Of a DNA stretch of 64,000 bases, positions 1 through 64,000 are shown in pieces. Made by a program: the position numbers and the translations under genes. Source of the DNA: Martinezella lusitana. Lineage in GTDB: Bacteria > Pseudomonadota > Alphaproteobacteria > Rhizobiales > Rhizobiaceae. The notes under the pieces were generated by a model that was not told the origin of the DNA, did no database searches, and saw nothing but the letters and a program-made list of their open reading frames with translations. The stretch spans positions 1 through 64,000 of the forward strand of contig NZ_JACHBG010000023.1 of assembly GCF_014207095.1 (NCBI RefSeq), read 5' to 3'. Numbering within the stretch: position 1 is the first letter of the stretch; each line of letters opens with the position of its first letter.

Positions 1-1572
1 CGTGCCGCCACCGGTGGTCACGCGAACATCGACCCTCCCCGCGCCCGCCGGTGTCGTCGCCGTGATCTGCGTTGCCGAGTTGACCGTGAAACCGGCCGCA
101 GCCGTCGCGCCGAAGGTCACGGCCGTGGCATTGCTGAAGCCGGTTCCGGTCAGTGTAACGCTCGTCCCGCCCGCCTCGACACCCGCAGCCGGCGAAATCG
201 CCGTCACCGTCGGAGCAGCAATGTAGGTGAACTGATCCGCCGCAGACGTCGTACTCGTCCCACCCGCGGTCGTCACCGTCATATCGTATGTTCCAGCCGC
301 ATTGGCCGGAGACACGGCCGTGATCTGCGTTGCCGAATTGACTGTGTAACTGGCTGCTGCCGTCGCGCCGAAGGTGACAGCCGTCGCGCCCGTCAGGTCC
401 GTGCCGGTAATCGTCACACTCGTCCCGCCCGCGGCTGGACCCGACGTCGGAGAGATCGACGTCACCGTTGGAACGGGCCTATTGACGGTAATCGAACCAG
501 GCGACGGAGCGACATAGACTGCGGCGCTTGTTCCGGAAAGTGCATAACTCACCGCGATTGCCCCCGGTCCGGCATTGGATGCGGCCGTCACCGTGAAGCT
601 TTGGGTTGCTCCGCTCGAAAAATTCAAAGTGGAAGGTGCAAACGTCAATCCAGTCGCCGACGGGGTCACCGATACGTTACCGGGCGCAGAGGCGATCATT
701 GTCAGGGTGGCGGAAGTGCTGCCCTGGATCAAGGCCGGGTATGCCGGTGGGCTAATAGTGCCAAGAACGGTCAGCGACGAGTTCGCCGGCGTTACATATT
801 GCGCAGCGTCGGCGCCACCCAGCGCGTAGCTGATCGTTGCTGCCCCGGGCGTTGCGCCGTTGTTTGCCGTCACTGTGAACGTCTGGCTGGAACTACCCGC
901 TCCAAAGGCGATCGTAGGTGGGGTAAATGTTAGTCCCGTTGCCGTCGGGGTCACAGTGAGGCCGGAACCCGGCGCCTCCGACAAAGTCATAGTCAAGGCG
1001 CCTGTCGTGCTGCCCGCCTGCACCACAGGAAAGGTCGGCATGGTGATCGGTGTCGGAATACCTTGGCAGGTGACTGTCGCATGAACCGCGCCGGTCACTC
1101 CTAGCGACCATGCATAGACCGTAAAGTCGGGATATGCCTGGTCAGCCGTGTAGGTGCCGTTCAGATTAAGTTCGTGGCTAGCGGTCGAATAATCTTCAAG
1201 AATGACCTCCGGCCCCGGTCCGCTTGCATCGTGTTTGGTATATAATGCAAGTCCTGATCCACCGCTTGGATTCATATCCGTGTTGGTACTTCCAGTGGTC
1301 ATAACACTATAAGTGATCTTGTCACCTGCATTCAGAGAGAGGCCTGGTTGCCACAGCGATCCTCCGTTGGAGAATGTCCTCCCGCCACCCCAAGAGGCAT
1401 TGATCGCCTTACAGCCTGAGGAGGCAAACGAACTCGGTGCAAAAGCGACCTGCAGCACGAACAAAATAAGTGCGAGAACAAATCCCGGCTTAAGCTTCGA
1501 AAGGCGGTTTGTCTTGCCGTCGTCCTTCCAAACGGAAGCGCGAATTGTCTGAAGGCAAGAGCGATTGTTCAT
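1..1572 (-). CDS. IPT/TIG-repeat surface protein, N-terminal part (runs off window)
   Basis: An open frame runs from an ATG at 1572 leftwards to the window edge without a stop (524 codons). The N-terminus has a long basic leader followed by a hydrophobic stretch around residues 31-49 and an A-x-S/A-type cleavage region, as in extended signal peptides of autotransporters. A mature Cys-containing domain (about residues 50-165) follows. Next come two Ig-like repeats with alternating Thr/Ser/Val, then IPT/TIG repeats with the motif P-x-x-G-x-x-x-G-G-T-x-V-T-(I/L)-T-G-T and the recurring F-G-A-T-A-A-A. Rhizobia carry giant exported IPT/TIG proteins, often with a C-terminal beta-barrel; that part would lie outside the window, so autotransporter status is inference. 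The role is probably adhesion or surface display. Confidence 0.8.
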   Translation of the reverse strand, partial: MNNRSCLQTIRASVWKDDGKTNRLSKLKPGFVLALILFVLQVAFAPSSFASSGCKAINASWGGGRTFSNGGSLWQPGLSLNAGDKITYSVMTTGSTNTDMNPSGGSGLALYTKHDASGPGPEVILEDYSTASHELNLNGTYTADQAYPDFTVYAWSLGVTGAVHATVTCQGIPTPITMPTFPVVQAGSTTGALTMTLSEAPGSGLTVTPTATGLTFTPPTIAFGAGSSSQTFTVTANNGATPGAATISYALGGADAAQYVTPANSSLTVLGTISPPAYPALIQGSTSATLTMIASAPGNVSVTPSATGLTFAPSTLNFSSGATQSFTVTAASNAGPGAIAVSYALSGTSAAVYVAPSPGSITVNRPVPTVTSISPTSGPAAGGTSVTITGTDLTGATAVTFGATAAASYTVNSATQITAVSPANAAGTYDMTVTTAGGTSTTSAADQFTYIAAPTVTAISPAAGVEAGGTSVTLTGTGFSNATAVTFGATAAAGFTVNSATQITATTPAGAGRVDVRVTTGGGT

Positions 1573-2192
1573 GTGGGATCCTGCAAGCGTCAAGAATAAA
1601 GAAAATATTGGCAGGACATTCTACGGTGGCCACACACAGCGCCTTCCCCTACCCGTTGAGCACCCTATAGATGTGAATCTGCGTTGGGAACTTTAGTTTC
1701 GCTTGTATATTTAGATCATAGCGTGTGTGTGTTTTTAGTAACAATTAGTAAGGGTTGCTTGCAGTTCGAATGAGAGGGAAATCATCGAACAACTGTCCAC
1801 AAGTCGTTCTTTCGATGCATCCCGCCAGCACCAAACCCAATGACGCAATTCCGGCGTTTGCCGCTGCAATACTAGGACATGCGTTTCATTGAAGGATTGT
1901 AGCCTATCAAGGAAGCTCTGCTTCGGAGGGTGTTGACGGGCGAAAATACAAGAGAACCGGTGCGGCGGTGCCAGCTGACGAGACAGCCTAGGTTTGCGCG
2001 ATATCGGAAAAGCGATTTCGAAGGATCTCGCTACCGGGGGCATTGACCGTGCAATGATGTCGCCGCGACACAGCGCCAAGGCTCGCTCAGACGCTCATCC
2101 GACCAGCCGAGAATCCTTTCACGGGACAGTTCCCTATGCCCCGAATCCGGCTCAATCGAGACCGGTCGGCCGGGCGGTTGCCGAAGACGAGC
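1573..2192. other. Intergenic region, no gene recognised
   Basis: About 620 bases upstream of the IPT/TIG gene. The short frames here have no recognisable protein character. It must hold the promoter of the minus-strand surface protein. I saw no clear repeat or hairpin. Confidence 0.4.
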
Positions 2193-3401
2193 TCACCCAT
2201 ATTTGGCGAATTCCTCCGCGGCGATGCGTGTAGCATGCTGAACGGCGGGATAACCACAATAGGGAGCCAGGTTTACGAAGGTTTCGATTATCTCATCACG
2301 GGTTGCACCGACATTAAGGGCAGCGGTGATATGCACGCGAAGCGGCGTCTCGGCGGCATTCGTGCCGAGCGCAGCCAGGGCGGCGCAGGCCGTCAGCTCC
2401 CTCGTCTTCAGATCGATGCCATCACGGCAAAAGATCTCACCATACGAATGTTCGACGATCATTCGTCCAAGGTCCGGCGCAACGTCGTTGAAGCTGTTGA
2501 TCACCGCATTCCCCGATGCCCCCGATGTCTGCGCAAGTGTGGCACGGCCACGCTCGCGGCGCTCCATGCGACCTTCAGATCTGGTAAACGGGAGGGTCTC
2601 GGCGCGGGGCAAGTTCGTTTGCGCGGATAAAGCTTCCTTCGCGACGGAAAAGGCGTTCAGCGCTGCGGGAAAGCCGCAATAGACGCTAAGCTGTATCAGC
2701 ACTTCAATGATCTCTTCAGGCGTGACGCCGGCCGCAAGCGCGCCGCCAAGATGAAGACGAAGCGCAGCGGCGCGATTGCCGTTTGCCGCCAGCATTGAAA
2801 TGATCGCGAGCAGTTTGGCTCTCCGATCGAGCCCGTCGCGCGCCAGCGCCTCACCGAAAGCAAACTCGACCGAGAGTCGGGCGAGATCGGGGGAGGCTGT
2901 TTCGAAGGCATTAAAGTAGGCAGTGACATCGCCGGCCGCGAGTGCACGAAGGGTGGCTGACCCTGTCTGGCTGCGCATGGTGCCGTCGTCGGTTGCAGGC
3001 GCTAGAGGCTCTAGTTCCATGCCGCGCTCGGAAAATACGGCCCGAACCAATCCGACTGCGTTGACCGTTGACGGGAAGCCGAGGATTGCGACCGAAATGA
3101 AGAGGAGTTCCAATAGCGTCTCGGGCTTGCCGCCGGCATTGAGATAACCCGCCATGTGAAATTTCAACTGCGGCTGCGCATTGCCGTCAGCCAGCAGCAT
3201 GGAGACCGTGCAGAGCTGTCGTAAGGTCAGATCGAGGCCGGGACGCGAGAGTACATCCCCATAGGGATATTCGACAGTGAAGCGCGAAAGATCGGGCGAT
3301 GTTTCGGCAAGGCTGTTGATTGGGGCGTCGAAATTCTCTCCGCCGATTTTCCGAAGAATGGCGAGACCGCGTTCGAACCGTTCCGTGCTGGATGTGTGCA
3401 T
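2193..3401 (-). CDS. Three-domain carboxymuconolactone decarboxylase (CMD/AhpD-like) protein
   Basis: 402 residues from the ATG at 3401, preceded by GAGG about 11 nt upstream. The frame extends in-frame to 3578 but the extra residues have no domain character. The protein holds three successive CMD-like domains (about residues 10-110, 140-240 and 290-390). Each repeats the pattern 'P-D-L-x-R-(F/L/M)-x-V-E-(Y/F/H)-x-(Y/F)-G-(D/E)', then a helical stretch with an R-x-L-x-T/I-x-x-x-L-A-x-x-G-N/T segment and an H-(M/L/I)-x-x-(Y/A)-L-N/A-x-G-x-x-x-E-x-(L/I)-(L/I)-E motif. CMD proteins are either gamma-carboxymuconolactone decarboxylases or AhpD-like peroxide-reducing enzymes. The AhpD C-x-x-C pair is not obvious here, so the activity is open. 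Single CMD domains of about 100-130 residues are usual; a triple tandem is larger. It is divergent from the LysR gene that begins at 3605. Confidence 0.8.
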   Translation of the reverse strand: MHTSSTERFERGLAILRKIGGENFDAPINSLAETSPDLSRFTVEYPYGDVLSRPGLDLTLRQLCTVSMLLADGNAQPQLKFHMAGYLNAGGKPETLLELLFISVAILGFPSTVNAVGLVRAVFSERGMELEPLAPATDDGTMRSQTGSATLRALAAGDVTAYFNAFETASPDLARLSVEFAFGEALARDGLDRRAKLLAIISMLAANGNRAAALRLHLGGALAAGVTPEEIIEVLIQLSVYCGFPAALNAFSVAKEALSAQTNLPRAETLPFTRSEGRMERRERGRATLAQTSGASGNAVINSFNDVAPDLGRMIVEHSYGEIFCRDGIDLKTRELTACAALAALGTNAAETPLRVHITAALNVGATRDEIIETFVNLAPYCGYPAVQHATRIAAEEFAKYG

Positions 3402-3604
3402 TTGGGCATGGACCTCACGATTGCCGATGGCGAGTAATGCGGCCATGACAGGAAGCCATCGCCGGGGCGCTGCCGATCCACCATCGATTGTTGCTCTCCA
3501 GGTGTGCAGGATCGCGTTCCTGTGGCATGGCCGTTTCTGGAATTCCTTGACTGCATCTCCCACAGTGCTTGTCATCAATCCAATTCATTATTAGCATAGT
3601 CACC
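3402..3604. promoter_or_regulatory. Divergent promoter region between CMD gene and LysR gene
   Basis: About 200 bases separate the start of the minus-strand CMD gene from the plus-strand LysR gene. This is the classical LysR geometry, so the regulator probably binds here to control itself and the CMD gene. I could not pin down a specific T-N11-A site with confidence. Confidence 0.4.
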
Positions 3605-4519
3605 ATGAACAAGGTGCATCTCTCTGGCGTTGATCTGAACCTCCTCGTCGTCTTCGACGCGCTTGTCTCGGAAGGCCATGCCACACGCGCCTCCGAGCGG
3701 ATCGGGTTGACCCAGCCGGCGGTCAGTCATGCGCTCAACCGTCTGAGGGCTCTGTTTGGCGATCCGCTCTTTGTCCGTTCGCCACGTGGCATGGTGCCGA
3801 CGCCGCTGGCGCAGGAGATCGCTCCAGGCGTAAAGTCAATCCTTGAGCAGGTGGAGGGTCTTTTGCTCGGCGGTCGCGGGTTCGATCCCGCTTTGAGCAG
3901 GCGTCAGTTTACGCTCGGCCTGTCCGACTATGCTGCCTTGGTGCTGCTTCCACGCCTCACCGCACGGCTTGACCGTGAAGCGCCAGGCGTCTCTCTGATT
4001 GTCAGGAACACCGGCCATAGTCATGGCCTGGCGATGCTGGAGGACGGCTCGGTAGAGCTGATCGCAGGCAACTTTCCTGAGCCGCCAACACATATGCGGG
4101 AAGAGCTGCTTTACGAAGAAGACTTCGTTTGTGCGTGCCGTAGTGATCATCCCGGCTTCGACGGAGCGATCGACCTCGACCGCTATCTTTCGCTGAGACA
4201 TCTTCAAGTATCGACGAGAGGTAATCCGAGAGGCCATGTCGATGAGGCGCTTGCGAAGAAGGGGTTCAAACGCAACGTCACGGTGACGGTTGGTCACTTT
4301 CTTATGGCGCCGATGCTGGCCGATGCGTCTGATCTGGTGGCGACCGAACCCCGTCGTCTGTTCGTGCCGCTTGCCGGGCGTCTCTCGATCAGGCTCTTTC
4401 CGCCGCCTTTCGACATTCCTCCGTTCAAGGTGGTTCAAACCTGGCATGCACGGCACGAGGCCGATGAAGGCCATCAATGGATGCGGCGCACGCTGCGGGA
4501 AGTAGGGCAGGAAGCGTAA
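3605..4519 (+). CDS. LysR-family transcriptional regulator (NodD-like subgroup)
   Basis: 304 residues from the ATG at 3605. An in-frame upstream start at 3569 would add 12 residues before the standard LysR N-terminus. The first 65 residues form the winged helix-turn-helix (D-L-N-L-L-V-V-F-D-A-L, then L-T-Q-P-A-V-S-H-A-L-N-R-L-R). The remainder is a periplasmic-binding-protein-like effector domain. The 'DLNLL..FDAL' start and 'DPLF.R...GM.PT' segment are typical of the NodD/NahR branch, which often senses aromatic compounds; that ligand class is inference. It is divergent from the CMD gene, which is its likely target. Confidence 0.9.
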   Translation: MNKVHLSGVDLNLLVVFDALVSEGHATRASERIGLTQPAVSHALNRLRALFGDPLFVRSPRGMVPTPLAQEIAPGVKSILEQVEGLLLGGRGFDPALSRRQFTLGLSDYAALVLLPRLTARLDREAPGVSLIVRNTGHSHGLAMLEDGSVELIAGNFPEPPTHMREELLYEEDFVCACRSDHPGFDGAIDLDRYLSLRHLQVSTRGNPRGHVDEALAKKGFKRNVTVTVGHFLMAPMLADASDLVATEPRRLFVPLAGRLSIRLFPPPFDIPPFKVVQTWHARHEADEGHQWMRRTLREVGQEA

Positions 4520-4801
4520 GGATGGCCATCGAATTGTCCTGTTCGGGCGCGTTCGTCTCACTGATTCCGCGGAACGAGACGTTTCCTAGCGCGCGATCTT
4601 CCTGAGCCAGTTGCTGAAGATCGCAGGCCGCAATTGCCACGCTCATACGCCGTTTCCTACGCAAGGCGACGGGAATTTGACCTCCTGTCAGTTGCTCCAA
4701 GCCCTTTCCGCGTCTGGCGGGCATCCATTGATATCTTTGCTGGCACAGAGGCATGAGCTTTCCGAACAATGAGAATGCGATTTTCATCTTGAAAGTTTAT
4801 C

Positions 4802-4828
4802 AATATATAATATGTTATAATGTATATT
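4802..4828. promoter_or_regulatory. Putative BigR operator, AT-rich imperfect palindrome
   Basis: A 27-bp sequence made only of A/T except two Gs, with 13-bp arms (4802-4814 and 4816-4828) that match at 10 of 13 positions as an inverted repeat. It sits 23 bases before the blh start. BigR, encoded by the second gene of this operon, is known to bind an AT-rich palindrome overlapping the promoter of its own operon. The position, symmetry and AT-richness fit; binding is inferred. Confidence 0.65.
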
Positions 4829-4850
4829 GATTGGCGCTATGGAGCTCGCT

Positions 4851-6149
4851 ATGTCTGCAATCAAAATTTCGGAGAAACTGTCTGTTTCGCATCAGCCAAG
4901 TGTCGAAGACATCCAGGTGTTAGCCGGGGAAGGGTTCAAGACACTGATCAATAATCGACCAGATAGGGAAGAAAACACCCAATCCGGGACTCAAGTCGAA
5001 AGCAAGGAAGCCAACCGCCTCGGCCTGTCCTATGTCTTCATTCCCGTAACCCCCGATACGATCACCGAAGCCGACGTAAGGGCCTTTCAGAAGGTAGTAT
5101 TGGACTCGAAAGGTCCCGTTTTTGCCCACTGCAAAACCGGCACACGTTCGTTGAGCCTCTACCTGATCGGCGAGGTGCTTGACGGCCGCATGTCTGCCGA
5201 CGAGGCTGTTGAATTCGGGCGCAGCCGTGGAGCCGACACCAGCGGCGTTAAACGCTGGCTTGAAAAACACACCAGCCGCCGGCCGCAAGTGAAAGGCTTC
5301 TTCGACAAGCGCACCTCGAGTGTTCAGTACGTGGTGTCCGATCCAACGAGCCGAAAGTGCGCCATTATCGATCCCGTCCTCGACTTTGACGAGAAGGCCG
5401 GGGCGACCGCGACGATCAATGCGGATGCAATCCTCGGCTACATCAGCGATAACGGACTGACGGTCGAGTGGATTCTCGATACTCATCCACATGCCGACCA
5501 CTTCTCCGCCGCCCACTACCTAAAAGAGAAAACCGGTGCTCGCACCGCAATTGGCGAGCACGTCGTTCATGTTCAGCGCCTCTGGAAGGACATCTACAAC
5601 TGGCCCGAGCTGAGACCCGATGGCTCCCAGTGGGACCGGTTATTTGCCCATGGCGAGACCTTCAAGGTCGGCTCGATCGACGCAAAAGTGCTGTTCTCGC
5701 CCGGACATACACTCGCTTCCATTAGCTACGTGATCGGTGACGCCGCCTTCGTGCATGACACGCTCTTCATGCCCGACAGCGGTACGGCACGCGCCGACTT
5801 CCCCGGTGGCGATGCACACGCCCTGTGGAGGTCGATCCAGGAGATCCTGGCACTACCAGACGAGGCGCGGGTGTTTACGGGACACGACTATCAGCCGCAG
5901 GGGCGCATGCCGCGATGGGAAAGCACCGTGGCCGAACAGAAGAAGTCTAATCCGCATATTGCTGGCGTCACGGAAGCAGAATTCGTGGCGCTTAGAACGG
6001 CGCGAGACAAGACGCTACCCATGCCGAAACTCATCCTGCATGCCCTGCAGGTCAATGTTCGCGGCGGCCGTCTACCGGAGCCGGAGGCTAACGGTAAGCG
6101 CTACCTCAAGCTTCCGCTCGATGCCTTGCAGGGGGCGGCATGGGAATGA
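4851..6149 (+). CDS. blh: Blh: bifunctional sulfurtransferase / persulfide dioxygenase
   Basis: 432 residues from the ATG at 4851, chosen because GGAG lies 6 nt upstream; ATG 4839 and TTG 4827 are in frame but less suited. The N-terminal domain (about 1-110) is a DUF442/phosphatase-like fold with the P-loop H-C-K-T-G-T-R-S. The C-terminal metallo-beta-lactamase domain (about 150-400) shows the metal motif T-H-P-H-A-D-H, a later S-P-G-H and G-H-D-Y. This is the architecture of Blh of Agrobacterium and Xylella, which oxidises glutathione persulfide (ETHE1-type activity) and transfers sulfur to detoxify sulfide. It is the first gene of a four-gene operon and overlaps bigR by 4 nt. Confidence 0.95.
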   Translation: MSAIKISEKLSVSHQPSVEDIQVLAGEGFKTLINNRPDREENTQSGTQVESKEANRLGLSYVFIPVTPDTITEADVRAFQKVVLDSKGPVFAHCKTGTRSLSLYLIGEVLDGRMSADEAVEFGRSRGADTSGVKRWLEKHTSRRPQVKGFFDKRTSSVQYVVSDPTSRKCAIIDPVLDFDEKAGATATINADAILGYISDNGLTVEWILDTHPHADHFSAAHYLKEKTGARTAIGEHVVHVQRLWKDIYNWPELRPDGSQWDRLFAHGETFKVGSIDAKVLFSPGHTLASISYVIGDAAFVHDTLFMPDSGTARADFPGGDAHALWRSIQEILALPDEARVFTGHDYQPQGRMPRWESTVAEQKKSNPHIAGVTEAEFVALRTARDKTLPMPKLILHALQVNVRGGRLPEPEANGKRYLKLPLDALQGAAWE

Positions 6150-6487
6150 GTATCAACCTGAAAGAAACGAGAAAGGCAAAGCTCTCGTCAGTCGAAATGG
6201 CCGAGAGGGCCGGAGACGTGGCAGACCTCCTGAAGACGCTTTCGCATCCAGCGCGCCTGATGATTGTCTGCACTCTCGTGGAGGCCGAGTACGCCGTCAG
6301 CGACCTTGAAGAAAAGGTCGACGTACACCAACCGCACCTGTCGCAGCATTTGACGGTGCTACGACACTCAGGAATCGTCGAGACGCGGCGGGAGGGAAAA
6401 CAGATTTTTTACCGCCTGACGGAGAAGAACGCCGCCCGACTGATTGGCGCTCTCTACGACATCTTCTGCGTTAAGGAAGAAAAATGA
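6146..6487 (+). CDS. bigR: BigR: redox-responsive ArsR-family repressor
   Basis: 113 residues from the ATG at 6146, overlapping the blh stop as ATGA; an ATG at 6140 is in frame too. The ArsR winged-helix fold is clear: L-S-H-P-A-R-L-M-I-V, then V-H-Q-P-H-L-S-Q-H-L-T-V-L-R as recognition helix. With the 6146 start the two cysteines fall at residues 42 and 108, the known redox pair of BigR that forms a disulfide under sulfide/persulfide stress and releases DNA. That agreement decides the start. It most likely represses the operon through the palindrome at 4802-4828. The last codons overlap the next gene. Confidence 0.95.
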   Translation: MSINLKETRKAKLSSVEMAERAGDVADLLKTLSHPARLMIVCTLVEAEYAVSDLEEKVDVHQPHLSQHLTVLRHSGIVETRREGKQIFYRLTEKNAARLIGALYDIFCVKEEK

Positions 6488-6894
6488 ATACCTATCTTCT
6501 ATCTTTATTGGGCGGTTTACTGATCGGCGCATCGGCCGTGCTGCTGCTGCTCCTTAACGGCCGTATCGCCGGCATCAGCGGGATCGTCGGGCGTCTTGTC
6601 CAAGGTGTCGGTCTGACCACCAACCTCGCCTTTGTCCTCGGCCTGCTGCTCGGGCCGGTCGTCTACCTGCTTTCTTTGGGCACCTGGCCTGTTGTACAGG
6701 TTACCGTAGAGTGGCCGCTAATCATTGTCGCCGGGCTGCTCGTCGGCTTCGGGTCGCGCATGGGATCGGGCTGCACCAGCGGCCATGGTGTGCTCGGGCT
6801 TGCGCGCATGTCGCCTCGTTCCATGGTGGCCGTTGCCACCTTCCTGACGACCGGAGTGGTTGCGGTCGCAGCCTTACGAGGTTTCGGATTGTGA
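6484..6894 (+). CDS. YeeE/YedE-family sulfur-transport membrane protein, first half-subunit
   Basis: 136 residues; the ATG at 6484 overlaps the bigR stop. There are about four hydrophobic segments and the family hallmark G-S-G-C-T-S-G-H-G near residue 97, containing the conserved Cys that handles thiosulfate or sulfane sulfur in YeeE. The larger YeeE proteins are about 350 residues; here, as in other BigR operons, the domain is split over two adjacent half-size genes. It probably moves sulfur compounds across the inner membrane in support of Blh. It overlaps the next gene as GTGA. Confidence 0.9.
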
Positions 6895-7322
6895 ACCGTA
6901 GCCTATTCCAATTCGGGGCCGCCCTCGCTTCGGGCATCGTATTCGGTTTCGGCCTGTCCCTGTCCGGCATGTTAAATCCCCATCGCGTTCAAGGCTTTCT
7001 TGACATTTTTGGTGCCTGGGATCCGAGTCTTGCCTTCGTTCTCGGCGGCGCCGTCGTCATTGCCTTCATCGGCGTGCAGGTCATGAAGCGGATGCGGCAT
7101 CCGGCATTCGACGAGAGCTTTCATGTGCCGACGAACCGGCGGATCGACGCGTCGCTTGTAATTGGCTCGGCGTTGTTCGGCCTGGGCTGGGGTCTCGGCG
7201 GCTTCTGTCCGGGGCCTGCGATTGCGTCCCTCGCCGTTGGCGTGCCACAGACAGCGCTGTTCGTCATCGCAATGCTGGTCGGCATGATCATATACGACAG
7301 AGTGTGGAGCAGCAGGTCTTAG
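6891..7322 (+). CDS. YeeE/YedE-family sulfur-transport membrane protein, second half-subunit
   Basis: 143 residues from a GTG at 6891 that overlaps the preceding stop (GTGA), so translation is probably coupled. There are four hydrophobic segments, the [12 protein letters not shown] segment near residue 20, and a conserved G-G-F-C-P-G-P with Cys near residue 105, equivalent to the second Cys motif of full-length YeeE. It should pair with the product of 6484-6894. It is the last gene of the sulfide operon; transposase debris begins immediately after its stop. Confidence 0.88.
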
Positions 7323-7328
7323 GGAGAC

Positions 7329-7537
7329 CGACGGGAGGGATATCGCGGTTATGGCGACGTTACTGTGCTCTCCGATGGCGCTGAAATCCTCAAGCGCCTG
7401 CCACGCGCCATGCCGAAACCGACAGCCCACATTATCGACTGGTTCCACATTTGCCATGCGGGTCCAACCCATGCAGCAGATCGCGGACTGCATTGTACGA
7501 TCCCAATCCGGTCTCTCACCAGAACAGATTGTCTGAC
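7329..7537 (+). pseudogene. Transposase remnant, ISKra4-like
   Basis: Translation of this stretch gives D-V-T-V-L-S-D-G-A, then H-I-I-D-W-F-H-I, a conserved block around the catalytic Asp of ISKra4-type transposases. Just after W-F-H-I the frame shifts: the continuation (A-M-R-V-Q-P-M-Q-Q-I-A-D) is read in another frame up to a stop at 7537. Both ends of the gene are missing. It is a dead fragment. Confidence 0.6.
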
Positions 7538-7611
7538 GCATGCTATCGGAGGTTCTACGCCTCATTCGCGTGGCTAGGTTCGCACCTAGCCTTTGAAATA
7601 CAGTGATCACG

Positions 7612-8480
7612 TCAGGCCGGCTTGAAAAGCGGCATTGCGGCGTCGAACACTGCTTTTGGTAAAATGCTAAGCTCGGCCGCCGCGTATGGCAGATGTGGGA
7701 AATGCATGATCGTAAGTTCAGCGACGGCTTCGGCCTGTGCCCTGTCGCGCTGACGTTTGAGTGGCTCGCGATCTTCACGTTGAGACACCCAAAGTTTATG
7801 CGCGGCAAAAACGCGTGGATCAGGAGAGACGATACGCAAAGGCTCGCCTTTTTCATCTATCGCGATAGCCTCGAACTGACGCGCGTTTTCGAGCCATTCA
7901 AGACCAACGATCGCGGCAGCGACGAACTCGCCCTCATTTTCTCCGATGCGTTTCACGGCTCTCCTTCCAAACGGGTTTGGGGAGCGGCTTGATGAGATCG
8001 ACCAGATAGCCATCACGGTTGATCGCTCGGAAGGTGGAGCGTATTCGCTCAAACGACTTATCAACCTTCCTCAGGAGGTCGATAAGGGTGCCCTCCTTCA
8101 ACTCGCCATCTGCCAGGATTTTCAATGAGCGTCGGGCATCCATGAGCAAGTCGATATCGCCGGTGGTCGTGAGTCGGGGTCCACGAAAACGCCGGCGGCC
8201 GCCTCATAAGCGGAGATGGCGTTGGTGCCGGCAACACGAATGCGCGTGCCAAGCAAACCAGGATTGTCGAGTGCGCGGATAATTCGAGCCGTAAGGAGCG
8301 GTACGCGGCCAAGGCGCAGTGCTCGATTGACCGCAGCTTGCCGATCCATCTGAGCTTTTCGCGCAGCGAGCACGTCCTGGGCAGCTTGCCCGGCCGTACC
8401 GTTTTTGAAGCGGAAGCTGTCGTTTCCGGTTTCAACGATGTGGCAATGATCGGTGAGCCGGTCGAGTCAGACTGGGCATT
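7612..8480 (-). pseudogene. Degraded nucleotidyltransferase (PF12281/GSU2403-like)
   Basis: On the minus strand three frames join into one recognisable protein. 8480-8175 gives a helical linker (A-A-R-K-A-Q-M-D-R-Q-A) and G-L-L-G-T-R-I-R-V-A-G-T-N-A. A frameshift near 8174 leads to T-T-T-G-D-I-D-L-L-M-D, the nucleotidyltransferase Asp motif. A second shift near 7970 leads to F-V-A-A-A-I-V-G-L-E-W and the C-terminal A-A-H-K-L-W-V-S-Q-R segment, with a stop at 7612. The 5' end beyond about 8480 is also out of frame. The family resembles nucleotidyltransferases found in toxin-antitoxin or phage-defence settings; this copy cannot be functional. Confidence 0.65.
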
Positions 8481-8700
8481 GAAGACCATGCGTCAAGCCT
8501 TTGCAGCAACGAAAGCAATCCAATCCCGCTTCTGGTGATGGCGTCCTGGACCAGGTCCGGATCTCCGTCGATCAACCCTCAAGGGGTCGGCTAGCCAGCT
8601 GCCGCCGCTGCGTCTTCGCCTTCGCGGTGATCGCGACCGTCCCTGTTCCCTTGAGGAGCCATCAGCGGGAATTGGCCCGCTTCCGATGGAGCACTCGAAC

Positions 8701-8877
8701 ATGGCGCACGATCTTTCCCTCGCTCAGTCCCACGCCTTCCAGCTTTGCCGCGACTTGATGGTCCCGATCACCCTGTTCAAATCCGGCGACGAATTCGGCG
8801 TCCTTCCGTCCGACGAACTCGATGACGAAGACGATCTTGAGATCGTGCACGAATATTTCCCGCGCGGGTCTCATTGA
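8701..8877 (+). CDS. Conserved small hypothetical protein of rhizobial plasmids
   Basis: 58 residues; the ATG at 8701 has GGAG 10 bases upstream, better than the in-frame ATG at 8686. The C-terminal third is very acidic (D-E-L-D-D-E-D-D-L-E). No known domain. It lies just upstream of the DUF3991/Toprim gene, in the same direction, and such small ORFs recur in this position on rhizobial plasmids, which supports it being real. Confidence 0.55.
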   Translation: MAHDLSLAQSHAFQLCRDLMVPITLFKSGDEFGVLPSDELDDEDDLEIVHEYFPRGSH

Positions 8878-9056
8878 GACCCGCTTGTCCCCGCCGCTCG
8901 CGAGCCGTCGGCCGCAAGGGAAGCTGCGCCGCGGCCGGTGCAAATCTGCACCTTGATTGCCGCGGCCTTGCCCCCTCCACTCTTCGCGGCCTGAAAGACG
9001 ATAGCCGCAGGTGTGCGGACGGAAAAGAAGGGCGATCGACTAGCGATCGAAGAAAA

Positions 9057-10094
9057 ATGAAGAGAGAAGAGTTAGAGGCGCTGCGCGCCAAGGTCAGTTG
9101 CGAAGCAGTGCTAGAGCGAGCTGGCTACCAAATCGACCTGAAGGAAAGCACGCGTCGCGCTGTCAAATACCGGCGAGGCAGTCACATCATTATTGTCACG
9201 CATGCTGGACGCGGATGGTTCGATCCGCTCAGCGACGAGAAGGGCGATGTCTTCGGCCTTGCCATGTTCCTCGATCGCATTCATTTCCCGTCTGCGGTGG
9301 AAGCGGTCGCGTCGCTTATCGGGTTTCAGCTATCGCGGTCGGAGTGGACATCGCCACGATATTCCGCGCCGATCGAGGGCATCGCCGAACGCTGGCAATC
9401 CCGTCACTCGCCGTCGCCCAGGTCCAGCGCCTGGCGCTATCTCTGCCACGCGCGGTCGATTCCGACCGCCATCGTCCGACAGGCAATTCGCGAAGGTGTC
9501 CTGAAGGAGGGACCGCTCGGCAGCATGTGGGCGGCCCATGTCGATAGCAACGACCGCGTCATTGGCTGGGAGGAGCGCGGTCCCGACTGGCGAGGTTTCT
9601 CCTCTGGAGGATCAAAACTGCTATTTCGGCTAGGTCCGGCCGATGCCTGCCGTCTTTGCGTCACGGAAGCGGCGATTGATGCGATGAGCCTTGCAGCCCT
9701 CGAAGGTCCGCGGGAACAAACCCTCTATCTCAGCACGGGCGGCGGTTGGTCGCCGGCGACAGATGCGGCTCTTGTCGAGTTGGCCGCACGGCCAGGGCTC
9801 ACCCTGGTTGCCGCCACCGATGGCAATTCTCAAGGGGACGCCTACGCGGACCGGCTGCGTGTCGTTGCTGAACAGGCCGACTGCGACTGGCAGCGCCTCC
9901 GGCCACCGGCGGACGATTGGAATGCTGTTCTGCAAAATAGAGCAAAGGAACATCGGGAAAGGGAGATGGAACAGAAAAGCAAGGCGTGCCGCGTGCGCGT
10001 CGGTCGCGTCAAGGGAGGCTTCGCCCGGCATGCGCCGGCCCTTGACCCGGCCGGACACGAAGACGGCTTGGCGGGAATGGTCACGAAGGACTGA
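9057..10094 (+). CDS. DUF3991 / Toprim domain plasmid protein
   Basis: 345 residues from the ATG at 9057. The N-terminal part (about 1-100) is a DUF3991-type, primase-like zinc-binding-region relative (H-A-G-R-G-W-F-D-P-L, K-G-D-V-F-G-L). The Toprim domain (about 200-300) shows the conserved Glu in V-T-E-A-A-I-D-A-M-S and an acidic motif A-T-D-G-N in place of the usual D-x-D. Toprim proteins of this class are plasmid-borne, probably DNA-processing or primase-like. It is followed by the DUF1419 gene and the large methylase-helicase, a conserved order on rhizobial plasmids. Confidence 0.85.
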   Translation: MKREELEALRAKVSCEAVLERAGYQIDLKESTRRAVKYRRGSHIIIVTHAGRGWFDPLSDEKGDVFGLAMFLDRIHFPSAVEAVASLIGFQLSRSEWTSPRYSAPIEGIAERWQSRHSPSPRSSAWRYLCHARSIPTAIVRQAIREGVLKEGPLGSMWAAHVDSNDRVIGWEERGPDWRGFSSGGSKLLFRLGPADACRLCVTEAAIDAMSLAALEGPREQTLYLSTGGGWSPATDAALVELAARPGLTLVAATDGNSQGDAYADRLRVVAEQADCDWQRLRPPADDWNAVLQNRAKEHREREMEQKSKACRVRVGRVKGGFARHAPALDPAGHEDGLAGMVTKD

Positions 10095-10160
10095 AGAGAA
10101 TGGTGAGGTCGTAACCGCGTCACCGCCTTCGGTCCAAAAAAAACCGAAAGGACCAAGTTG

Positions 10161-10754
10161 ATGACCTTAACAATCCTCCCCCGCAAAATCTTCCAGGGCG
10201 TGGCGAAACGCTCGGACATGTTCCGCCTGTTCGACCGGCACGCCAAACGCCCCAACCGTTTCGATAGCGACCAGCCGGCAATCTACGCCGGCGAGTGGTT
10301 CGAGATCGATGAGGTCGCCTATAGTTACATGCTCGACATCCTGCCGCCGCTATGGATGCGCGGGGCGGTCTTTGCGATGCGCGAGTTCATGATCGGATCG
10401 GTGACGTCGGTCTTCTATGCAATCCGGATCGACGAAGCGGTGCGCTACTTCCACACCTATTGCGACCTTTGCGACTCGAGTTCGGTGGAGGCAATGCGCG
10501 CTGCGATCATTGAGCGCCAGAGCCGGCCGGTCCGGGCAATGAGCCGTGAAGAACGGCTCGAGCATATCTGGAGCACGACCGCGGACGACTATCGAGGCTA
10601 TGCCGGCGAAGCCTGGCCAGAGACGGTCCAGGGATATCGCACCGTCATGATCTACGGCGGCAGAGAAGGCACCTCCCTGAAGCTGACCGACGACGAGATC
10701 GCAGCCAAGCTGCCTTTCCACTTGCGTCACCTCTCCTTCTCCCTGGCTGCCTGA
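10161..10754 (+). CDS. DUF1419-domain protein
   Basis: 197 residues from the ATG at 10161, with AAGGA about 9 nt upstream (a TTG at 10158 is in frame). The protein has the DUF1419 features: an N-terminal basic stretch, F-D-R-H-A-K-R-P-N-R-F, then Y-A-G-E-W-F-E-I-D-E and a central hydrophobic L-P-P-L-W-M-R segment. The function is unknown; the family is nearly confined to plasmids and islands of Rhizobiales. It lies between the Toprim gene and the methylase-helicase, all in the same direction. Confidence 0.85.
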   Translation: MTLTILPRKIFQGVAKRSDMFRLFDRHAKRPNRFDSDQPAIYAGEWFEIDEVAYSYMLDILPPLWMRGAVFAMREFMIGSVTSVFYAIRIDEAVRYFHTYCDLCDSSSVEAMRAAIIERQSRPVRAMSREERLEHIWSTTADDYRGYAGEAWPETVQGYRTVMIYGGREGTSLKLTDDEIAAKLPFHLRHLSFSLAA

Positions 10755-10843
10755 GCCGGATCAACCCACGCAGTTTCCGCGCCAGAGATGAACGGCCCTT
10801 CGGCCGAACGATGGCGCATGCCCTCATTCCAAGGAGCTTTCCC

Positions 10844-13800
10844 ATGAGCAATGACCCATTTACACTAGACATGTTCGGCTTGATCGCCCTTTCCACCGGC
10901 CTTGGGCTTGGTGTGACAGCTTTCGGCGACTTCTCGTTGATCGCCGCCAATGATGACGATCCGACCCCGCCGGCGCCAGCACCAGCGAAGTCCGTCGTTA
11001 CAACGCCAACCCGGCGCGCGAGGCTTCGGACGAACTTCTATCTCGATGGTGACCGCGGACTGGCTTCGTCCTGGAAGGACCGAGCCCGCGTGAGTGTCGC
11101 CGCCATCCTCGTCGCCGATGCGATTGCCAAGCAGGACCGGCCGGCGACACCCAACGAGCAGGCGCAGCTGATCCGCTTCACCGGGTTTGGCGCTGGCGAG
11201 GTGGCCAACGGCATGTTTCGCCGGCCAGGCGAGGTCGATTTCCGGCAAGGCTGGGAAGATCTCGGTTCCTCGCTCGAAACAGCCGTCTCCGAAGCGGAGT
11301 ATGCGTCGCTCGCCCGCTGTACCCAATATGCGCATTTCACGCCCGAGTTCATCATCCGGGCGATCTGGGCCGCGATCTTAAAACTCGGCTGGCGCGGCGG
11401 GCGGGTGTTGGAACCGGGCATCGGCACGGGCCTCTTTCCGGCGTTGATGCCCAAGGTCTATCGCGACTCTGCCCATGTTACGGGCGTCGAGCTCGACCCG
11501 GTCACAACGAGGATCGTCCGCCTGCTCCAACCGGGCGCGCGGATCATAAGAGGCGATTTTGTCCGCACCGATCTGGCGCCGATCTACGATCTCGCCATCG
11601 GCAATCCGCCCTTTTCCGATCGCCCCGTCCGCTCCGACCGTGCCTACCGATCGCTTGGGCTGCCCCTGCACGACTATTTCATTGCCCGGTCGATCGACCT
11701 CCTGAAGCCCGGGGCACTCGCCGCCTTCGTCACATCGCATGGCACGATGGACAAGGCCGATACCACGGCGCGCGAGCATATCGCCAAATCCGCCGATCTG
11801 ATCGCGGCTATCCGCCTGCCCGAAGGCAGCTTTCGCCGCGATGCAGGTACGGATGTCGTCGTCGACATACTCTTCTTCCGGAAGCGCAAGGTCGGCGAAA
11901 CGGCTGGCGATCAGTCCTGGCTCGATCTCGATGAGGTTCAGCCGGCCAACGACGATGAAGGCGCGATCCGCGTCAATCGCTGGTTCGCTCGTCACCCCGA
12001 TTTCGTGCTCGGGACGCACGCGTTGACGTCAGGGCCGTTCGGCGAAACCTATACCTGCCGGCGGCGCGACGGCGAGGATCTCGAAACCACGCTCACGGCA
12101 GCCATCGACCTCCTGCCTGCCGATCTCTATGACGGCGAGCCGACGCCCGTCGATATCGATCTGGAGGACGAACTTGGCGACATCGCCGATATCAAGCCGA
12201 AGGAGGGTTCTGTCCGCGAGGGCAGCTTTTTCCTCGACCGGTCAAAGGGCCTGATGCAGATACTGGACGGATCGGCCGTGCCGATCGCCGTCCGCAAGGG
12301 CCGCTCGGGCGACGGGATCACGGAAAAGCGCGTCCGGATCGTCACCAAGCTCATTCCGATCCGCGATGCCGTCCGCGAGGTGCTGAAGGCGCAGGAGGCC
12401 GACCGGCCCTGGCGGGACCTTCAGGTCCGGCTGCGCATCGCCTGGTCGAGCTTCGTGCGCGATTTCGGGCCGATCAACCATACGATCGTTTCGATCCAGG
12501 AGGATGCCGAAACCGGCGAAGTCAGGGAGATCCATCGCCAGCCGAACCTTGCGCCGTTTCGTGACGATCCCGATTGCTGGCTGGTCGCCTCGATCGAGGA
12601 CTACGATCTGGAGACCGACACGGCGAAGCCGGGTCCGATCTTCGCAACCCGTGTGATCGCTCCGCCGATGTCGCCTGTCATCACCAGTGCGGCTGATGCG
12701 CTGGCGGTCGTACTCAATGAGCGCGGCCATGTCGATATCGATCATATCGCCGAATTGCTGCATCTCAATGTTTCCAACGTTATCGATGATCTCGGCGATG
12801 AAGTCTTTCTCGACCCGACCAATGGCTCATGGCAGACGGCCGATGCCTACCTCTCCGGTTCGGTTCGTACAAAGCTCGCCACTGCGCAGGCAGCGGCCGA
12901 GCTTGATCCGGCTTTTGAGCGCAATGTCCGCGCATTGCATGCGGTACAGCCGGCGGATCTGCGGCCTTCCGATATCACCGCCCGCCTCGGCGCGCCGTGG
13001 ATTTCCGCCGCCGATGTCGTCGCTTTCGTGAAAGAACGGATGGAGGCGGATATCCGCATCCACCACATGCCGGAGCTCGGATCCTGGACCGTCGAGGCCC
13101 GTCAGCTCGCCTATAGCGCAGCTGGTACCTCCGAATGGGGAACCAGCCGCCGGCATGCCGGTGAGCTGCTTTCCGATGCCCTGAACAGCCGTGTGCCGCA
13201 GATCTTCGACGTCTTCAAGGATAGCGACGGCGAGCGCCGCGTGCTGAATGTCGTCGATACCGAAGCCGCACGCGACAAGCTGCAGAAGATCAAGCAGTCG
13301 TTTCAGGACTGGGTCTGGACAGATCCGGATCGCACCGATCGTCTGGCCCGCGATTACAATGATCGCTTCAACAATATCGCACCGCGCAAATTTGACGGCT
13401 CCCATCTGAAGCTTCCCGGCGCCTCTGGCGCCTTTACTCTTTATGGGCACCAGAAACGCGGCATCTGGCGGATCATCGCCGATGGATCGACCTACCTTGC
13501 CCATGCCGTCGGCGCCGGCAAGACGATGACCATGGCGGCCGCCATTATGGAACAGCGCCGGCTTGGCCTGATCGCCAAGGCCATGCTGGTCGTTCCCGGC
13601 CATTGCCTGGCGCAGGCGGCGCGCGAATTCCTGGCGCTCTATCCCAATGCCCGCATTCTCGTCGCAGACGAGACGAATTTCACCAAGGACAAGCGCGCCC
13701 GCTTCCTGTCGCGCGCCGCGACCGCCACCTGGGATGCAATCATCATCACCCATTCAGCGTTTCGTTTCATCGCCGTCCCATCGGCCTTCGAGAGCCAGAT

Positions 13801-15826
13801 GATCCAGGACGAGCTTCAGCTTTACGAGGATCTGCTGGTGAAGGTCGACAGCGAGGATCGCGTGTCCCGCAAGCGCCTCGAGCGCCTGAAGGAAGGTCTG
13901 CAGGAGCGGCTGGAGGGGCTTGCGACCCGCAAGGATGACCTGCTGACCATCTCGGAAATCGGTGTCGACCAGATCGTTGTCGATGAGGCGCAGGAATTCC
14001 GCAAGCTGTCTTTCGCCACCAATATGTCGACGCTGAAGGGCATCGACCCGAATGGCTCGCAGCGCGCCTGGGACCTATATGTGAAATCCCGCTTCATCGA
14101 AACGAAGAACCCGGGCCGCGCGCTGGTGCTCGCCTCCGGCACGCCGATCACCAATACGCTCGGCGAAATGTTCTCGATTCAGCGGCTTCTGGGTCATGCA
14201 GCGCTCTGCGAACGCGGGCTGCATGAGTTCGACGCCTGGGCGTCGTGCTTCGGCGACACCACGACCGAGCTCGAGATCCAGCCGTCCGGCAAATACAAGC
14301 CGGTCAGCCGTTTCGCCTCCTTCGTCAACGTGCCTGAGCTGATCGCCATGTTCCGCTCCTTCGCCGATGTCGTCATGCCGGAGGATCTCAGGCAATATGT
14401 GAAGGTTCCCAACATCTCGACCGGCCGGCGGCAGATCCTGACCGCCAAGCCGACGGCGCTGTTCAAGTCCTACCAGCAGACGCTCGATACACGCATCAAG
14501 GCGATCGAGAAGCGAGAGGGACCGGCCAAATCCGGTGACGACATTCTGTTGTCCGTCATCACTGATGGCCGCCATGCGGCGATCGATCTGCGCTTGGTCC
14601 TGCCGGCGGCGGAAAATGAGCCAGAGAACAAGCTCAATCTTCTGGTCCGCAATGCCTATCGCATCTGGAAGGAAACCGGAGAGACGATCTACCAGCGCCC
14701 GGATGGGAAAGACTTCGACCTACCAGGCGCCGCCCAGATGATTTTTTCCGATCTCGGCACGCTGAACGTCGAGAAAACCCGTGGCTTCTCCGCCTATTGC
14801 TTCATCCGTGACGAACTGATCAGGCTCGGCGTGCCGGCATCGCAAATCGCGTTCATGCAGGATTACAAGAAGACCGAAGCAAAACAACGGCTGTTCGGAG
14901 AGGTCCGGGCCGGCAAGGTCCGTTTCCTGATCGGATCATCCGAGACAATGGGGACCGGGGTCAATGCCCAGCTCCGCCTCAAGGCGCTCCACCATCTCGA
15001 TGTGCCATGGCTACCATCGCAGATCGAGCAGCGCGAGGGCCGCATCGTCCGCCAGGGCAACCAGCATGACGAGGTCGATATCTTCGCCTACGCGACCGAA
15101 GGCTCGCTCGACGCGTCCATGTGGCAGAACAACGAGCGCAAGGCGCGGTTCATCGCCGCGGCGCTATCGGGTGACACCTCGATCCGGCGACTGGAGGATA
15201 TTGGCGAAGGGGCGGCCAACCAGTTTGCCATGGCCAAGGCAATTGCATCCGGCGACGAACGGCTGATGCAGAAGGCGGGACTTGAGGCCGATATCGCCCG
15301 TCTCGAGCGGCTGCGCGCGGCCCATGAAGACGACCAGTATGCCGTCCGCCGGCAGATGCGCGATGCCGAACGCGAGATCGAGGTCTCGACCCGGCGCATT
15401 GGCGAGATAGGACGGGACATCGCGCGGCTGGTGCCGACCGGCGGCGATCTGTTCAGGATGACCGTGCTCGGCGAGGAGCATTCCGAGCGCAAATCAGCCG
15501 GTCGCGCACTGATGAAGGAAATCCTGACCCTTCTCCAAGTGCAGCAGGAGTGCGAGGTTCATCTCGCCACCATCGGCGGCTTCGATGGCTCTGTTGCAAA
15601 TATTCCGGATGTCTGTGAAGAGGCTTTTCTGCGCTTCAGTCACGCGGGTCTGGCGTCGAGATTCTGCTGGAGCATTGCCACCACCTCGGTGAGCGCGCTT
15701 GGCCCAATAGCGAAAGCGCGTTCCACGATGCGGGCCTCTCCGCGAATGTCGCCGGTCAAGTTGAAGATCGCGGCCTGGCCCTTGCGTAGAGCACGCATGA
15801 CCTCAAATCCCTTGATCGTCGCATAG
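10844..15826 (+). CDS. Giant DNA methylase-helicase protein, 3' end cut by IS6 element
   Basis: The start at 10844 has AAGGAG 8 bases upstream. About 1,581 residues are authentic (to 15586). The last 80 codons read into the IS6 element, so the natural C-terminus is lost. The N-terminal third is an N6-adenine methylase (motif I L-E-P-G-I-G-T-G, motif IV N-P-P-F). The middle is an SNF2/DEAD-type helicase with Walker A V-G-A-G-K-T near residue 891, D-E-A-Q as motif II and a C-terminal helicase lobe (Q-R-E-G-R-I-V-R-Q-G-N). A coiled-coil-like tail follows. Related methylase-helicase fusions on plasmids and phages (DarB-like, strawberry-notch-like) protect incoming DNA from restriction. Most catalytic motifs precede the truncation, so partial activity is possible. 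Confidence 0.85.
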   Translation: MSNDPFTLDMFGLIALSTGLGLGVTAFGDFSLIAANDDDPTPPAPAPAKSVVTTPTRRARLRTNFYLDGDRGLASSWKDRARVSVAAILVADAIAKQDRPATPNEQAQLIRFTGFGAGEVANGMFRRPGEVDFRQGWEDLGSSLETAVSEAEYASLARCTQYAHFTPEFIIRAIWAAILKLGWRGGRVLEPGIGTGLFPALMPKVYRDSAHVTGVELDPVTTRIVRLLQPGARIIRGDFVRTDLAPIYDLAIGNPPFSDRPVRSDRAYRSLGLPLHDYFIARSIDLLKPGALAAFVTSHGTMDKADTTAREHIAKSADLIAAIRLPEGSFRRDAGTDVVVDILFFRKRKVGETAGDQSWLDLDEVQPANDDEGAIRVNRWFARHPDFVLGTHALTSGPFGETYTCRRRDGEDLETTLTAAIDLLPADLYDGEPTPVDIDLEDELGDIADIKPKEGSVREGSFFLDRSKGLMQILDGSAVPIAVRKGRSGDGITEKRVRIVTKLIPIRDAVREVLKAQEADRPWRDLQVRLRIAWSSFVRDFGPINHTIVSIQEDAETGEVREIHRQPNLAPFRDDPDCWLVASIEDYDLETDTAKPGPIFATRVIAPPMSPVITSAADALAVVLNERGHVDIDHIAELLHLNVSNVIDDLGDEVFLDPTNGSWQTADAYLSGSVRTKLATAQAAAELDPAFERNVRALHAVQPADLRPSDITARLGAPWISAADVVAFVKERMEADIRIHHMPELGSWTVEARQLAYSAAGTSEWGTSRRHAGELLSDALNSRVPQIFDVFKDSDGERRVLNVVDTEAARDKLQKIKQSFQDWVWTDPDRTDRLARDYNDRFNNIAPRKFDGSHLKLPGASGAFTLYGHQKRGIWRIIADGSTYLAHAVGAGKTMTMAAAIMEQRRLGLIAKAMLVVPGHCLAQAAREFLALYPNARILVADETNFTKDKRARFLSRAATATWDAIIITHSAFRFIAVPSAFESQMIQDELQLYEDLLVKVDSEDRVSRKRLERLKEGLQERLEGLATRKDDLLTISEIGVDQIVVDEAQEFRKLSFATNMSTLKGIDPNGSQRAWDLYVKSRFIETKNPGRALVLASGTPITNTLGEMFSIQRLLGHAALCERGLHEFDAWASCFGDTTTELEIQPSGKYKPVSRFASFVNVPELIAMFRSFADVVMPEDLRQYVKVPNISTGRRQILTAKPTALFKSYQQTLDTRIKAIEKREGPAKSGDDILLSVITDGRHAAIDLRLVLPAAENEPENKLNLLVRNAYRIWKETGETIYQRPDGKDFDLPGAAQMIFSDLGTLNVEKTRGFSAYCFIRDELIRLGVPASQIAFMQDYKKTEAKQRLFGEVRAGKVRFLIGSSETMGTGVNAQLRLKALHHLDVPWLPSQIEQREGRIVRQGNQHDEVDIFAYATEGSLDASMWQNNERKARFIAAALSGDTSIRRLEDIGEGAANQFAMAKAIASGDERLMQKAGLEADIARLERLRAAHEDDQYAVRRQMRDAEREIEVSTRRIGEIGRDIARLVPTGGDLFRMTVLGEEHSERKSAGRALMKEILTLLQVQQECEVHLATIGGFDGSVANIPDVCEEAFLRFSHAGLASRFCWSIATTSVSALGPIAKARSTMRASPRMSPVKLKIAAWPLRRARMTSNPLIVA

Positions 15827-16471
15827 GCGGTTTTCAAGGTCTTGAACCCTCGAACTGGCTTGATCAGCTGTTTGAGCTTGCCGTGATCCGCCTCGACCAC
15901 ATTGTTCAGATACTTGACCTGCCGGTGCACGAGCTCTTTTGGGCATTTGCCTTCGGCCTTCAGTTCCGAGATCGCGATGCCATAGGTTGGCGCCTTGTCG
16001 GTGTTGATGACGGTTGGCTTTTCCCAATCCTTCAGGCCATTCAGGGCTTTGCCGAGAAATCGCTTCGCCGCTTTGGCATTGCGTGTCGGCGACAGATAGA
16101 AATCGATCGTGTTGCCGAACTTGTCGACAGCCCGGTACAGATATGTCCATTTGCCACGGACCTTCACATAGGTTTCATCGACGCGCCAGCTCGTCGATTG
16201 CGGTCGGCGCCAATGCCAACGGAGCCGTTTTTCAATCTCAGGCGCATATTTCTGGACCCAGCGGTAGATTGTGGAATGATCCACGGCCACGCTCCGTTCG
16301 CCCATCATCTGTTCGAGATCCCGATAACTCACCCCGTAGCGGCAATACCAGCGAACTGCCCACAAGATCACTTCGCCCTGGAAATGCCGCCACTTGAAAT
16401 CGCCCATCAAAAATCTCGCTGAATATCACCAGCGCTCTTTCCCGCACGAGCGGATTTTTTGCAACAGAGCC
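15587..16471. mobile_element. IS6-family insertion sequence (IS26-like ends)
   Basis: Perfect 14-bp terminal inverted repeats: GGCTCTGTTGCAAA at 15587-15600 and its complement at 16458-16471. Total 885 bp with one minus-strand transposase. The 8 bases outside each end (15579-15586 and 16472-16479) do not match, so there is no target duplication. The two flanks are also unrelated genes (methylase-helicase on the left, toxin tail on the right). This indicates deletion or recombination across the element rather than simple insertion. Confidence 0.92.
15640..16407 (-). CDS. IS6-family transposase
   Basis: 255 residues from the ATG at 16407. N-terminal helix-turn-helix (V-D-H-S-T-I-Y-R-W-V-Q), then the DDE catalytic core: W-R-V-D-E-T-Y-V-K-V-R-G-K-W for the first Asp, V-I-N-T-D-K-A for the second, and E-A-D-H-G-K-L-K region carrying the last acidic residue. 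Full length, intact, flanked by matching inverted repeats, so probably active. Confidence 0.95.
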   Translation of the reverse strand: MGDFKWRHFQGEVILWAVRWYCRYGVSYRDLEQMMGERSVAVDHSTIYRWVQKYAPEIEKRLRWHWRRPQSTSWRVDETYVKVRGKWTYLYRAVDKFGNTIDFYLSPTRNAKAAKRFLGKALNGLKDWEKPTVINTDKAPTYGIAISELKAEGKCPKELVHRQVKYLNNVVEADHGKLKQLIKPVRGFKTLKTAYATIKGFEVMRALRKGQAAIFNLTGDIRGEARIVERAFAIGPSALTEVVAMLQQNLDARPA

Positions 16472-16472
16472 T

Positions 16473-16571
16473 GTCGCGATTAGGGACCCCAACGGCATGC
16501 AGTATTTTAGTCCCAGAGCAACGTTTAAAGAAGCTTTTACCGGAGAGGTCGTGGTACCTAGGAGCCCATGA
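16473..16571 (+). pseudogene. Orphan C-terminal tail of a contact-dependent (CdiA/haemagglutinin-type) toxin
   Basis: Directly after the IS6 right end a frame of 32 residues is open up to a TGA at 16569: V-A-I-R-D-P-N-G-M-Q-Y-F-S-P and so on. Its stop overlaps the ATG of the next gene as ATGA, the usual junction between a polymorphic-toxin C-terminus and its immunity gene. Everything upstream has been replaced by the IS6 element. The assignment as toxin tail rests on the junction and on the haemagglutinin pre-toxin fragment about 0.5 kb downstream; no toxin motif can be recognised in so short a piece. Confidence 0.45.
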
Positions 16572-16936
16572 TGGAAATCGAACTGACAATTGCCAAAAAT
16601 CTCGTTACCCGCGCACTTTTGGAGCAAAAGGGCATCCCGTGTGTGTGCCGCGTCGGACTTGGCCACGACTTCGAAATTGATTTCATTCCCCCTTTGCCGG
16701 AAGCACATGGCATTGTTAGCAATTGGGATCGAAAGAAAATAGAAGAGCGAGCGCCTGCTGGAGCAGGGGGCAGGTATACGCATTATTGCTTCGGAAAATT
16801 AAGTCTCATGCCGATTGAAGGCCGCAAATATGCGATTGTCGATTTAATTTTCTTCTATGAGGATTTTGGTTGGTGCCCGGTCGTAGTCGACGGAGAATAC
16901 GGGCCGATTGGCTCTTTCTGGGACGAGGAAGAGTAG
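16568..16936 (+). CDS. Small acidic protein, probable immunity protein of the truncated toxin
   Basis: 122 residues; the ATG at 16568 overlaps the stop of the toxin tail (a second ATG follows at once at 16571). No domain that I recognise. The protein has many aromatic residues, an acidic C-terminus (W-D-E-E-E) and no signal peptide, so it is cytoplasmic. Size, acidity and translational coupling to the preceding frame fit an immunity protein that neutralises a CdiA-CT-type toxin. The base composition of this gene is visibly lower in GC than the neighbouring plasmid genes, which points to transfer. Confidence 0.5.
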   Translation: MMEIELTIAKNLVTRALLEQKGIPCVCRVGLGHDFEIDFIPPLPEAHGIVSNWDRKKIEERAPAGAGGRYTHYCFGKLSLMPIEGRKYAIVDLIFFYEDFGWCPVVVDGEYGPIGSFWDEEE

Positions 16937-17057
16937 GCCATCAGCGTTGGTGCATCGGTCGCTGAAAGAACGGATTTCTGTCTTTGCTGCTCTGGCTACG
17001 CGGTGACGGTTTTGCAGTGGAAAGATTTCGGGCGTGCGCATGCCAGCATTCGATTGA

Positions 17058-17793
17058 GGACGGCACCCCCCATGGCGACTTCCGTCTGCTGCGCTCCGAA
17101 CGAGCGCGCCGGCAACAAGCGCGGCCGCGGAAAAGCTTGCCAACGGCATTCTCCAGAACGCATTGGATGCCAATCCAAATCTCACCTATACGCAACGAGC
17201 CGCCGTTGGTGAATGGGCTGCCGCTCTTGTGGGGGCTGCCGCAAGCCTCGATAGTTTCAACAACAACTATCTCAAGCACGATCAATTGGCCCTGCTTCTA
17301 CAGAAGCTGAAAGACTGCGCCGACGACGCGTGCAAGCAAGCAGCCATGGAGACTGCGCAACAACAGTCTCAGTTCAACACCGCACAAATGCAGCAGTGTG
17401 GCAGCGCGGCCTGCTTTGAGGCTGCGCTGCAGGAAATGCGCCAGGACATGGATCTGCTGAAGGGAAGCGAGGAATATGCTGGATTGCTCGCAGATAATTC
17501 AATTGGCGGGCTGACTGCTCGGGGCTTCGTTTTTGGCCCTCGATCCGATGGAGGCTTGTCCAACTTCGATCTGAGTTACGCGCAGCGCGCCCTCGACATA
17601 TTGGCTGGCAAACCACTGAACCGGCTTATCCCTTCGGCGACGTGCAAAAGGACTGGAACGCGCTTCAGGCGGCGATCAAAACAAATAATAGCGATGTCGT
17701 AAGCGCCACGCTGCACAACTATCTCTCAACGGTGCAGGGGTACGATGTACTCGCCTGTTTGTCGGCCTACGAGGGAGCGGCAAATGTCGGTGG
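17058..17793 (+). pseudogene. Haemagglutinin/CdiA pre-toxin fragment, frameshifted and cut by IS701
   Basis: From 17058 to about 17625 one frame encodes a Cys-rich pre-toxin region: A-A-A-E-K-L-A-N-G-I-L, then F-N-N-N-Y-L-K-H-D-Q and paired Cys (K-D-C-A-D-D-A-C-K-Q). This matches the region before the toxin in CdiA/filamentous haemagglutinins ('ENNYL..(H)DQ'). Near 17630 the reading shifts to another frame (D-W-N-A-L-Q-A-A-I-K-T-N-N), which continues to 17793, where the IS701 terminal repeat begins. The toxin domain itself and the 5' end are missing. The frame upstream of 17058 is also broken. Confidence 0.6.
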
Positions 17794-18171
17794 GTTAGCA
17801 TTACAGTTGGTGCGCCGGGAGACCGGCAAGGAGTAGATGGTGCAAGTCCATTGCGATGAAGGCGTAGCGAGCCACATCGGCCCCGAGCCGTGCGCAGGCA
17901 TCCGCGAGGGTGTGTGCGAAGCGTCGGTAGGGGAGCATACAGGCCAGCCATTGAGCCGCGTAAGAATGTTATCCCGGGTGCCGACGCCGTCAACTGTGCG
18001 GAAGGCGACACGGGCGGGTGCGCAATCGCGAGCATCCGTCTGGCCCGGCGTGGTCGCAGACCCTGGCATGTATGGAAGCTCCTTGTACGGGAACCGGGAG
18101 ATCTCCGGGTCGGCCATGACCCATTTTGGGTACCTGGTCCGCAGCGGGAAGGCGAGGAGCCGTCGCCGCTG

Positions 18172-19647
18172 ATGCACGACACGGAGAAGTCTGACTTCGG
18201 CATAGTAGCTATGAAGCCGACGAACAAAACCGGGTTGCCGGTAGCGGAGTTGGTGGAGCCAAGGCCGGGGACCAAGGGGAACGCGGAACAGCAACGCATG
18301 CACCGGACACAGAGCCGGGCGCGCATGTCCCAGTCGCTGGATCGCGTACGGAAAGTCGCAAGGCTAAAGAAAAAGGAACGGTTCACCGCACTTCTCCACC
18401 ACATCAATGTCGATGCACTTCGAACGGCATTCTACGCGCTCAGGCGCAAAGCTGCCGCTGGCGTGGATGGCATAACATGGCAGGACTATGAGGCAGAGCT
18501 TGAGCCTCGGCTCAGGGGCCTGCAAGCACGAGTTCACGGGGGAGTGTACCAACCGCAACCATCTCGCCGGACGTACATACCGAAGGCGGATGGAAAGCAG
18601 CGGCCGCTGGCGATCGCAGCCCTAGAAGATAAAATCGTCCAGGGCGCAACGGTCTTGGTGCTCAACGCGATCTATGAAGGCGACTTCTGCGGTTTCTCAT
18701 ACGGGTTCCGACCCGGACGAGGCCCGCACGATGCGTTGGATGCCTTGTCCGTCGCGATCAGCGAGCGGAGGGTGAACTGGATTATGGATGCCGATATCCA
18801 AAACTTCTTTGGGGCGGTCAGCCAGGAATGGCTGGTCCGCTTCCTGAAGCATCGGATCGGCGACAAGCGCATCATCCGTCTGATCCAGAAATGGCTGAAG
18901 GCGGGCATCCTCGAAGATGGAGTCGTGATCGTCGATGACAGGGGCACTGGTCAGGGCTCGGTAATCTCACCGTTCCTCGGCAACATCTACCTGCATTACG
19001 TTCTCGACCTCTGGGCCAAGCGCTGGCGACAGCGTGAGGCCACCGGTGACATGATCATCGTGCGCTATGCCGATGATCTGGTCGTTGGTTTCGAGCGTGA
19101 GGACGACGCTCGTCGTTTCCGCGATGCGATGCGTGCGAGGCTTGAGGAGTTCATGCTGTCGCTCCATCCGGACAAGACCCGCCTGATTGAGTTTGGTCGC
19201 CGTGCGGCGGTCAACCGCAAGAAGCGTGGAGTTGGCAAACCGGAGACCTTCGATTTCCTGGGGTTTACGTTCATATGTGGAAAATCGCGCCGTGGGAACT
19301 TCCTGCTTCAACGGAAGACGCGACGTGATCGCATGCGGACCAAGCTTCGCGAGATCAAGGCGGAGCTGCGGCGTCGAATGCACAGGCCGATCCCTGAACA
19401 AGGGAGATGGCTGAAGCAGGTCGCAACTGGGCATTTTGCGTACTTCGCGGTCCCCACGAACGGCCGAGCCCTGAACGCGTTTCGGTTCTACATAACCGAT
19501 CTCTGGAGACGAACCCTTCGGCGGCGCAGCCAACGGAGCGGTTTGACCTGGGAACGCGTAACAAGGCTCACCGATCACTGGCTTCCCAGACCCCGGATCC
19601 TTCATCCCTGGCCACAGTTGCGCTTCGCCGTCACACACCCGAGGTAG
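18172..19647 (+). CDS. ltrA: Group II intron reverse transcriptase / maturase
   Basis: 491 residues from the ATG at 18172; related intron proteins of Rhizobiales begin with the same M-H-D-x-E-K-S-D. The frame is open further upstream but that part is intron RNA. The reverse transcriptase domain (about 80-330) contains F-G-F-R-P-G-R-type block S-Y-G-F-R-P-G-R, D-A-D-I-Q-N-F-F and the catalytic Y-A-D-D near residue 302. The thumb/maturase domain follows (about 380-480). No HNH endonuclease domain is seen at the C-terminus, so it would be an endonuclease-minus type. One oddity: the usual G-T-P-Q-G before block 4 reads G-T-G-Q-G. Confidence 0.93.
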   Translation: MHDTEKSDFGIVAMKPTNKTGLPVAELVEPRPGTKGNAEQQRMHRTQSRARMSQSLDRVRKVARLKKKERFTALLHHINVDALRTAFYALRRKAAAGVDGITWQDYEAELEPRLRGLQARVHGGVYQPQPSRRTYIPKADGKQRPLAIAALEDKIVQGATVLVLNAIYEGDFCGFSYGFRPGRGPHDALDALSVAISERRVNWIMDADIQNFFGAVSQEWLVRFLKHRIGDKRIIRLIQKWLKAGILEDGVVIVDDRGTGQGSVISPFLGNIYLHYVLDLWAKRWRQREATGDMIIVRYADDLVVGFEREDDARRFRDAMRARLEEFMLSLHPDKTRLIEFGRRAAVNRKKRGVGKPETFDFLGFTFICGKSRRGNFLLQRKTRRDRMRTKLREIKAELRRRMHRPIPEQGRWLKQVATGHFAYFAVPTNGRALNAFRFYITDLWRRTLRRRSQRSGLTWERVTRLTDHWLPRPRILHPWPQLRFAVTHPR

Positions 19648-19721
19648 GAGCCGAGTGCGGGAATTCCGCTCGCTCGGATCTGTGCGGGTGGCGCCTGGCA
19701 ACAGGCGTCCCTACCGCGAAC
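19648..19721 (+). ncRNA. Group II intron domains V and VI
   Basis: 19648-19680 is a 33-nt domain V: the 5' strand GAGCCGAG pairs with the 3' strand CTCGGATC-type sequence. 19682-19720 is a long domain VI hairpin (GGGTGGCGCCTG / CAGGCGTCCCTACC with a GCAA loop), which would carry the branch-point A. These lie directly after the maturase stop, as expected. Confidence 0.75.
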
Positions 19722-19724
19722 ATT

Positions 19725-21061
19725 TTAGTTTTTCCGATGAGCTCGTCGCGCGGCAGCCTGATGGGCGCGTCTCCAACTTGACCATGCGATGACGTAGGCG
19801 GGAGTTATGCGCCGCTGGGCGAGTCTGATGGCGATGCGCCGGACTTCCTGGATAGACCAGCGGATCAAATCCTGATGGTCGGCATCCGCAGTCTTTTTTG
19901 GGGCGTTACGTCATTGGCGCGATACCGGATCACCGCCATCATAGCGAAGGCGAGCATGACGAGGGAGACGTGGCGATGCCAGCCATGCCACGACCGGGTT
20001 TCGTTGTGATCGAGCCCGAGCTCATTCTTGGCGGTCTCGAAGCTGTCTTCGATCGCCCAGCGATGGCCTTCAACGGAAACGAGCGTTTGGATGTCCGTCC
20101 CGGCCGGGCACCATGTGGTGAAGAATGCGAGATCACCGTCGCTGATAGTGCGCCGGATCAGGAGCCCACGGGTCCAAAGCCCCGATTTCGTCTCGTTATA
20201 TTCGTCGGCATCGAGATCGGCGAGTTCGCAGTAGGCCCAGTCATGAAGCCGCGCGCCTTTGGTGCCCTCACCGGCGGAAAGGCGCTGCCATGCAGTTGGA
20301 TCGAGATCACGAGCGATCTCCTGCGCTGTGCCGGCGACCGGAGGCTTGCCCGACCAGGAACCGAAATGGTGGTCCGACTTAACCCCGAGAACGTAGCCTT
20401 TGCAGGCTCGGCGCAGGGTTCCTTCGACGTCCCCGACGCCATAGACCGCATCTGCGGCCACCCATGAAAACGGCACATCGGCTGCCAGCGCCCGCCGTAT
20501 CATATCGACAGCCAGGCCTGGCTTGGTAGCGAAGGCTGTAGCCTGAGGAACGTGAGCTGCTGCAAGCCTTGCCGGATCGCCAGTCCAGCTCTTGGGCAAG
20601 TACAGGGCTCGATCGATAAAGGCATGACCGCGAACGGACACATAGGCGGCGAACACACCGATCTGGCAGTTCGTTATCTTGCCAGCCGAACCTGTATATT
20701 GACGTGCAACACCGCACGATGTCTTGCCCTGCTTGAGGAAGCCTGTCTCGTCGATGACCAGGACCGCATTATCGGTGGCGAGGTTTTCTACGACATACTG
20801 TCGCACGATGTCGCGAAGTGCGTCCGCGTCCCAGCGCCCGCGCCCCAGAATGGCTTGTTGCCGCCACGGGCCGGGATCACCGGCCGCTTCAGCGCGCATC
20901 CAACCTGTCTTACGCCGCTCGTCACTCAGCAAGCCGTCCAGGAAAAGGTTCGCAGACGCTGCAACTCGCTCCTGCGTAAAAAGTCCGCGCATGCGGGCTT
21001 TCACGTCGCGCAATGATGTTGCCCAAAGCTCAAGCGTCGTCTCGATTGATGCACCCGACAT
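19725..21061 (-). CDS. IS701-family transposase, frameshifted near the C-terminus
   Basis: The start at 21061 has GGAGG about 7 nt upstream; an ATG at 21079 is in frame. DDE transposase of the IS701 family: V-L-V-I-D-E-T-G-F-L-K-Q-G-K (first Asp), W-V-A-A-D-A-V-Y-G (second Asp) and W-A-I-E-D-S-F-E-T-A-K-N-E-L-G-L-D (Glu). The zero frame ends at 19865, but the remaining 45 residues (I-R-W-S-I-Q-E-V-R-R-I-A-I-R-L-A) are intact in the -1 frame and stop at 19725. The switch falls at a run of six As (about 19899-19904), where one base seems to be missing. The loss could be a true mutation, a homopolymer error or a -1 slip. Confidence 0.88.
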
Positions 21062-21129
21062 CCATGACCTCCGAATCATGGAGACCTATAGATTCAGATT
21101 ACAGATAAATATACAACTGTAATGCTAAC

Positions 21130-21468
21130 AGGTGCAGCCGACACCGCGAACCAAGCTTTTGAAGCTGTCACTCGGATTGTCGGCCTTTTCAAGGAAGACA
21201 GGGAGAAAATCACAACCGAGAGCGATAGAGCCGGATCAGCCCTTCGCATTCACGACCTCTTTCAGCAAAACCCCTTTCATACGGCAAATCAGACCGTTCA
21301 AACAGCAGGCCTTTCTGCGCCGACTGTCAATGCAGTACTCGCTGACTTGGAACGTTTGGGGATGGTCGACGAAGTCACAGGTCGCAAGCGTGGCCGTGTT
21401 TTCAGCTACCGTAGATAACCCGCGATCCTAAGCGAAGGCACTGACCCTCTGCCTACCACGTGACTAAA
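21130..21468 (+). pseudogene. C-terminal remnant of a Fic-family protein
   Basis: The frame gives A-A-D-T-A-N-Q-A-F-E-A, then a winged-helix segment (T-V-Q-T-A-G-L-S-A-P-T-V-N-A-V) and G-R-K-R-G-R-V-F-S-Y, the C-terminal helix-turn-helix tail of Fic/DOC proteins with an N-terminal Fic_N domain. The AMPylation motif H-P-F-x-(D/E)-G-N is absent because the IS701 element replaces the 5' part. After R-V-F-S-Y-R-R a stop interrupts A-I-L-S-E-G-T-D-P-L-P, the usual end. Dead fragment. Confidence 0.65.
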
Positions 21469-21472
21469 TCGC

Positions 21473-21507
21473 GGGGTCGCAAGTTCGAATCTCTTCAAGA
21501 GCAATCG
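21473..21507 (+). repeat. tRNA T-arm-like short repeat, copy A
   Basis: Contains GTCGCAAGTTCGAATCTC followed by TTCAAGAGCAA. The same block recurs in degenerate form at 23453, 33471 and 60999. TTCGAAT is the T-loop consensus of tRNA but the flanks do not form a proper stem. Possibly a relic of a tRNA 3' end or attachment site. Confidence 0.4.
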
Positions 21508-21662
21508 AGCCGCTAGAGGCCAGCCGTGGCATGAGCGGAATGCGCGAGATTGCTGTTCGGCGGTGTATTTTATAGATGTGCCCCACTCCATGACTATATC
21601 TTTCGTAACGATTGCATGATCAAATCAAACGACGTATCGGCCTGTCCGAACAGAGGTGAAAG

Positions 21663-22856
21663 GTGCCAAAGGTCAATCCATTGATCCTGCGTTGGGCGCG
21701 CGAGACCGCGGGGCTCAGCGTAGAAGATGCTGCAGACAAGCTCGGTATCGGCGATGCACGCGGTGTTGCGGGCATCGATCGCCTTGCCATGCTTGAAGAC
21801 GGCCAGGTTGAGCCGACCCGTCCACAGTTGATCAAGATGTCCACACAATACCGGCGCCCGCTGCTCACCTTCTATCTTGCCGAGCCGCCGGTAACCGCGG
21901 CGCGCGGCGAGGATTTCCGGACCCTTCCCGACGAATATGCGCGGCGCGATGCAGCGCTTGTAGATACGCTGTTGCGCGAAGTTCGCGCTCGTCAGGAAAT
22001 GGTGCGTTCATTGCTTGAGAGCGAGGAAGAGGCCGAACCACTCGATTTCGTGGCATCTTATGACATTCGCCGTGGAGCGGAAGGTCTGGCCACGGTGATC
22101 AGCGAGCGTCTGGGTTTCAGCCTCCAGTCTTTCCGATCCAGCAATGGTCGAGGCACGCCCAAAGGGTTTGCCTATCTGCGCGAACGCGCAGAGGCTGCAG
22201 GGATTTTCGTGCTGTTGATCGGCAATCTGGGAAGTCACCACAGCGCTCTCAATGTCGAGCTGTTCAGGGGGTTCGCCCTTTCCGACAAGGTCGCGCCCTT
22301 CGTTGTGATCAACGACCAGGACAGCGAGCAGGCTTGGTCGTTCACTTTGCTGCACGAACTTGCCCATATCTGGCTCGGCCAGACAGGTGTGAGCGGCGGC
22401 CGGCCGACATCGGATATCGAAACCTTCTGCAACGATGTGGCGGGGCGTATTCTGCTGCCTTCGGCCGAGATCGCCGGCGAGGTCGCGTTGCGCGGAGCGC
22501 GCCAGGACGTCGTGATTGCGCGTATCGGCGAAATCGCGGAGCTACGACAGATCAGCCATTCGATGGTCGCCTACAAGCTCTACCGCGAAGGGATCATCGA
22601 CCAGGCCATATGGTCGTCAGTGACGGCTGTCTTCCGGCAGCAGTGGCTGAACAATAAGGCAGCTCAAAGAGCACGCGCGCGTGAAAACGAAGGTGGGCCG
22701 AGCTACTATCTCGTTCGTCGCCACAGGCTTGGCAATCGCCTTCTGAGACTTTCGAAACGGATGCTTGCAGACGGAGCCCTGTCTCCTTCCAAGGCGGCGG
22801 CGATCCTCGGCGTGAAGCCGAACAACGTCTTCTCGCTGACCGACGGCGTGGCTTAA
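21663..22856 (+). CDS. XRE-like / ImmA-IrrE metallopeptidase-domain protein
   Basis: 397 residues from a GTG at 21663, with AGAGG about 8 nt upstream. The N-terminal 65 residues are a helix-turn-helix of XRE type (L-S-V-E-D-A-A-D-K-L-G-I). A middle linker is followed by the ImmA/IrrE peptidase domain with zinc motif L-L-H-E-L-A-H-I-W near residue 230 and the supporting Glu of F-C-N-D-V-A region. ImmA-type proteases cleave repressors or antitoxins. The gene is followed 9 bp later by a DUF4411 PIN-domain gene, a recurring pair that behaves like a toxin-antitoxin module, with this protein as the regulator/antitoxin. The context makes that role likely but not proven. Confidence 0.9.
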   Translation: MPKVNPLILRWARETAGLSVEDAADKLGIGDARGVAGIDRLAMLEDGQVEPTRPQLIKMSTQYRRPLLTFYLAEPPVTAARGEDFRTLPDEYARRDAALVDTLLREVRARQEMVRSLLESEEEAEPLDFVASYDIRRGAEGLATVISERLGFSLQSFRSSNGRGTPKGFAYLRERAEAAGIFVLLIGNLGSHHSALNVELFRGFALSDKVAPFVVINDQDSEQAWSFTLLHELAHIWLGQTGVSGGRPTSDIETFCNDVAGRILLPSAEIAGEVALRGARQDVVIARIGEIAELRQISHSMVAYKLYREGIIDQAIWSSVTAVFRQQWLNNKAAQRARARENEGGPSYYLVRRHRLGNRLLRLSKRMLADGALSPSKAAAILGVKPNNVFSLTDGVA

Positions 22857-22865
22857 GGGGGCGGC

Positions 22866-23360
22866 GTGCATCTTCTCGACGCGAATGTCCTCATTACGGC
22901 GCATAATCTTTACTACCCGATTCAGCGGGTGCCCGAATTCTGGGACTGGCTCGTCCATATGGGCGAGACAGGCGCGCTGAAAATCCCGGTCGAAATCCTC
23001 GAGGAGATCACCGAAGGTTCGGAACTGGCGCAATGGTTGAATGAGGGGGACAATTATGACGCCCTCAAGCTAAATCAGGATGTCGATCCGGCTCTCGTTC
23101 AGACCGTCATCGAAAAATATGCGCCCGACCTCAACGACGCCGAGATTATCGAAGTCGGCCGCGATCCATTCTTGATTGCCTATGCCTTGGTACATCGCGC
23201 CGACCGGATCGTCGTGACGGTCGAGGCGTCCAAGCCAAGTACCAAACGGGCAAATCGCAGGATACCGGATGTCTGCAACGATCTCGAAGTGCGCTGGTGC
23301 AACAGCTTCCAAATGCTGACGGATTTGAATTTCAGGACCGGCTGGCGCTCGCAGCTCTGA
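22866..23360 (+). CDS. DUF4411 PIN-like protein, putative toxin
   Basis: 164 residues from a GTG at 22866 behind a G-rich ribosome site. The N-terminus has the PIN-fold signature L-L-D-A-N-V-L-I-T-A with its first catalytic Asp. D-P-F-L-I-A-Y-A and D-R-I-V-V-T-V-E provide further acidic positions. DUF4411 proteins are PIN-like ribonucleases regularly encoded next to an ImmA/IrrE-XRE protein, as here (9 bp gap, same strand). This is the probable toxin of the pair. Confidence 0.85.
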   Translation: MHLLDANVLITAHNLYYPIQRVPEFWDWLVHMGETGALKIPVEILEEITEGSELAQWLNEGDNYDALKLNQDVDPALVQTVIEKYAPDLNDAEIIEVGRDPFLIAYALVHRADRIVVTVEASKPSTKRANRRIPDVCNDLEVRWCNSFQMLTDLNFRTGWRSQL

Positions 23361-23452
23361 TCGCAAATAAGAGGAGATATTCGGCCATTCGCGGTAATTG
23401 TCGGATCTCCAAGCAATTGTCGTGGATTCAGCCAGCTGACCATCTGAGAGAT

Positions 23453-23487
23453 GGTGGCCGCAAGTTCGATTGCGTTCAAGAGCTTCA
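23453..23487 (+). repeat. tRNA T-arm-like short repeat, copy B
   Basis: GGCCGCAAGTTCGATTGC followed by GTTCAAGAGC. In this copy CGCAA and TTGCG can pair around the loop, giving a real T-arm-like hairpin. It lies 93 bases after the DUF4411 gene and just before the IS6 left end. Confidence 0.4.
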
Positions 23488-23499
23488 CGTGCGCTTAAA

Positions 23500-24273
23500 G
23501 GGCGTTGTCACATAAACGAGCCGTCAGTGAATTGTGCATAGAGACGGTGGGATGAAGAGTGCTGCCATCAGCTACAAAGGTCACCGTTTCCCGCAACAGA
23601 TCATCGCCCATGCGGTATGGCTGTATTTCCGGTTCCCTTTGAGTCTGCGGATGGTCGAGGAAATGCTGTTGGAGCGCGGCATTGTCGTTTCTTACGAAAC
23701 GATCCGTCGATGGGGTCGAAAATTCGGAGCGGCTTACGCCAGTCGGTTGCGCAGAAAGAAGCCATCGCGAAACGATACCTGGCATTTGGACGAGGTCGTG
23801 ATTTCTATCGGCGGCCGAAAACATTGGCTTTGGCGTGCCGTCGACCAGGACGGTTACGTTCTCGACGAGATCGTCCAGGCCCGCCGGGATACCAACGCTG
23901 CCAGGCGATTGCTGATCAGGCTGCTGAAGAAGCAAGGCCTCGCGCCGAGGCGGATCGTCACTGACAAGCTACGTTCATATGGAGCGGCAAGACGGGACGT
24001 GATGTCTGCCGTCGAACATCGCACGCACAAGGGCCTGAACAATCGCGCAGAGAATTCTCACGGGCCACTTCGAAAACGAGAACGGATGATGCAGGGATTT
24101 CGATCTCCTGGCGGATTGCAACGCTTCATTTCAGTCTTCTCAGCACTTCGAAACCTCTTCGTCCCGCCGCACCCGAAACGCTCCGCCCTCGCCATCCACA
24201 TCCATCGCATTCGCGCCATGGCGCACTGGAAAACCGTGACCGGCGCAACAGCCTGATTTCACTGACAACCGCC
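23500..24273. mobile_element. IS6-family element (second, different type)
   Basis: Left end GGCGTTGTCACATAAA at 23501; right end, read on the complement, GGCGGTTGTCAGTGAAA at about 24257-24273, so imperfect inverted repeats. One transposase fills the element. No direct repeats are visible. The right end cuts the DUF1016 gene. The exact right boundary is uncertain by some tens of bases. Confidence 0.75.
23552..24256 (+). CDS. IS6-family transposase
   Basis: 234 residues from the ATG at 23552. HTH segment V-S-Y-E-T-I-R-R-W-G-R-K-F; catalytic first Asp in T-W-H-L-D-E-V-V-I, second in I-V-T-D-K-L-R-S-Y, and Glu in N-R-A-E-N-S-H. It belongs to a different IS6 branch from the copy at 15640 (R-K-H-W-L-W-R-A-V-D instead of K-W-T-Y-L-Y-R-A-V-D). 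It appears intact. Confidence 0.93.
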   Translation: MKSAAISYKGHRFPQQIIAHAVWLYFRFPLSLRMVEEMLLERGIVVSYETIRRWGRKFGAAYASRLRRKKPSRNDTWHLDEVVISIGGRKHWLWRAVDQDGYVLDEIVQARRDTNAARRLLIRLLKKQGLAPRRIVTDKLRSYGAARRDVMSAVEHRTHKGLNNRAENSHGPLRKRERMMQGFRSPGGLQRFISVFSALRNLFVPPHPKRSALAIHIHRIRAMAHWKTVTGATA

Positions 24274-24654
24274 TTGTCCGCGTGCGCGTGAAACAACGTG
24301 ACGTCGCCGCTTGACGTTATGGCCCCAGGGCAAATGTGCAACAAGCTGTTGCACGATTTCCTCGTTTGGGAATGCCTCAGCAAAGGCACGCATATATTTG
24401 AGGTTTCGAGGCGAAAGGCCAGTCATTTCCGGAAAATCACGCCTGAGGTCCGCTGCCAGGCGATCAATCACGCGGGCTCCCCAACCTTCCACTGTCTGGC
24501 GGGCGAGGATGTCACGGCCAATGCTCCAGTAGAGCATGATCAGTTCTTGGTTGACAGCAATGGCCGCCCTGAGCCGAGCCGCTCGGATTCTTTCCTTGAG
24601 CTCTGCGAGTAGGGATACGTAACTAACGTCTGGTGCAGGGATAGGGGTCGTCAT
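24274..24654 (-). pseudogene. DUF1016 (YhcG-type) nuclease, N-terminal fragment cut by IS6
   Basis: The frame from ATG 24654 encodes about 110 residues of the DUF1016 N-terminal helical domain: L-K-E-R-I-R-A-A-R-L-R-A, then Y-W-S-I-G-R-D-I-L, G-W-G-A-R-V-I-D-R-L-A-A-D-L, F-P and F-A-E-A-F-P. The match stops around L-P-W-G-H-N. The C-terminal PDDEXK nuclease domain of the normal, roughly 350-residue protein is missing, replaced by the IS6 element. Not functional as a nuclease. Confidence 0.8.
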
Positions 24655-25292
24655 GTCGTGAGTCTTTACCAGCTGTGGCCCTAAAAAGCTTCATTTCATT
24701 TCAGCCGAGGCCGAGCGGTTTATAAATTCCTAGAAACATAACAGTTTCCGTAAAGAGGCAGATTCCGGTTCGTTTCCCTTCACATCAATGGATCCGATTT
24801 TTTTGATCGGGGTCGTGATCTTTAAAAATGGGGTTGCAGCCAACTGCGGGACGACTACTTTGCGCCTCCATTTCGGACAGCGAGCGATTCACGGGACCGC
24901 CTGGAAGCTGCCATCCCCTGCTCGCAGCCTCGTCAGCGTCGGGGTTTAATCCTTCTCGCCCCCGCAGAGCAAAGGTCTCAGGGCTCATTTTCCGAGGGCG
25001 CCGCGTTGGCCAGGTAGCTTGGCTTCCAATTGTCACGGATGAGCGCAGCGTGTGGTTTCTGTTCGAGATCCTCCGCAATATCAGTAGATAATCTAAGCGA
25101 GGCAGGCAATAAGCCCTCCAAGATCGGATCTCGATAATTGCGATATAGGCAATAATATAGAGAAAATTACTGCAATTGTCATCGTCAATGAGCGGCGGCA
25201 ATATTGAGACATCAGACGAACAGAGCATCGCCTGAGCTGCCATGTTGATAGCAAATGCTGCTTCCATTCAACCGATTAAAGGAACGACCGAA
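24655..25292. other. Intergenic region, no gene recognised
   Basis: About 640 bases between the divergent DUF1016 fragment and the alpha/beta hydrolase. Short frames exist on both strands but none has a recognisable domain or a good ribosome site. The last 150 bases are AT-rich and probably hold the hydrolase promoter. Confidence 0.4.
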
Positions 25293-26129
25293 ATGACTAC
25301 CATTACTACCGAAGATGGCACGAAAATCTTCTACAAGGACTGGGGCTCCAAGGATGCGCAGCCCATTGTCTTCCACCATGGCTGGCCGTTGTCCTCCGAC
25401 GATTGGGACGCGCAGATGCTCTTCTTCCTCTCCAAGGGCTATCGCGTTGTTGCTCATGACCGCCGTGGCCATGGGCGTTCGTCGCAAGTAGCCGACGGCC
25501 ATGACATGGACCACTATGCGGCCGATGTTTTCGCCGTCATGGAGCACCTTGACCTGAAAAACGCGGTTCACATCGGCCATTCGACGGGCGGTGGTGAGGT
25601 TGCACGCTATGTCGCCAAGTTCGGCCAAAAGGCTGGTCGTGTCGCCAAGGCGGTTCTCGTTTCCGCCGTTCCGCCGCTGATGCTGCGGACTGTCGATAAC
25701 CCGGAAGGTCTGCCAATGGAAGTCTTCGACGGATTTCGCTCGGCGCTTGCCGCAAACCGCGCCCAGTTTTTCCGCGATGTCCCCGCCGGTCCGTTCTACG
25801 GCTTCAACCGCGCTGGCGCCGAGGTTCAGGAAGGTGTGATTCAGAACTGGTGGCGTCAAGGCATGATGGGTGGTGCCAAAGCCCATTACGACGGCATCAA
25901 GGCGTTTTCAGAAACGGATCAAACCGAAGATCTAAAGGGGATCAGCGTTCCAACGCTGGTTCTGCACGGCGAAGACGACCAGATCGTGCCGATTGCAGAC
26001 TCTGCCCATAAGGCGATCAAGCTTCTGAGAAACGGGACGCTTAAGACCTATCCCGGCCTCTCGCATGGCATGTTGACTGTCAATGCCGATCTGCTCAACG
26101 CGGACATGCTGGCGTTCGTTCAGTCCTGA
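25293..26129 (+). CDS. Alpha/beta hydrolase, non-haem chloroperoxidase / arylesterase type
   Basis: 278 residues from the ATG at 25293, with AAGGA about 9 bases upstream; the in-frame start at 25242 adds an unlikely leader. Complete catalytic triad: nucleophile Ser in G-H-S-T-G-G-G near residue 99, Asp in [10 protein letters not shown], His in L-S-H-G-M near the C-terminus. H-H-G-W-P supplies the oxyanion hole. Homologues are cofactor-free haloperoxidases/perhydrolases with esterase activity. Cytoplasmic, no signal peptide. It stands alone; the ChaC-like gene follows after 74 bp. Confidence 0.92.
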
Positions 26130-26203
26130 CCTAAAATAGGTGGCTGCGGTGGAGACCTGCCGCGGCTACCTGCACATGAGCCTTATTGAGAAGCGAACAT
26201 GCG

Positions 26204-26884
26204 ATGATGATGCTGACACGCGAACTTGTTGCCCTGACGAAAAGAGACGTCCGCGATGACGGCCCGGAACCGGGGTGGACGCCACTCTCCCGGGCAGAAC
26301 TCGACAAACTGGTCCGGCGGATAGAAAGCGAGGCGGGCGATGATCCTCTTTTTGTATTTGCCTATGGATCGCTGATCTGGAACCCTGAATTCGAACCGGC
26401 GAGCCGAGAGCGTGCCACCATACATGGATGGCATAGGTCGTTCTCTCTGAAGATCGAGCGCTGGCGAGCAACCAGTGACCAACCCGGACTGATGATGGTC
26501 CTCGAGCGAGGTGGCCAATGTAATGGCATCGTCCTTGAGTTGTCATCCGAGCGGCTGCAAGAAGATCTGCGCATGCTCGTAGCTCGCGAGATCAAGTATC
26601 GCGAAGTCATAGACATGGTGCGATGGGTCCCGGTGCGAACCAAGGCAGGCGTTCGCAAAGCGCTGACATTTTGGGCGAGCACGAAGCGTGCTGGTCTGAC
26701 AAGGCCGCTCCCATCAGAGCAGGCATCTTTGCTCATCGCGAGAGCCTGTGGGCAAGGCGGCTCCTGTGCCGAGTATCTTCACAACACGATCGTCGACCTT
26801 CGCGCTGAAGGCATTCATGACCGCAATCTATGGCGCATGCAGGCTTTGGTCGCGGAAGAAATAGTCGGCCTTCATAGGAGGTAA
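26204..26884 (+). CDS. ChaC-like gamma-glutamylcyclotransferase
   Basis: 226 residues from ATG 26204 (three Met codons in a row; TTG 26186 is also in frame). The ChaC family signature F-A-Y-G-S-L-I-W-N-P near residue 50 forms the substrate-binding loop; the later catalytic Glu is probably in V-A-R-E-I-K-Y-R-E. ChaC proteins release 5-oxoproline from glutathione. Whether this one acts on glutathione is inferred from the family. Confidence 0.9.
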   Translation: MMMLTRELVALTKRDVRDDGPEPGWTPLSRAELDKLVRRIESEAGDDPLFVFAYGSLIWNPEFEPASRERATIHGWHRSFSLKIERWRATSDQPGLMMVLERGGQCNGIVLELSSERLQEDLRMLVAREIKYREVIDMVRWVPVRTKAGVRKALTFWASTKRAGLTRPLPSEQASLLIARACGQGGSCAEYLHNTIVDLRAEGIHDRNLWRMQALVAEEIVGLHRR

Positions 26885-26925
26885 GCGCGCGCGCTTCGTG
26901 TCGTGCGCAGAAGAGAAGTGTCACT

Positions 26926-27825
26926 CTAGCTCAACGGCACCATATGAGCAGCGACCTGCTCCTCGAAGAATTTAGAAAACGAGGCGATGCGGGGTGGCAA
27001 AGCCTGATAGGGTGGATAATAAAGCGTCAGCCACAAATCGGCCGGTGCCCATCCGCGCAGCACGTGAACCAGACGACCGATTCTCAAGTGCTCTGAAACA
27101 TTGAAGCCCGGCAGCATCGCCACGCCCGCTCCATCGGCTGCCATATCAGCAAGAACTTCGCCATTATTGGCACTGAACGCCCGGCCTGCGGAAATTGTCA
27201 TACTCGACACGCCATCCGACAGCACCCAGTTCTCGCCGCGGCTTTCATCGCTGTAGGCAAGGCAATCATCGGGCGTTAGCTCGCTCGGGTGCTGCATTCC
27301 GGCATACCGGCTTGCCGGTGCAGCGACGAGAATGCGTGGAACAATGCGGATCTTGCGCCAGATCGTGAACTTGTCGGAGGGTTGCGACGAGATGCGAATT
27401 GCCAGGTCGTAATCGTCGTCCACAATGTTCACGAGCCCATCAGACAAGGAAATCTCAAAGCTGATTTTCGGGTTAAGTCGCCGAAAACCGGAAAGGATTT
27501 GCGGCAGTACCGCCTTGCCGAACCATGTCGGCGCACTGATCCGTAAGCGCCCCTGGTCGGCTTTGTGAGCATCGCGAACGTCCTTGCGGGCGTTTTCGAG
27601 CGTGTCGACGGCCGGCTTGATCTGCGCGGCAAACACCGCTCCATCAGTTGTCAGCGATACCTGACGGGTCGTGCGTACGAATAGCTGCACACCAAGATCG
27701 TCTTCAAGTGCTGCAATTGCTCTTGTGACAGCAGCGGGAGTAAGATCAAGTTCGCGGGCAACCTGCGCAAAGTTGCGCTTTTCGGCAGCCAGCAGAAACG
27801 TCTTCAGGGCCTTATAATCGTTCAT
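26926..27825 (-). CDS. LysR-family transcriptional regulator
   Basis: 299 residues from ATG 27825. HTH in residues 1-60 (F-A-Q-V-A-R-E-L-D-L-T-P-A-A-V-T-R-A-I-A-A-L-E), effector domain 90-295. It belongs to the large group with the D-x-A-I-R-I effector motif (here Y-D-L-A-I-R-I). The gene converges on chaC, and the region upstream is followed by a VOC gene on the same strand. The target is not obvious. Confidence 0.92.
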   Translation of the reverse strand: MNDYKALKTFLLAAEKRNFAQVARELDLTPAAVTRAIAALEDDLGVQLFVRTTRQVSLTTDGAVFAAQIKPAVDTLENARKDVRDAHKADQGRLRISAPTWFGKAVLPQILSGFRRLNPKISFEISLSDGLVNIVDDDYDLAIRISSQPSDKFTIWRKIRIVPRILVAAPASRYAGMQHPSELTPDDCLAYSDESRGENWVLSDGVSSMTISAGRAFSANNGEVLADMAADGAGVAMLPGFNVSEHLRIGRLVHVLRGWAPADLWLTLYYPPYQALPPRIASFSKFFEEQVAAHMVPLS

Positions 27826-28341
27826 CTCATTATTTCACGAATTGCAATTCATTGACATCGAGTATTGCAAACCACATCCGCAATCAACGGCATATCGGAA
27901 ATGTGCTGATCCAAAGGGCGGCGCCGGCTATTAAATCTGTCCAGCTTGTATCCCTGCAGCGGGGATGCCGCTCGGGCCGCTTCTGTTGCGCTCTAACGCT
28001 GCTAACCGTCTGCATCCTAAGATGCAAACCTGAAGAGCGGACATTACCAAGGCATAAGCTGAGGAGCTGTCACCGCCAGGCGTGCGTAATTTTTGCGGAT
28101 CCTCAGTGTTAAGCGGAACGCATGCGGCAAATGGATCATTCCTGCTTGGCACGATCTGCTAGGCTGGCTTTTGCGGGCGGTTGGCGGTGACGGAGGGCCA
28201 CTAAGTGCCGCTAACCTTATAGATGCCGGCTACGCGACCGACGCAGATGACCCCGAAAAAGGCCATTGCAGTAAGGAAGACCTTACCAGCAAGGCCAATC
28301 GTATCCTTCTGTGTCGTCGCGGCCGGATTTAGGACAGTCAG
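27826..28341. other. Intergenic region, no gene recognised
   Basis: About 515 bases between the LysR gene and the VOC gene. Short frames only. It contains the LysR promoter near 27830-27870 (AT-rich). Otherwise I see nothing. Confidence 0.4.
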
Positions 28342-29250
28342 TCACTGCGAGGCGAATGGTGTGTGGACTTCGGCAATGTATCCGCCCGGAAACCGGAGGA
28401 TCGCAACCTGCCGCTTGTCCGACTGATAAGGCTGGACCAGCACCGCCGCGCCAGAAGCGGTTGCCTTTGCGATGGTCGCGCTCAGATCCTTCACCTCGTA
28501 ACCGGTTGCCTCATAGCCGTAAGGGTAGGGAAGATGGCCGTCGGTCACGAGCACCGACATGTTGCCGAAGTCCGATGTGATGCGGATGCGGCGGTAAGTA
28601 TCATTTGGGCGGCCGATCTCTACGCCAGGGGCTTGCCTATTGTCCAAGACAATCTCTCCGTGTGAAAACTTGAGAAAGCCGTGAATGAAGGCGTCGACAG
28701 AGTCCTTTGAGATGTAAACCCTGTTTTCGGGAACTGTTTCGAGGCCCGCATAGTGTGGAGCATCGGTGTGCCAATAGAGCTGCATGTTGATGCCGCCTGG
28801 CCATTGAATGACGGCATCGCGGCCGATCGGATCGGGGAAGGTGTCAACAATGACCGAAGCTCCGGCATTCTTTGCCTGTCGGATCGCCTCGTCCATATCC
28901 GTCACGAGATAGCCGGTGCGCTCAAGACCGAAGGGGTAGGGGATCGGCGTTTTGAACCCGAACAGCGATACAGGTCCAACGGGAGTCTGGATCAGTTGTG
29001 AGGTCGTCCTGCTCTGTGTCGGCGTCACCGTGGTGACGATCTGTTTGGTCGAGGCGCCGCCGAAGGTGGCGACGAGACTATTCGCAAAGGCATCGACATC
29101 AACCACGGGGACATAGACGTGAGTGGTGTCGTACTGCGCTCCAACCGCGACGCCCCGCTCGGCCGCATGGAGTTGTGTTATAGAGGCGGCCAGAAGCGTT
29201 GCAGCAGCCGCAGTAAAAAAGAATTTCGATCTAAATGAGGGAGAGGTCAT
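28342..29250 (-). CDS. Exported VOC (glyoxalase/bleomycin-resistance fold) protein
   Basis: 302 residues from ATG 29250; the frame is open to 29316 but the 29250 start puts a normal signal peptide first (basic S-F-R-S-K, hydrophobic core, cleavage at L-H-A-A). The mature protein contains two VOC half-domains (about 35-150 and 165-300), each with a P-x-P-x-G-x-E-x-T-G-Y strand motif and G-A-S/A-V-(I/L)-V. Glyoxalase-fold proteins bind metal for dioxygenase, isomerase or drug-binding roles; exported members are unusual and the substrate is unknown. Confidence 0.8.
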   Translation of the reverse strand: MTSPSFRSKFFFTAAAATLLAASITQLHAAERGVAVGAQYDTTHVYVPVVDVDAFANSLVATFGGASTKQIVTTVTPTQSRTTSQLIQTPVGPVSLFGFKTPIPYPFGLERTGYLVTDMDEAIRQAKNAGASVIVDTFPDPIGRDAVIQWPGGINMQLYWHTDAPHYAGLETVPENRVYISKDSVDAFIHGFLKFSHGEIVLDNRQAPGVEIGRPNDTYRRIRITSDFGNMSVLVTDGHLPYPYGYEATGYEVKDLSATIAKATASGAAVLVQPYQSDKRQVAILRFPGGYIAEVHTPFASQ

Positions 29251-29712
29251 CGGTATATCCCGGCAATTTGTAAGGGGTGGCTTAGTTCGTCGCAGTTGGT
29301 GTTTGCGAAACAACAATGACCCAGAAGTACGGCCGCTAGCAATTGCAACAATATTGTCGAATGCGTTGCTGATTCTGCAATAATAGCTGAGGCTTAAAGG
29401 AGAGACTTTCCACTACGTGCTTTTTCCAGTGCTGGGTTATGATTCATTTGCGCATACCTGGTTTGATCCAGAGCGACTTTGCATAGGCCGTGCTCATTTA
29501 GGGTCCGGCAACCGCATGAAAGCGGCGTTTCGACGCGGTGTGTGAGAATATCAAGAGGATGGCGGAGAACGGGCGTCGGGCAGATAGCCTCATGAGTCGT
29601 CAATAAAAATCCATAGCTTGACGTTCTAAAAGCGACAGGTCAGCGGTTCCTATCCTCTCAAGAGCGAGGGGATCGCAATCCTGCCTGAAGCATCAGGCCT
29701 ATAGCGTCAGCG
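29251..29712. other. Intergenic region, no gene recognised
   Basis: About 460 bases between the VOC gene and vapC. A 69-codon minus-strand frame (29394-29603) has no recognisable domain and I do not support it. Nothing else seen. Confidence 0.4.
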
Positions 29713-30096
29713 TTAGTGAGGGGCACTGACTGGTATATGCAGCGAGGCTTGTGCCTTTTCCGCAGCTGCCTGCAGGCGCTTGTCCCTGGTCCACAAGGAG
29801 GCTCTTTGGTCAAGAAGAACGGACGCCAGCAAGTGAGCATCCGTGTAGCCAATGCCCATGCTGAAAATACCATGTCGATCGATCATTATCATGACTTCGT
29901 CATGTGTCGCGACGACAGCCGCGCGCTGAGCCGCCAGGAGAGCTATCACGTTACCGCGATCCCGAAGGCTGCCAAGAGCCAACTCGCCGATCACGCTTGG
30001 ATGGCAAAGTAGTCGATCATCTTCGATAATCCTGCGCAGTTCCGCGTCGGCAGATCGGAAATGATCAATCCAGATCGAGGTGTCTGCCAATATCAC
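29713..30096 (-). CDS. vapC: VapC-type PIN-domain ribonuclease toxin
   Basis: 127 residues from a GTG at 30096 that follows the antitoxin stop without a gap (TGA GTG). PIN-domain acidic residues: first Asp in I-L-A-D-T-S-I-W-I, Glu in I-G-E-L-A-L, Asp in G-Y-T-D-A-H-L-L and Asp in L-W-T-R-D-K-R-L. The motif order is that of VapC toxins, which cleave tRNA or rRNA. It is downstream of its antitoxin in one operon. Confidence 0.93.
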   Translation of the reverse strand: MILADTSIWIDHFRSADAELRRIIEDDRLLCHPSVIGELALGSLRDRGNVIALLAAQRAAVVATHDEVMIMIDRHGIFSMGIGYTDAHLLASVLLDQRASLWTRDKRLQAAAEKAQASLHIPVSAPH

Positions 30097-30297
30097 TCAA
30101 TTGCCTCGCTCGCTGCGGCGGCGCGGCGGTGCTTCGGCGTCCGGCATGGTTCCGCCAAGCGCGATGAGGCGTTTCCCGGACTCTATACGGACAAGTGTCT
30201 CCAATGCCTGGCGAACGAGCGCCGCGGTTTCCTTGGTCCCGGTCAATGACTTCGCCCTATCCATGAGTGCATCGTCGAGATTGATAGTCGATCGCAT
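30097..30297 (-). CDS. vapB: VapB-type antitoxin
   Basis: 66 residues from ATG 30297; an in-frame start at 30384 adds an implausible leader. The N-terminal ribbon-helix-helix is of the DUF2191/VapB type (M-R-S-T-I-N-L-D-D-A-L), and the C-terminus is basic and disordered, as expected for toxin neutralisation. It directly precedes vapC and should autoregulate the pair. Confidence 0.9.
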   Translation of the reverse strand: MRSTINLDDALMDRAKSLTGTKETAALVRQALETLVRIESGKRLIALGGTMPDAEAPPRRRSERGN

Positions 30298-30561
30298 GAG
30301 CCGAATCCCTTTGTTGAAGCATGTAAAATAGCACCAATTGGTGATGAATTCCACGCCTCTTTTCTGTTCCCATGCGCAGGGCATTGTCTTCAGTCCACGG
30401 AAGCGGGGCTCTACTGTTCGAACTGGTCAAGAGCTTGGATACGCGCGACCTTGCTCCTTAGTTTGGCCACAGCTTCAACGCCATGATCAAATGAGGTTGC
30501 CGGGACTGCGCCGCCAGGGTTCCACTTGAGTTGGGATCAGCCAGCATGAAATCGCAATCTG

Positions 30562-31515
30562 TTATGGATTAAGATGCTGCGCCCGCCGTCCTTTTTTTAC
30601 AGTATCAATTAACGCTCGCAAGGCTGACGAAACATGTCGATGGCCCGGATAGTATAGGCACACGCCGGGGAAAGGCGGACACCAGCTGTCGAGCAATTGT
30701 TCGAGTGCCCCTGAGCGAAGTGCATCAACGACAAGGAAGTCGGGCACAAAAGCAATCCCGATGCCATCGATCGCCGCCTCCACCATCAGCGTCTGATCCG
30801 TCAGGGTCAATGGCCCATTGACATTGATGGTTTCGACAATGCCATGACGTTCGAATTCCCAGCGGTAAATCGCTCCACTTTCGAACCGAAAACGGATGCA
30901 ATCGTGCTGATAGAGGTCCTGCGGTGCTACCGGCCGGCCGCGAACGGCGATATACTCTGGTGATGCGACAGCAGCAAACCGAGCGGTCTCGGTGAGGCGA
31001 ACCGCGATCATGTTCTGCGGCACCGCTTCCTCCAGGCGAATGCCCGCATCAAAGCCCTCGCCGACGATATCACCAAGTCTGCCATCCGTGACGATATCGA
31101 GATGGACTTGGGGATAATCGCGCCTGAAACGAGTCAATATCGGCCGCAGGACCATACGGATAGCCGCGTCGCTGGCGTTGATCCGCACCGTACCGGTTGG
31201 AACGCCGCGAAAGTCGTTAACCTCCCGCAATGCTTCGGTGACCGACGACATGGCTGGTCGCAGCTTCGCGGCGAGTCGTTCGCCGGCCTCCGTCAGGGAA
31301 ACGCTACGCGTCGTTCGATTGAACAGGCGGACGCCAAGGCGTTCCTCAAGACCTCTGATGGAGTAGCTGATCGCGGAGGGTGTTACCTCGAATTCAGGTG
31401 CCGCCGCCCGAAAACTCCGGTGATTGGCGACTGCCAGGAATACATTCAAGGCGAACAGATCGCCGCTTCCCGATTGGTGAAGATCTTTCATCGCACTATC
31501 AAGCATTGCTGACAT
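30562..31515 (-). CDS. LysR-family transcriptional regulator
   Basis: 317 residues. HTH at about 20-80 (F-R-A-A-A-P-E-F-E-V-T-P-S-A-I-S-Y-S-I-R-G-L-E) and an effector domain with F-D-A-G-I-R-L-E. Divergent from the SDR/GlcG-like operon beginning at 31649, which is its probable target; the 133-bp gap should hold the shared promoter. Confidence 0.93.
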   Translation of the reverse strand: MSAMLDSAMKDLHQSGSGDLFALNVFLAVANHRSFRAAAPEFEVTPSAISYSIRGLEERLGVRLFNRTTRSVSLTEAGERLAAKLRPAMSSVTEALREVNDFRGVPTGTVRINASDAAIRMVLRPILTRFRRDYPQVHLDIVTDGRLGDIVGEGFDAGIRLEEAVPQNMIAVRLTETARFAAVASPEYIAVRGRPVAPQDLYQHDCIRFRFESGAIYRWEFERHGIVETINVNGPLTLTDQTLMVEAAIDGIGIAFVPDFLVVDALRSGALEQLLDSWCPPFPGVCLYYPGHRHVSSALRALIDTVKKGRRAQHLNP

Positions 31516-31648
31516 TGTTGTGTCAATTGCGATTGCATAGCTTTGAAACTCGGCTGAGGAGAGATTGCGAAAGCTAATTTATGCATCGGATCCCACCTCC
31601 GCCGAAAAGGTCGAAACGACATCAATGACAGAGTGAAGAAGAAACGTC

Positions 31649-32425
31649 ATGACAAAGAAGATCTTGATTACTGGTGCCAGTTCCGGTTTCGGCCGTGGCG
31701 CGGCAATCGAACTTGCCCGCCGCGGACATCAGGTCATAGCGACCGCTGAAAGCTGGCCTCTCGTGCGGAGCTTGCGGTCCGATGCAGCGGACGCGGGCGT
31801 CAAGCTTGAAGTCATCAAGCTCAATCTACTGGACGAGATCGATATAGCCCATGCAGCGACCTATGATCCCGACGTGCTCGTGCTCAATGCCGGCGTCATG
31901 GAAAGTGGCTCCGTCATCGACATTCCGATGAAGCAGGTACGCGAGTCGTTCGAGATCAATGTTTTCGGTCATCTGAAACTGGTGCAGGGCATCGTTCCCA
32001 AGATGGTGGCGCGCAAGTCCGGCAAGGTGGTGTGGACCTCATCAATGGGCGGCATCCTCGTTGTTCCTTTCGTGGGGATATACTGCGCCACGAAGCATGC
32101 CATCGAGGGCATAGCCGGCTCCATGAGGGCTGAACTAGCGCCACATGGTGTCAAGGTTGCTACCGTAAACCCTGGCGTCTTCGGCACCGGCTTCAACGAT
32201 ACCGGCGCGGAGAGCCACGCGCAATGGTACGATAAAAAAACCGCTGTCGTCCCGATGCCGGACTTCGGAAATTCGCTGGCGGATCAAGCCGACCCAAAGG
32301 AGATGATCGATGCAATGGTCGAGATCATCCCGGCAGACGATCATCTTTATCGCACGATGCGTCCGTTCGGAACGATCGAAGCCGCAAAGCAATGGCAGGA
32401 AACGGAGTGGGTCCAAAATGCCTGA
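31649..32425 (+). CDS. Short-chain dehydrogenase/reductase
   Basis: 258 residues. NAD(P)-binding T-G-A-S-S-G-F-G at residues 8-15, L-N-A-G at about 79-82, catalytic Ser in W-T-S-S-M-G and Y-C-A-T-K near residue 150. The classical SDR fold is complete. It overlaps the next gene by 8 bases, so the two are co-translated. Substrate unknown; control is probably by the divergent LysR gene. Confidence 0.93.
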   Translation: MTKKILITGASSGFGRGAAIELARRGHQVIATAESWPLVRSLRSDAADAGVKLEVIKLNLLDEIDIAHAATYDPDVLVLNAGVMESGSVIDIPMKQVRESFEINVFGHLKLVQGIVPKMVARKSGKVVWTSSMGGILVVPFVGIYCATKHAIEGIAGSMRAELAPHGVKVATVNPGVFGTGFNDTGAESHAQWYDKKTAVVPMPDFGNSLADQADPKEMIDAMVEIIPADDHLYRTMRPFGTIEAAKQWQETEWVQNA

Positions 32426-32819
32426 TATGACGCTCGAATATGCGCAAGGTCTTGTCGCAAAGGGCCGCGCGGCCGCCGAGGACTCTGACATGAAGGTGGT
32501 GTTTGCGGTCATGGACAAAGGCGCGAATCTAGTGGCGTTCTCCCGCATGGATGGGGCCTGGCTGGCATCAAACGAACTCGCAATTGCCAAAGCGCGCACG
32601 TCCGTAATGTTTCAGGCACCCACCGATGCACTGAACGCACCGTTAGAGCTTGGCGAGCCACTCCTGCATTTCGATCATATCCACCATGGCGGCCTCCTTC
32701 TGGTGGGCGGCGGCGTGCCACTGTTTAGCGTCGACGGGGCATTGATCGGTGCGCTTGGAGTATCGGGCGGTACGCCCGAGCAGGATGCGGCTATCGCTTA
32801 CGCGAGTACCGTCGGATAG
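32418..32819 (+). CDS. GlcG/HbpS-family protein
   Basis: 133 residues from the ATG at 32418, inside the end of the SDR gene. Typical GlcG/DUF336 features: A-V-M-D-K-G-A-N-L-V-A-F-S-R-M-D-G-A in the first third and G-A-L-I-G-A-L-G-V-S-G-G-T-P-E-Q-D near the C-terminus. The family binds haem or corrinoid-like ligands (HbpS) or accompanies glycolate metabolism (GlcG) without clear enzymatic role. Partner of the SDR in a two-gene operon. Confidence 0.9.
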   Translation: MPDMTLEYAQGLVAKGRAAAEDSDMKVVFAVMDKGANLVAFSRMDGAWLASNELAIAKARTSVMFQAPTDALNAPLELGEPLLHFDHIHHGGLLLVGGGVPLFSVDGALIGALGVSGGTPEQDAAIAYASTVG

Positions 32820-32932
32820 AGCCACCGATTCCGCTTGATTCCGCGACGGGATTAGCCAACTACTCCGACTAGTTTCGGATGCCTCGAAGGCTGACTCTGA
32901 TTGAATTGGCTGCTGATTATCGCGAGAATCTG

Positions 32933-33036
32933 CCCCACTTTTTCATTTCGCGATCATCCAATCAGGCCTTTAAATGGTGTTTGCCGATAATTTGATAGCG
33001 CGGATACTGTGGATCAACGCGAAACGAAAAAGTGGG
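32933..33036. repeat. Small inverted-repeat (MITE-like) element
   Basis: CCCACTTTTTCATTTCGCG (32934-32952) is mirrored at 33018-33036 by CGCGAAACGAAAAAGTGGG with one mismatch in 19. Similarity continues inwards for a further 7 bases. The total is about 104 bp with no coding capacity. This is the form of a miniature inverted-repeat element or solo IS end pair. It lies right before the nucleoside phosphorylase fragment. Confidence 0.6.
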
Positions 33037-33043
33037 TTAAATC

Positions 33044-33406
33044 ATGCTGCAATTCAACATACTGGGTCGTTTACGCACCGACGCGGACTTTAAGCGTCTG
33101 CGCTTGTTCACGACTGCGGCTCTCATGGCAGAGGGACGTAAGGAAGTTGAAGATTGGCGAAAGGACGGTTTCGACGCCGTCGATATGGAAAGTGCTGCCG
33201 TATTCTCAGTCGCTGAGTGTTTCAATATGCGAAAAGGCTCAATGCTTTTTGTTTCCGACCAGCCGTATAGTGAGAAGGGCCTCCTGCACACGGAACGAGA
33301 TGATCGACTACTCGAGCGGGTTGATGACTCTGTGATTGAGCTGATTCTCGCCTTCCTTGAGAAAAATAACCGAGTGGATATCGAAAATATTCAAACAGGC
33401 GCATGA
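33044..33406 (+). pseudogene. Nucleoside phosphorylase-like C-terminal fragment
   Basis: 120 codons. The segment G-F-D-A-V-D-M-E-S-A-A-V-F-S-V-A-E matches the purine-ribose binding motif (V-D-M-E-S/A) of nucleoside phosphorylases/MTA nucleosidases, followed by a D-Q-P-Y-S-type loop. The normal N-terminal half (phosphate-binding Gly-rich region) is absent, and upstream is the MITE-like repeat. It may be a truncated relic; alternatively a short stand-alone protein. Confidence 0.5.
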
Positions 33407-33470
33407 GCGTTCTACTCACGGATGTCAGGATCCGATAAGTGGACCAAGGCTAACGCACCCTACGTTAGCG

Positions 33471-33504
33471 GGGAGCTAGGGTTCGATTCTCCTCAAGATC
33501 ATCG
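33471..33504 (+). repeat. tRNA T-arm-like short repeat, copy C
   Basis: GGGTTCGATTCTCC followed by TCAAGATCATCGA; a diverged copy of the block seen at 21473 and 60999. About 70 bases after the nucleoside phosphorylase fragment. Confidence 0.3.
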
Positions 33505-33888
33505 ATTGCAGTTTCCGTAGGTAGTCGCAGGTCAACGATAGCGATCTCCTTGCATTCTTTATCCGCTTGAGAAGATGTTAGGCTCTCCAGTTTCACGACG
33601 CCTTGACCAAGATTTGCATTTGAGGCTGATCCATTCTGTCGCGAAGATATCGTTGATGAATTTGCGATATCGGCATCCAGATCGGGTTTCGATGAAACGT
33701 AAAGTCGAGTGAAATCTCGAAACAAATGAACATCATAGCTGTCCCGAAGTACGCCAGTGCGGAGCCACCAGGTCTGTCCAGCGTTGCTATTTAAAGTGGA
33801 AGACACACAACCGCTTCTGGCTTCGGCTACCTACATCGCTCTCGCGCGGCGGTCATTTCCTATGCAGCATTCATGATATGACAGACGG
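33505..33888. other. Region downstream of phosphonate operon, no firm gene
   Basis: A minus-strand frame of 113 codons (33465-33806) spans most of it but has low complexity (Ser/Asn-rich), a weak start and its last codons lie in the T-arm-like repeat; I cannot support it as a gene. No hairpin terminator is evident after the MFS stop at 33889. Confidence 0.35.
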
Positions 33889-35097
33889 CTACTTCTTGCG
33901 GATGGCATAAACGAGCGATGTTATTGGCAAAGTTGTCGCCGCAAACAAGCCAAGGCAAGCTGCGATAGGAACTTCCAACCGAAGAAGAAAGGTGCTCAAC
34001 GCTAGCGCTAAAACGATAAAAAGGGAGCTCGAGATGTTGTTCGCAGCAAAGATACGGGACTTCTCGCTTTCATTGATGCATTGATAGAGCGACGACGAAA
34101 AGTGAGAAGCGTATATTCCCGAAGCCACCGCGATGACAAAGAAGTCAAGTAGCGTCCGATTGAGCGCGGAAGGGATCGAGAATTGCAAATCGACACCTGT
34201 GCTCGCGATCAGAACGGCCATTGCGCCGGGCAGGTACTCGGCTATCCGGCCCCGATTGAGCCAAGGGCCGCCTCCTAGCCCGAGGCCGGCGCCCAATGTG
34301 AAAGTCAGCAGGATCGATGCGATCTGCGCCTCGGATCCGAGCAAAGTATAGCGAACCAGCACTGCGACGTTCGAGAGATATACTGCACCCAATGCCCAGT
34401 ACCAGGAAAGCGCAAGGATGGAAGCCAACACGCGGCGGTCCTGTATGGCGAGACGAAGAATCCGCAGTGTCGGCGGGATTGGATTGATATCAAGTCTGCT
34501 GCGCGAGGCGCCCGCATTTGCAATGCCGGGACTGGCGATCGTCAAAAAAAACGACACGCCGACCATTAGCAGTGCGACAAGGCCAATTATTCCGCGATCC
34601 GGCTGAGCTCCGAGGATGGCGCCCAGGTAAGTCGCACATAAAATTGCGGCCATGGAGGCCGCTTCGACGGCGGCATAGCCTATCCCGTGCACCGAACGAG
34701 GAAGGAGATCCGAGACCAACGAATATTTGATCGGGCTATACAAAGTGGAAGTGACCCCCTTTGCAAATACCAGCGTCAGCAGAAGCGGGACACTGCCGAT
34801 GTAGAAGCCAAAGGCGGTACATGCCGCAATTATCAGGTCTGCATATCGGAGCCCAAGTGCAAGACTCCTTTTGTTGAAATAGTCGCCGAGATAGCCGCCA
34901 TGTGCCGAAAAGATGAAAAATGGCGCCATGAACAGAATCCAAGCCAGGGATGCCAGCCAACTGAGGCGCTCCGCATCTATATCGCTGCGGAATGCCAGGG
35001 ACACGATCACTGAATTCTTGAGCAGCACGTCGAAAGCCGCGTTCGAGGCGCCGATAACGCAATGCATCGCAAATGGCCAATTAACCGGATGTTTCAT
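33889..35097 (-). CDS. LplT-like major facilitator transporter of the phosphonolipid locus
   Basis: 402 residues from ATG 35097. A GTG at 35169 would overlap the preceding stop (GTGA), like the other junctions of the operon, but adds 24 residues before the usual N-terminus. About 10-12 membrane segments. The segment after helix 2 (G-D-Y-F-N-K-R-S-L-A-L-G-L-R) is the MFS loop motif. The sequence resembles lysophospholipid transporters (LplT), which flip lipids across the inner membrane. As last gene of a phosphonate-lipid operon it could move the phosphonolipid or its lyso form; that is inference. Confidence 0.8.
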   Translation of the reverse strand: MKHPVNWPFAMHCVIGASNAAFDVLLKNSVIVSLAFRSDIDAERLSWLASLAWILFMAPFFIFSAHGGYLGDYFNKRSLALGLRYADLIIAACTAFGFYIGSVPLLLTLVFAKGVTSTLYSPIKYSLVSDLLPRSVHGIGYAAVEAASMAAILCATYLGAILGAQPDRGIIGLVALLMVGVSFFLTIASPGIANAGASRSRLDINPIPPTLRILRLAIQDRRVLASILALSWYWALGAVYLSNVAVLVRYTLLGSEAQIASILLTFTLGAGLGLGGGPWLNRGRIAEYLPGAMAVLIASTGVDLQFSIPSALNRTLLDFFVIAVASGIYASHFSSSLYQCINESEKSRIFAANNISSSLFIVLALALSTFLLRLEVPIAACLGLFAATTLPITSLVYAIRKK

Positions 35098-35165
35098 CGC
35101 TTCGGTCGTCGGTCTATCGCAGTTCAGAGGGGTCGCGATCACACATGAATATGCGCGGTCCGGTT

Positions 35166-35933
35166 TCACTCTGGGAGACGGGCGAGGACGGCACAGGCGC
35201 GATAATGATCTGTCAACGGGAACACACCTTCCATGCGGGAGAACGTTGCAAGCTGAGAAACGTCAAGGTGGCAAAGAACATGGGCGAAGAAACCCGAATT
35301 CAGGCCGAAGCTGTAGAAGTCATCGAAGTTGGCGAAGCGCACCTCCTTCGTGAAATGTTCGACGGCAACTACATCAAGGCCGGCCTTCGCGCAGAAAGAG
35401 ACGATCGTGTCGGCGTCCTCTGGAGCCCTGTTTTTATCGCGGATGAATTGATCCGGAAGGACCGTGCGCGCCAACGAGTAGACGCGTGGAAATGCCTGAA
35501 ACGTGCTGCTGACGATCGAGTAGTATCCCTTTGCCTGCAAGAGCTTTGCGGTGCGCGCAACTATGTCTTCGCCATCGATAAAGGTCGTCAGGAAGTGCAT
35601 CAAGATTAGGTTCATGCTCTCAAGGGAGAAATGCTGCAGCGTATTAGCCACATCGTCGTGAACCGCATGAAAGCCCAACTTGGCCTTGGCGATACGCAAC
35701 ATCTCCCCAGAAAGGTCGATTCCGTGCAAGGCGGCGTTGGGGTAGTTCTTCTCGATCGCAATCAGCGATTCACCGGTTCCGACGGCGAGATCCAATACGT
35801 TTTGGGTCTGATCGGCAGTGACATGCTTGCTGATCTGCTCCAAAGCAAGAGCTCTGGCGCCAGCAAGCAGGCCGCGTTCATCATCATCATATGTCTCAGC
35901 TATGCGCTGATCGTATAGTCTGCCAATGTTCAT
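35166..35933 (-). CDS. Class I SAM-dependent methyltransferase
   Basis: 255 residues. SAM-binding motif I V-L-D-L-A-V-G-T-G-E-S near residue 46, motif II acidic residue in L-H-G-I-D-L-S-G-E-M-L, motif III in the following strand (H-D-D-V-A). Cytoplasmic. It lies 30 bp after the aminoethylphosphonate transaminase gene. Candidate substrate: the amino group of the aminoethylphosphonate head group (N-methylation, as PmtA does with phosphatidylethanolamine) or the lipid; the sequence alone does not decide. Confidence 0.85.
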   Translation of the reverse strand: MNIGRLYDQRIAETYDDDERGLLAGARALALEQISKHVTADQTQNVLDLAVGTGESLIAIEKNYPNAALHGIDLSGEMLRIAKAKLGFHAVHDDVANTLQHFSLESMNLILMHFLTTFIDGEDIVARTAKLLQAKGYYSIVSSTFQAFPRVYSLARTVLPDQFIRDKNRAPEDADTIVSFCAKAGLDVVAVEHFTKEVRFANFDDFYSFGLNSGFFAHVLCHLDVSQLATFSRMEGVFPLTDHYRACAVLARLPE

Positions 35934-35963
35934 GTGAGCGTATTCCCTATGATCTTTATCGGT

Positions 35964-37136
35964 TCAGCTGATATGTTGCGCGGTCTGCGCGCTTTTGCTG
36001 TTTTGGTCGAGCATGTCTTGTCGTAGATCGATCCCGCTTTCGGCCAAATATTCGCGGAGCATGTGCAGGAATGCCTCGATATCCTTCGGTTCGATCTGAC
36101 CAATGTTGGCCAGTCGGAAACAGTCGATCTGCCCGACTTTTCCGGGATAGATGGTAAAACCCCCGCTAAGAAGCGCATCGTGCATGGCATCGAAGCTGAA
36201 GTTGAGAGCTGGGGGCATCAGAAAGGTTGTCAAAAGCTTCGATTGTGGTAGATCCGGAACAGCCATTCCGAAGCCCAGTTCATCCATGCCCTTGACGAGG
36301 GCTTCCCAACAACTGCAGTAGCGCATGTAGCGCTTGATCTGAGATTCTTCAAAGAACTCGTCAAGAGCGGCATCTAGTGCATATAAAACCTGAACTGGTG
36401 GCGTGAAGCGCATCTGCAGGCTGCCGTGAAAGCTGCTATATTGCTTATATAGATCCATATACAAGCTTCTCGGGCGATAGTCCGGAGGCGGGTTGAGCAG
36501 CTTGCTACGGCAAATTGCAAAGGAGATACCAGCCATGCCCTGAATGCACTTGTTCGACGACGAAATGAGGACGTCGATAGGCGTTCTTCTCAAGTCGATA
36601 GGGATGCCTGCATAAGAGGACATTGCATCCACGATGAGCGTCACTCCAAACCGGCGCGTCAGCTCGCTTAACTGTTCTATCGGGTTAAGAACACCGGTGG
36701 TAGTTTCATGGTGCACGGCTACCACGTGGGTTATCGCCTTGTCCTTTCCGAGAAGCGCGGCTATGGCTTCCAGATCGGGCAGTCGATCGTAGCCAGTCTC
36801 GTGGATTGCCACCTGCTCCGGACCAAGATGGATATGGCACATCTCCAAGATGCGAAGACCATAGGCGCCATTGATCGACACCAGGATCTTGCCGTCCGCG
36901 GGAACCAGAGAACTGATGCAAGCCTCTACCGCGCATGTTCCGGAACCGGCGAAAATGACGGCACTATGTGTGTTTTCGCCGTGGACTACCTCCACCAACC
37001 GTCGCGCGATCTTTTCCTGTAGCCTGCCGAACTCGATCTCACGCGGACAAATGTCGGAGACGATCTGAGCCTGTTTCACCCGCTGGCTGGTTGTCGCCGG
37101 TCCTGGAGTCAAGAGAATGTTCCGCATCGGGATCAT
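35964..37136 (-). CDS. phnW: 2-Aminoethylphosphonate:pyruvate transaminase-like (PhnW-type) aminotransferase
   Basis: 390 residues, class V PLP-dependent aminotransferase. It starts with N-I-L-L-T-P-G-P-A-T-T, typical of PhnW, has F-A-G-S-G-T-C near residue 62 and the PLP Lys at residue 196 in S-S-S-N-K-C. In catabolism PhnW converts aminoethylphosphonate (AEP) to phosphonoacetaldehyde. Here, next to PEP mutase and phosphonopyruvate decarboxylase, it should run in reverse and aminate phosphonoacetaldehyde. The start overlaps the pntC-like stop by 4 nt. Confidence 0.9.
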   Translation of the reverse strand: MIPMRNILLTPGPATTSQRVKQAQIVSDICPREIEFGRLQEKIARRLVEVVHGENTHSAVIFAGSGTCAVEACISSLVPADGKILVSINGAYGLRILEMCHIHLGPEQVAIHETGYDRLPDLEAIAALLGKDKAITHVVAVHHETTTGVLNPIEQLSELTRRFGVTLIVDAMSSYAGIPIDLRRTPIDVLISSSNKCIQGMAGISFAICRSKLLNPPPDYRPRSLYMDLYKQYSSFHGSLQMRFTPPVQVLYALDAALDEFFEESQIKRYMRYCSCWEALVKGMDELGFGMAVPDLPQSKLLTTFLMPPALNFSFDAMHDALLSGGFTIYPGKVGQIDCFRLANIGQIEPKDIEAFLHMLREYLAESGIDLRQDMLDQNSKSAQTAQHIS

Positions 37137-37882
37137 GCTGGCTCTCCCGAAGCCGACACGATACGCGGCCAGATCACCGCATTTGCGCGTGCAAGATGAT
37201 CGAGCGTGTCGATTTCTGTCCAGGTCAGTTCCGTCTTTTCAACGTGCAGCGGGAGCGAGCGGGCAATCCCAACCAGACCTTCCTCGTAATGGAAGCCGAC
37301 GGGACGCTTGTGCCCATTACGCGACAGCCACGCATCGAGGGCAAGCGGAACGCTGCGCTCGAGCTTGCAGATCCCGACAAGCTCCGCATCGATACGCGCC
37401 AACGAGCCGCGGTCTTTTGACAGGTTCACGAGATGCGAACGATCGTCCGTCTGAATGTAGACCTCATCTCCCGATCCGGTATGCCCGGAGGCAAGCACGA
37501 CATTGGGAAACGGGCACCCCAGCACTCGATCGATCATCGCCGCATCATAAAGCAGATCGGACTCGAGCGAGAGAAAGTCGCAACCCAGGTCTCGCGTACA
37601 AAGCAGAAGCGTTTCGAGGCTGCCCGAATTGGCAAAATCACTGTTAGCAATGCAATCGATTTGCACGTGCCTGATGCGCGAGGATAGCGCCTCGTACTCC
37701 GATGCCATGTATCCCGTTCCGATAACGATGCGGCGGATACCACGATCCGCCAGAATTTCGATCGATCGTTCGACGATCGGCTGTCCGGCGACGGGTATAA
37801 AACCCTTGGGGGCGTTGTGGGAATATTCCGATATTCTGCTGCCAAGCCCCGCGGCCATGATGACCGCTGTATCGATGCTCAT
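37133..37882 (-). CDS. pntC: CMP-2-aminoethylphosphonate cytidylyltransferase (PntC-type)
   Basis: 249 residues, nucleotidyltransferase fold with the signature M-A-A-G-L-G-S-R near residue 9 and K-G-F-I-P-V-A near 26; the metal-binding Asp is in L-E-S-D-L-L-Y. Such proteins next to an AEP transaminase and PEP mutase are PntC enzymes, which activate AEP with CTP to CMP-AEP. It overlaps its neighbours by 4 nt on both sides. A sugar-phosphate nucleotidyltransferase is the general family alternative, but the context favours PntC. Confidence 0.85.
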   Translation of the reverse strand: MSIDTAVIMAAGLGSRISEYSHNAPKGFIPVAGQPIVERSIEILADRGIRRIVIGTGYMASEYEALSSRIRHVQIDCIANSDFANSGSLETLLLCTRDLGCDFLSLESDLLYDAAMIDRVLGCPFPNVVLASGHTGSGDEVYIQTDDRSHLVNLSKDRGSLARIDAELVGICKLERSVPLALDAWLSRNGHKRPVGFHYEEGLVGIARSLPLHVEKTELTWTEIDTLDHLARANAVIWPRIVSASGEPA

Positions 37883-39012
37883 TTCATGAACTCCTGCAGC
37901 CGGCGCACCGCATCGGCGGGCGAAATGGTGGGGCGTCCCAGTGGTGAAATCGAGCCTGGCGCTATCGAGACATGCAGAAAGGTTAGCCGCGATTGTGCCA
38001 GCCAGTCGTCCAGAGCCTGCTCGACCTCACCCAGGTTTGAAGCGCTCGCCACATGCGAATATCCGGCACCGTGCGCGATCATGGGCCAGTTCATCCCACG
38101 CGATGCTGTAGCTTGCCCACCAGTCGAATCATGCGTTTCGTTGTCAAGCAGAACGTGAAGAAGGTTGTCGGGTCGATAGCAGGCGTTAGTCGCCAGATTT
38201 CCCATGCGCATAAGCAGGGCGCCGTCTCCATCGAGCGCGATGATCTTTCGTTCGGGTCTTGCGATGGACAGTCCAAGTCCGATTGAGGAGATGCAGCCCA
38301 TGGAGCCGACCATGTAAAAATTGTTCGGCGCATCCTCGAGTGTGAAGAGCTCTCGTCCGCACATTCCCGTTGTTGCAAGCAGTACCGTGTCATCACGCTT
38401 GCAATTGGAGAACACCTTCAGCACGTCATAACGGCGGGGTCGCTGGAGGTCACTTCCGGCGATTGGGATCGTCAAGGTTCCACCTTGATATGCCTGGAGC
38501 GGTGAGGAACGTAGATCCAGCGAAGAGAAGGTGTTCTTCGATACAAGAAAGAAGACAGACTTGCCTCTTCGCAGGAAGTTCTGGGCCTCTTCCAGCTGCC
38601 TTGCGGCAGAGGATAGATCGGTCTTCAGATGAATAACATGCACACCGCTCGTCTCCAGCAGCGGTCGTGTAATCTGTCCCATAAACTCATGTTGGACCTC
38701 GTCTGGAACACCGTCTTCGCCGCGAAAGCCAACGAAGCCAGTAACCGGAAGCTCACAGATGTTGGTCAGCGACGTCAGTGGAGCGAGCGCATTTGTAAGT
38801 CCGGAATTCTGGAGGAGAACTGCCGATTTCTTGCCGCCAAGCTGAGCGCCGGTTGCGATGGCAACAGCTTCGCCCTCGTTCGTCGCAGCGACATAATCGA
38901 GTGAATTGTTGGCGAGATTGATCAGAGGCTGCAGAAGGGAACACGGGACTCCCGAAAACAATTCGTAGCGGTATGACTGCAGCAGGGCCCCGAATTCGCT
39001 CGTATCGATCAT
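37879..39012 (-). CDS. Phosphonopyruvate decarboxylase
   Basis: 377 residues, TPP-dependent decarboxylase. The N-terminal PYR domain has F-S-G-V-P-C-S and the catalytic Glu in A-T-N-E-G-E-A. The PP domain contains the TPP motif [11 protein letters not shown] and, 27 residues after [14 protein letters not shown], which is characteristic of phosphonopyruvate and sulfopyruvate decarboxylases. It makes phosphonoacetaldehyde, the irreversible step that pulls PEP mutase forward. Overlaps the pepM stop by 4 nt. Confidence 0.93.
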
Positions 39013-39926
39013 GGCCGCTGGCCCACAGCAACATAATTCCTGGTGTCATTTAGCTCGCCGGGGAGGTATTTTTCCTCGGCCCGCTGTAGTTCATCAGCAC
39101 CTTGGAGTCGGAATATTTCCGACACCGGAGCGATCTTGTCCTCTTGATGCGTGATCGACTGCATCTTGAAGATGTCTTCGGCGGTCTTGCGCATCACGGA
39201 TATGGCGGATCGAAGAATGTGGTTTGCCCAGATAATCGTGGAGACGCCGAGTTTTTCGAAGTGAGGCGTCGGCGTGGAATGATAGGTCGTCGGAACGATG
39301 ACGACGGGATGCCGATTGCCCCATTCCCTCATGAAGGCTTCGATCTCCTCAGGCCCACGCTTCTTGCTATGCACCAGAATGGCGTCGGCGCCCGCCAAAC
39401 GGTAGGCTTCGGCGCGGTTAAGCGCTTCTTTCAAGCCCGCCCCTACAATCATGGCTTCTGTTCTCGCAACAATCACGAAATCATCGTCCCGTTGCGTATC
39501 TTTTCCGGCTTTGATCTTCCCGCAGAATTCGTCGACCTCGGCCAGTCCCTGTTTTTCGCCGTCGATAAAGGAATTGGTTTTCGGGAACAGCTTGTCTTCG
39601 ATGCACACACCGGCCACCTGGCGGGACTCGAGCTTCGAGACCAGCCGGCGCAAGTTGTTGAAATTGCCGTAGCCGGTATCACCGTCAAGAAGGATAGGAA
39701 CGCGCGTGGCATCGCTCATGAATTCCACAAACTCGAGGACTTGGGTCCAACTGGCTTCATTGTTGTCGCGAACCCCCATCGAGCCTGAGAGGGTCAAGCC
39801 ACTCGCCCATATCCCCTTGAACCCTGCTTCTTCGACGATGCGGGCGCTCAAGCCATTGTGAGCCTCGCATAGGAAATCCAGCTCCTCCCTGCGAAGCATC
39901 TTTTTGAGTTGCGTTGTCTTCTTCAC
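39009..39926 (-). CDS. pepM: Phosphoenolpyruvate mutase
   Basis: 305 residues from a GTG at 39926 with AAGGA 9 nt upstream. Isocitrate-lyase superfamily barrel. The active-site motif [10 protein letters not shown] at residues 110-119 is exactly the E-D-K-x5-N-S signature that separates PEP mutase from other members; [10 protein letters not shown] near 79-88 binds the metal. It converts PEP into phosphonopyruvate, forming the C-P bond. A gap of about 215 bp separates it from the CDP-alcohol phosphotransferase gene upstream. Confidence 0.95.
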
Positions 39927-40142
39927 AGTCTAATTCCTTCAAATCTCATGGTCTTGGCACGAGGATGTTTCGCCATATGGGCTCTGTGCCTTTTGAGGAC
40001 GACGTCACCCGCTCCGGAAAGCCGCGTCTGCTGCTCACGAATGACCTGTTCTGCCAGAGAACGGCGTCGCGACAGCGAAAATTGCGTTTGGCTGGCGTTA
40101 CGACGGCGTCATTGAACGCGCCGCCTGGCAGAAGGTCCGGCG
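39927..40142 (-). other. Gap between lipid-synthase genes and pepM
   Basis: About 215 bases inside an otherwise tightly packed operon. A short minus-strand frame is open but its residues are not recognisable. It may hold a second promoter for the AEP-forming genes; no strong motif was seen. Confidence 0.35.
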
Positions 40143-40829
40143 TTAAGAGTGCTTTCCTGTTCGGGTGAAGCTCTTCTTCGAGGCGAGAACCATCAGGCCG
40201 ATCTCCAGAAGCGTGAAAGGAACCGCGATGTAGTAGGCCAGTAGAACGGTTCCTAGGAGATCGAGCCTGGGAAGAAAACCGATCTGGAGACTGAAGCCCG
40301 GAAAGCAAAATATTGCAACCATGAGAGCCGCGTATGCATAAATCTCGAAGCTCCAACCCAGCCGAGTTATGAACAGTTGGCCTGCATATATGCGAATGAC
40401 GTATGTCCAGCATGCGAGGGCTTGCCGCAGCAACATGGCACCGAAGACCAGAGCTTCATGGAGATCGAACCTGTAGATGATGGCGGCCTGGAGGACGAAG
40501 AAGCCAAGAGCATCCCCGAAGTGGTCGAGAAATCCCCCGAATTCGCTAGATTGCCCCGTATTCCTGGCATGAATGCCATCGCAGGAGTCCAGTAGGATCC
40601 ATAGCACCAGTAAGGCGGCGCATATAAGAAGCGAGTAAGGTTGTGTCGACAGCGCAAGAGTTGCTGCTGCAGCAAAGCCGATACAGATTGCCGCAAGCGT
40701 TAGGATGTTCGGATGAACAGATCGTGGAATATGTGCGACAAATTTCGACAATAGAGGATAGATCAGTCGATCCGTTATATCGTGGTTGGTAGCGGACGGT
40801 TTTGCAACAGATGGCTCCTGTCGGATCAT
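40143..40829 (-). CDS. CDP-alcohol phosphotransferase, candidate phosphonolipid synthase
   Basis: 228 residues, about six membrane segments. The complete family motif D-x2-D-G-x2-A-R-x8-G-x3-D-x3-D is present: Asp81, Asp84, Gly85, Ala88-Arg89, Gly98, Asp102, Asp106. Such enzymes join a CMP-activated head group or diacylglycerol to an alcohol at the inner membrane. In this operon the natural reading is CMP-AEP + diacylglycerol to AEP-lipid + CMP, the analogue of Kennedy-type ethanolamine phosphotransferase. It overlaps the HAD phosphatase gene by 4 nt. Confidence 0.9.
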   Translation of the reverse strand: MIRQEPSVAKPSATNHDITDRLIYPLLSKFVAHIPRSVHPNILTLAAICIGFAAAATLALSTQPYSLLICAALLVLWILLDSCDGIHARNTGQSSEFGGFLDHFGDALGFFVLQAAIIYRFDLHEALVFGAMLLRQALACWTYVIRIYAGQLFITRLGWSFEIYAYAALMVAIFCFPGFSLQIGFLPRLDLLGTVLLAYYIAVPFTLLEIGLMVLASKKSFTRTGKHS

Positions 40830-41551
40830 GTATTTTTTCCAATTATTTGCTGTACAGATGTCTTAGCGTGACGGAGGCCGTGATATTTAGGCGAGGTGAA
40901 AACCCTCGTTTCCCAGTTGCGCGACTTCGCGTGGCGCTTGAGTTTGGCGTCCGGATTGATCGCTACCGGATAGCCAACGATTTCAAGCATATGTCGGTCC
41001 TGCCAGTGATCGCCATATGCATGGCATTGATCAAGTGCGATACCGTTGCGCTGAGCGTAGTCTTGCACAATCTTGGCTTTCGCCTTGCCGAACGGAATTG
41101 GCCCTCGCACTTCACCTGAAAACTGATCACCGTGGGTTTCAAGAAACGTTGCATGGCATTCGTCGACTTTGAGATAGTCTCCCGCTTTCAATGCGATGAA
41201 ATCGATCGTTGCAGATACGATGACTATCTTATCTCCAGCCTGCCTATGCTTCTCGATCTGAGCAAGCATCCCTGGATAGAAAGCTTTGCTGAGCTTTGCC
41301 TCGAACAGTTTCTCATAGATATCAACGCAAGGTCTGATACTCTCTCCTGAGAACAATTCCCGAAGTATCTTTCGCTTTAAATTCCCGGTACCGTTAATCA
41401 AATGCAGATCATACCTCAGCTGCAGGCTGATGATCTTGACGAAATTCTTGAAGCTGATACCACCACGCGCGAGCTGATGATACGCAAAAACCTTCTCTCC
41501 GACGCAATCCCAAAGAGTCTTATCAAGATCAAAGAAAGCTGCAGCAGGCAT
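40826..41551 (-). CDS. HAD-IB family phosphatase of the phosphonolipid operon
   Basis: 241 residues from ATG 41551; the frame is open to 41623 but the start at 41551 places the motif at the N-terminus. HAD motifs: I F-F-D-L-D-K-T-L-W, II V-S-A-T, III Lys in G-K-A-K-A-K-I, IV G-D-H-W-Q-D. SerB-type HAD phosphatases also include lipid phosphatases. A possible role here is to convert phosphatidate to diacylglycerol for the phosphotransferase, but a soluble substrate is equally open. First gene of the operon. Confidence 0.85.
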   Translation of the reverse strand: MPAAAFFDLDKTLWDCVGEKVFAYHQLARGGISFKNFVKIISLQLRYDLHLINGTGNLKRKILRELFSGESIRPCVDIYEKLFEAKLSKAFYPGMLAQIEKHRQAGDKIVIVSATIDFIALKAGDYLKVDECHATFLETHGDQFSGEVRGPIPFGKAKAKIVQDYAQRNGIALDQCHAYGDHWQDRHMLEIVGYPVAINPDAKLKRHAKSRNWETRVFTSPKYHGLRHAKTSVQQIIGKNT

Positions 41552-42095
41552 TGTAAGTCTTTCGGTGACGCCAATAGATGTGAGTGCACAGCCGCGCCTT
41601 GAATAGAAGCGCTGATGTGGCAATCATTACAGCAATTCACTCTTGTATTTGGTAGGTTTGTATTACGAAGATATACGAACGCGAACATGAAGCATTATCG
41701 TATCGGGTGATACCTCGCGATTGGTGCTCCGCTGCTGCGCAATAGCGTTATAGAAAATGCCTGCAGATTTGAAAGAGGAATCGCTCCCTTAAAGTCCTAC
41801 CTCGGTGTCTCATATTTGGGTATATCGAGTTAGGCGCGAGGCAGAGCGGCATTTCATCACCCATCGAGGTCGCGCTAATTCAGCACGATCTGAAATGTGA
41901 GCATCAACACTATCGCAGGAGCTTTACATCCGCGCGATTGCAGATCAAGGGTGGTGGCTGGTTGGGGCGACCTGGATCACCGATCGACAGTCTGAGATAT
42001 CACACGGCTCGCGATCGCGAAGGCTCGAGAGTCCAATCGATATCATGGGGGAGGAAGAATGTGTGGCGATCGAAATGCGCCGTCGCACGGCTTAC
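41552..42095. promoter_or_regulatory. Upstream region of the phosphonolipid operon
   Basis: About 540 bases with no supported gene, AT-rich from 41630 to 41700. It should contain the operon promoter for the minus-strand genes. I could not identify -35/-10 elements with confidence. Confidence 0.4.
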
Positions 42096-43010
42096 TCAGT
42101 TTCCGCCACGCAGATGCTGAAGCGCCCAGTGAAAAGACGCATCGATCGCAGCGAATTTGGATGCCTGCCAACGTCGATGATCCCCGATCAGCATTTCGGA
42201 AATCCAGAAATTGCCACCATTGCCGGGAAGCTCCCATCCGATGACACCGAGATTGCGTGCGCGCACGAAGACGCGTTGGGCATGACTGCGAGAGATGATG
42301 TAGCGCTTGGCGAGCTCCCCGATGCGCAAAGGTCCGATCGACATCTTTGGCTCCAGTAGCCGCTCTGGCGACAGTCTCGACATCACGTCGTGCAGGATAT
42401 TGCTACCCGACGCTGTCCGAACAAATGCGTCCACCGCTTCGGGTGGTTCACACCAGTTCGGGTCGCCAAACAGCGACCTGGACATTCTCGGTTGTGCGTA
42501 CCAAAGTAGCCGGTGATCCGCCGCAGATTGCAGATAGCGTGTCCCTTGGTCGAGCGTGTCGAGTGATTTCAAATGCTCGTCGAACCATTCGCGGATCAAT
42601 CCTTCTGCAGTATCGACAATCCTCAGCGGACGAACGCGCTTGTCGCCTTCTGGCGTGGCGTCTACGAGAAGCCGGTAATTGCGCATCTCGGCCAGATGCG
42701 CGGTTGCCGTGTTCCTGCTTGCAACCTTGCTGTCGGCGATAAATGTGATCAGATTCGCGGCTGATAGGCTGGGCTTTGTCGGGTCGGTGACCGTCTCAAA
42801 ATGAAAAGCTAGAATTGCTTGGGTCAGCAGCCACCTTTTCATGTCCGCCGTATAGCGCACGATCCGCGGAGCAGCATCGTGCATAGCAATTAGCTTCAAC
42901 GCGGCGTTTCTGAGCGCGACAGCAAAGAGCGGATTCTCCGTGATCGCGTCGATCGTCAGGGGATGATGCGCATTGCTAACGGCGAGCATCGGGGTTGGGA
43001 CGAAATTCAT
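42096..43010 (-). CDS. Unknown protein with probable winged-helix segments
   Basis: 304 residues from ATG 43010, with GGAG 8 nt upstream. Not a family I can name. The middle (S-K-V-A-S-R-N-T-A-T-A-H-L-A-E-M) and the C-terminal third (I-G-E-L-A-K-R-Y-I-I-S-R-S-H-A-Q-R-V-F) both read like helix-turn-helix segments, so a DNA-binding regulator is plausible. Same direction as, and upstream of, the phosphonolipid operon, hence a candidate regulator of it. Length and codon use look like a real gene. Confidence 0.7.
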   Translation of the reverse strand: MNFVPTPMLAVSNAHHPLTIDAITENPLFAVALRNAALKLIAMHDAAPRIVRYTADMKRWLLTQAILAFHFETVTDPTKPSLSAANLITFIADSKVASRNTATAHLAEMRNYRLLVDATPEGDKRVRPLRIVDTAEGLIREWFDEHLKSLDTLDQGTRYLQSAADHRLLWYAQPRMSRSLFGDPNWCEPPEAVDAFVRTASGSNILHDVMSRLSPERLLEPKMSIGPLRIGELAKRYIISRSHAQRVFVRARNLGVIGWELPGNGGNFWISEMLIGDHRRWQASKFAAIDASFHWALQHLRGGN

Positions 43011-43258
43011 GCGATATCTCCACGCGAAGGCAACCGGAGCAAGTCCTCGTGGATAGGATTGTCTGTCTCAGGCGACAACGCTTGGATACTACCCTAACCA
43101 CAATTCTTTTGGTTGCCTATCTCACCGAATATCGTCGTTCCATGCGAATGTTTGCCGCTGCAAAGAATTGGTCTGCTGGTGCCAAAAAGATTGCATTTCG
43201 TGTCATCACGTGGGCAATTTGGCGCTCGAATTTATCGATCCAATGGAAAGCATATCTT

Positions 43259-43453
43259 TCAGGCTGTTGGTGTCGCCTTCGGCGACTGATGCCAATCGGC
43301 ATCGTATTCGGCGAGCATGACAAAGCCTCCCACCGACACGATAGCGCGCAACCGCAAACGTCGCTGCTGGCCCGCCGAGTCTATGGTCAGATCGTCAGCC
43401 TCTTCCATCTTCACCAAAAACATCGCATCGCCAACGATCATCGCGAAGCGCAT
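43259..43453 (-). CDS. Possible small protein
   Basis: 64 residues from ATG 43453 with GTGGGA about 5-10 nt upstream. Sequence F-A-M-I-V-G-D-A-M-F-L-V-K-M-E-E-A-D-D-L and a later V-G-G-F-V-M-L-A-E-Y-D-A-D suggest a compact beta-rich fold, better than random. No known family. The remaining 43011-43632 stretch shows no other gene and contains the promoter of the ABC operon. Confidence 0.35.
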   Translation of the reverse strand: MRFAMIVGDAMFLVKMEEADDLTIDSAGQQRRLRLRAIVSVGGFVMLAEYDADWHQSPKATPTA

Positions 43454-43632
43454 GCTATCCCACTTCGAGGCGATGACAGCGAAGATGGCGCAAAGTCGTC
43501 ATGAATGCCCATGATTTATGTGAAAAGTGCATAAATTACATGTCCAAATCTCGTTTGTCGCCGAATTCAAAATCAACGTAAGTTTGCCCCACTAGAAAAC
43601 GGAAGCTCACCAACGAGCTCAGGGGATCAAAT

Positions 43633-44520
43633 TTGACGAACTCAGCGCCACTGGACGTGCATGCGCTTGTGATCGTGCCGCAGCGAAAAATCGGCACGAA
43701 GATCATGGCGGCAGTCTGCATAATCCTTCTTCTTCTTCTGGCGAGAGCCTTCTGGAAGGGCGACATTGCCTGGGAATATGTCGCACAGAACCTGTTTACC
43801 AGGGCCGTCATGACGGGTGTGGGCAACACGATCATCATGACGTTCTGCGCCATGATCGTCGGTATCGTTCTGGGTGTCATTGCCGCGATCATGCGTATGT
43901 CGGTTAATCCGGTTCTGCGCAGCATCTCGGTCGGCTATGTCTGGCTCTTTCGCGGTACGCCGGCGCTGCTCCAGCTCCTTCTGTGGTTCAATCTTGCCCT
44001 GATTTTCCCGACGATCGGTATTCCGGGACTGTGGTCGCTCCGCACCGTCGATGTCATGACGCCGTTCGTTGCGGCCCTCCTTGGCCTTGGTATCCAGCAG
44101 GGAGCCTATACTGCCGAAGTTGTGCGTGCCGGCCTTCTGTCGATCGACAAGGGGCAGATGGAAGCAGCACAGTCGATCGGCATGACGAAGCTGCGGGCAA
44201 CGCTGAAGATCGTGCTGCCGCAGGCCATGCGCGTCATCGTCCCGCCGATCGGCAATGAAACCATCGGTATGGTCAAGCTCACCTCGCTCGCGAGCGTCAT
44301 CCAGTATTCGGAAGTTCTGAAAAACGTCGAGGATATCTATTACGTCAATTCGCGCGTCATCGAACTGCTGATCGTGGCCGCCATCTGGTACATGGTCGTC
44401 GTCACCATTCTCAGCATTGCGCAAGTCTATATCGAGCGGCACTTCTCCAAGGGCTGGGGCCGGCGCGATGCGGGCGCTCAGCGGGCCGCCAGTCAGGCTC
44501 TGGTCGGGGAGGCTTCCTGA
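43633..44520 (+). CDS. Amino-acid ABC transporter permease (HisM/GlnP family)
   Basis: 295 residues from a TTG at 43633 with AGGGGA 7 nt upstream. An N-terminal membrane segment, then the permease domain; the EAA loop reads [20 protein letters not shown]. The type is that of polar amino-acid/opine uptake systems. Only one permease gene is present, so it may form a homodimer. Its stop overlaps the ATPase start (TGATG). Confidence 0.93.
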
Positions 44521-45281
44521 TGGATACGATCATCAAGGCACACGGCTTGCAGAAATACTTCGGCACCTTTCATGTCCTCAGGGATATCGATTTCGAGATC
44601 AGGAAGGGCGAAGTCGTTTGCATTATCGGGCCTTCCGGTTCGGGCAAAAGCACTTTCCTGCGCTGCATCAACCAGCTTGAGCAAATCGATGCGGGTTATG
44701 TCACGGTCGAAGATGAGATCGCCGGCTATCGCCGCGAGGGCAATCGGCTGTTTCCGCTGCCGGATCGTGAGATCGCCCGTCAGCGTCAGTCCGTCGGCAT
44801 GGTCTTCCAAAAGTTCCATCTCTTCCCGCATCGCACGGTCCTGCAGAACATCATCGAAGGCCCGGTCGGGGTGCAGAAGCGGCCGAAGCAGGAGTGCGTC
44901 GCCGAAGCGCGCGTTCTTCTGCAGCGCGTCGGTCTTGCCGACAAGGCAGGCGCCTATCCGGGCGAACTTTCCGGCGGCCAGCAGCAGCGCATCGCGATTG
45001 CCCGCGCGCTCGCCATGAAGCCCAAGGCCATGCTCTTCGACGAACCGACCTCGGCGCTCGATCCAGAGCTTGTCGGTGAAGTCCTTGGCGTCATGAAAGA
45101 ACTCGCCGCCTCCGGAACGACCATGATCGTCGTCACCCACGAGATCGGCTTTTGCCGCGAGGTGGCCGACCGTGTCGTCTTCATGGACGCCGGCATGATC
45201 GTCGAGACCGGTACGCCCAACGACATATTGGAAAACCCCAGGAATCCCAGAGTGAAGAACTTCATCTCTGCGGTGCTTTAG
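44520..45281 (+). CDS. Amino-acid ABC transporter ATP-binding protein (GlnQ/HisP type)
   Basis: 253 residues. Walker [11 protein letters not shown]-loop V-F-Q-K-F-H-L-F-P, signature L-S-G-G-Q-Q-Q-R, Walker [13 protein letters not shown], switch His in V-V-T-H-E. An insertion of about 14 residues after V-E-D-E-I-A-G ([11 protein letters not shown]) is also seen in opine/histidine-type ATPases. Complete. Confidence 0.95.
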
Positions 45282-45322
45282 CAACAAAAGAACCTGAAGA
45301 AAGACCATCAGAGGAGAATTTC

Positions 45323-46153
45323 ATGAAACTCATTCGTCTTGCTGTTTCGGCGGCCCTTCTTTCGCTCGCGGCCACCGCTGCTTCCGCGGATTCGAGCCTG
45401 AATCTGATCAAGGATGGCGAACTCCGCATCATGACCAACCCGATCTATCCGCCGATGGAGTTCGTCAATCCGGACACCGGTACGATCGATGGTTTCGACG
45501 TCGACCTGGCAAATGCGATCGCCAAGAAGCTCAATCTCACGACCGTCTTTGTCACCTCGGCCTTCCAGGAGCTGCAGAGTGGCCTTCAGACCGGCCGCGC
45601 CGACATGATCATTTCCGGCATGAGCGACAACGTGAAGCGCCAGGCCAGCATGGACTTTGTCGACTATATCACCAGCGGTCCAATTCTCTTTACCGTCAAC
45701 GCCAATGCCGGGACCTACAAGCAGGCGACCGACCTTTGCGGCAAGACGGTTGCCGGGAGCCGTAGCACTTCCTTCGGTGACAACGTCAAGGCGTGGAGTG
45801 CCGAAAATTGCGAAGGCAAGGGCAAGCCCGCCATCAAGTTTGAAGGGACGGCGGATTCGAATGCCGCCCGTCTCGGCATGAAGCAGGGCCGCTATGACGC
45901 GGTCGTGCAGGGCATTGAAACGATCGCCTACCAGATGCGCATCGAGCCCAACACCTACACGCTCGTCGGCGAGCCGCTGCTCAGCAACGACACGTTCGGC
46001 ATCGGCTTCAAGAAGGACCACACCGCGCTTCGCGATGCGGTAGCCGGCGCTCTCGACGCGCTGATCAAGGACGGCACCTATGATGAGATCCTCAAGAAGT
46101 GGGGCCTCGTCCACAATGCCGTTCCGAAGGCGGTGATCAACGGCGTCAAGTAA
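45323..46153 (+). CDS. Periplasmic amino-acid-type solute-binding protein
   Basis: 276 residues from the ATG preceded by GAGGAG. Signal peptide with cleavage after A-A-S-A. Family 3 solute-binding fold: Y-P-P-M-E-F, G-F-D-V-D-L-A-N-A-I, D-M-I-I-S-G-M. The ligand should be an amino acid or opine-like acid. The gap of 41 bp to the ATPase gene and a terminator-like hairpin directly after this gene fit a differentially expressed binding protein. Confidence 0.93.
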   Translation: MKLIRLAVSAALLSLAATAASADSSLNLIKDGELRIMTNPIYPPMEFVNPDTGTIDGFDVDLANAIAKKLNLTTVFVTSAFQELQSGLQTGRADMIISGMSDNVKRQASMDFVDYITSGPILFTVNANAGTYKQATDLCGKTVAGSRSTSFGDNVKAWSAENCEGKGKPAIKFEGTADSNAARLGMKQGRYDAVVQGIETIAYQMRIEPNTYTLVGEPLLSNDTFGIGFKKDHTALRDAVAGALDALIKDGTYDEILKKWGLVHNAVPKAVINGVK

Positions 46154-46161
46154 CGCCTGAG

Positions 46162-46193
46162 GAAGCGCCGCGATAACAGCGGCGCTTCTCTTT
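46162..46193 (+). terminator. Hairpin after the binding-protein gene
   Basis: Stem of 10 bp GAAGCGCCGC / GCGGCGCTTC around a 7-nt loop (46162-46188), followed by a short pyrimidine run (TCTTT). It is likely a terminator or a processing/attenuation hairpin that keeps the transporter genes more highly expressed than the enzymes downstream. Confidence 0.7.
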
Positions 46194-46271
46194 CCCATCG
46201 CAAGCAGCCATCGGCCGGGGCGTCTCAGCGCCCGCGGATGGGGGGTTGCGTCCTAAAACACCTTGAAACGC

Positions 46272-47156
46272 ATGCAGAGTCCCATGACTGCGAAGAGTGC
46301 AATCAAATCGGCAAGACCAAGCCTGTGGCCGGCAGGCCGGCAATCGGCTGTGGCGCTCGCCTTCGATGTCGATGGTCCGACGGGCGATGCAATGCTCGAC
46401 GGCTCGCTGCTCTCCAATCCCCGCTATTTCACGCAGGGCGCCTATGGCCCGTGGCGAGCGCTGCCGCGGCTTCTCGATCTTCTGGCTGCCTACGGCCTCA
46501 AGGCGACCTTCTTCGTGCCGACCTGGGTGGTCGAACATTGGCCGTCGCAATGCGAACGCATCCTTCGCGATGCCCATGAGATCGCCTATCACGGCCACTA
46601 TCACGAGGTTTTCATCGACTGCAGCCGCCAGCAGCAGCTCGATATTATGGGGCGCTCCCGCGATATCTTTCAAAGCCGCATGGGCGTGACACCGGTCGGC
46701 TTCCGGACGCCCTCCGGCGACTGGAGTGACGAGACCGCGCAATTGCTGCACGAGTTCGGCGTCATCTATTCAAGCTCGATGCGCGGCGACGACCGACCTT
46801 ACTTTCATGCGACATCACGCGGTCGTGGCCTCGTCGAGATTCCAGGGCGCTGGGATATCGATGATTATACCGCGCTCGCCTATAGCGAGGAACCCGATTT
46901 TCCCATCGGCCTCGACCGTATCTCCGGCTACTCTGATGTTCAAAGGAACTGGTGCGCCGAATTCGAAGGCTATCACCGCGAAGGGCTCTGCTGGACGACG
47001 ATCCTACATCCGAAAGTCTGCGCCAAGCCCGGTCGGCTTGCGATTCTCGAAGGTCTTTTCAAGGCAATCACCGCCCATGGCGACAGCGTCTGGACGACGC
47101 ACTGCGCCGAAATCGCAAAGTGGTGGATCGCGCAACATCCGGAGAATGCCGCATGA
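46272..47156 (+). CDS. Polysaccharide-deacetylase-fold protein (PuuE-like), first copy
   Basis: 294 residues from ATG 46272 (other in-frame starts at 46263 and 46284). NodB-fold: A-L-A-F-D-V-D-G-P at about 28, A-T-F-F-V-P-T-W, then I-A-Y-H-G-H-Y-H-E and G-F-R-T-P-S-G-D-W. The H-G-H-Y-H motif could bind metal, unlike the next protein. Homologues act on cyclic or N-acyl amides (PuuE allantoinase) rather than polysaccharides. No signal peptide, so cytoplasmic. Overlaps the next gene by 4 nt. Confidence 0.85.
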   Translation: MQSPMTAKSAIKSARPSLWPAGRQSAVALAFDVDGPTGDAMLDGSLLSNPRYFTQGAYGPWRALPRLLDLLAAYGLKATFFVPTWVVEHWPSQCERILRDAHEIAYHGHYHEVFIDCSRQQQLDIMGRSRDIFQSRMGVTPVGFRTPSGDWSDETAQLLHEFGVIYSSSMRGDDRPYFHATSRGRGLVEIPGRWDIDDYTALAYSEEPDFPIGLDRISGYSDVQRNWCAEFEGYHREGLCWTTILHPKVCAKPGRLAILEGLFKAITAHGDSVWTTHCAEIAKWWIAQHPENAA

Positions 47157-48052
47157 CCAGCACGGCTTTTGAAGGCTTCTGGCCGCAGGGCAAGACATGC
47201 GCGGCAATCGTCTCGGTGATCTTCGACGACGGGCTTGATGCAGTCGCGCAGGCGCCGGATCTGAAGGGACGCAGCAAGAGCTTTTCGGTCTGGCAATACG
47301 GCGTCACGCGCGGCATCGAGCGCCTTTGCAACGCCTTTGCCCATGCCGGCATATCCACGAGCTGGTTCGTGCCGGGCATCGTCGCGGAGAAGCATGAACA
47401 GTTGCTGCGCGCTGTGGTGTCGCCACACCATGAAATCGAGAGCCATGGTTGGGATTTTGAGCGTTATGACGCTATCTCCGCGCCCGAAGCCGTCGATCTC
47501 TTGAAGCGCAGTCGCGAAAGACTGAGCGCGATCGCATCGAACGAGGTTTCCGGCTTCCGGTTGCCGGCCGGCAACTGGCCACGTCACTTCGATCGCCTGC
47601 TCGTCGAGGCCGGCTATTCTTGGTCGGCATCGTTGAACGGCGACGATGTACCCTACAGCCATTCCTCCTCGCTGGTGGAGGTCCCGGTCCACATCGAGCT
47701 GGAAGATCGGCCCTATTTCCAGTTCAATTTCACCCCGGCCTTCCCGAAGGGGCAAAGTCGCATTCCGTCCTATGAGGCGGTTCTCGGCAACTGGATCGCC
47801 GAGTTCGATGCCTACCGCAAATACGGCCTCTGTTACGTCATCCAGCTTCGCCCGGAATGGACCGGCACGCCGGGACGGATCGCACTTGTTGAAGCCCTGC
47901 TTGCCCATATCACGAGCTTCGACGACGTGTGGCTGGCAACGGCTGCGGACGTCGCCCGCTGGCACGCCGACAAGGGCCTTGCTGCATCGGGCGACCACCC
48001 GATCAATGTCTATGAAGACTATGTCGATGAGGAACGGTCCCGTGAGCGATAA
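47153..48052 (+). CDS. Polysaccharide-deacetylase-fold protein (PuuE-like), second copy
   Basis: 299 residues from the ATG that overlaps the preceding stop. Same fold: S-V-I-F-D-D-G near 20, S-W-F-V-P-G, I-E-S-H-G-W-D-F-E near 98, G-F-R-L-P-A-G-N-W. The second metal His is replaced (H-G-W-D instead of H-x-x-x-H), as in metal-independent allantoinase PuuE. It may hydrolyse an amide bond in the substrate imported by the ABC system, perhaps as a heteromer with the first copy. Confidence 0.83.
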   Translation: MTSTAFEGFWPQGKTCAAIVSVIFDDGLDAVAQAPDLKGRSKSFSVWQYGVTRGIERLCNAFAHAGISTSWFVPGIVAEKHEQLLRAVVSPHHEIESHGWDFERYDAISAPEAVDLLKRSRERLSAIASNEVSGFRLPAGNWPRHFDRLLVEAGYSWSASLNGDDVPYSHSSSLVEVPVHIELEDRPYFQFNFTPAFPKGQSRIPSYEAVLGNWIAEFDAYRKYGLCYVIQLRPEWTGTPGRIALVEALLAHITSFDDVWLATAADVARWHADKGLAASGDHPINVYEDYVDEERSRER

Positions 48053-49403
48053 TCTGACCCGGGCGCTGGCGGAGCTTGTCTGCTCGACCAACTATGAAGC
48101 CTTTCCGCCCGAGACCATCCACAAGGCGAAGCTTCATATTCTCGATACGCTGGGTGCTGCGATCGCCGGTTCGGCTTCCCGCGAAACGGACGCCGTCGTC
48201 GCGATTCTCGGTATCCAGGCCGGAACTGGATCTTCCCTGATCTGGGGCCGATCGATTGCGTCGGACGCGAGAACGTCGGCTTTCGTCAACGGTGTTTCTG
48301 CCCATGCCTACGAGCTCGATGACAGCGGCGGCTGCGATCATTCCGGTGCAGTCGTCCTTCCAGCCGTGCTCGCCGCGCTTGGCGATCACAAAGGACCGGT
48401 CGGCGGCCGTGACCTGTTGCGCAGCGTCCTGCTTGGCTATGAAATCGGCCGGCGCGTGCTGGAAGCGGTTGGCGGATATGAAGAGCACAATGGTCTTGGC
48501 TGGCATTCGACGGGGACGTGCGGCGCATTCGGCGCCGCCGCCGCCGTCGGCAGCATGGTGAAGCTCGACGTGAATGCCATGGCCTCCGCTCTCGGCTCGG
48601 CATGCTCCTTTGCCGCCGGCACCTGGGCGTTCATCCACAATGGCAGCTCGACCAAGAAGCTCCATGCCGGCCGCGCCGCCGAAGGCGGCCTGATGGCTGC
48701 CTATCTCGCACGACATGGGTTCGAAGGCCCCGACAGCGTCTTCGAGGCGGAGCGCTGGGGCAGCTTTTTTGCGACCTTCGGCGCGGGCAAGGGCGATCCG
48801 CAGGCGCTTTTGCGCGATTTCGGAGATTACTGGCGCCTGAATCGATGCTCGATCAAGCCGCACGCCACTTGCCGTGGCACGCATGCCGGCATCGATGCGC
48901 TTGATCTCATGCTGCAGCAACATGGTCTCGAGCCCGCCGATATCGCAGGCATCGAGGTGGATATAAGCGGCTTCCAGTACGGCATGTGCAGTGGCAAAGT
49001 CATCGAGTCGCGCGCACAGGCCCAGATGAGCCTGCCCTACGCCCTGGCGGCTCGGCTGCGTTACGGTAAGGTGTTTCTGGCCGAACTTGAGGAGTCCGCG
49101 TGGTCGGCTGCCGAGATTGGCCCGTTGATGGAGCGCATCACGGTGCGTATCGATCCCGCCATGAAGGACGAGGATGAACCGGCGATCACCATCGTGACTG
49201 CCGCGGGCGGGCGACATCGGCTCGTCGTCGAATTCCCCCTTGGAGGACCGCAGAACCTGCTGAGCGATGAGCGATTGATCGGCAAATATGCCGCGCTCGC
49301 CGGCCTGGTGCTGCCGGGATCAAGGGTCGACGCTCTCAGCGACTACGTACTCGATCTCGAAAATCAGACCGACGCCCGCAGCCTGCTTGCGCTGCTTCAA
49401 TAA
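48027..49403 (+). CDS. MmgE/PrpD-family protein, possible epimerase
   Basis: 458 residues from ATG 48027, overlapping the previous gene by 26 nt (GTG 48042 is an alternative). Family marks: H-A-Y-E-L-D-D-S near 93, S-T-G-T-C-G-A-F-G-A-A-A, H-N-G-S-S-T-K-K-L-H-A-G-R-A-A and K-P-H-A-T-C-R-G-T-H. Known members: 2-methylcitrate dehydratase, cis-aconitate decarboxylase and iminodisuccinate epimerase of Agrobacterium. Next to an ArgH-like lyase, the epimerase function is the most interesting possibility. Confidence 0.85.
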   Translation: MRNGPVSDNLTRALAELVCSTNYEAFPPETIHKAKLHILDTLGAAIAGSASRETDAVVAILGIQAGTGSSLIWGRSIASDARTSAFVNGVSAHAYELDDSGGCDHSGAVVLPAVLAALGDHKGPVGGRDLLRSVLLGYEIGRRVLEAVGGYEEHNGLGWHSTGTCGAFGAAAAVGSMVKLDVNAMASALGSACSFAAGTWAFIHNGSSTKKLHAGRAAEGGLMAAYLARHGFEGPDSVFEAERWGSFFATFGAGKGDPQALLRDFGDYWRLNRCSIKPHATCRGTHAGIDALDLMLQQHGLEPADIAGIEVDISGFQYGMCSGKVIESRAQAQMSLPYALAARLRYGKVFLAELEESAWSAAEIGPLMERITVRIDPAMKDEDEPAITIVTAAGGRHRLVVEFPLGGPQNLLSDERLIGKYAALAGLVLPGSRVDALSDYVLDLENQTDARSLLALLQ

Positions 49404-49451
49404 AGGATGCGCCCCGAGGAGGGCGGCATTCGTTCAAAAGGGAAGACCGCG

Positions 49452-50840
49452 ATGAGAAATCAGAAAGAAGCCACTTGGTCGCCGCTATTCAAGGAGGCGG
49501 TCTCCAGGGATTTCGAGAGCTTTCACGAGTGCCTTGACCAGGACAAGCGCATCGCGCTGCACGATGTTGCCGGATCGAAGGTCCACGCCGAGATGCTTGC
49601 CCGCGCCGGCATTCTGACCGCTGACGAAAACGGCAAAATCCAGACCGGTCTCGACCAGGTGGCCGAAGAGATGCGTTCGGGTGCCTTCGAATGGAAGACC
49701 GAACTCGAAGACGTCCATACCAATGTCGAAGATCGCTTGATCGCACTGATCGGCGATGCCGGCAAGAAGCTGCATACCGCAAGATCGCGCAACGATCAGG
49801 TGGCGACGGACATTCGTCTCTATGCCCGCGAGCAACTGGATCTTCTCGCCGACGATCTGAAGACTCTGATCGGCGCCTTTGTGGATCTGGCTGAAAAACA
49901 CGCCGATGCGATCATGCCCGGCTTCACGCATTTGCAGGTGGCGCAGCCTGTCACTTTCGGCCATCATCTCATGGCCTATGTCGAAATGTTCCTGCGCGAT
50001 CTCGATCGAGTCGGCGCGGCGCGCGAACGGCTCAACATCTCGCCGCTTGGCGCTGCGGCGCTTGCGGGTACGGGCTATCCGATCGATCCCGAATACAGTG
50101 CCTCCAAGCTTGGCTTCTCTACGTCCTTTGCCAACTCGCTCGACGCCGTATCCGATCGAGATTATGTCGTCGATGTCTGCAGTGCCGGCTCTATCATCAT
50201 GGGACACCTGTCGCGCTTCAGCGAGGAAGTCATCCTCTGGTGCACGCCGATGTTCGATTTCATCGAGGTCGGCGATCAATTCTGCACCGGTTCCTCGATC
50301 ATGCCGCAGAAGCGCAATCCGGATCTGGCCGAGCTGGTGCGTGGTAAGGCCGCCCGTGTCATGGGCAATCTCGCCTTCTCCGCAGCCTTGATGAAAAGCC
50401 AGCCGCTTGCCTTCAACAAGGACCAGCAGGAATCGAAGCCGCCGCTGACCGATACACTTGAGACCGTGCGCGCCGCCGTCAGCGTCACGGCGCAGATGAT
50501 CCCGACCATTACCGTCAAGCACGCAAAGATGCTCGTGGCTGCCAATCAGGGCTATTCGACCGCAACCGATCTTGCCGATTATCTCGTCCGCGCTGGCCTG
50601 CCGTTCCGCGATGCGCATCACGCCGTCGCCGCGATCGTCGGTGCGGCTCGCGACAAGGCCCTTCCGACGCTCTCGGAGCTTTCCCTTGCCGAGATGCAGG
50701 CCTTCGCGCCTGGTGTTCGCGAGGATGTCTTCGAAGTGCTGACCGTGGAAGGTTCTGTCGCCAGCCGCGATCATAAGGGCGGCACGGCGCCGCGAAGGGT
50801 CCGGCAAGCCATCGAGACAGTTCGTCGGTCGATCGCCTGA
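49452..50840 (+). CDS. Argininosuccinate-lyase-family C-N lyase
   Basis: 462 residues from ATG 49452. Fumarase/aspartase superfamily: H-T-A-R-S-R-N-D-Q near 112, T-H-L-Q-V-A-Q-P near 160 and the catalytic loop G-S-S-I-M-P-Q-K-R-N-P near 279. The W-G-G-R-F start of housekeeping ArgH is missing (here W-S-P-L-F-K-E-A). It sits in a catabolic operon rather than with arginine genes. It probably cleaves fumarate from a different N-substituted aspartate. Confidence 0.85.
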   Translation: MRNQKEATWSPLFKEAVSRDFESFHECLDQDKRIALHDVAGSKVHAEMLARAGILTADENGKIQTGLDQVAEEMRSGAFEWKTELEDVHTNVEDRLIALIGDAGKKLHTARSRNDQVATDIRLYAREQLDLLADDLKTLIGAFVDLAEKHADAIMPGFTHLQVAQPVTFGHHLMAYVEMFLRDLDRVGAARERLNISPLGAAALAGTGYPIDPEYSASKLGFSTSFANSLDAVSDRDYVVDVCSAGSIIMGHLSRFSEEVILWCTPMFDFIEVGDQFCTGSSIMPQKRNPDLAELVRGKAARVMGNLAFSAALMKSQPLAFNKDQQESKPPLTDTLETVRAAVSVTAQMIPTITVKHAKMLVAANQGYSTATDLADYLVRAGLPFRDAHHAVAAIVGAARDKALPTLSELSLAEMQAFAPGVREDVFEVLTVEGSVASRDHKGGTAPRRVRQAIETVRRSIA

Positions 50841-50912
50841 GCGCATCGGTTGCCATTCCACCCACATGCTTTAATGCTTGCCGTTCGAGACAGCAAATAA
50901 GCCGGGTAGGGA

Positions 50913-51854
50913 ATGGAGCCGAGGTTCGATCACAACAGGTTACCGCCGCTGCAGACGCTGCAGACATTTTCCGTTGTCGCGGAAACGGGCAGCTTCACGG
51001 CGGCGGCGGCAGAACTCAATCTGAGCCAAAGCGCGATCAGCCGTCAGGTGCAGCAGCTCGAGCACTATTTTGGCTGCAGCCTGTTCGAGCGTCATACGCG
51101 CAAGGTGGCGCTGACGGAACGCGGCATGGCGCTGATCCCGATCGTCGATGGTCTGCTCGCCTCGCTGAAGACCTCATTCGAGGCGACGCGAACAACCGTG
51201 CGGTCGCTGACCATCCGCATGCCACCGACCTTTGCGCGCAAATGGTTCCTGCCGCGCCTGCCGGATCTTCACAGCCATCATGAAGACCTGAATATCAATA
51301 TCGATACCGCCTGGTTCCTGAGGCCAACTTTTTCGGTCGGCGATATCGACATGCTGATCACCTACGGCAATGGCCGCTGGCCCGGTATGGATGTGCTGCC
51401 GCTACTGCGGGAGCAGCTGACCCCGATGTGCTCGCCGCAGTTTCTATCGAAACTCGGCGATCCGCCTGAGGTCAAAAACCTGCAGAATTGCGTTCTGCTG
51501 CATTCCAATCCGCGTCATAGCGACTGGACCCTTTGGCTGCAGGCCGACGGCGCCTATTCGTTCCAGGCCGCCCGTCATCAGGTCTTCGACACCCAGGATT
51601 TCGCGATGACCGCTGCCGCGAGCGGCTATGGCGTGACAATGGGCGATCTCGCCTTTTCGCGGCAGGATCTGGAAAGCGGTGAGCTGGTTGCTCCATTCGA
51701 GCGGATCATCGAGAGCGGTTACGGCTACTACGCACTCTGGCCGGCTCGCGCCGAAGCGCGCCAGAAAGTGCGCGCCTTTTCCGACTGGCTCGGGCACACC
51801 TGCAACGCGGGTCCGGACGGCTTTGACAAAGATCGAACCGAGGCTTCGGCGTAG
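50913..51854 (+). CDS. LysR-family regulator (GcvA-like)
   Basis: 313 residues. HTH F-T-A-A-A-A-E-L-N-L-S-Q-S-A-I-S-R-Q-V at about 30-50; effector domain with C-S-P-Q-F-L and F-D-T-Q-D-F-A-M-T-A-A-A. GcvA-type members control amino-acid catabolic operons. It follows the lyase gene after 72 bp in the same direction, so it is likely the pathway-specific regulator. Confidence 0.92.
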   Translation: MEPRFDHNRLPPLQTLQTFSVVAETGSFTAAAAELNLSQSAISRQVQQLEHYFGCSLFERHTRKVALTERGMALIPIVDGLLASLKTSFEATRTTVRSLTIRMPPTFARKWFLPRLPDLHSHHEDLNINIDTAWFLRPTFSVGDIDMLITYGNGRWPGMDVLPLLREQLTPMCSPQFLSKLGDPPEVKNLQNCVLLHSNPRHSDWTLWLQADGAYSFQAARHQVFDTQDFAMTAAASGYGVTMGDLAFSRQDLESGELVAPFERIIESGYGYYALWPARAEARQKVRAFSDWLGHTCNAGPDGFDKDRTEASA

Positions 51855-52468
51855 CGTTACTTTCGGCGAAATGAGAGATTTTCGCCCCTCCTTGAGCCGA
51901 CAGACGAGGAGGTGACTCGGGCACCGGTTGTTGTTCGTGATCCATCGCTAGCCCTGTCATGCCTTGTTTATATCGAACGACAGCACACGCTCGATTCGCG
52001 GAAGCCGTCGGTTTTGATAGCAGTGTCCTCCTCACCGACAATTGTGGATGCCATCTTCATCAACGCGATATATCTGAATAAACGAGGTATTCGGAGCTGA
52101 GATAGCGGGCAACGGTTCTATTCCACTTCGAGAGCAGAAAAGATGCCAGCGAACTTGGCGCCTCCGCGCTAATCGCGGAATGAGCTCTTTCGAGGGGATA
52201 GGCCTTCGTCATCGGCCAAGCGAATCGTCCCAGCCAGCCCGAGGATTGCAGGCCCTCGCCAGCGTCTCGAACATCAATTTTCGATCGCATGTCAAAAATG
52301 GATGTGGCCCTTTGGCAGAATATTCCTAACGTCACCGGAAACGGCGATGTGAGGGCGACTGGTTTAGCGTGATGCGCCGGCGCTCGCTCTTGGTGTGCCG
52401 AACGAATGGACGATGAAAGGGAGTGGCGTGCGGCTTTGGTTGCCGGCCTCCTGCTGAAGGTGATGGCA
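51855..52468. other. Intergenic region upstream of the giant adhesin
   Basis: About 600 bases with no supported gene; only short shadow frames. It presumably carries the promoter of the haemagglutinin gene. No TpsB gene or repeat was seen. Confidence 0.4.
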
Positions 52469-55400
52469 ATGACCAGACAGACGACCCGCATGACGCTGTC
52501 CCATAAGACCCGTCTCGTTGCGCTGCTTGCCTCGACGGCACTGGTGCATTCGACGGCGGTGCTGGCGCAGTCGCTGCCTTCAGGCGGTCAGGTGGCAGCC
52601 GGCAGTGCGACGATCGGGTCGCCATCGGCAGGGGCTCTGACGATCAACCAGACGAGCGGCAGCGCCGTCGTCAACTGGCAGAGCTTTGACGTCGGCAAGG
52701 GCAACCGCGTCACCTTCGTCCAGCCGGATGCCAATTCAGCCATCCTCAATCGCGTCACCGGTCAGACGAGTTCGACCATATCAGGTCAGATCAATGCTAA
52801 TGGCCAGGTCTATCTGATCAATCCGAACGGCATTGCCATTTCCAATTCAGGCACGGTCAAGGCCGGCGCCTTCGTCGCCTCGACGCTCGGCATCTCCGAT
52901 GACGATTTCATGGGTGGCAAGCGGACGTTTACCGGCAATGGCGCCTCGGCGCCGGTGACGAATGCCGGTGCGATCACGATTAACCGCGGCGGCTATATGG
53001 CGCTGATCGGCGGCACGGTCGCCAATTCCGGTGTCATCACCGTGCCGATGGGCAAGGCAGCACTCGGGTCGGGCGAGCAGGCAACGCTTGATCTGTCCGG
53101 CGACGGCTTTCTGCAGGTGGCAGTGCCGACCAAGGCTAAAGGTAGTGGGGCACTGGTCGACAATAGCGGCAAGATTTCTGCCAGAGGCGGGACGGTACAG
53201 CTCACCGCAGCAGCGGCGAGAGACATGGCGCGCCAGGCGGTCAACATGTCGGGCACGATCGAGGCGAGGGGTGTCTCGGGCAGAAGCGGCGATATCGTGC
53301 TGTCGGGTGGCGATGGCGAGATGGCGATCTCAGGCAAGATCGATGCCAGCAGCAAGCATGGCACCGGCGGCAAGGTGCAGGTGACCGGCCGCAAGATCAC
53401 GCTTGCCAATGCGAAGATCAATGCCTCTGGCAAGACCGGTGGCGGCACGGTCAATATCGGCGGCAACCGCCAGGGCAAGGGGACGCTGCAGCATGCCGAG
53501 ACGCTGACGGTTGATGCCAACACCGTCATCAATGCCGATGCGGTCACGACAGGCCATGGCGGCAATGTCGTTCTGTGGTCGGATGATCTGACCCGCTTTG
53601 CCGGCACGATCACGGCGAAGGGCGGTTCGATCTCCGGCAATGGCGGCGAGGTGGAGGTCTCCGGCAAGGCGAAACTCTCCTACACCGGCCTGACCGATCT
53701 GACCGCCACTCACGGTTCGTTCGGCAATCTGCTGCTCGATCCCTATAATGTGACGATCTCGACGGCGACGGACAGCAATTCCTCCGGCTTCACGGCGACA
53801 GGCAATGACAGCATCATCAATGTCAACACGCTGACCAATGCGCTCGCAACTGCCAATGTTACGGTGACGACGGGCTCGTCGTCGGATGCCACCAATCCGC
53901 AGGCCGGCACCATCACCGTCGCGGCGCCGATCGCCTGGACCTCCGGCTCGACGCTGACGCTGAATGCCGCCTCGGACATCAACATCAACGCGGCGATCAC
54001 CGCCACGACCGGCGGACTGACGCTCGCCTCGGGCGGCACGATCTCCGCACCGGCTGCCGTCAGCATCGGCGGCACCTTCAACCTCACCTCGGGCAACTGG
54101 GTGCAGAACACGGCCGCACTGCCCACCTACTCAGCCAAGGACTTCCAGCTCACCGGCGGATCCTTCCTGCGCGTCACCGGCGGCGACGGCTCAAGCGCCA
54201 CACCCTATACGCTCGCCGATGTCTACGGCCTGCAGGGCATCGGGTCGTCCGGCGCATCACTGGCCGCCAAGTGGACGCTCGCCAACAATATCGATGCCTC
54301 CGGTACCGCCAACTGGAATGCAGGCGCAGGGCTCAATCCCATCGGAACCTATTCCGTGACCTTTTCGGGCGTCTTCGATGGTGCGAGCCACATTATTACC
54401 GGCCTGACGGTCAATCGAGCGGCTAGTTTTCTCGGGCTATTCGGTAACTCGGCGGGAACCATCCAAAACATCGGGCTGACCAGCGAGTTTATCAATGGCT
54501 ACTCCTATACGGGAGGATTGGTCGGTAACAATACCGGCACGATCAATAACGCTTTCACGACCGGCACCGTCAACAGCATACAATATGTCGGAGGGCTGAC
54601 TGGATGGAATTCCGGTTCGATTAACAACAGCTCCGCCACCACTGCGGTCTCAGGCAGCTATGATGTCGGCGGATTGGTCGGTCACAATCATGGATCGATC
54701 AGCAATAGTTACGCCGCCGGCGCAACTTACGGCTCGAATACCTATGCCGGTGGTCTGGCCGGCTTCGATGATGGCACAATCAAATTTGCCTATGCCACTG
54801 GCTCCGTAAGCGGCAATACATATGTTGGCGGCCTAGTGGGGTATAATGATTCCGGAAGCTCCATAGATAATGCCTATGCCACGGGCGCAGTTAGCGGGAG
54901 CGTCGCCGTCGGCGGCCTGGTGGGCCGAAACTTCTATAGCACCATCACCAACAGCTTCTGGGATGTCTTCACGACCGGGCTATTCAATGGCTCCGGCCAA
55001 TCCTTTTTCGGCATGTTCCGGGCGATCGGCCTCACGACCGAACAGATGCGCGATTCGGCCAACAACGCCACGAACTACGCGGGCTGGGATTTCGCCAACA
55101 CTTGGTATCAGTCCGGCAATATGCGCCCGATCCTGCGCTCGGAGGCTGCAACCGCCAACGCGAACGGCATAGCCACGATCAACAATCTGCATCAACTCGC
55201 ACTGATCAGCGTCAATCCGTCGGGCAACTATGTGCTCAGCGCCGACATCGATGCCTCGGCCACCGCAGGCACCAATGCCTCCGGCGTCTGGGATTCAGTG
55301 AACGATATAGATGGCGGCTGGCAGCCGATTGTCACCTTCACTGGCAGCCTGGACGGCGCGGCTCACACGATCAGCGGGTTGACCTCCTCTTCGGGCGGCC

Positions 55401-58400
55401 TGTTCGGAACCATCGGCGGTGGCGCTAGCGTCAGCAATCTCTCGCTTAAAGCCGCCGACATCAAAGCCTATACTCCGTTGGCGGCGATGCTTGCGAGCGC
55501 CAACGCGGGCTCCATTACGTCCGTATCGGTGAGCGGAACCGTGTTGGGCGGCTTGGATGCCGGTGGCCTCGTGGGCAGCAACAGCGGCACGATCATCTCA
55601 TCCTCCGCGAGCGGATCGGTGACAGGCAGCGGAGATCTCGGCGGCCTTGTCGCCAACAACAGCGGCTCCATTTCGGGCTCCAGCACGTCTGCTTCCGTTA
55701 CCGGCGAGACCTATGGTGGATCCGAGGGACGCGGCGGACTGATCGGCCGCAACAGTGGCACCATCTCCAATTCCTTCGCCACAGGCATCCTAAGCGACCT
55801 CAGTGCTATTTCGTGGGGCGGTCTTGTGGGTATCAATACCGCAACGGGTATTATCAACCAGTCCTACGCGTCTGGTTCCGCGAATATTGCCTACGCCCTT
55901 TACAGCGGCGGTCTCGTTGGGCTGAACAATGGCAGCATCACACAATCCTTTGCCACGGGCGGCATTGGCGGGTATGCAAACGAATTTACCGGCGGCCTCG
56001 CGGGGTATAACACAGGGATTATCTCGCAGTCTTATGCTCTGGGTTCCGTGAGTGGCAGCAAAGCAGGCGGGCTGGTCGGATATAACACCTCCACCGGCCA
56101 GATCAGCCACTCCTATGCGGCCGTGTCGGCCAGTCGCGGCGGTCTTGCCGCGTTCAACGACGGCACAATCACCAATTCGTTCTGGAACCTGACCGTTTCG
56201 GGCCGACCTGCGGCCTCCGGCGGGGGCAGCGGCACGATCACCGGCACGACCGGCCTGACGACGGATCAAATGGCTAATCCGTTCCTCTTCATCGACGCCG
56301 GCTGGGATTTCGGTTTGATCTGGGCGATGTCGAAGACTGGCGGCGCGCCGGTGCTGCGCGGCCTGACCTCCGACCCGATATTAAATTACTACGTCCGTCT
56401 GAGCGGTAACACCTCATCGATCTACGGTGATGTGGCCTCGGTCTCCGGCATCGCGCTTGATGGTTATGGAACCGGCAATGTCAGCATCGGCTGGGGTAGC
56501 GCCGCCAACGTCGGCACCTACGCCTATGGCGACGCCAATGTACTGGCGCTTAGCTATTCCACCGGAGTAGCCAGCGACTATTATATCGATTACGGCTCGG
56601 GCAGTCTGACCATCAACAAGCGGGTGATCTCGCTCTCCGGCAGCCGCACCTATGACGGTACGACCAGTGTCTCCGCTGGCAATCTGACACTTTCCAACCT
56701 TGCCAACGGCGAGACTCTGACGCTCTCGGGCATAGGTTCGATGGCCGATAAGAATGCAGGCTCGGGCAAGGCGGTTTCGCTCGGTTCGCTCTCGCTCGAC
56801 GATGGCTCGGGCCTTGCCTCGAACTATACGCTGATCGGCGGCACCGACACGGTCGATATCAGCAAGGCGACGATCTCGTCGATCTCAGGCATTACGGCCT
56901 TGGGCAAGACCTATGACGGCAACACGACTGCGACGCTGAACACGGGTAGCGCCGTCTTCAATGGCATGCTCGTCGGCGACAGCCTGACGCTCGGCACTGG
57001 CGTCACCGGCGCCTTCTCCGACAGGAATGTCGGCGCCGGCAAGACTGTGACGATCTCGGGCCTCATGCTCAACGGTACGGATGCCGGCAACTATACGCTT
57101 GCCCTGGATACGGCGACGACGACGGCCGATATCACCAAGGCGACGATCTCTTCGATCACTGGCATCACGGCTTCGGGCAAGACCTATGACGGTACCACGA
57201 GTGTCGTCCTGAACACCTCTGGTGCAGGCTTCTCCGGCATGGTCGGTGGCGACGCATTGACAGTCGCGACCTCAACCGGCGCCTTCGCCGACAAGAACGC
57301 CGGCATCGGCAAGGTGGTCAACATCTCCGGCATGACGCTTGGCGGCGCCGACGCAGGCAACTATACGCTCGCTTTGGATACAGCGACGACGACGGCAGAC
57401 ATCGCCAGGGCGACGATCTCCTCGATCACCGGCATCACCGCCAACAACAAGACCTATGACGGCAACACGACGGCAACGCTGAACACATCGGGTGCGGGCT
57501 TTACCGGCATGCTCGGTGGCGACGTTCTGACGGTTGCGACCTCGAGCGGCACCTTCTCCGACAAGAATGCCGGCGCCGGAAAGACCGTTGGCATCACCGG
57601 GTTGACGCTCGGCGGCACGGATGCGGGCAACTACACACTCGTCTCCCACATCGCAGCGACGACGGCGGATATCGCCAAGGCCTATGTGGCTTTCGGCGGC
57701 ACCAGCGTCAACACCAAGACCTATGACGGGACGACCGCGGCCAGCGTCAATATTTACACGATACCGATCAGCGGCGATGACATGCATGTTGGCTACACCA
57801 GCGCCAACTTCTCCGACAAGAATGCCGGCACGTCCAAGACGGTCGCCGTCGATGGACTTTACATAACCGGCGCGGATGCCGGCAATTACCAGCTTGGCAT
57901 CACCAGCACGACCAGCTACGGCACCATAACGCCTGCGATCATCACTTCGATCGGCGGCATCACCGCCGGCAACAAGGCCTATGACGGCACCACCGATGCG
58001 CCGCTCGATACGTCTGGCGCCGTCTTCAACGGCATGATCCAGGGTGACAATCTGACGGTCGCCACCGCGCTCGGCGCCTTCTCCGATAAGAATGCCGGCG
58101 CCGGGAAGACGGTCGACATCTCCGGCCTGACCTTGGGTGGTGCTGACGCGTATAACTACAGGCTCAACATAAACACGGCCTCAGCCATTGCTAATATCGG
58201 CCAGCGCGTGATCAGCCTTTCGGGCAGCCGCACCTATAACGGCTCGGTCAATCTCGATGCCTCGATCTTCGCACTGTCGAACCTGGTGGGGGGCGAGACG
58301 CTGGCGCTGTTGGGCACCGGCACCATGGCCGACAAGAATGCCAGCTCGGGCAAGGCGGTGACGCTCGCCTCATTGATGCTGGGCGACAGCATCCAAGGCG

Positions 58401-60889
58401 ACGGCGGCCTTGCCTCGAACTACACGCTGATCGGCGGCGCAGATACCGTCGATATCGCCAGGGCAACGATCTCGTCGATCTCGGGCATTACGGCCGGCAG
58501 CAAGACCTATGACGGTACCACGAGTGTCGTCCTGAACACCTCGGGTGCGGGCTTCTCCGGCATGGTCGGTGGAGACGCGCTGACGGTTGCGACCTCAACC
58601 GGCGCCTTCTCCGACAGGAATGCCGGTACCGGCAAACTGGTCAATATTTCCGGCCTGACGCTTGGCGGCGCGGATGCGGGCAATTATGAGCTAGCCGATA
58701 CGACGGCGACGACCACGGCCGATATCAGCCGACGGGTGATCAACCTCTCGGGCAGCCGGACCTATAACGGCTCGATCAATCTCGATGCCTCGATCTTCAC
58801 GCTATCGAACCTGGTGGGGGGCGAGACGCTGACGCTGTCGGGCGCCGGCGCCATGCTCGACAAGAATGCCGGCACGGGCAAGGCCGTGATGCTCGCATCG
58901 CTGGCTCTGGGCAACAGCATCAATGGCGATGGCGGCCTTGCCTCGAACTATACGCTGGTCGGCGGCACCGACACCGTCGACATCGCCAAGGCGGCGATCT
59001 CGTCGATCGCAGGCATCACGGCCGGCAACAGGACCTATGACGGCAATGCGACCGCGACGCTCAACACCTCGGGTGTGGTCTTCTATGGCATGGCGGCGGG
59101 CGATAGCTTGAGCCTGGGCAATGGCTATTCCGGCCTGTTCTCCGACGCCAGTGCCGGTATCGGCAAGACCGTGACGATCTCCGGTCTTGGTCTTTCCGGT
59201 GCAGACGCCGGCAATTATACGCTCGCCTCCAACACCGCGACGACACTTGCCGATATCGCCAGACGCGCCATTACCGTTGCTGCCAATGGCGCAACCCGGA
59301 CCTATGGCGACGCCAACCCGGCGCTGTCCTATAGCGTTGGTGGAAGTGGCCTGGTCAATGGTGACACTCTATCTGGCGCGCTTGCCACCCTGGCGACAGC
59401 GCAGTCGGGCGTCGGAAGTTACGGCATCACGCAAGGCACACTTGGAAATGCCAACTACGATATCAGCTATACCGGTACCAATCTGGTGATCACACCACGC
59501 GCTATCACGGTTGCGGCCAACAATGCCAACCGTGTCTATGGTGATGCCAACCCGGCCCTCACCTACACCGTCGGTGGAAGCGGCCTTGTCAATGGCGACA
59601 GCCTGTCTGGGGCGCTTTCGACCTCCGCCGACGGCACCTCGAATGCCGGAAGCTACGGCATCACGCAGGGCACGCTTGGAAACGCCAATTACGATATCAG
59701 CTATACCGGTGCCAATCTGGCGATCACGCCGCGCGCCATCACGGTTGCGGCCAACAATCAAAGCCGCGCCTATGGCGATGCCAACCCGCTGCTCTCCTAC
59801 ACCGTTGGTGGAGCAGGGCTTGTCAACAATGACAGCCTCTCCGGCGGTCTGGCGACATCGGCCAACTTGACGTCGAGCGTGGGGATCTATGGCATCGGCC
59901 AGGGTTCGCTTGCAGCATCCGGCAATTATGACCTCACCTTTAGCGGTGCGCATCTGACGGTTACCAGGCGGGCGATCACGGTTGCGGCCAACAATCAAAG
60001 CCGCGTCTATGGCGACGCCAATCCGGCACTCTCCTACACGATCGGTGGCGTTGGTCTCGTCAACAATGACAGCCTCTCCGGTGGCCTCACCACATTAGCA
60101 AATGGTACTTCCAATGTCGGAGCCTACGGCATTCGCCAGGGATCGCTGGCCGCCTCCGGCAACTACGACCTGTCCTTTGTCGGCGGCAATCTCGCCGTCA
60201 CTCCGCGGACGATCACGGTTGCGGCCAATGGTGCAAGCCGCACCTATGGCGATCAGAACCCGCTGTTCAGCTATGTCGCCACGGGGCTTATCAATGCCGA
60301 CACGCTGACGGGCAATCTTGCAACCACCGCCAATCCGTTCTCCAATGTTGGCGCCTATGCCATCGGACTCGGTACGCTTGGCAACGCCAACTATGCAATC
60401 GGCTACACCGGCGCCGACCTGACGATCACGCCGCGGTTGATCAGCGCCATTGCCAACAATGCCAGCCGTGCCGCAGGTGCCGCCAATCCGTTCTTCACCT
60501 ACACGATCGGTGGCGGCGGTCTCGTCAATGGCGACCGGCTCTTCGGGCAACTGGCCAGCGCCGCCGATCGCTTCTCCATTCCCGGCAGCTATGCCATCGA
60601 CCAGGGAAGTCTCGCAGCCTCGGCCAATTACGATCTGAGCTTCGTCAGGGGCGTGCTGACGGTCACGGCCGCCCCTTCAAGCCCGACCGCCGATCTGGCA
60701 AGCGCCATCGTGCCGCGATCCTATGCGCCCGACACGCCGCCGCCATTGCCGCCGGTTCCGGCCGAGGATCACGGCACCTTCTCCTACACCGATGAAGGAC
60801 GCCGTGTGTTCCTCACGGATCCGCGCTTCGCTGGCACGGTCGTCTGCCTGGGAGACGGCGCAGGCTGTGTCATGCAAGCCACGCCGTAA
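52469..60889 (+). CDS. Filamentous-haemagglutinin-type exoprotein with GLUG, YDG and MBG repeats
   Basis: 2,806 residues from ATG 52469, with GAAGG 8 nt upstream (in-frame starts at 52406 and 52463). A signal peptide ends at A-V-L-A-Q. The TPS domain (about 35-300) contains V-N-W-Q-S-F-D-V-G and the L-I-N-P-N-G-I motif of TpsA proteins. A beta-helical region follows, with GLUG motifs (G-G-L-V-G-x-N) over roughly residues 640-1260, then ten YDG domains and six MBG domains. The C-terminus is short, Pro-rich and ends in a Cys pair region (V-V-C-L-G-D-G-A-G-C-V). It is secreted and surface-bound, an adhesin. No TpsB transporter is in the window. Confidence 0.93.
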   Translation: MTRQTTRMTLSHKTRLVALLASTALVHSTAVLAQSLPSGGQVAAGSATIGSPSAGALTINQTSGSAVVNWQSFDVGKGNRVTFVQPDANSAILNRVTGQTSSTISGQINANGQVYLINPNGIAISNSGTVKAGAFVASTLGISDDDFMGGKRTFTGNGASAPVTNAGAITINRGGYMALIGGTVANSGVITVPMGKAALGSGEQATLDLSGDGFLQVAVPTKAKGSGALVDNSGKISARGGTVQLTAAAARDMARQAVNMSGTIEARGVSGRSGDIVLSGGDGEMAISGKIDASSKHGTGGKVQVTGRKITLANAKINASGKTGGGTVNIGGNRQGKGTLQHAETLTVDANTVINADAVTTGHGGNVVLWSDDLTRFAGTITAKGGSISGNGGEVEVSGKAKLSYTGLTDLTATHGSFGNLLLDPYNVTISTATDSNSSGFTATGNDSIINVNTLTNALATANVTVTTGSSSDATNPQAGTITVAAPIAWTSGSTLTLNAASDININAAITATTGGLTLASGGTISAPAAVSIGGTFNLTSGNWVQNTAALPTYSAKDFQLTGGSFLRVTGGDGSSATPYTLADVYGLQGIGSSGASLAAKWTLANNIDASGTANWNAGAGLNPIGTYSVTFSGVFDGASHIITGLTVNRAASFLGLFGNSAGTIQNIGLTSEFINGYSYTGGLVGNNTGTINNAFTTGTVNSIQYVGGLTGWNSGSINNSSATTAVSGSYDVGGLVGHNHGSISNSYAAGATYGSNTYAGGLAGFDDGTIKFAYATGSVSGNTYVGGLVGYNDSGSSIDNAYATGAVSGSVAVGGLVGRNFYSTITNSFWDVFTTGLFNGSGQSFFGMFRAIGLTTEQMRDSANNATNYAGWDFANTWYQSGNMRPILRSEAATANANGIATINNLHQLALISVNPSGNYVLSADIDASATAGTNASGVWDSVNDIDGGWQPIVTFTGSLDGAAHTISGLTSSSGGLFGTIGGGASVSNLSLKAADIKAYTPLAAMLASANAGSITSVSVSGTVLGGLDAGGLVGSNSGTIISSSASGSVTGSGDLGGLVANNSGSISGSSTSASVTGETYGGSEGRGGLIGRNSGTISNSFATGILSDLSAISWGGLVGINTATGIINQSYASGSANIAYALYSGGLVGLNNGSITQSFATGGIGGYANEFTGGLAGYNTGIISQSYALGSVSGSKAGGLVGYNTSTGQISHSYAAVSASRGGLAAFNDGTITNSFWNLTVSGRPAASGGGSGTITGTTGLTTDQMANPFLFIDAGWDFGLIWAMSKTGGAPVLRGLTSDPILNYYVRLSGNTSSIYGDVASVSGIALDGYGTGNVSIGWGSAANVGTYAYGDANVLALSYSTGVASDYYIDYGSGSLTINKRVISLSGSRTYDGTTSVSAGNLTLSNLANGETLTLSGIGSMADKNAGSGKAVSLGSLSLDDGSGLASNYTLIGGTDTVDISKATISSISGITALGKTYDGNTTATLNTGSAVFNGMLVGDSLTLGTGVTGAFSDRNVGAGKTVTISGLMLNGTDAGNYTLALDTATTTADITKATISSITGITASGKTYDGTTSVVLNTSGAGFSGMVGGDALTVATSTGAFADKNAGIGKVVNISGMTLGGADAGNYTLALDTATTTADIARATISSITGITANNKTYDGNTTATLNTSGAGFTGMLGGDVLTVATSSGTFSDKNAGAGKTVGITGLTLGGTDAGNYTLVSHIAATTADIAKAYVAFGGTSVNTKTYDGTTAASVNIYTIPISGDDMHVGYTSANFSDKNAGTSKTVAVDGLYITGADAGNYQLGITSTTSYGTITPAIITSIGGITAGNKAYDGTTDAPLDTSGAVFNGMIQGDNLTVATALGAFSDKNAGAGKTVDISGLTLGGADAYNYRLNINTASAIANIGQRVISLSGSRTYNGSVNLDASIFALSNLVGGETLALLGTGTMADKNASSGKAVTLASLMLGDSIQGDGGLASNYTLIGGADTVDIARATISSISGITAGSKTYDGTTSVVLNTSGAGFSGMVGGDALTVATSTGAFSDRNAGTGKLVNISGLTLGGADAGNYELADTTATTTADISRRVINLSGSRTYNGSINLDASIFTLSNLVGGETLTLSGAGAMLDKNAGTGKAVMLASLALGNSINGDGGLASNYTLVGGTDTVDIAKAAISSIAGITAGNRTYDGNATATLNTSGVVFYGMAAGDSLSLGNGYSGLFSDASAGIGKTVTISGLGLSGADAGNYTLASNTATTLADIARRAITVAANGATRTYGDANPALSYSVGGSGLVNGDTLSGALATLATAQSGVGSYGITQGTLGNANYDISYTGTNLVITPRAITVAANNANRVYGDANPALTYTVGGSGLVNGDSLSGALSTSADGTSNAGSYGITQGTLGNANYDISYTGANLAITPRAITVAANNQSRAYGDANPLLSYTVGGAGLVNNDSLSGGLATSANLTSSVGIYGIGQGSLAASGNYDLTFSGAHLTVTRRAITVAANNQSRVYGDANPALSYTIGGVGLVNNDSLSGGLTTLANGTSNVGAYGIRQGSLAASGNYDLSFVGGNLAVTPRTITVAANGASRTYGDQNPLFSYVATGLINADTLTGNLATTANPFSNVGAYAIGLGTLGNANYAIGYTGADLTITPRLISAIANNASRAAGAANPFFTYTIGGGGLVNGDRLFGQLASAADRFSIPGSYAIDQGSLAASANYDLSFVRGVLTVTAAPSSPTADLASAIVPRSYAPDTPPPLPPVPAEDHGTFSYTDEGRRVFLTDPRFAGTVVCLGDGAGCVMQATP
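56618..59263 (+). repeat. Ten tandem YDG-domain repeats in the adhesin gene
   Basis: Each repeat is about 80-90 codons, beginning with I-S-S-I-(S/T)-G-I-T-A or V-I-S-L-S-G-S-R and carrying K-T-Y-D-G-(T/N), then D-K-N-A-G-x-G-K and D-A-G-N-Y. Two subtypes are interleaved (R-T-Y-D/N-G and K-T-Y-D-G). Some blocks, such as repeats 3 and 8, are nearly identical in DNA, which would allow recombination and repeat-number change. Confidence 0.85.
59264..60674 (+). repeat. Six tandem MBG-domain repeats in the adhesin gene
   Basis: About 78 codons each: R-A-I-T-V-A-A-N, Y-G-D-A-N-P, G-L-V-N-G/N-D-S-L-S-G, G-T-L-G-N-A-N-Y or G-S-L-A-A-S-G-N-Y. The last copy (I-S-A-I-A-N-N-A-S-R-A-A-G) is the most diverged. 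Confidence 0.85.
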
Positions 60890-60998
60890 GTGCACTGCGG
60901 CAGTGGAGATGCGTCCGCGGGGATGGCTGTCAGCGTGAGAAAGACAACAAGCCTGGCGGCGCTCGGCCGCGATGGAAGTTGCAGCCTGACATAATTCG

Positions 60999-61034
60999 AT
61001 GGTTGCAGGTCCGAATCCTATCAAGAGCAAAAAT
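60999..61034 (+). repeat. tRNA T-arm-like short repeat, copy D
   Basis: GGTTGCAGGTCCGAATCC followed by TATCAAGAGCAA, the closest match to copy A at 21473. It ends two bases before the large palindromic element. Confidence 0.4.
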
Positions 61035-61035
61035 A

Positions 61036-61152
61036 GGGGCCGGAACAAGAGCCGTCCGTAATCGTACGCGGCCTTTATCAACCAAAGACAGCCACAGCGG
61101 ATTTGATGGTGATGCCTCCGCTATGACTGCGGACGGCTCTTGTTCCGGCCCC
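61036..61152. repeat. 117-bp palindromic element with perfect 23-bp arms
   Basis: Positions 61036-61058 (GGGGCCGGAACAAGAGCC and five more bases) are the exact reverse complement of 61130-61152. A smaller nested pair AGCGGA / TCCGCT (61096-61101, 61117-61122) lies inside the 71-base loop. No coding capacity. It could be a MITE or a structured RNA. As a bidirectional terminator it lacks U-tracts. Confidence 0.75.
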
Positions 61153-61168
61153 AAAACGACGCAGGGAG

Positions 61169-61792
61169 TCAGTCTGTTGTTGAGCCTGCGATAATTGTCA
61201 GCCGCCGCAGCGATGGTATGTATACGCTAAACAAGAAGACACCCCACCAATCGGAGCCGGCGTCAAAATAGTCTGAAACCTCGGGAAGGCGCACGTTCGA
61301 CCAGTCGAGGATCTCACTCGTCTGGAACGGTGGTAGGATAAAGTCTCTAATCTCTTCGAACGCCGCCTGTATCTCACCCGGTCTGGCCCGGAGAGAGTAG
61401 GGAGTCCATGAGAATGCGTAGGCGAACTGCCCCCCTGCGCCAACTTCGGGCAACCCGCCACCTCCCGATGTAAGATTTACGTCGTCGAGAGTGTTCAGAG
61501 TTGGATTGCATAGTTCTAATCCGTCCGAGGTTCTATAGCGGCCTAACTTCAGGAGCTGTCCGCCATTCAGGTCGTACCAGTCGCCGAAGAATTCTTTGTC
61601 GGAGATGCATCTGCTCCCGAGTAGGCGCAGTTTCTCAATGTCGATCGTAGATGACGGCTGCAACGCCTGCGAGATAGCTGAAAGGATTTCCTCATCCGTA
61701 CCATCCGCCTCCTCGAAGACAACGAAGTCGAGCACACCAAGCATCTTCCGAAAACGCTCAAAGGCAGATGGCAGTTTGTCTATCTGGTTCAT
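61169..61792 (-). CDS. Unknown 207-residue protein, possibly immunity-like
   Basis: Start ATG 61792. Cytoplasmic, acidic, rich in aromatic residues; no domain I can name. Features: F-V-V-F-E-E-A-D-G-T-D-E-E-I, W-Y-D-L-N-G-G-Q-L-L-K-L-G and a C-terminal W-W-G-V-F-L-F. Such composition is common in immunity proteins of polymorphic toxins, but no toxin gene adjoins it. The stop lies 17 bp from the palindromic element. Confidence 0.6.
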   Translation of the reverse strand: MNQIDKLPSAFERFRKMLGVLDFVVFEEADGTDEEILSAISQALQPSSTIDIEKLRLLGSRCISDKEFFGDWYDLNGGQLLKLGRYRTSDGLELCNPTLNTLDDVNLTSGGGGLPEVGAGGQFAYAFSWTPYSLRARPGEIQAAFEEIRDFILPPFQTSEILDWSNVRLPEVSDYFDAGSDWWGVFLFSVYIPSLRRLTIIAGSTTD

Positions 61793-61907
61793 TCGATTGC
61801 TTTACGATTCGGTTCGTCTGCCCAAAATGGAGAACCCAAGGTTGCCGCAGCTGCGTTAAAGGCCCTGAACATTAAACCCGCCTCGCTATTGTAATCGTGC
61901 TGATAAT

Positions 61908-61934
61908 GGTGAAGGCGGACTCGCCGCCTTCACC
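61908..61934 (-). terminator. Hairpin downstream of rtcB
   Basis: Perfect 11-bp stem GGTGAAGGCGG / CCGCCTTCACC around a 5-nt loop, 6 bases after the rtcB stop on its strand. Only ATTAT follows, so it is a weak intrinsic terminator by U-tract, but stem position and strength fit. Confidence 0.7.
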
Positions 61935-61939
61935 GACGT

Positions 61940-63358
61940 TTACTGGCGCTTTTTGCGCCAAGGCGCATTCTTCTGCCAGTCACCGGCCATGATGCTCCCG
62001 AACGGGATCACCTCATCGACCACTTCGGCAAGACCGTAGTGGTCGATCTGCGCCCGCACGTTCGCAGCGTTCTTGTAGGCACTTGGCAGTTCCGACACAT
62101 CCGCGAAACCGGAGAAGAACCGCGCGTCGAGACCGCTTGTTTCCTTCTCCAGAATAGCCGCGATGTTGTTCGGGCTGAGACCTCGCGAATCCGCGCCATA
62201 TTCCGCAGACAACTGCCTCATATGCGCGCTGCGCGAGAAGTTACGACCGGCGCCGTGCGGCGAGAAGCCGAGACCATGGGCAGCGTTTGCCCCGCGAACG
62301 ATCAGGATCGGCTCCGCCATGTTGAGCGGAATGATGGTCAGATCGGTCGCATCGTCAGCCCAGTTGTCGAAGGCAGGCGTCGCACCCTTTCCGTGATAGA
62401 ACAGCCCGTCCGACTTCCGGAAGACGAAGTTGTGTTCGTTCCAGAAGCGATCGGCGACCTTGGCCGAGAGCTTTTCCGCAGCCATGTCGTGAAGGACATA
62501 GTGGTTCTCCTTCGTCCACTGGCGGATCGTCTGCAACGCTGACCAATAGGCGTCCCCTTCCTCGGTATCCGCTGGAATCCAGGCATTTTCCCTATGCGTC
62601 TCGGGCGAGATCTGCTCACGAAACCGGTTGGCGACCTTCATGCCCTTGTCGTAGAGGCGGGCACCCGGTGCTCGCGATCCATGGTGGGTCACAAGCGCGG
62701 TTTCACCGGTCGACCTCATCGTTCCGACATAGGCGAAATGATTGCCGTCGCCCTGGGTCGCGAAATGCTCGATACCAACGCTCAGTGCGCCGTCGCGCAG
62801 ATATGGGTTCTGCTCGAAAGCCAAAAGCGTCGCCTCGGAAGGCTTGATCTGCGCGCCAGGCGGACGACCGCCGGGACCGAAATGCGTCACGGCATGCACG
62901 GCATCCAGCAGCGACTTCGGATCCACACCCGGAAAGATCGAGATCGCCATCGAGCAGCAGATATCGGCCGAATGCATGCCGGGATGGATTGCTTCGGATG
63001 CGACCACGCCGCCGACCGGGATCGTCCCGACCGGGCCGGCCGGGCATGCGTCGGGCATGATCGCCGCCGCCCGAACGACGGGCGTGCGCACCAGCGCGCG
63101 CATCGTCGCATTGACCTTTTCCAGATTGTCCTGCTCAAAGGCGTTCTCGGCACGGATGTTAGAATAGATCTCGATGTCGTTATCGGCCTTCAAGGCAAGC
63201 GTTGGCCCTGGCGCAAATGCCTTTGCCGCTTCCAGGGCATCCGTCACCGAACCCCCCTTGCTCAAAACCGCATTGGCCGCATCGAGAGCCGGGCGGAACC
63301 ACTTCCCCTGGCTCATGCCGGCATCGATCAAGTCCTGTCCGCTCATTACCGTTGTCAT
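61940..63358 (-). CDS. rtcB: RtcB-type RNA ligase
   Basis: 472 residues from ATG 63358 (an in-frame start at 63406 adds a basic leader). RtcB motifs are present: D-A-C-P-A-G-P-V-G-T region, H-P-G-M-H-S-A-D-I-C-C-S-M for the metal-binding Cys, H-F-A-T-Q-G-D-G-N-H-F for the Asn/His pair, V-T-H-H-G-S-R-A-P-G, and near the C-terminus H-G-A-G-R for the guanylylated His. The enzyme joins 2',3'-cyclic phosphate (or 3'-phosphate) and 5'-OH RNA ends with GTP/Mn and repairs cut tRNA. Instead of rtcA or rsr, the upstream partner here is the tRNA-like array on the same strand. Confidence 0.95.
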   Translation of the reverse strand: MTTVMSGQDLIDAGMSQGKWFRPALDAANAVLSKGGSVTDALEAAKAFAPGPTLALKADNDIEIYSNIRAENAFEQDNLEKVNATMRALVRTPVVRAAAIMPDACPAGPVGTIPVGGVVASEAIHPGMHSADICCSMAISIFPGVDPKSLLDAVHAVTHFGPGGRPPGAQIKPSEATLLAFEQNPYLRDGALSVGIEHFATQGDGNHFAYVGTMRSTGETALVTHHGSRAPGARLYDKGMKVANRFREQISPETHRENAWIPADTEEGDAYWSALQTIRQWTKENHYVLHDMAAEKLSAKVADRFWNEHNFVFRKSDGLFYHGKGATPAFDNWADDATDLTIIPLNMAEPILIVRGANAAHGLGFSPHGAGRNFSRSAHMRQLSAEYGADSRGLSPNNIAAILEKETSGLDARFFSGFADVSELPSAYKNAANVRAQIDHYGLAEVVDEVIPFGSIMAGDWQKNAPWRKKRQ

Positions 63359-63540
63359 TGTCTTTTCTGCGTCTGCAGTCCTTCTTGTTCTGTTGCTTTT
63401 CTTCACACCGCCTGGGCGACAAGCGTTGCCGGAGATCTATCTCACCGCACGCATTCCATGGTCATGGCGCTATGCGGCCCCTGTAGTCACCGGCGGCGTT
63501 CGCCCAGGCTCGTCTTCATCATCCCGGCGACGAGATGTGG

Positions 63541-64000
63541 CAGGACAATTTACTGAGCTACGGGCTCCTTTCGGAACACGGGATGAATTGAACATCCGAC
63601 CTGCCTGCCGAAAAATCCAGCAAGCCGCTCTACCTGTAGTCCTGCCGGCATTTGCCGGGACAGTTCGTTCCCACTTGGTAGGAACTTGCAGCGGCGACGA
63701 GGATGGACGAAACCGGATGGCCCCGCTCGTGCCAGAGAGCGTATGCCCAGGAGGAGTCGAACCTGCCAGACCATCCAACTTTGGTGGCTGTAGTTCCGTC
63801 CGGCATTCGCCGCTGCAATTCCCATCATGGCGACAGACGTTCAAGAAACGTCCTGTCGTTCCTCCACGGTGGGAGATGACGACAGAGCGGGCTTCGAACC
63901 CGCAACTCCATTCGCGAAGCACCAACATAGTTTCCTTCGGCATTCGCCGCTTTTTTTCAGCCATGGCGACAAGTGACCAAAGAAACTTCCCGCTACCAAG
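63541..64000 (-). ncRNA. Tandem array of tRNA-like elements upstream of rtcB
   Basis: On the minus strand three units follow each other, each with a C-G-G-C/N-A-A-T/G-C-C-G hairpin (63938-63949, 63801-63812, 63645-63658) and, 33-47 nt later, a T-arm. The T-arms are GCGGG-TTCGAAG-CCCGC (63887-63903), a G-G-C-A-G-G/TTCGACT hairpin with one mismatch (63750-63767) and GGATG-TTCAATT-CATCC (63581-63597). Unit 3 also shows GGTAGAGC of a D-arm and a 5-bp stem with 7-nt loop in anticodon position. A fourth partial start reads GGAGCCCGTAGCTCAG. The array continues past the window edge. These are not standard tRNAs (no clean cloverleaf) and are oriented like rtcB, so they may be co-transcribed. Confidence 0.6.

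Follow-up and report, generated by a model that had tools for sequence, protein, structure and literature searches.

Where a bacterium places 2-aminoethylphosphonate (AEP) once it has been activated as CMP-AEP is the question raised by an eight-gene operon in the window, the 64,000-nucleotide stretch of DNA analyzed here. The abstract of the PntC paper (PMC6697681) terms the bacterial steps beyond AEP enigmatic; that work went on to assign the cytidylyl step, and what would follow, the attachment of AEP to a lipid or glycan, stayed presumed. The operon is a small candidate for lipid capture of AEP, with a possible acceptor source and a transporter in one unit, and its carriers are root-associated bacteria, R. 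freirei PRF 81 among them. We favor, with a probability of about 0.6, the reading that the operon makes an AEP glycerolipid through a bacterial counterpart of the Kennedy pathway. The final enzyme resembles one that animals use for a main membrane lipid, and the head group would contain a C-P bond.

Table 1. Features of the operon and its upstream region, in window coordinates.
Feature	Position	Strand	Basis or remark
Eight-gene cluster	33889-41551	all eight ORFs on -	ORF list and family searches
MFS transporter, LplT-like	33889..35097	-	ATG start at 35097 common to R. freirei
Class I SAM-dependent methyltransferase, generic	35166..35933	-	family searches
2-Aminoethylphosphonate aminotransferase (AEPT)	35964..37136	-	TIGR03301; AEPT half of the T. 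denticola fusion
AEP cytidylyltransferase, T. denticola PntC type (NTP)	37133..37882	-	best solved match PntC-AEPT
Phosphonopyruvate decarboxylase (Ppd/AepY)	37879..39012	-	TIGR03297
PEP mutase (PepM/AepX)	39009..39926	-	GTG start; TIGR02320, EDK-x5-NS motif
CDP-alcohol phosphotransferase, choline/ethanolamine type-like	40143..40829	-	complete D..DG..AR motif and D3-His (DHFGD)
HAD-IB phosphatase, first gene	40826..41551	-	TIGR01490; DLDKT and GDHWQD motifs
Promoter-like block TTTCAA - 16 bp - TATAAC	41747..41774	-	conserved
17-base element TACCCAAATATGAGACA	41806..41822	-	upstream of operon in four carriers
304-aa protein, no assigned family	42096..43010	-	upstream of operon

A sequence-only reading had described eight same-strand genes of phosphonolipid-type families, and both the ORFs and the family matches confirm that this set is present. 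Because the complete set recurs with unchanged gene order in R. freirei PRF 81 (75-91% identity to the window) at a dN/dS of 0.04-0.13, the cluster is more than a chance arrangement. The five overlaps counted earlier among the seven junctions hold for the window only with a transporter GTG start at 35169. That start is absent from R. freirei and was ruled out in favor of the common ATG, which lies 68 bases beyond the methyltransferase stop in the window and 76 in R. freirei. The four overlaps conserved in R. freirei are HAD/phosphotransferase, PepM/Ppd, Ppd/NTP, and NTP/AEPT. Among 148 Rhizobium genomes, 4 carry the phosphotransferase. Two of the contigs, ASV8 and ASV20, stop within Ppd, and R. 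freirei serves as the complete carrier for comparison with the window.

The predicted steps up to CMP-AEP are well supported as the work of operon enzymes. PepM would convert PEP to phosphonopyruvate, Ppd would decarboxylate this to phosphonoacetaldehyde, AEPT would aminate the aldehyde to AEP, and the PntC-type enzyme would yield CMP-AEP. This route, already proposed from the sequence, draws its support from family cut-offs and from similarity to the characterized T. denticola PntC-AEPT. PepM scores 380.8 bits against the NCBIfam equivalog TIGR02320 (cut-off 319.55), carries at residue 110 the E-D-K-x5-N-S motif noted earlier, and has PEP mutase 1m1b, which we take to be from Mytilus, as its closest solved structure (E 2.9e-126). 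The equivalog scores of Ppd (361.0 bits to TIGR03297, cut-off 312.5) and AEPT (405.3 bits to TIGR03301, cut-off 360.8) also exceed their thresholds, while AEPT stays below the cut-off of the PhnW (2-AEP--pyruvate transaminase) model TIGR02326 (347.2 against 400.8). The best solved match of AEPT is the AEPT half of T. denticola PntC-AEPT (E 1e-91), and the same protein is best for NTP (E 2.6e-47). As described in PMC6697681, PntC-AEPT (Tde1415; PDB 6pd1/6pd2) is an AEP cytidylyltransferase fused to AEPT and forms CMP-AEP in vitro, whereas the Rhizobium NTP and AEPT are encoded by two separate, overlapping genes.

Tde-PntC residues Arg15, Lys25, Glu104, Lys153, and Glu196 correspond to R16, K26, E107, K156, and E200 of the window NTP. 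A 33% identical NTP in genome G1142 keeps the same Arg/Lys/Glu residues beside inositol-phosphate-synthase-like and CDP-alcohol genes (residues and neighbors assigned by eye), and the 16 kb inspected there showed no pepM. Since an NTP in an inositol-like context has them too, these residues are no proof of AEP specificity. What places the window NTP in the Pnt pathway is that PntC is its closest solved relative and that its gene is linked to pepM, ppd, and aept.

The enzyme predicted to act on CMP-AEP is the CDP-alcohol phosphotransferase. Its DSCDGIHAR-x8-GGFLDHFGD sequence matches exactly the motif pattern given in the sequence-only reading, and it scores 50.9 bits against PF01066 (cut-off 22). 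Among the nine solved relatives in a profile search, ranks one to five all went to CPT1, CHPT1, and CEPT1, above the bacterial CDP-DAG enzymes. A cholinephosphotransferase also ranked first in single-sequence phmmer and in Foldseek; taken by themselves, the sequence matches to CPT1s are weak (best E 1e-6), and the Foldseek ranking is weakened by the low confidence of the AlphaFold model (mean pLDDT 62.5). PDB 8ul9 is presumably a yeast structure. No relatives were found on plasmids at E 1e-5.

The His after the third Asp (D3-His; DHFGD) is present in all four phosphotransferase orthologues. In other Rhizobium genomes (L015-L040), 26/26 CDP-alcohol genes, which we take to be PssA, lack it, as do 4/4 pepM-linked genes of Burkholderiaceae and Roseomonas and the CDP-alcohol genes found in R. 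leguminosarum, M. japonicum, and Sulfitobacter. PMC10182977 reports that eukaryotic CDP-APs retain D3-His and that the majority of their bacterial counterparts do not have it. Where the eukaryotic enzymes have the partner Glu (G2-ExxD3H), 4/4 orthologues have Gly, so the known His/Glu catalytic pair is incomplete in the Rhizobium enzyme; in Xenopus CHPT1, Ala at either position nearly abolishes activity (PMC10182977). The enzyme may work like the choline/ethanolamine phosphotransferase class, to which we do not assign it because it lacks the G2 Glu. It shares the four-Asp motif and D3-His with CPT1, CHPT1, and CEPT1 (PMC10182977, PMC10156783), and is shorter (228 residues versus 380-406). Its donor is presumed to be CMP-AEP, whereas the eukaryotic choline/ethanolamine enzymes use a CDP-alcohol with diacylglycerol.

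From CMP-AEP, the phosphotransferase would move AEP to the free hydroxyl of diacylglycerol. A bacterial Kennedy-type precedent is the T. denticola CDP-choline pathway, which joins a CDP-alcohol donor and diacylglycerol; there a LicCA fusion activates phosphocholine, which forms the head group (PMC8590670), in contrast to the CMP-AEP presumed for Rhizobium. Lipid transfer, part of the earlier proposal, is plausible and gains independent support from two sides: eukaryotic choline/ethanolamine phosphotransferases are the nearest matches of the operon enzyme, and the operon includes an LplT-like transporter. Diacylglycerol is the presumed acceptor. It would probably be supplied by the HAD-IB phosphatase through dephosphorylation of phosphatidic acid. 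The phosphatase belongs to a broad family, HAD. Relatives on plasmids amount to 48 records, the best 15 of 48 at 26-31% identity, and one on a Tsukamurella plasmid has a lysophospholipid acyltransferase gene nearby, a link too weak to fix the substrate.

The LplT-like MFS protein may transport the finished lipid, or a lyso derivative of it, across the inner membrane. Its residues 44-423 match the LplT-like N-terminal part of PRK06814 (E 3.3e-55), a match below the model cut-off, which was set for a 1140-residue fusion; PRK06814 is an Aas-type acyl-ACP-phospholipid O-acyltransferase fusion, whereas the window ORF has no acyltransferase or ligase domain. The match to LplT itself is weak (E 5e-4). 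For the methyltransferase, some modification of the head group or phosphonate is predicted, and the earlier suggestion of head-group N-methylation found no specific support. The protein is a generic SAM enzyme scoring 23.7 bits against the PLipidMtase_Leg model (cut-off 390), which does not identify it as PmtA. PE N-methyltransferase ranks ninth of 29 generic SAM matches among structures (E 0.003), and phosphoethanolamine N-methyltransferases appear among the weaker ones (E 0.013-0.042). An AlphaFold model of the methyltransferase was set aside for its mean pLDDT of 41.2. Overall, the sequence-only interpretation is partly supported. We put forward only tentatively the fuller picture of a compact CPT-like D-His enzyme transferring AEP to diacylglycerol, with the lipid methylated and carried outward by an LplT-like flippase; a few Rhizobium strains would thereby gain a surface lipid that resists phospholipases, controlled through an element specific to the operon. 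No description of such a pathway appears among the literature matches listed.

The operon could also be an ordinary member of the described pepM phosphonolipid loci, with a product that does not really differ. PMC5987646, which cites Yu et al. 2013 PNAS, describes proposed phosphonolipid loci in lichen Nostoc and Burkholderia that group genes for pepM, ppd, AEPT, an NTP transferase, and a CDP-alcohol phosphatidyltransferase. The Rhizobium operon shares this clustering, and the same core enzymes with a CDP-alcohol enzyme occur in Mycetohabitans and Roseomonas. However, the CDP-alcohol enzymes of Mycetohabitans, Cupriavidus, and Roseomonas belong to a different class (23-27% identity) with Leu following the third Asp, and those of the Burkholderiaceae loci lack the D3-His that the Rhizobium enzyme has. 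The Mycetohabitans and Roseomonas loci include a lysylphosphatidylglycerol-synthase-domain protein, and that of Mycetohabitans a 2OG-Fe(II) oxygenase as well. The Nostoc/Burkholderia figure legend lists a 2OG-Fe(II) oxidase and HpnL (PMC5987646), neither of which is among the eight Rhizobium genes; these instead include the HAD, LplT-like MFS, and methyltransferase genes, for which tblastn gave no match at E 1e-4 in the Mycetohabitans, Cupriavidus, and Roseomonas stretches. Ordinary membership is thus doubtful, and the Rhizobium cluster stands apart from the published phosphonolipid loci by its different class of phosphotransferase and by its HAD phosphatase, methyltransferase, and LplT-like transporter.

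The full set had been thought undescribed in rhizobia. The literature agrees insofar as no rhizobial phosphonolipid cluster appears among the matches listed (titles and abstract starts, with most subscription papers outside scope), and the accessible parts of PMC3899980, PMC1544339, and PMC6429109 hold nothing on lipid attachment genes. Novelty is nevertheless narrowed by related clusters in the annotation of plasmids from R. leguminosarum and M. japonicum (pepM, aminotransferase, cytidylyltransferase-like, and CDP-alcohol genes), and by the Nostoc and Burkholderia loci, where the general cluster type is already published (PMC5987646).

CMP-AEP might instead decorate a surface polysaccharide or another non-glycerolipid carrier, in which case a polyprenol, a sugar, or a small alcohol would receive AEP from the CDP-alcohol enzyme. 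Such a phosphonoglycan would fit the exopolysaccharide-type genes beside the R. freirei cluster and the PepM-Ppd-AEPT-PntC set of genome G1008 (names assigned by eye in both), where no CDP-alcohol enzyme was seen in the 10.5 kb read. Yet the eight-gene unit contains neither a glycosyltransferase nor a LicD-like gene, the types described for loci in the PntC study (PMC6697681). Polysaccharide genes of the kind seen in R. freirei are not among the neighbors listed for the window copy, and the CDP-alcohol enzyme is CPT/CEPT-like; we judge a glycan destination unlikely. PgsA/Pgp and inositol-phosphate phosphotransferase pairs use a phosphorylated acceptor, from which the phosphate is then removed. 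An analogous use of glycerol 3-phosphate or a phosphorylated polyol, dephosphorylated afterward by the HAD enzyme, would yield an AEP ester that is soluble or has a different structure, and would suit both the 4-base overlap of the HAD and phosphotransferase genes in the window and R. freirei and the archaeal inositol-phosphate enzymes among the phosphotransferase relatives. These enzymes rank below CPT1/CEPT1 in phmmer and profile searches, however, AF2299 stands second to a CPT1 in Foldseek, and the operon holds an LplT-like transporter, which leaves this route improbable. More improbable still is a small, diffusible, antibiotic-like phosphonate, which the MFS protein would export while the methyltransferase served in tailoring or self-protection. 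The operon has both genes, and a SAM methyltransferase reportedly acts in pantaphos biosynthesis, but the cytidylyltransferase and CPT-like membrane enzyme point to a membrane acceptor, and the MFS protein matches phospholipid-type LplT domains (E 3.3e-55) better than an H+ antiporter model (E 2.6e-8).

Control of the operon may lie in the region before its first gene. The TTTCAA/TATAAC block is promoter-like, a function we infer from its conservation. The best Pho box match upstream covers 9 of 14 specified positions and provides no evidence for phosphate control. The 304-aa protein also adjoins the cluster in R. freirei (77%) and is a candidate, unproven regulator. Allowing up to two mismatches, TACCCAAATATGAGACA occurs once per genome in each of the four carrier genomes.

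The eight open reading frames that the sequence-only reading had assigned to a phosphonolipid operon are all present on the minus strand at the positions it gave. Pfam and NCBIfam assign them to a HAD-IB phosphatase, CDP-alcohol phosphotransferase, PEP mutase (PepM), phosphonopyruvate decarboxylase (Ppd), NTP transferase (NTP), AEP aminotransferase (AEPT), SAM methyltransferase, and MFS transporter. Together, these would make an aminoethylphosphonate (AEP) glycerolipid from CMP-AEP and diacylglycerol. Three of the eight proteins exceed the curated cut-off of a specific NCBIfam equivalog, namely PepM (380.8 vs 319.55 bits), Ppd (361.0 vs 312.5), and AEPT (405.3 vs 360.8), the last also passing PRK13479 (364.2 vs 296). 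The PhnW model TIGR02326 scores 347.2 bits on AEPT, under its cut-off of 400.8; with AEPT above its own model, this mildly favors the biosynthetic direction, for which PepM and Ppd are the main basis. Overlaps had also been claimed at five of the seven junctions, which is correct for the window if the transporter begins at its GTG; R. freirei PRF 81, however, keeps only four (−4 bases each), as its transporter lacks an overlapping start and shares only a downstream ATG. The phosphotransferase–PepM gap is 216 bases in the window and 220 in R. freirei.

Coordinates of the features discussed (L-numbers, stretches of DNA read for comparison; G-numbers, sampled genomes)
Feature	Location	Strand
Eight-gene operon	window 33889-41551	-
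Transporter GTG start	window 35169	-
Transporter ATG start shared with R. freirei	window 35097	-
17-base upstream element	window 41806-41822	-
304-aa gene	window 42096-43010	-
Nucleoside-phosphorylase-family piece	window 33044-33406	
2827-aa protein	window 52406-60889	
Second PEP-mutase-family gene, same genome	L044:9454-10362 (G000:C31)	
R. leguminosarum Vaf10 plasmid cluster	L009:7992-11581	
M. japonicum pMLa plasmid cluster	L046:7953-14707	
Roseomonas marmotae pepM cluster	L007:9055-20852	
Neorhizobium sp. EC2-8 plasmid remnant	L064:11800-12761	
G1008 locus	L071:2836-7458	

The nearest solved relative of PepM is the PEP mutase 1m1b (E 2.9e-126), and NTP (E 2.6e-47) and AEPT (E 1e-91) share their best solved match, Treponema denticola PntC-AEPT (6pd1/6pd2). 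The study of that enzyme demonstrates CMP-AEP formation and names Arg15, Lys25, Lys153, Glu104, and Glu196 (PMC6697681), which HMMER aligns with R16, K26, K156, E107, and E200 of NTP. By eye, the same five residues occur in an NTP homolog (33% identity) of the sampled genome G1142. Inositol-phosphate-synthase-like genes and genes of CDP-alcohol type are found near this homolog, and the 16 kb read there contained no match to PepM. Because the residues recur in this inositol-like setting, context indicates AEP more than the residues do. Close NTP relatives are rare, occurring in 3 of 398 sampled phylum genomes, our own included (E 1e-25).

For the transfer step, searches by single sequence, by profile, and with a low-confidence structure model all place eukaryotic choline/ethanolamine phosphotransferases nearest among solved enzymes. 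CHPT1/CEPT1/CPT1 occupy ranks 1–5 of 9 in the profile search; with the low-confidence model as query, a diacylglycerol-bound cholinephosphotransferase (8ul9; TM 0.70 by query) ranks first and is the only structure match to reach E 0.001. One study proposes an extended motif, G2ExxD3HxxD4, for the eukaryotic enzymes, with both Glu and His required in the Xenopus enzyme and missing from most bacterial CDP-APs (PMC10182977); another proposes CEPT1 His155 or His197 as the base (PMC10156783). The window phosphotransferase reads GGFLDHFGD at this motif, and all four orthologues, its own sequence included, have the His and lack the Glu. The His after the third Asp is missing from all 26 other Rhizobium CDP-alcohol genes examined, from the four pepM-linked ones of Burkholderiaceae and Roseomonas, and from the enzymes of R. 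leguminosarum, M. japonicum, and Sulfitobacter. A reaction between a CDP-alcohol and diacylglycerol is thus predicted with moderate support, and membership in the eukaryotic class is not claimed.

Clusters of pepM, ppd, AEPT, NTPT, and a CDP-alcohol enzyme are described as phosphonolipid loci of Nostoc and Burkholderia in PMC5987646, and the Mycetohabitans and Roseomonas loci are of this type. The window operon differs in its phosphotransferase class and in its own HAD, methyltransferase, and LplT-like genes. The R. leguminosarum Vaf10 and M. japonicum pMLa plasmid clusters combine pepM with a class I/II aminotransferase, a cytidylyltransferase-like gene, and a short CDP-alcohol enzyme, with no decarboxylase annotated in either stretch; dehydrogenase or asparagine-synthase-related genes also occur there. 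The Roseomonas marmotae cluster adjoins the hopanoid genes ispH, hpnH, shc, and hpnE, hinting at a phosphonate–hopanoid link. At the G1008 locus, a PepM–NTP fusion is accompanied by Ppd, AEPT, and a stand-alone PntC-like gene, all among TPR and radical-SAM-like genes (named by eye). The 10.5 kb read there showed no CDP-alcohol enzyme, and the locus is possibly one for a phosphonoglycan. A second PEP-mutase-family gene in the window genome carries DDK-x5-NS in place of EDK, scores 267.9 bits (under the PepM cut-off), and has an amino-acid-kinase gene nearby, possibly marking another phosphonate locus or a hydrolase locus.

Among the remaining operon proteins, the transporter matches the LplT-like portion of Aas-type fusions and no solved chain at E 1. 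The 15 plasmid relatives listed of 53 records share 28–33% identity and, where annotated, are acyl-ACP-phospholipid O-acyltransferases or MFS proteins. The HAD motifs DLDKT and GDHW(Q/E)D are present in all four carriers; since the pathway itself requires no phosphatase, phosphatidic acid is our guess for the substrate. The methyltransferase gives only generic SAM matches, including weak ones to ethanolamine-lipid and phosphoethanolamine N-methyltransferases. Its tie to the pathway is supported by the same gene set in R. freirei and by a broken operon remnant on a Neorhizobium sp. EC2-8 plasmid, comprising an AEPT fragment and a frameshifted methyltransferase (about 67%). Amino-acid ABC transporter, MmgE/PrpD-like, and ArgH-like genes near that remnant resemble the window flank by eye.

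A phosphotransferase orthologue occurs in 4 of 148 genomes of the genus, our own included (77–100% identity); below these, the best matches are to different CDP-alcohol enzymes, none stronger than E 1.9e-10. A scan of genome contigs identified the other carriers as R. freirei PRF 81, Rhizobium sp. ASV8, and Rhizobium sp. ASV20. Evenly drawn samples of the family (1/394, E 1e-14), class (1/385, E 1e-12), and phylum (1/398, E 1e-12), which overlap and in which at most seven candidates were scored per genome, returned our own genome and none of the other three carriers. No phosphotransferase relatives were found among 72,556 plasmid records at E 1e-5. In R. freirei all eight genes keep their order, and the upstream 304-aa gene is present as well. 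In ASV8 and ASV20, where the contig stops inside Ppd, the view is limited to HAD, the phosphotransferase, PepM, and a portion of Ppd. Values of dN/dS against R. freirei are 0.04–0.13 in all nine genes (operon and 304-aa gene), and 0.05–0.15 for the three genes comparable in ASV8 and ASV20, all these values being rough because dS is 0.6–3.3. The first two operon genes have G+C contents of 0.48 and 0.52, compared with 0.54–0.58 for the others and 0.57–0.61 for eight measured window genes outside the cluster, a modest hint of foreign origin. By eye, the flanks are not alike: the cluster is bordered by an ABC transporter in the window, exopolysaccharide-type and acetate-kinase-like genes in R. freirei, and IS21-like transposase genes in ASV20.

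Aligning the upstream regions of the four carriers revealed one strongly conserved block and one promoter-like block. The 17-mer TACCCAAATATGAGACA occurs once per carrier genome (4/4, ≤2 mismatches), upstream of the operon, exactly in three and with one mismatch in ASV8; the reversed 17-mer, as a control pattern, gave 0 occurrences. The 304-aa protein has paralogues in each carrier (5–7 matches per genome). Its best full copies in ASV8 and ASV20 (66–67%) lie on contigs other than that of the cluster; fragments remain beside the ASV8 cluster, and no copy was found on the ASV20 cluster contig. That this protein regulates the operon is a guess. A 120-aa nucleoside-phosphorylase-family piece adjoining the operon covers only profile positions 140–232 of 233 and looks like a truncated remnant. 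Elsewhere in the window, a 2827-aa protein combines a two-partner-secretion domain with repeated YDG and MBG domains.
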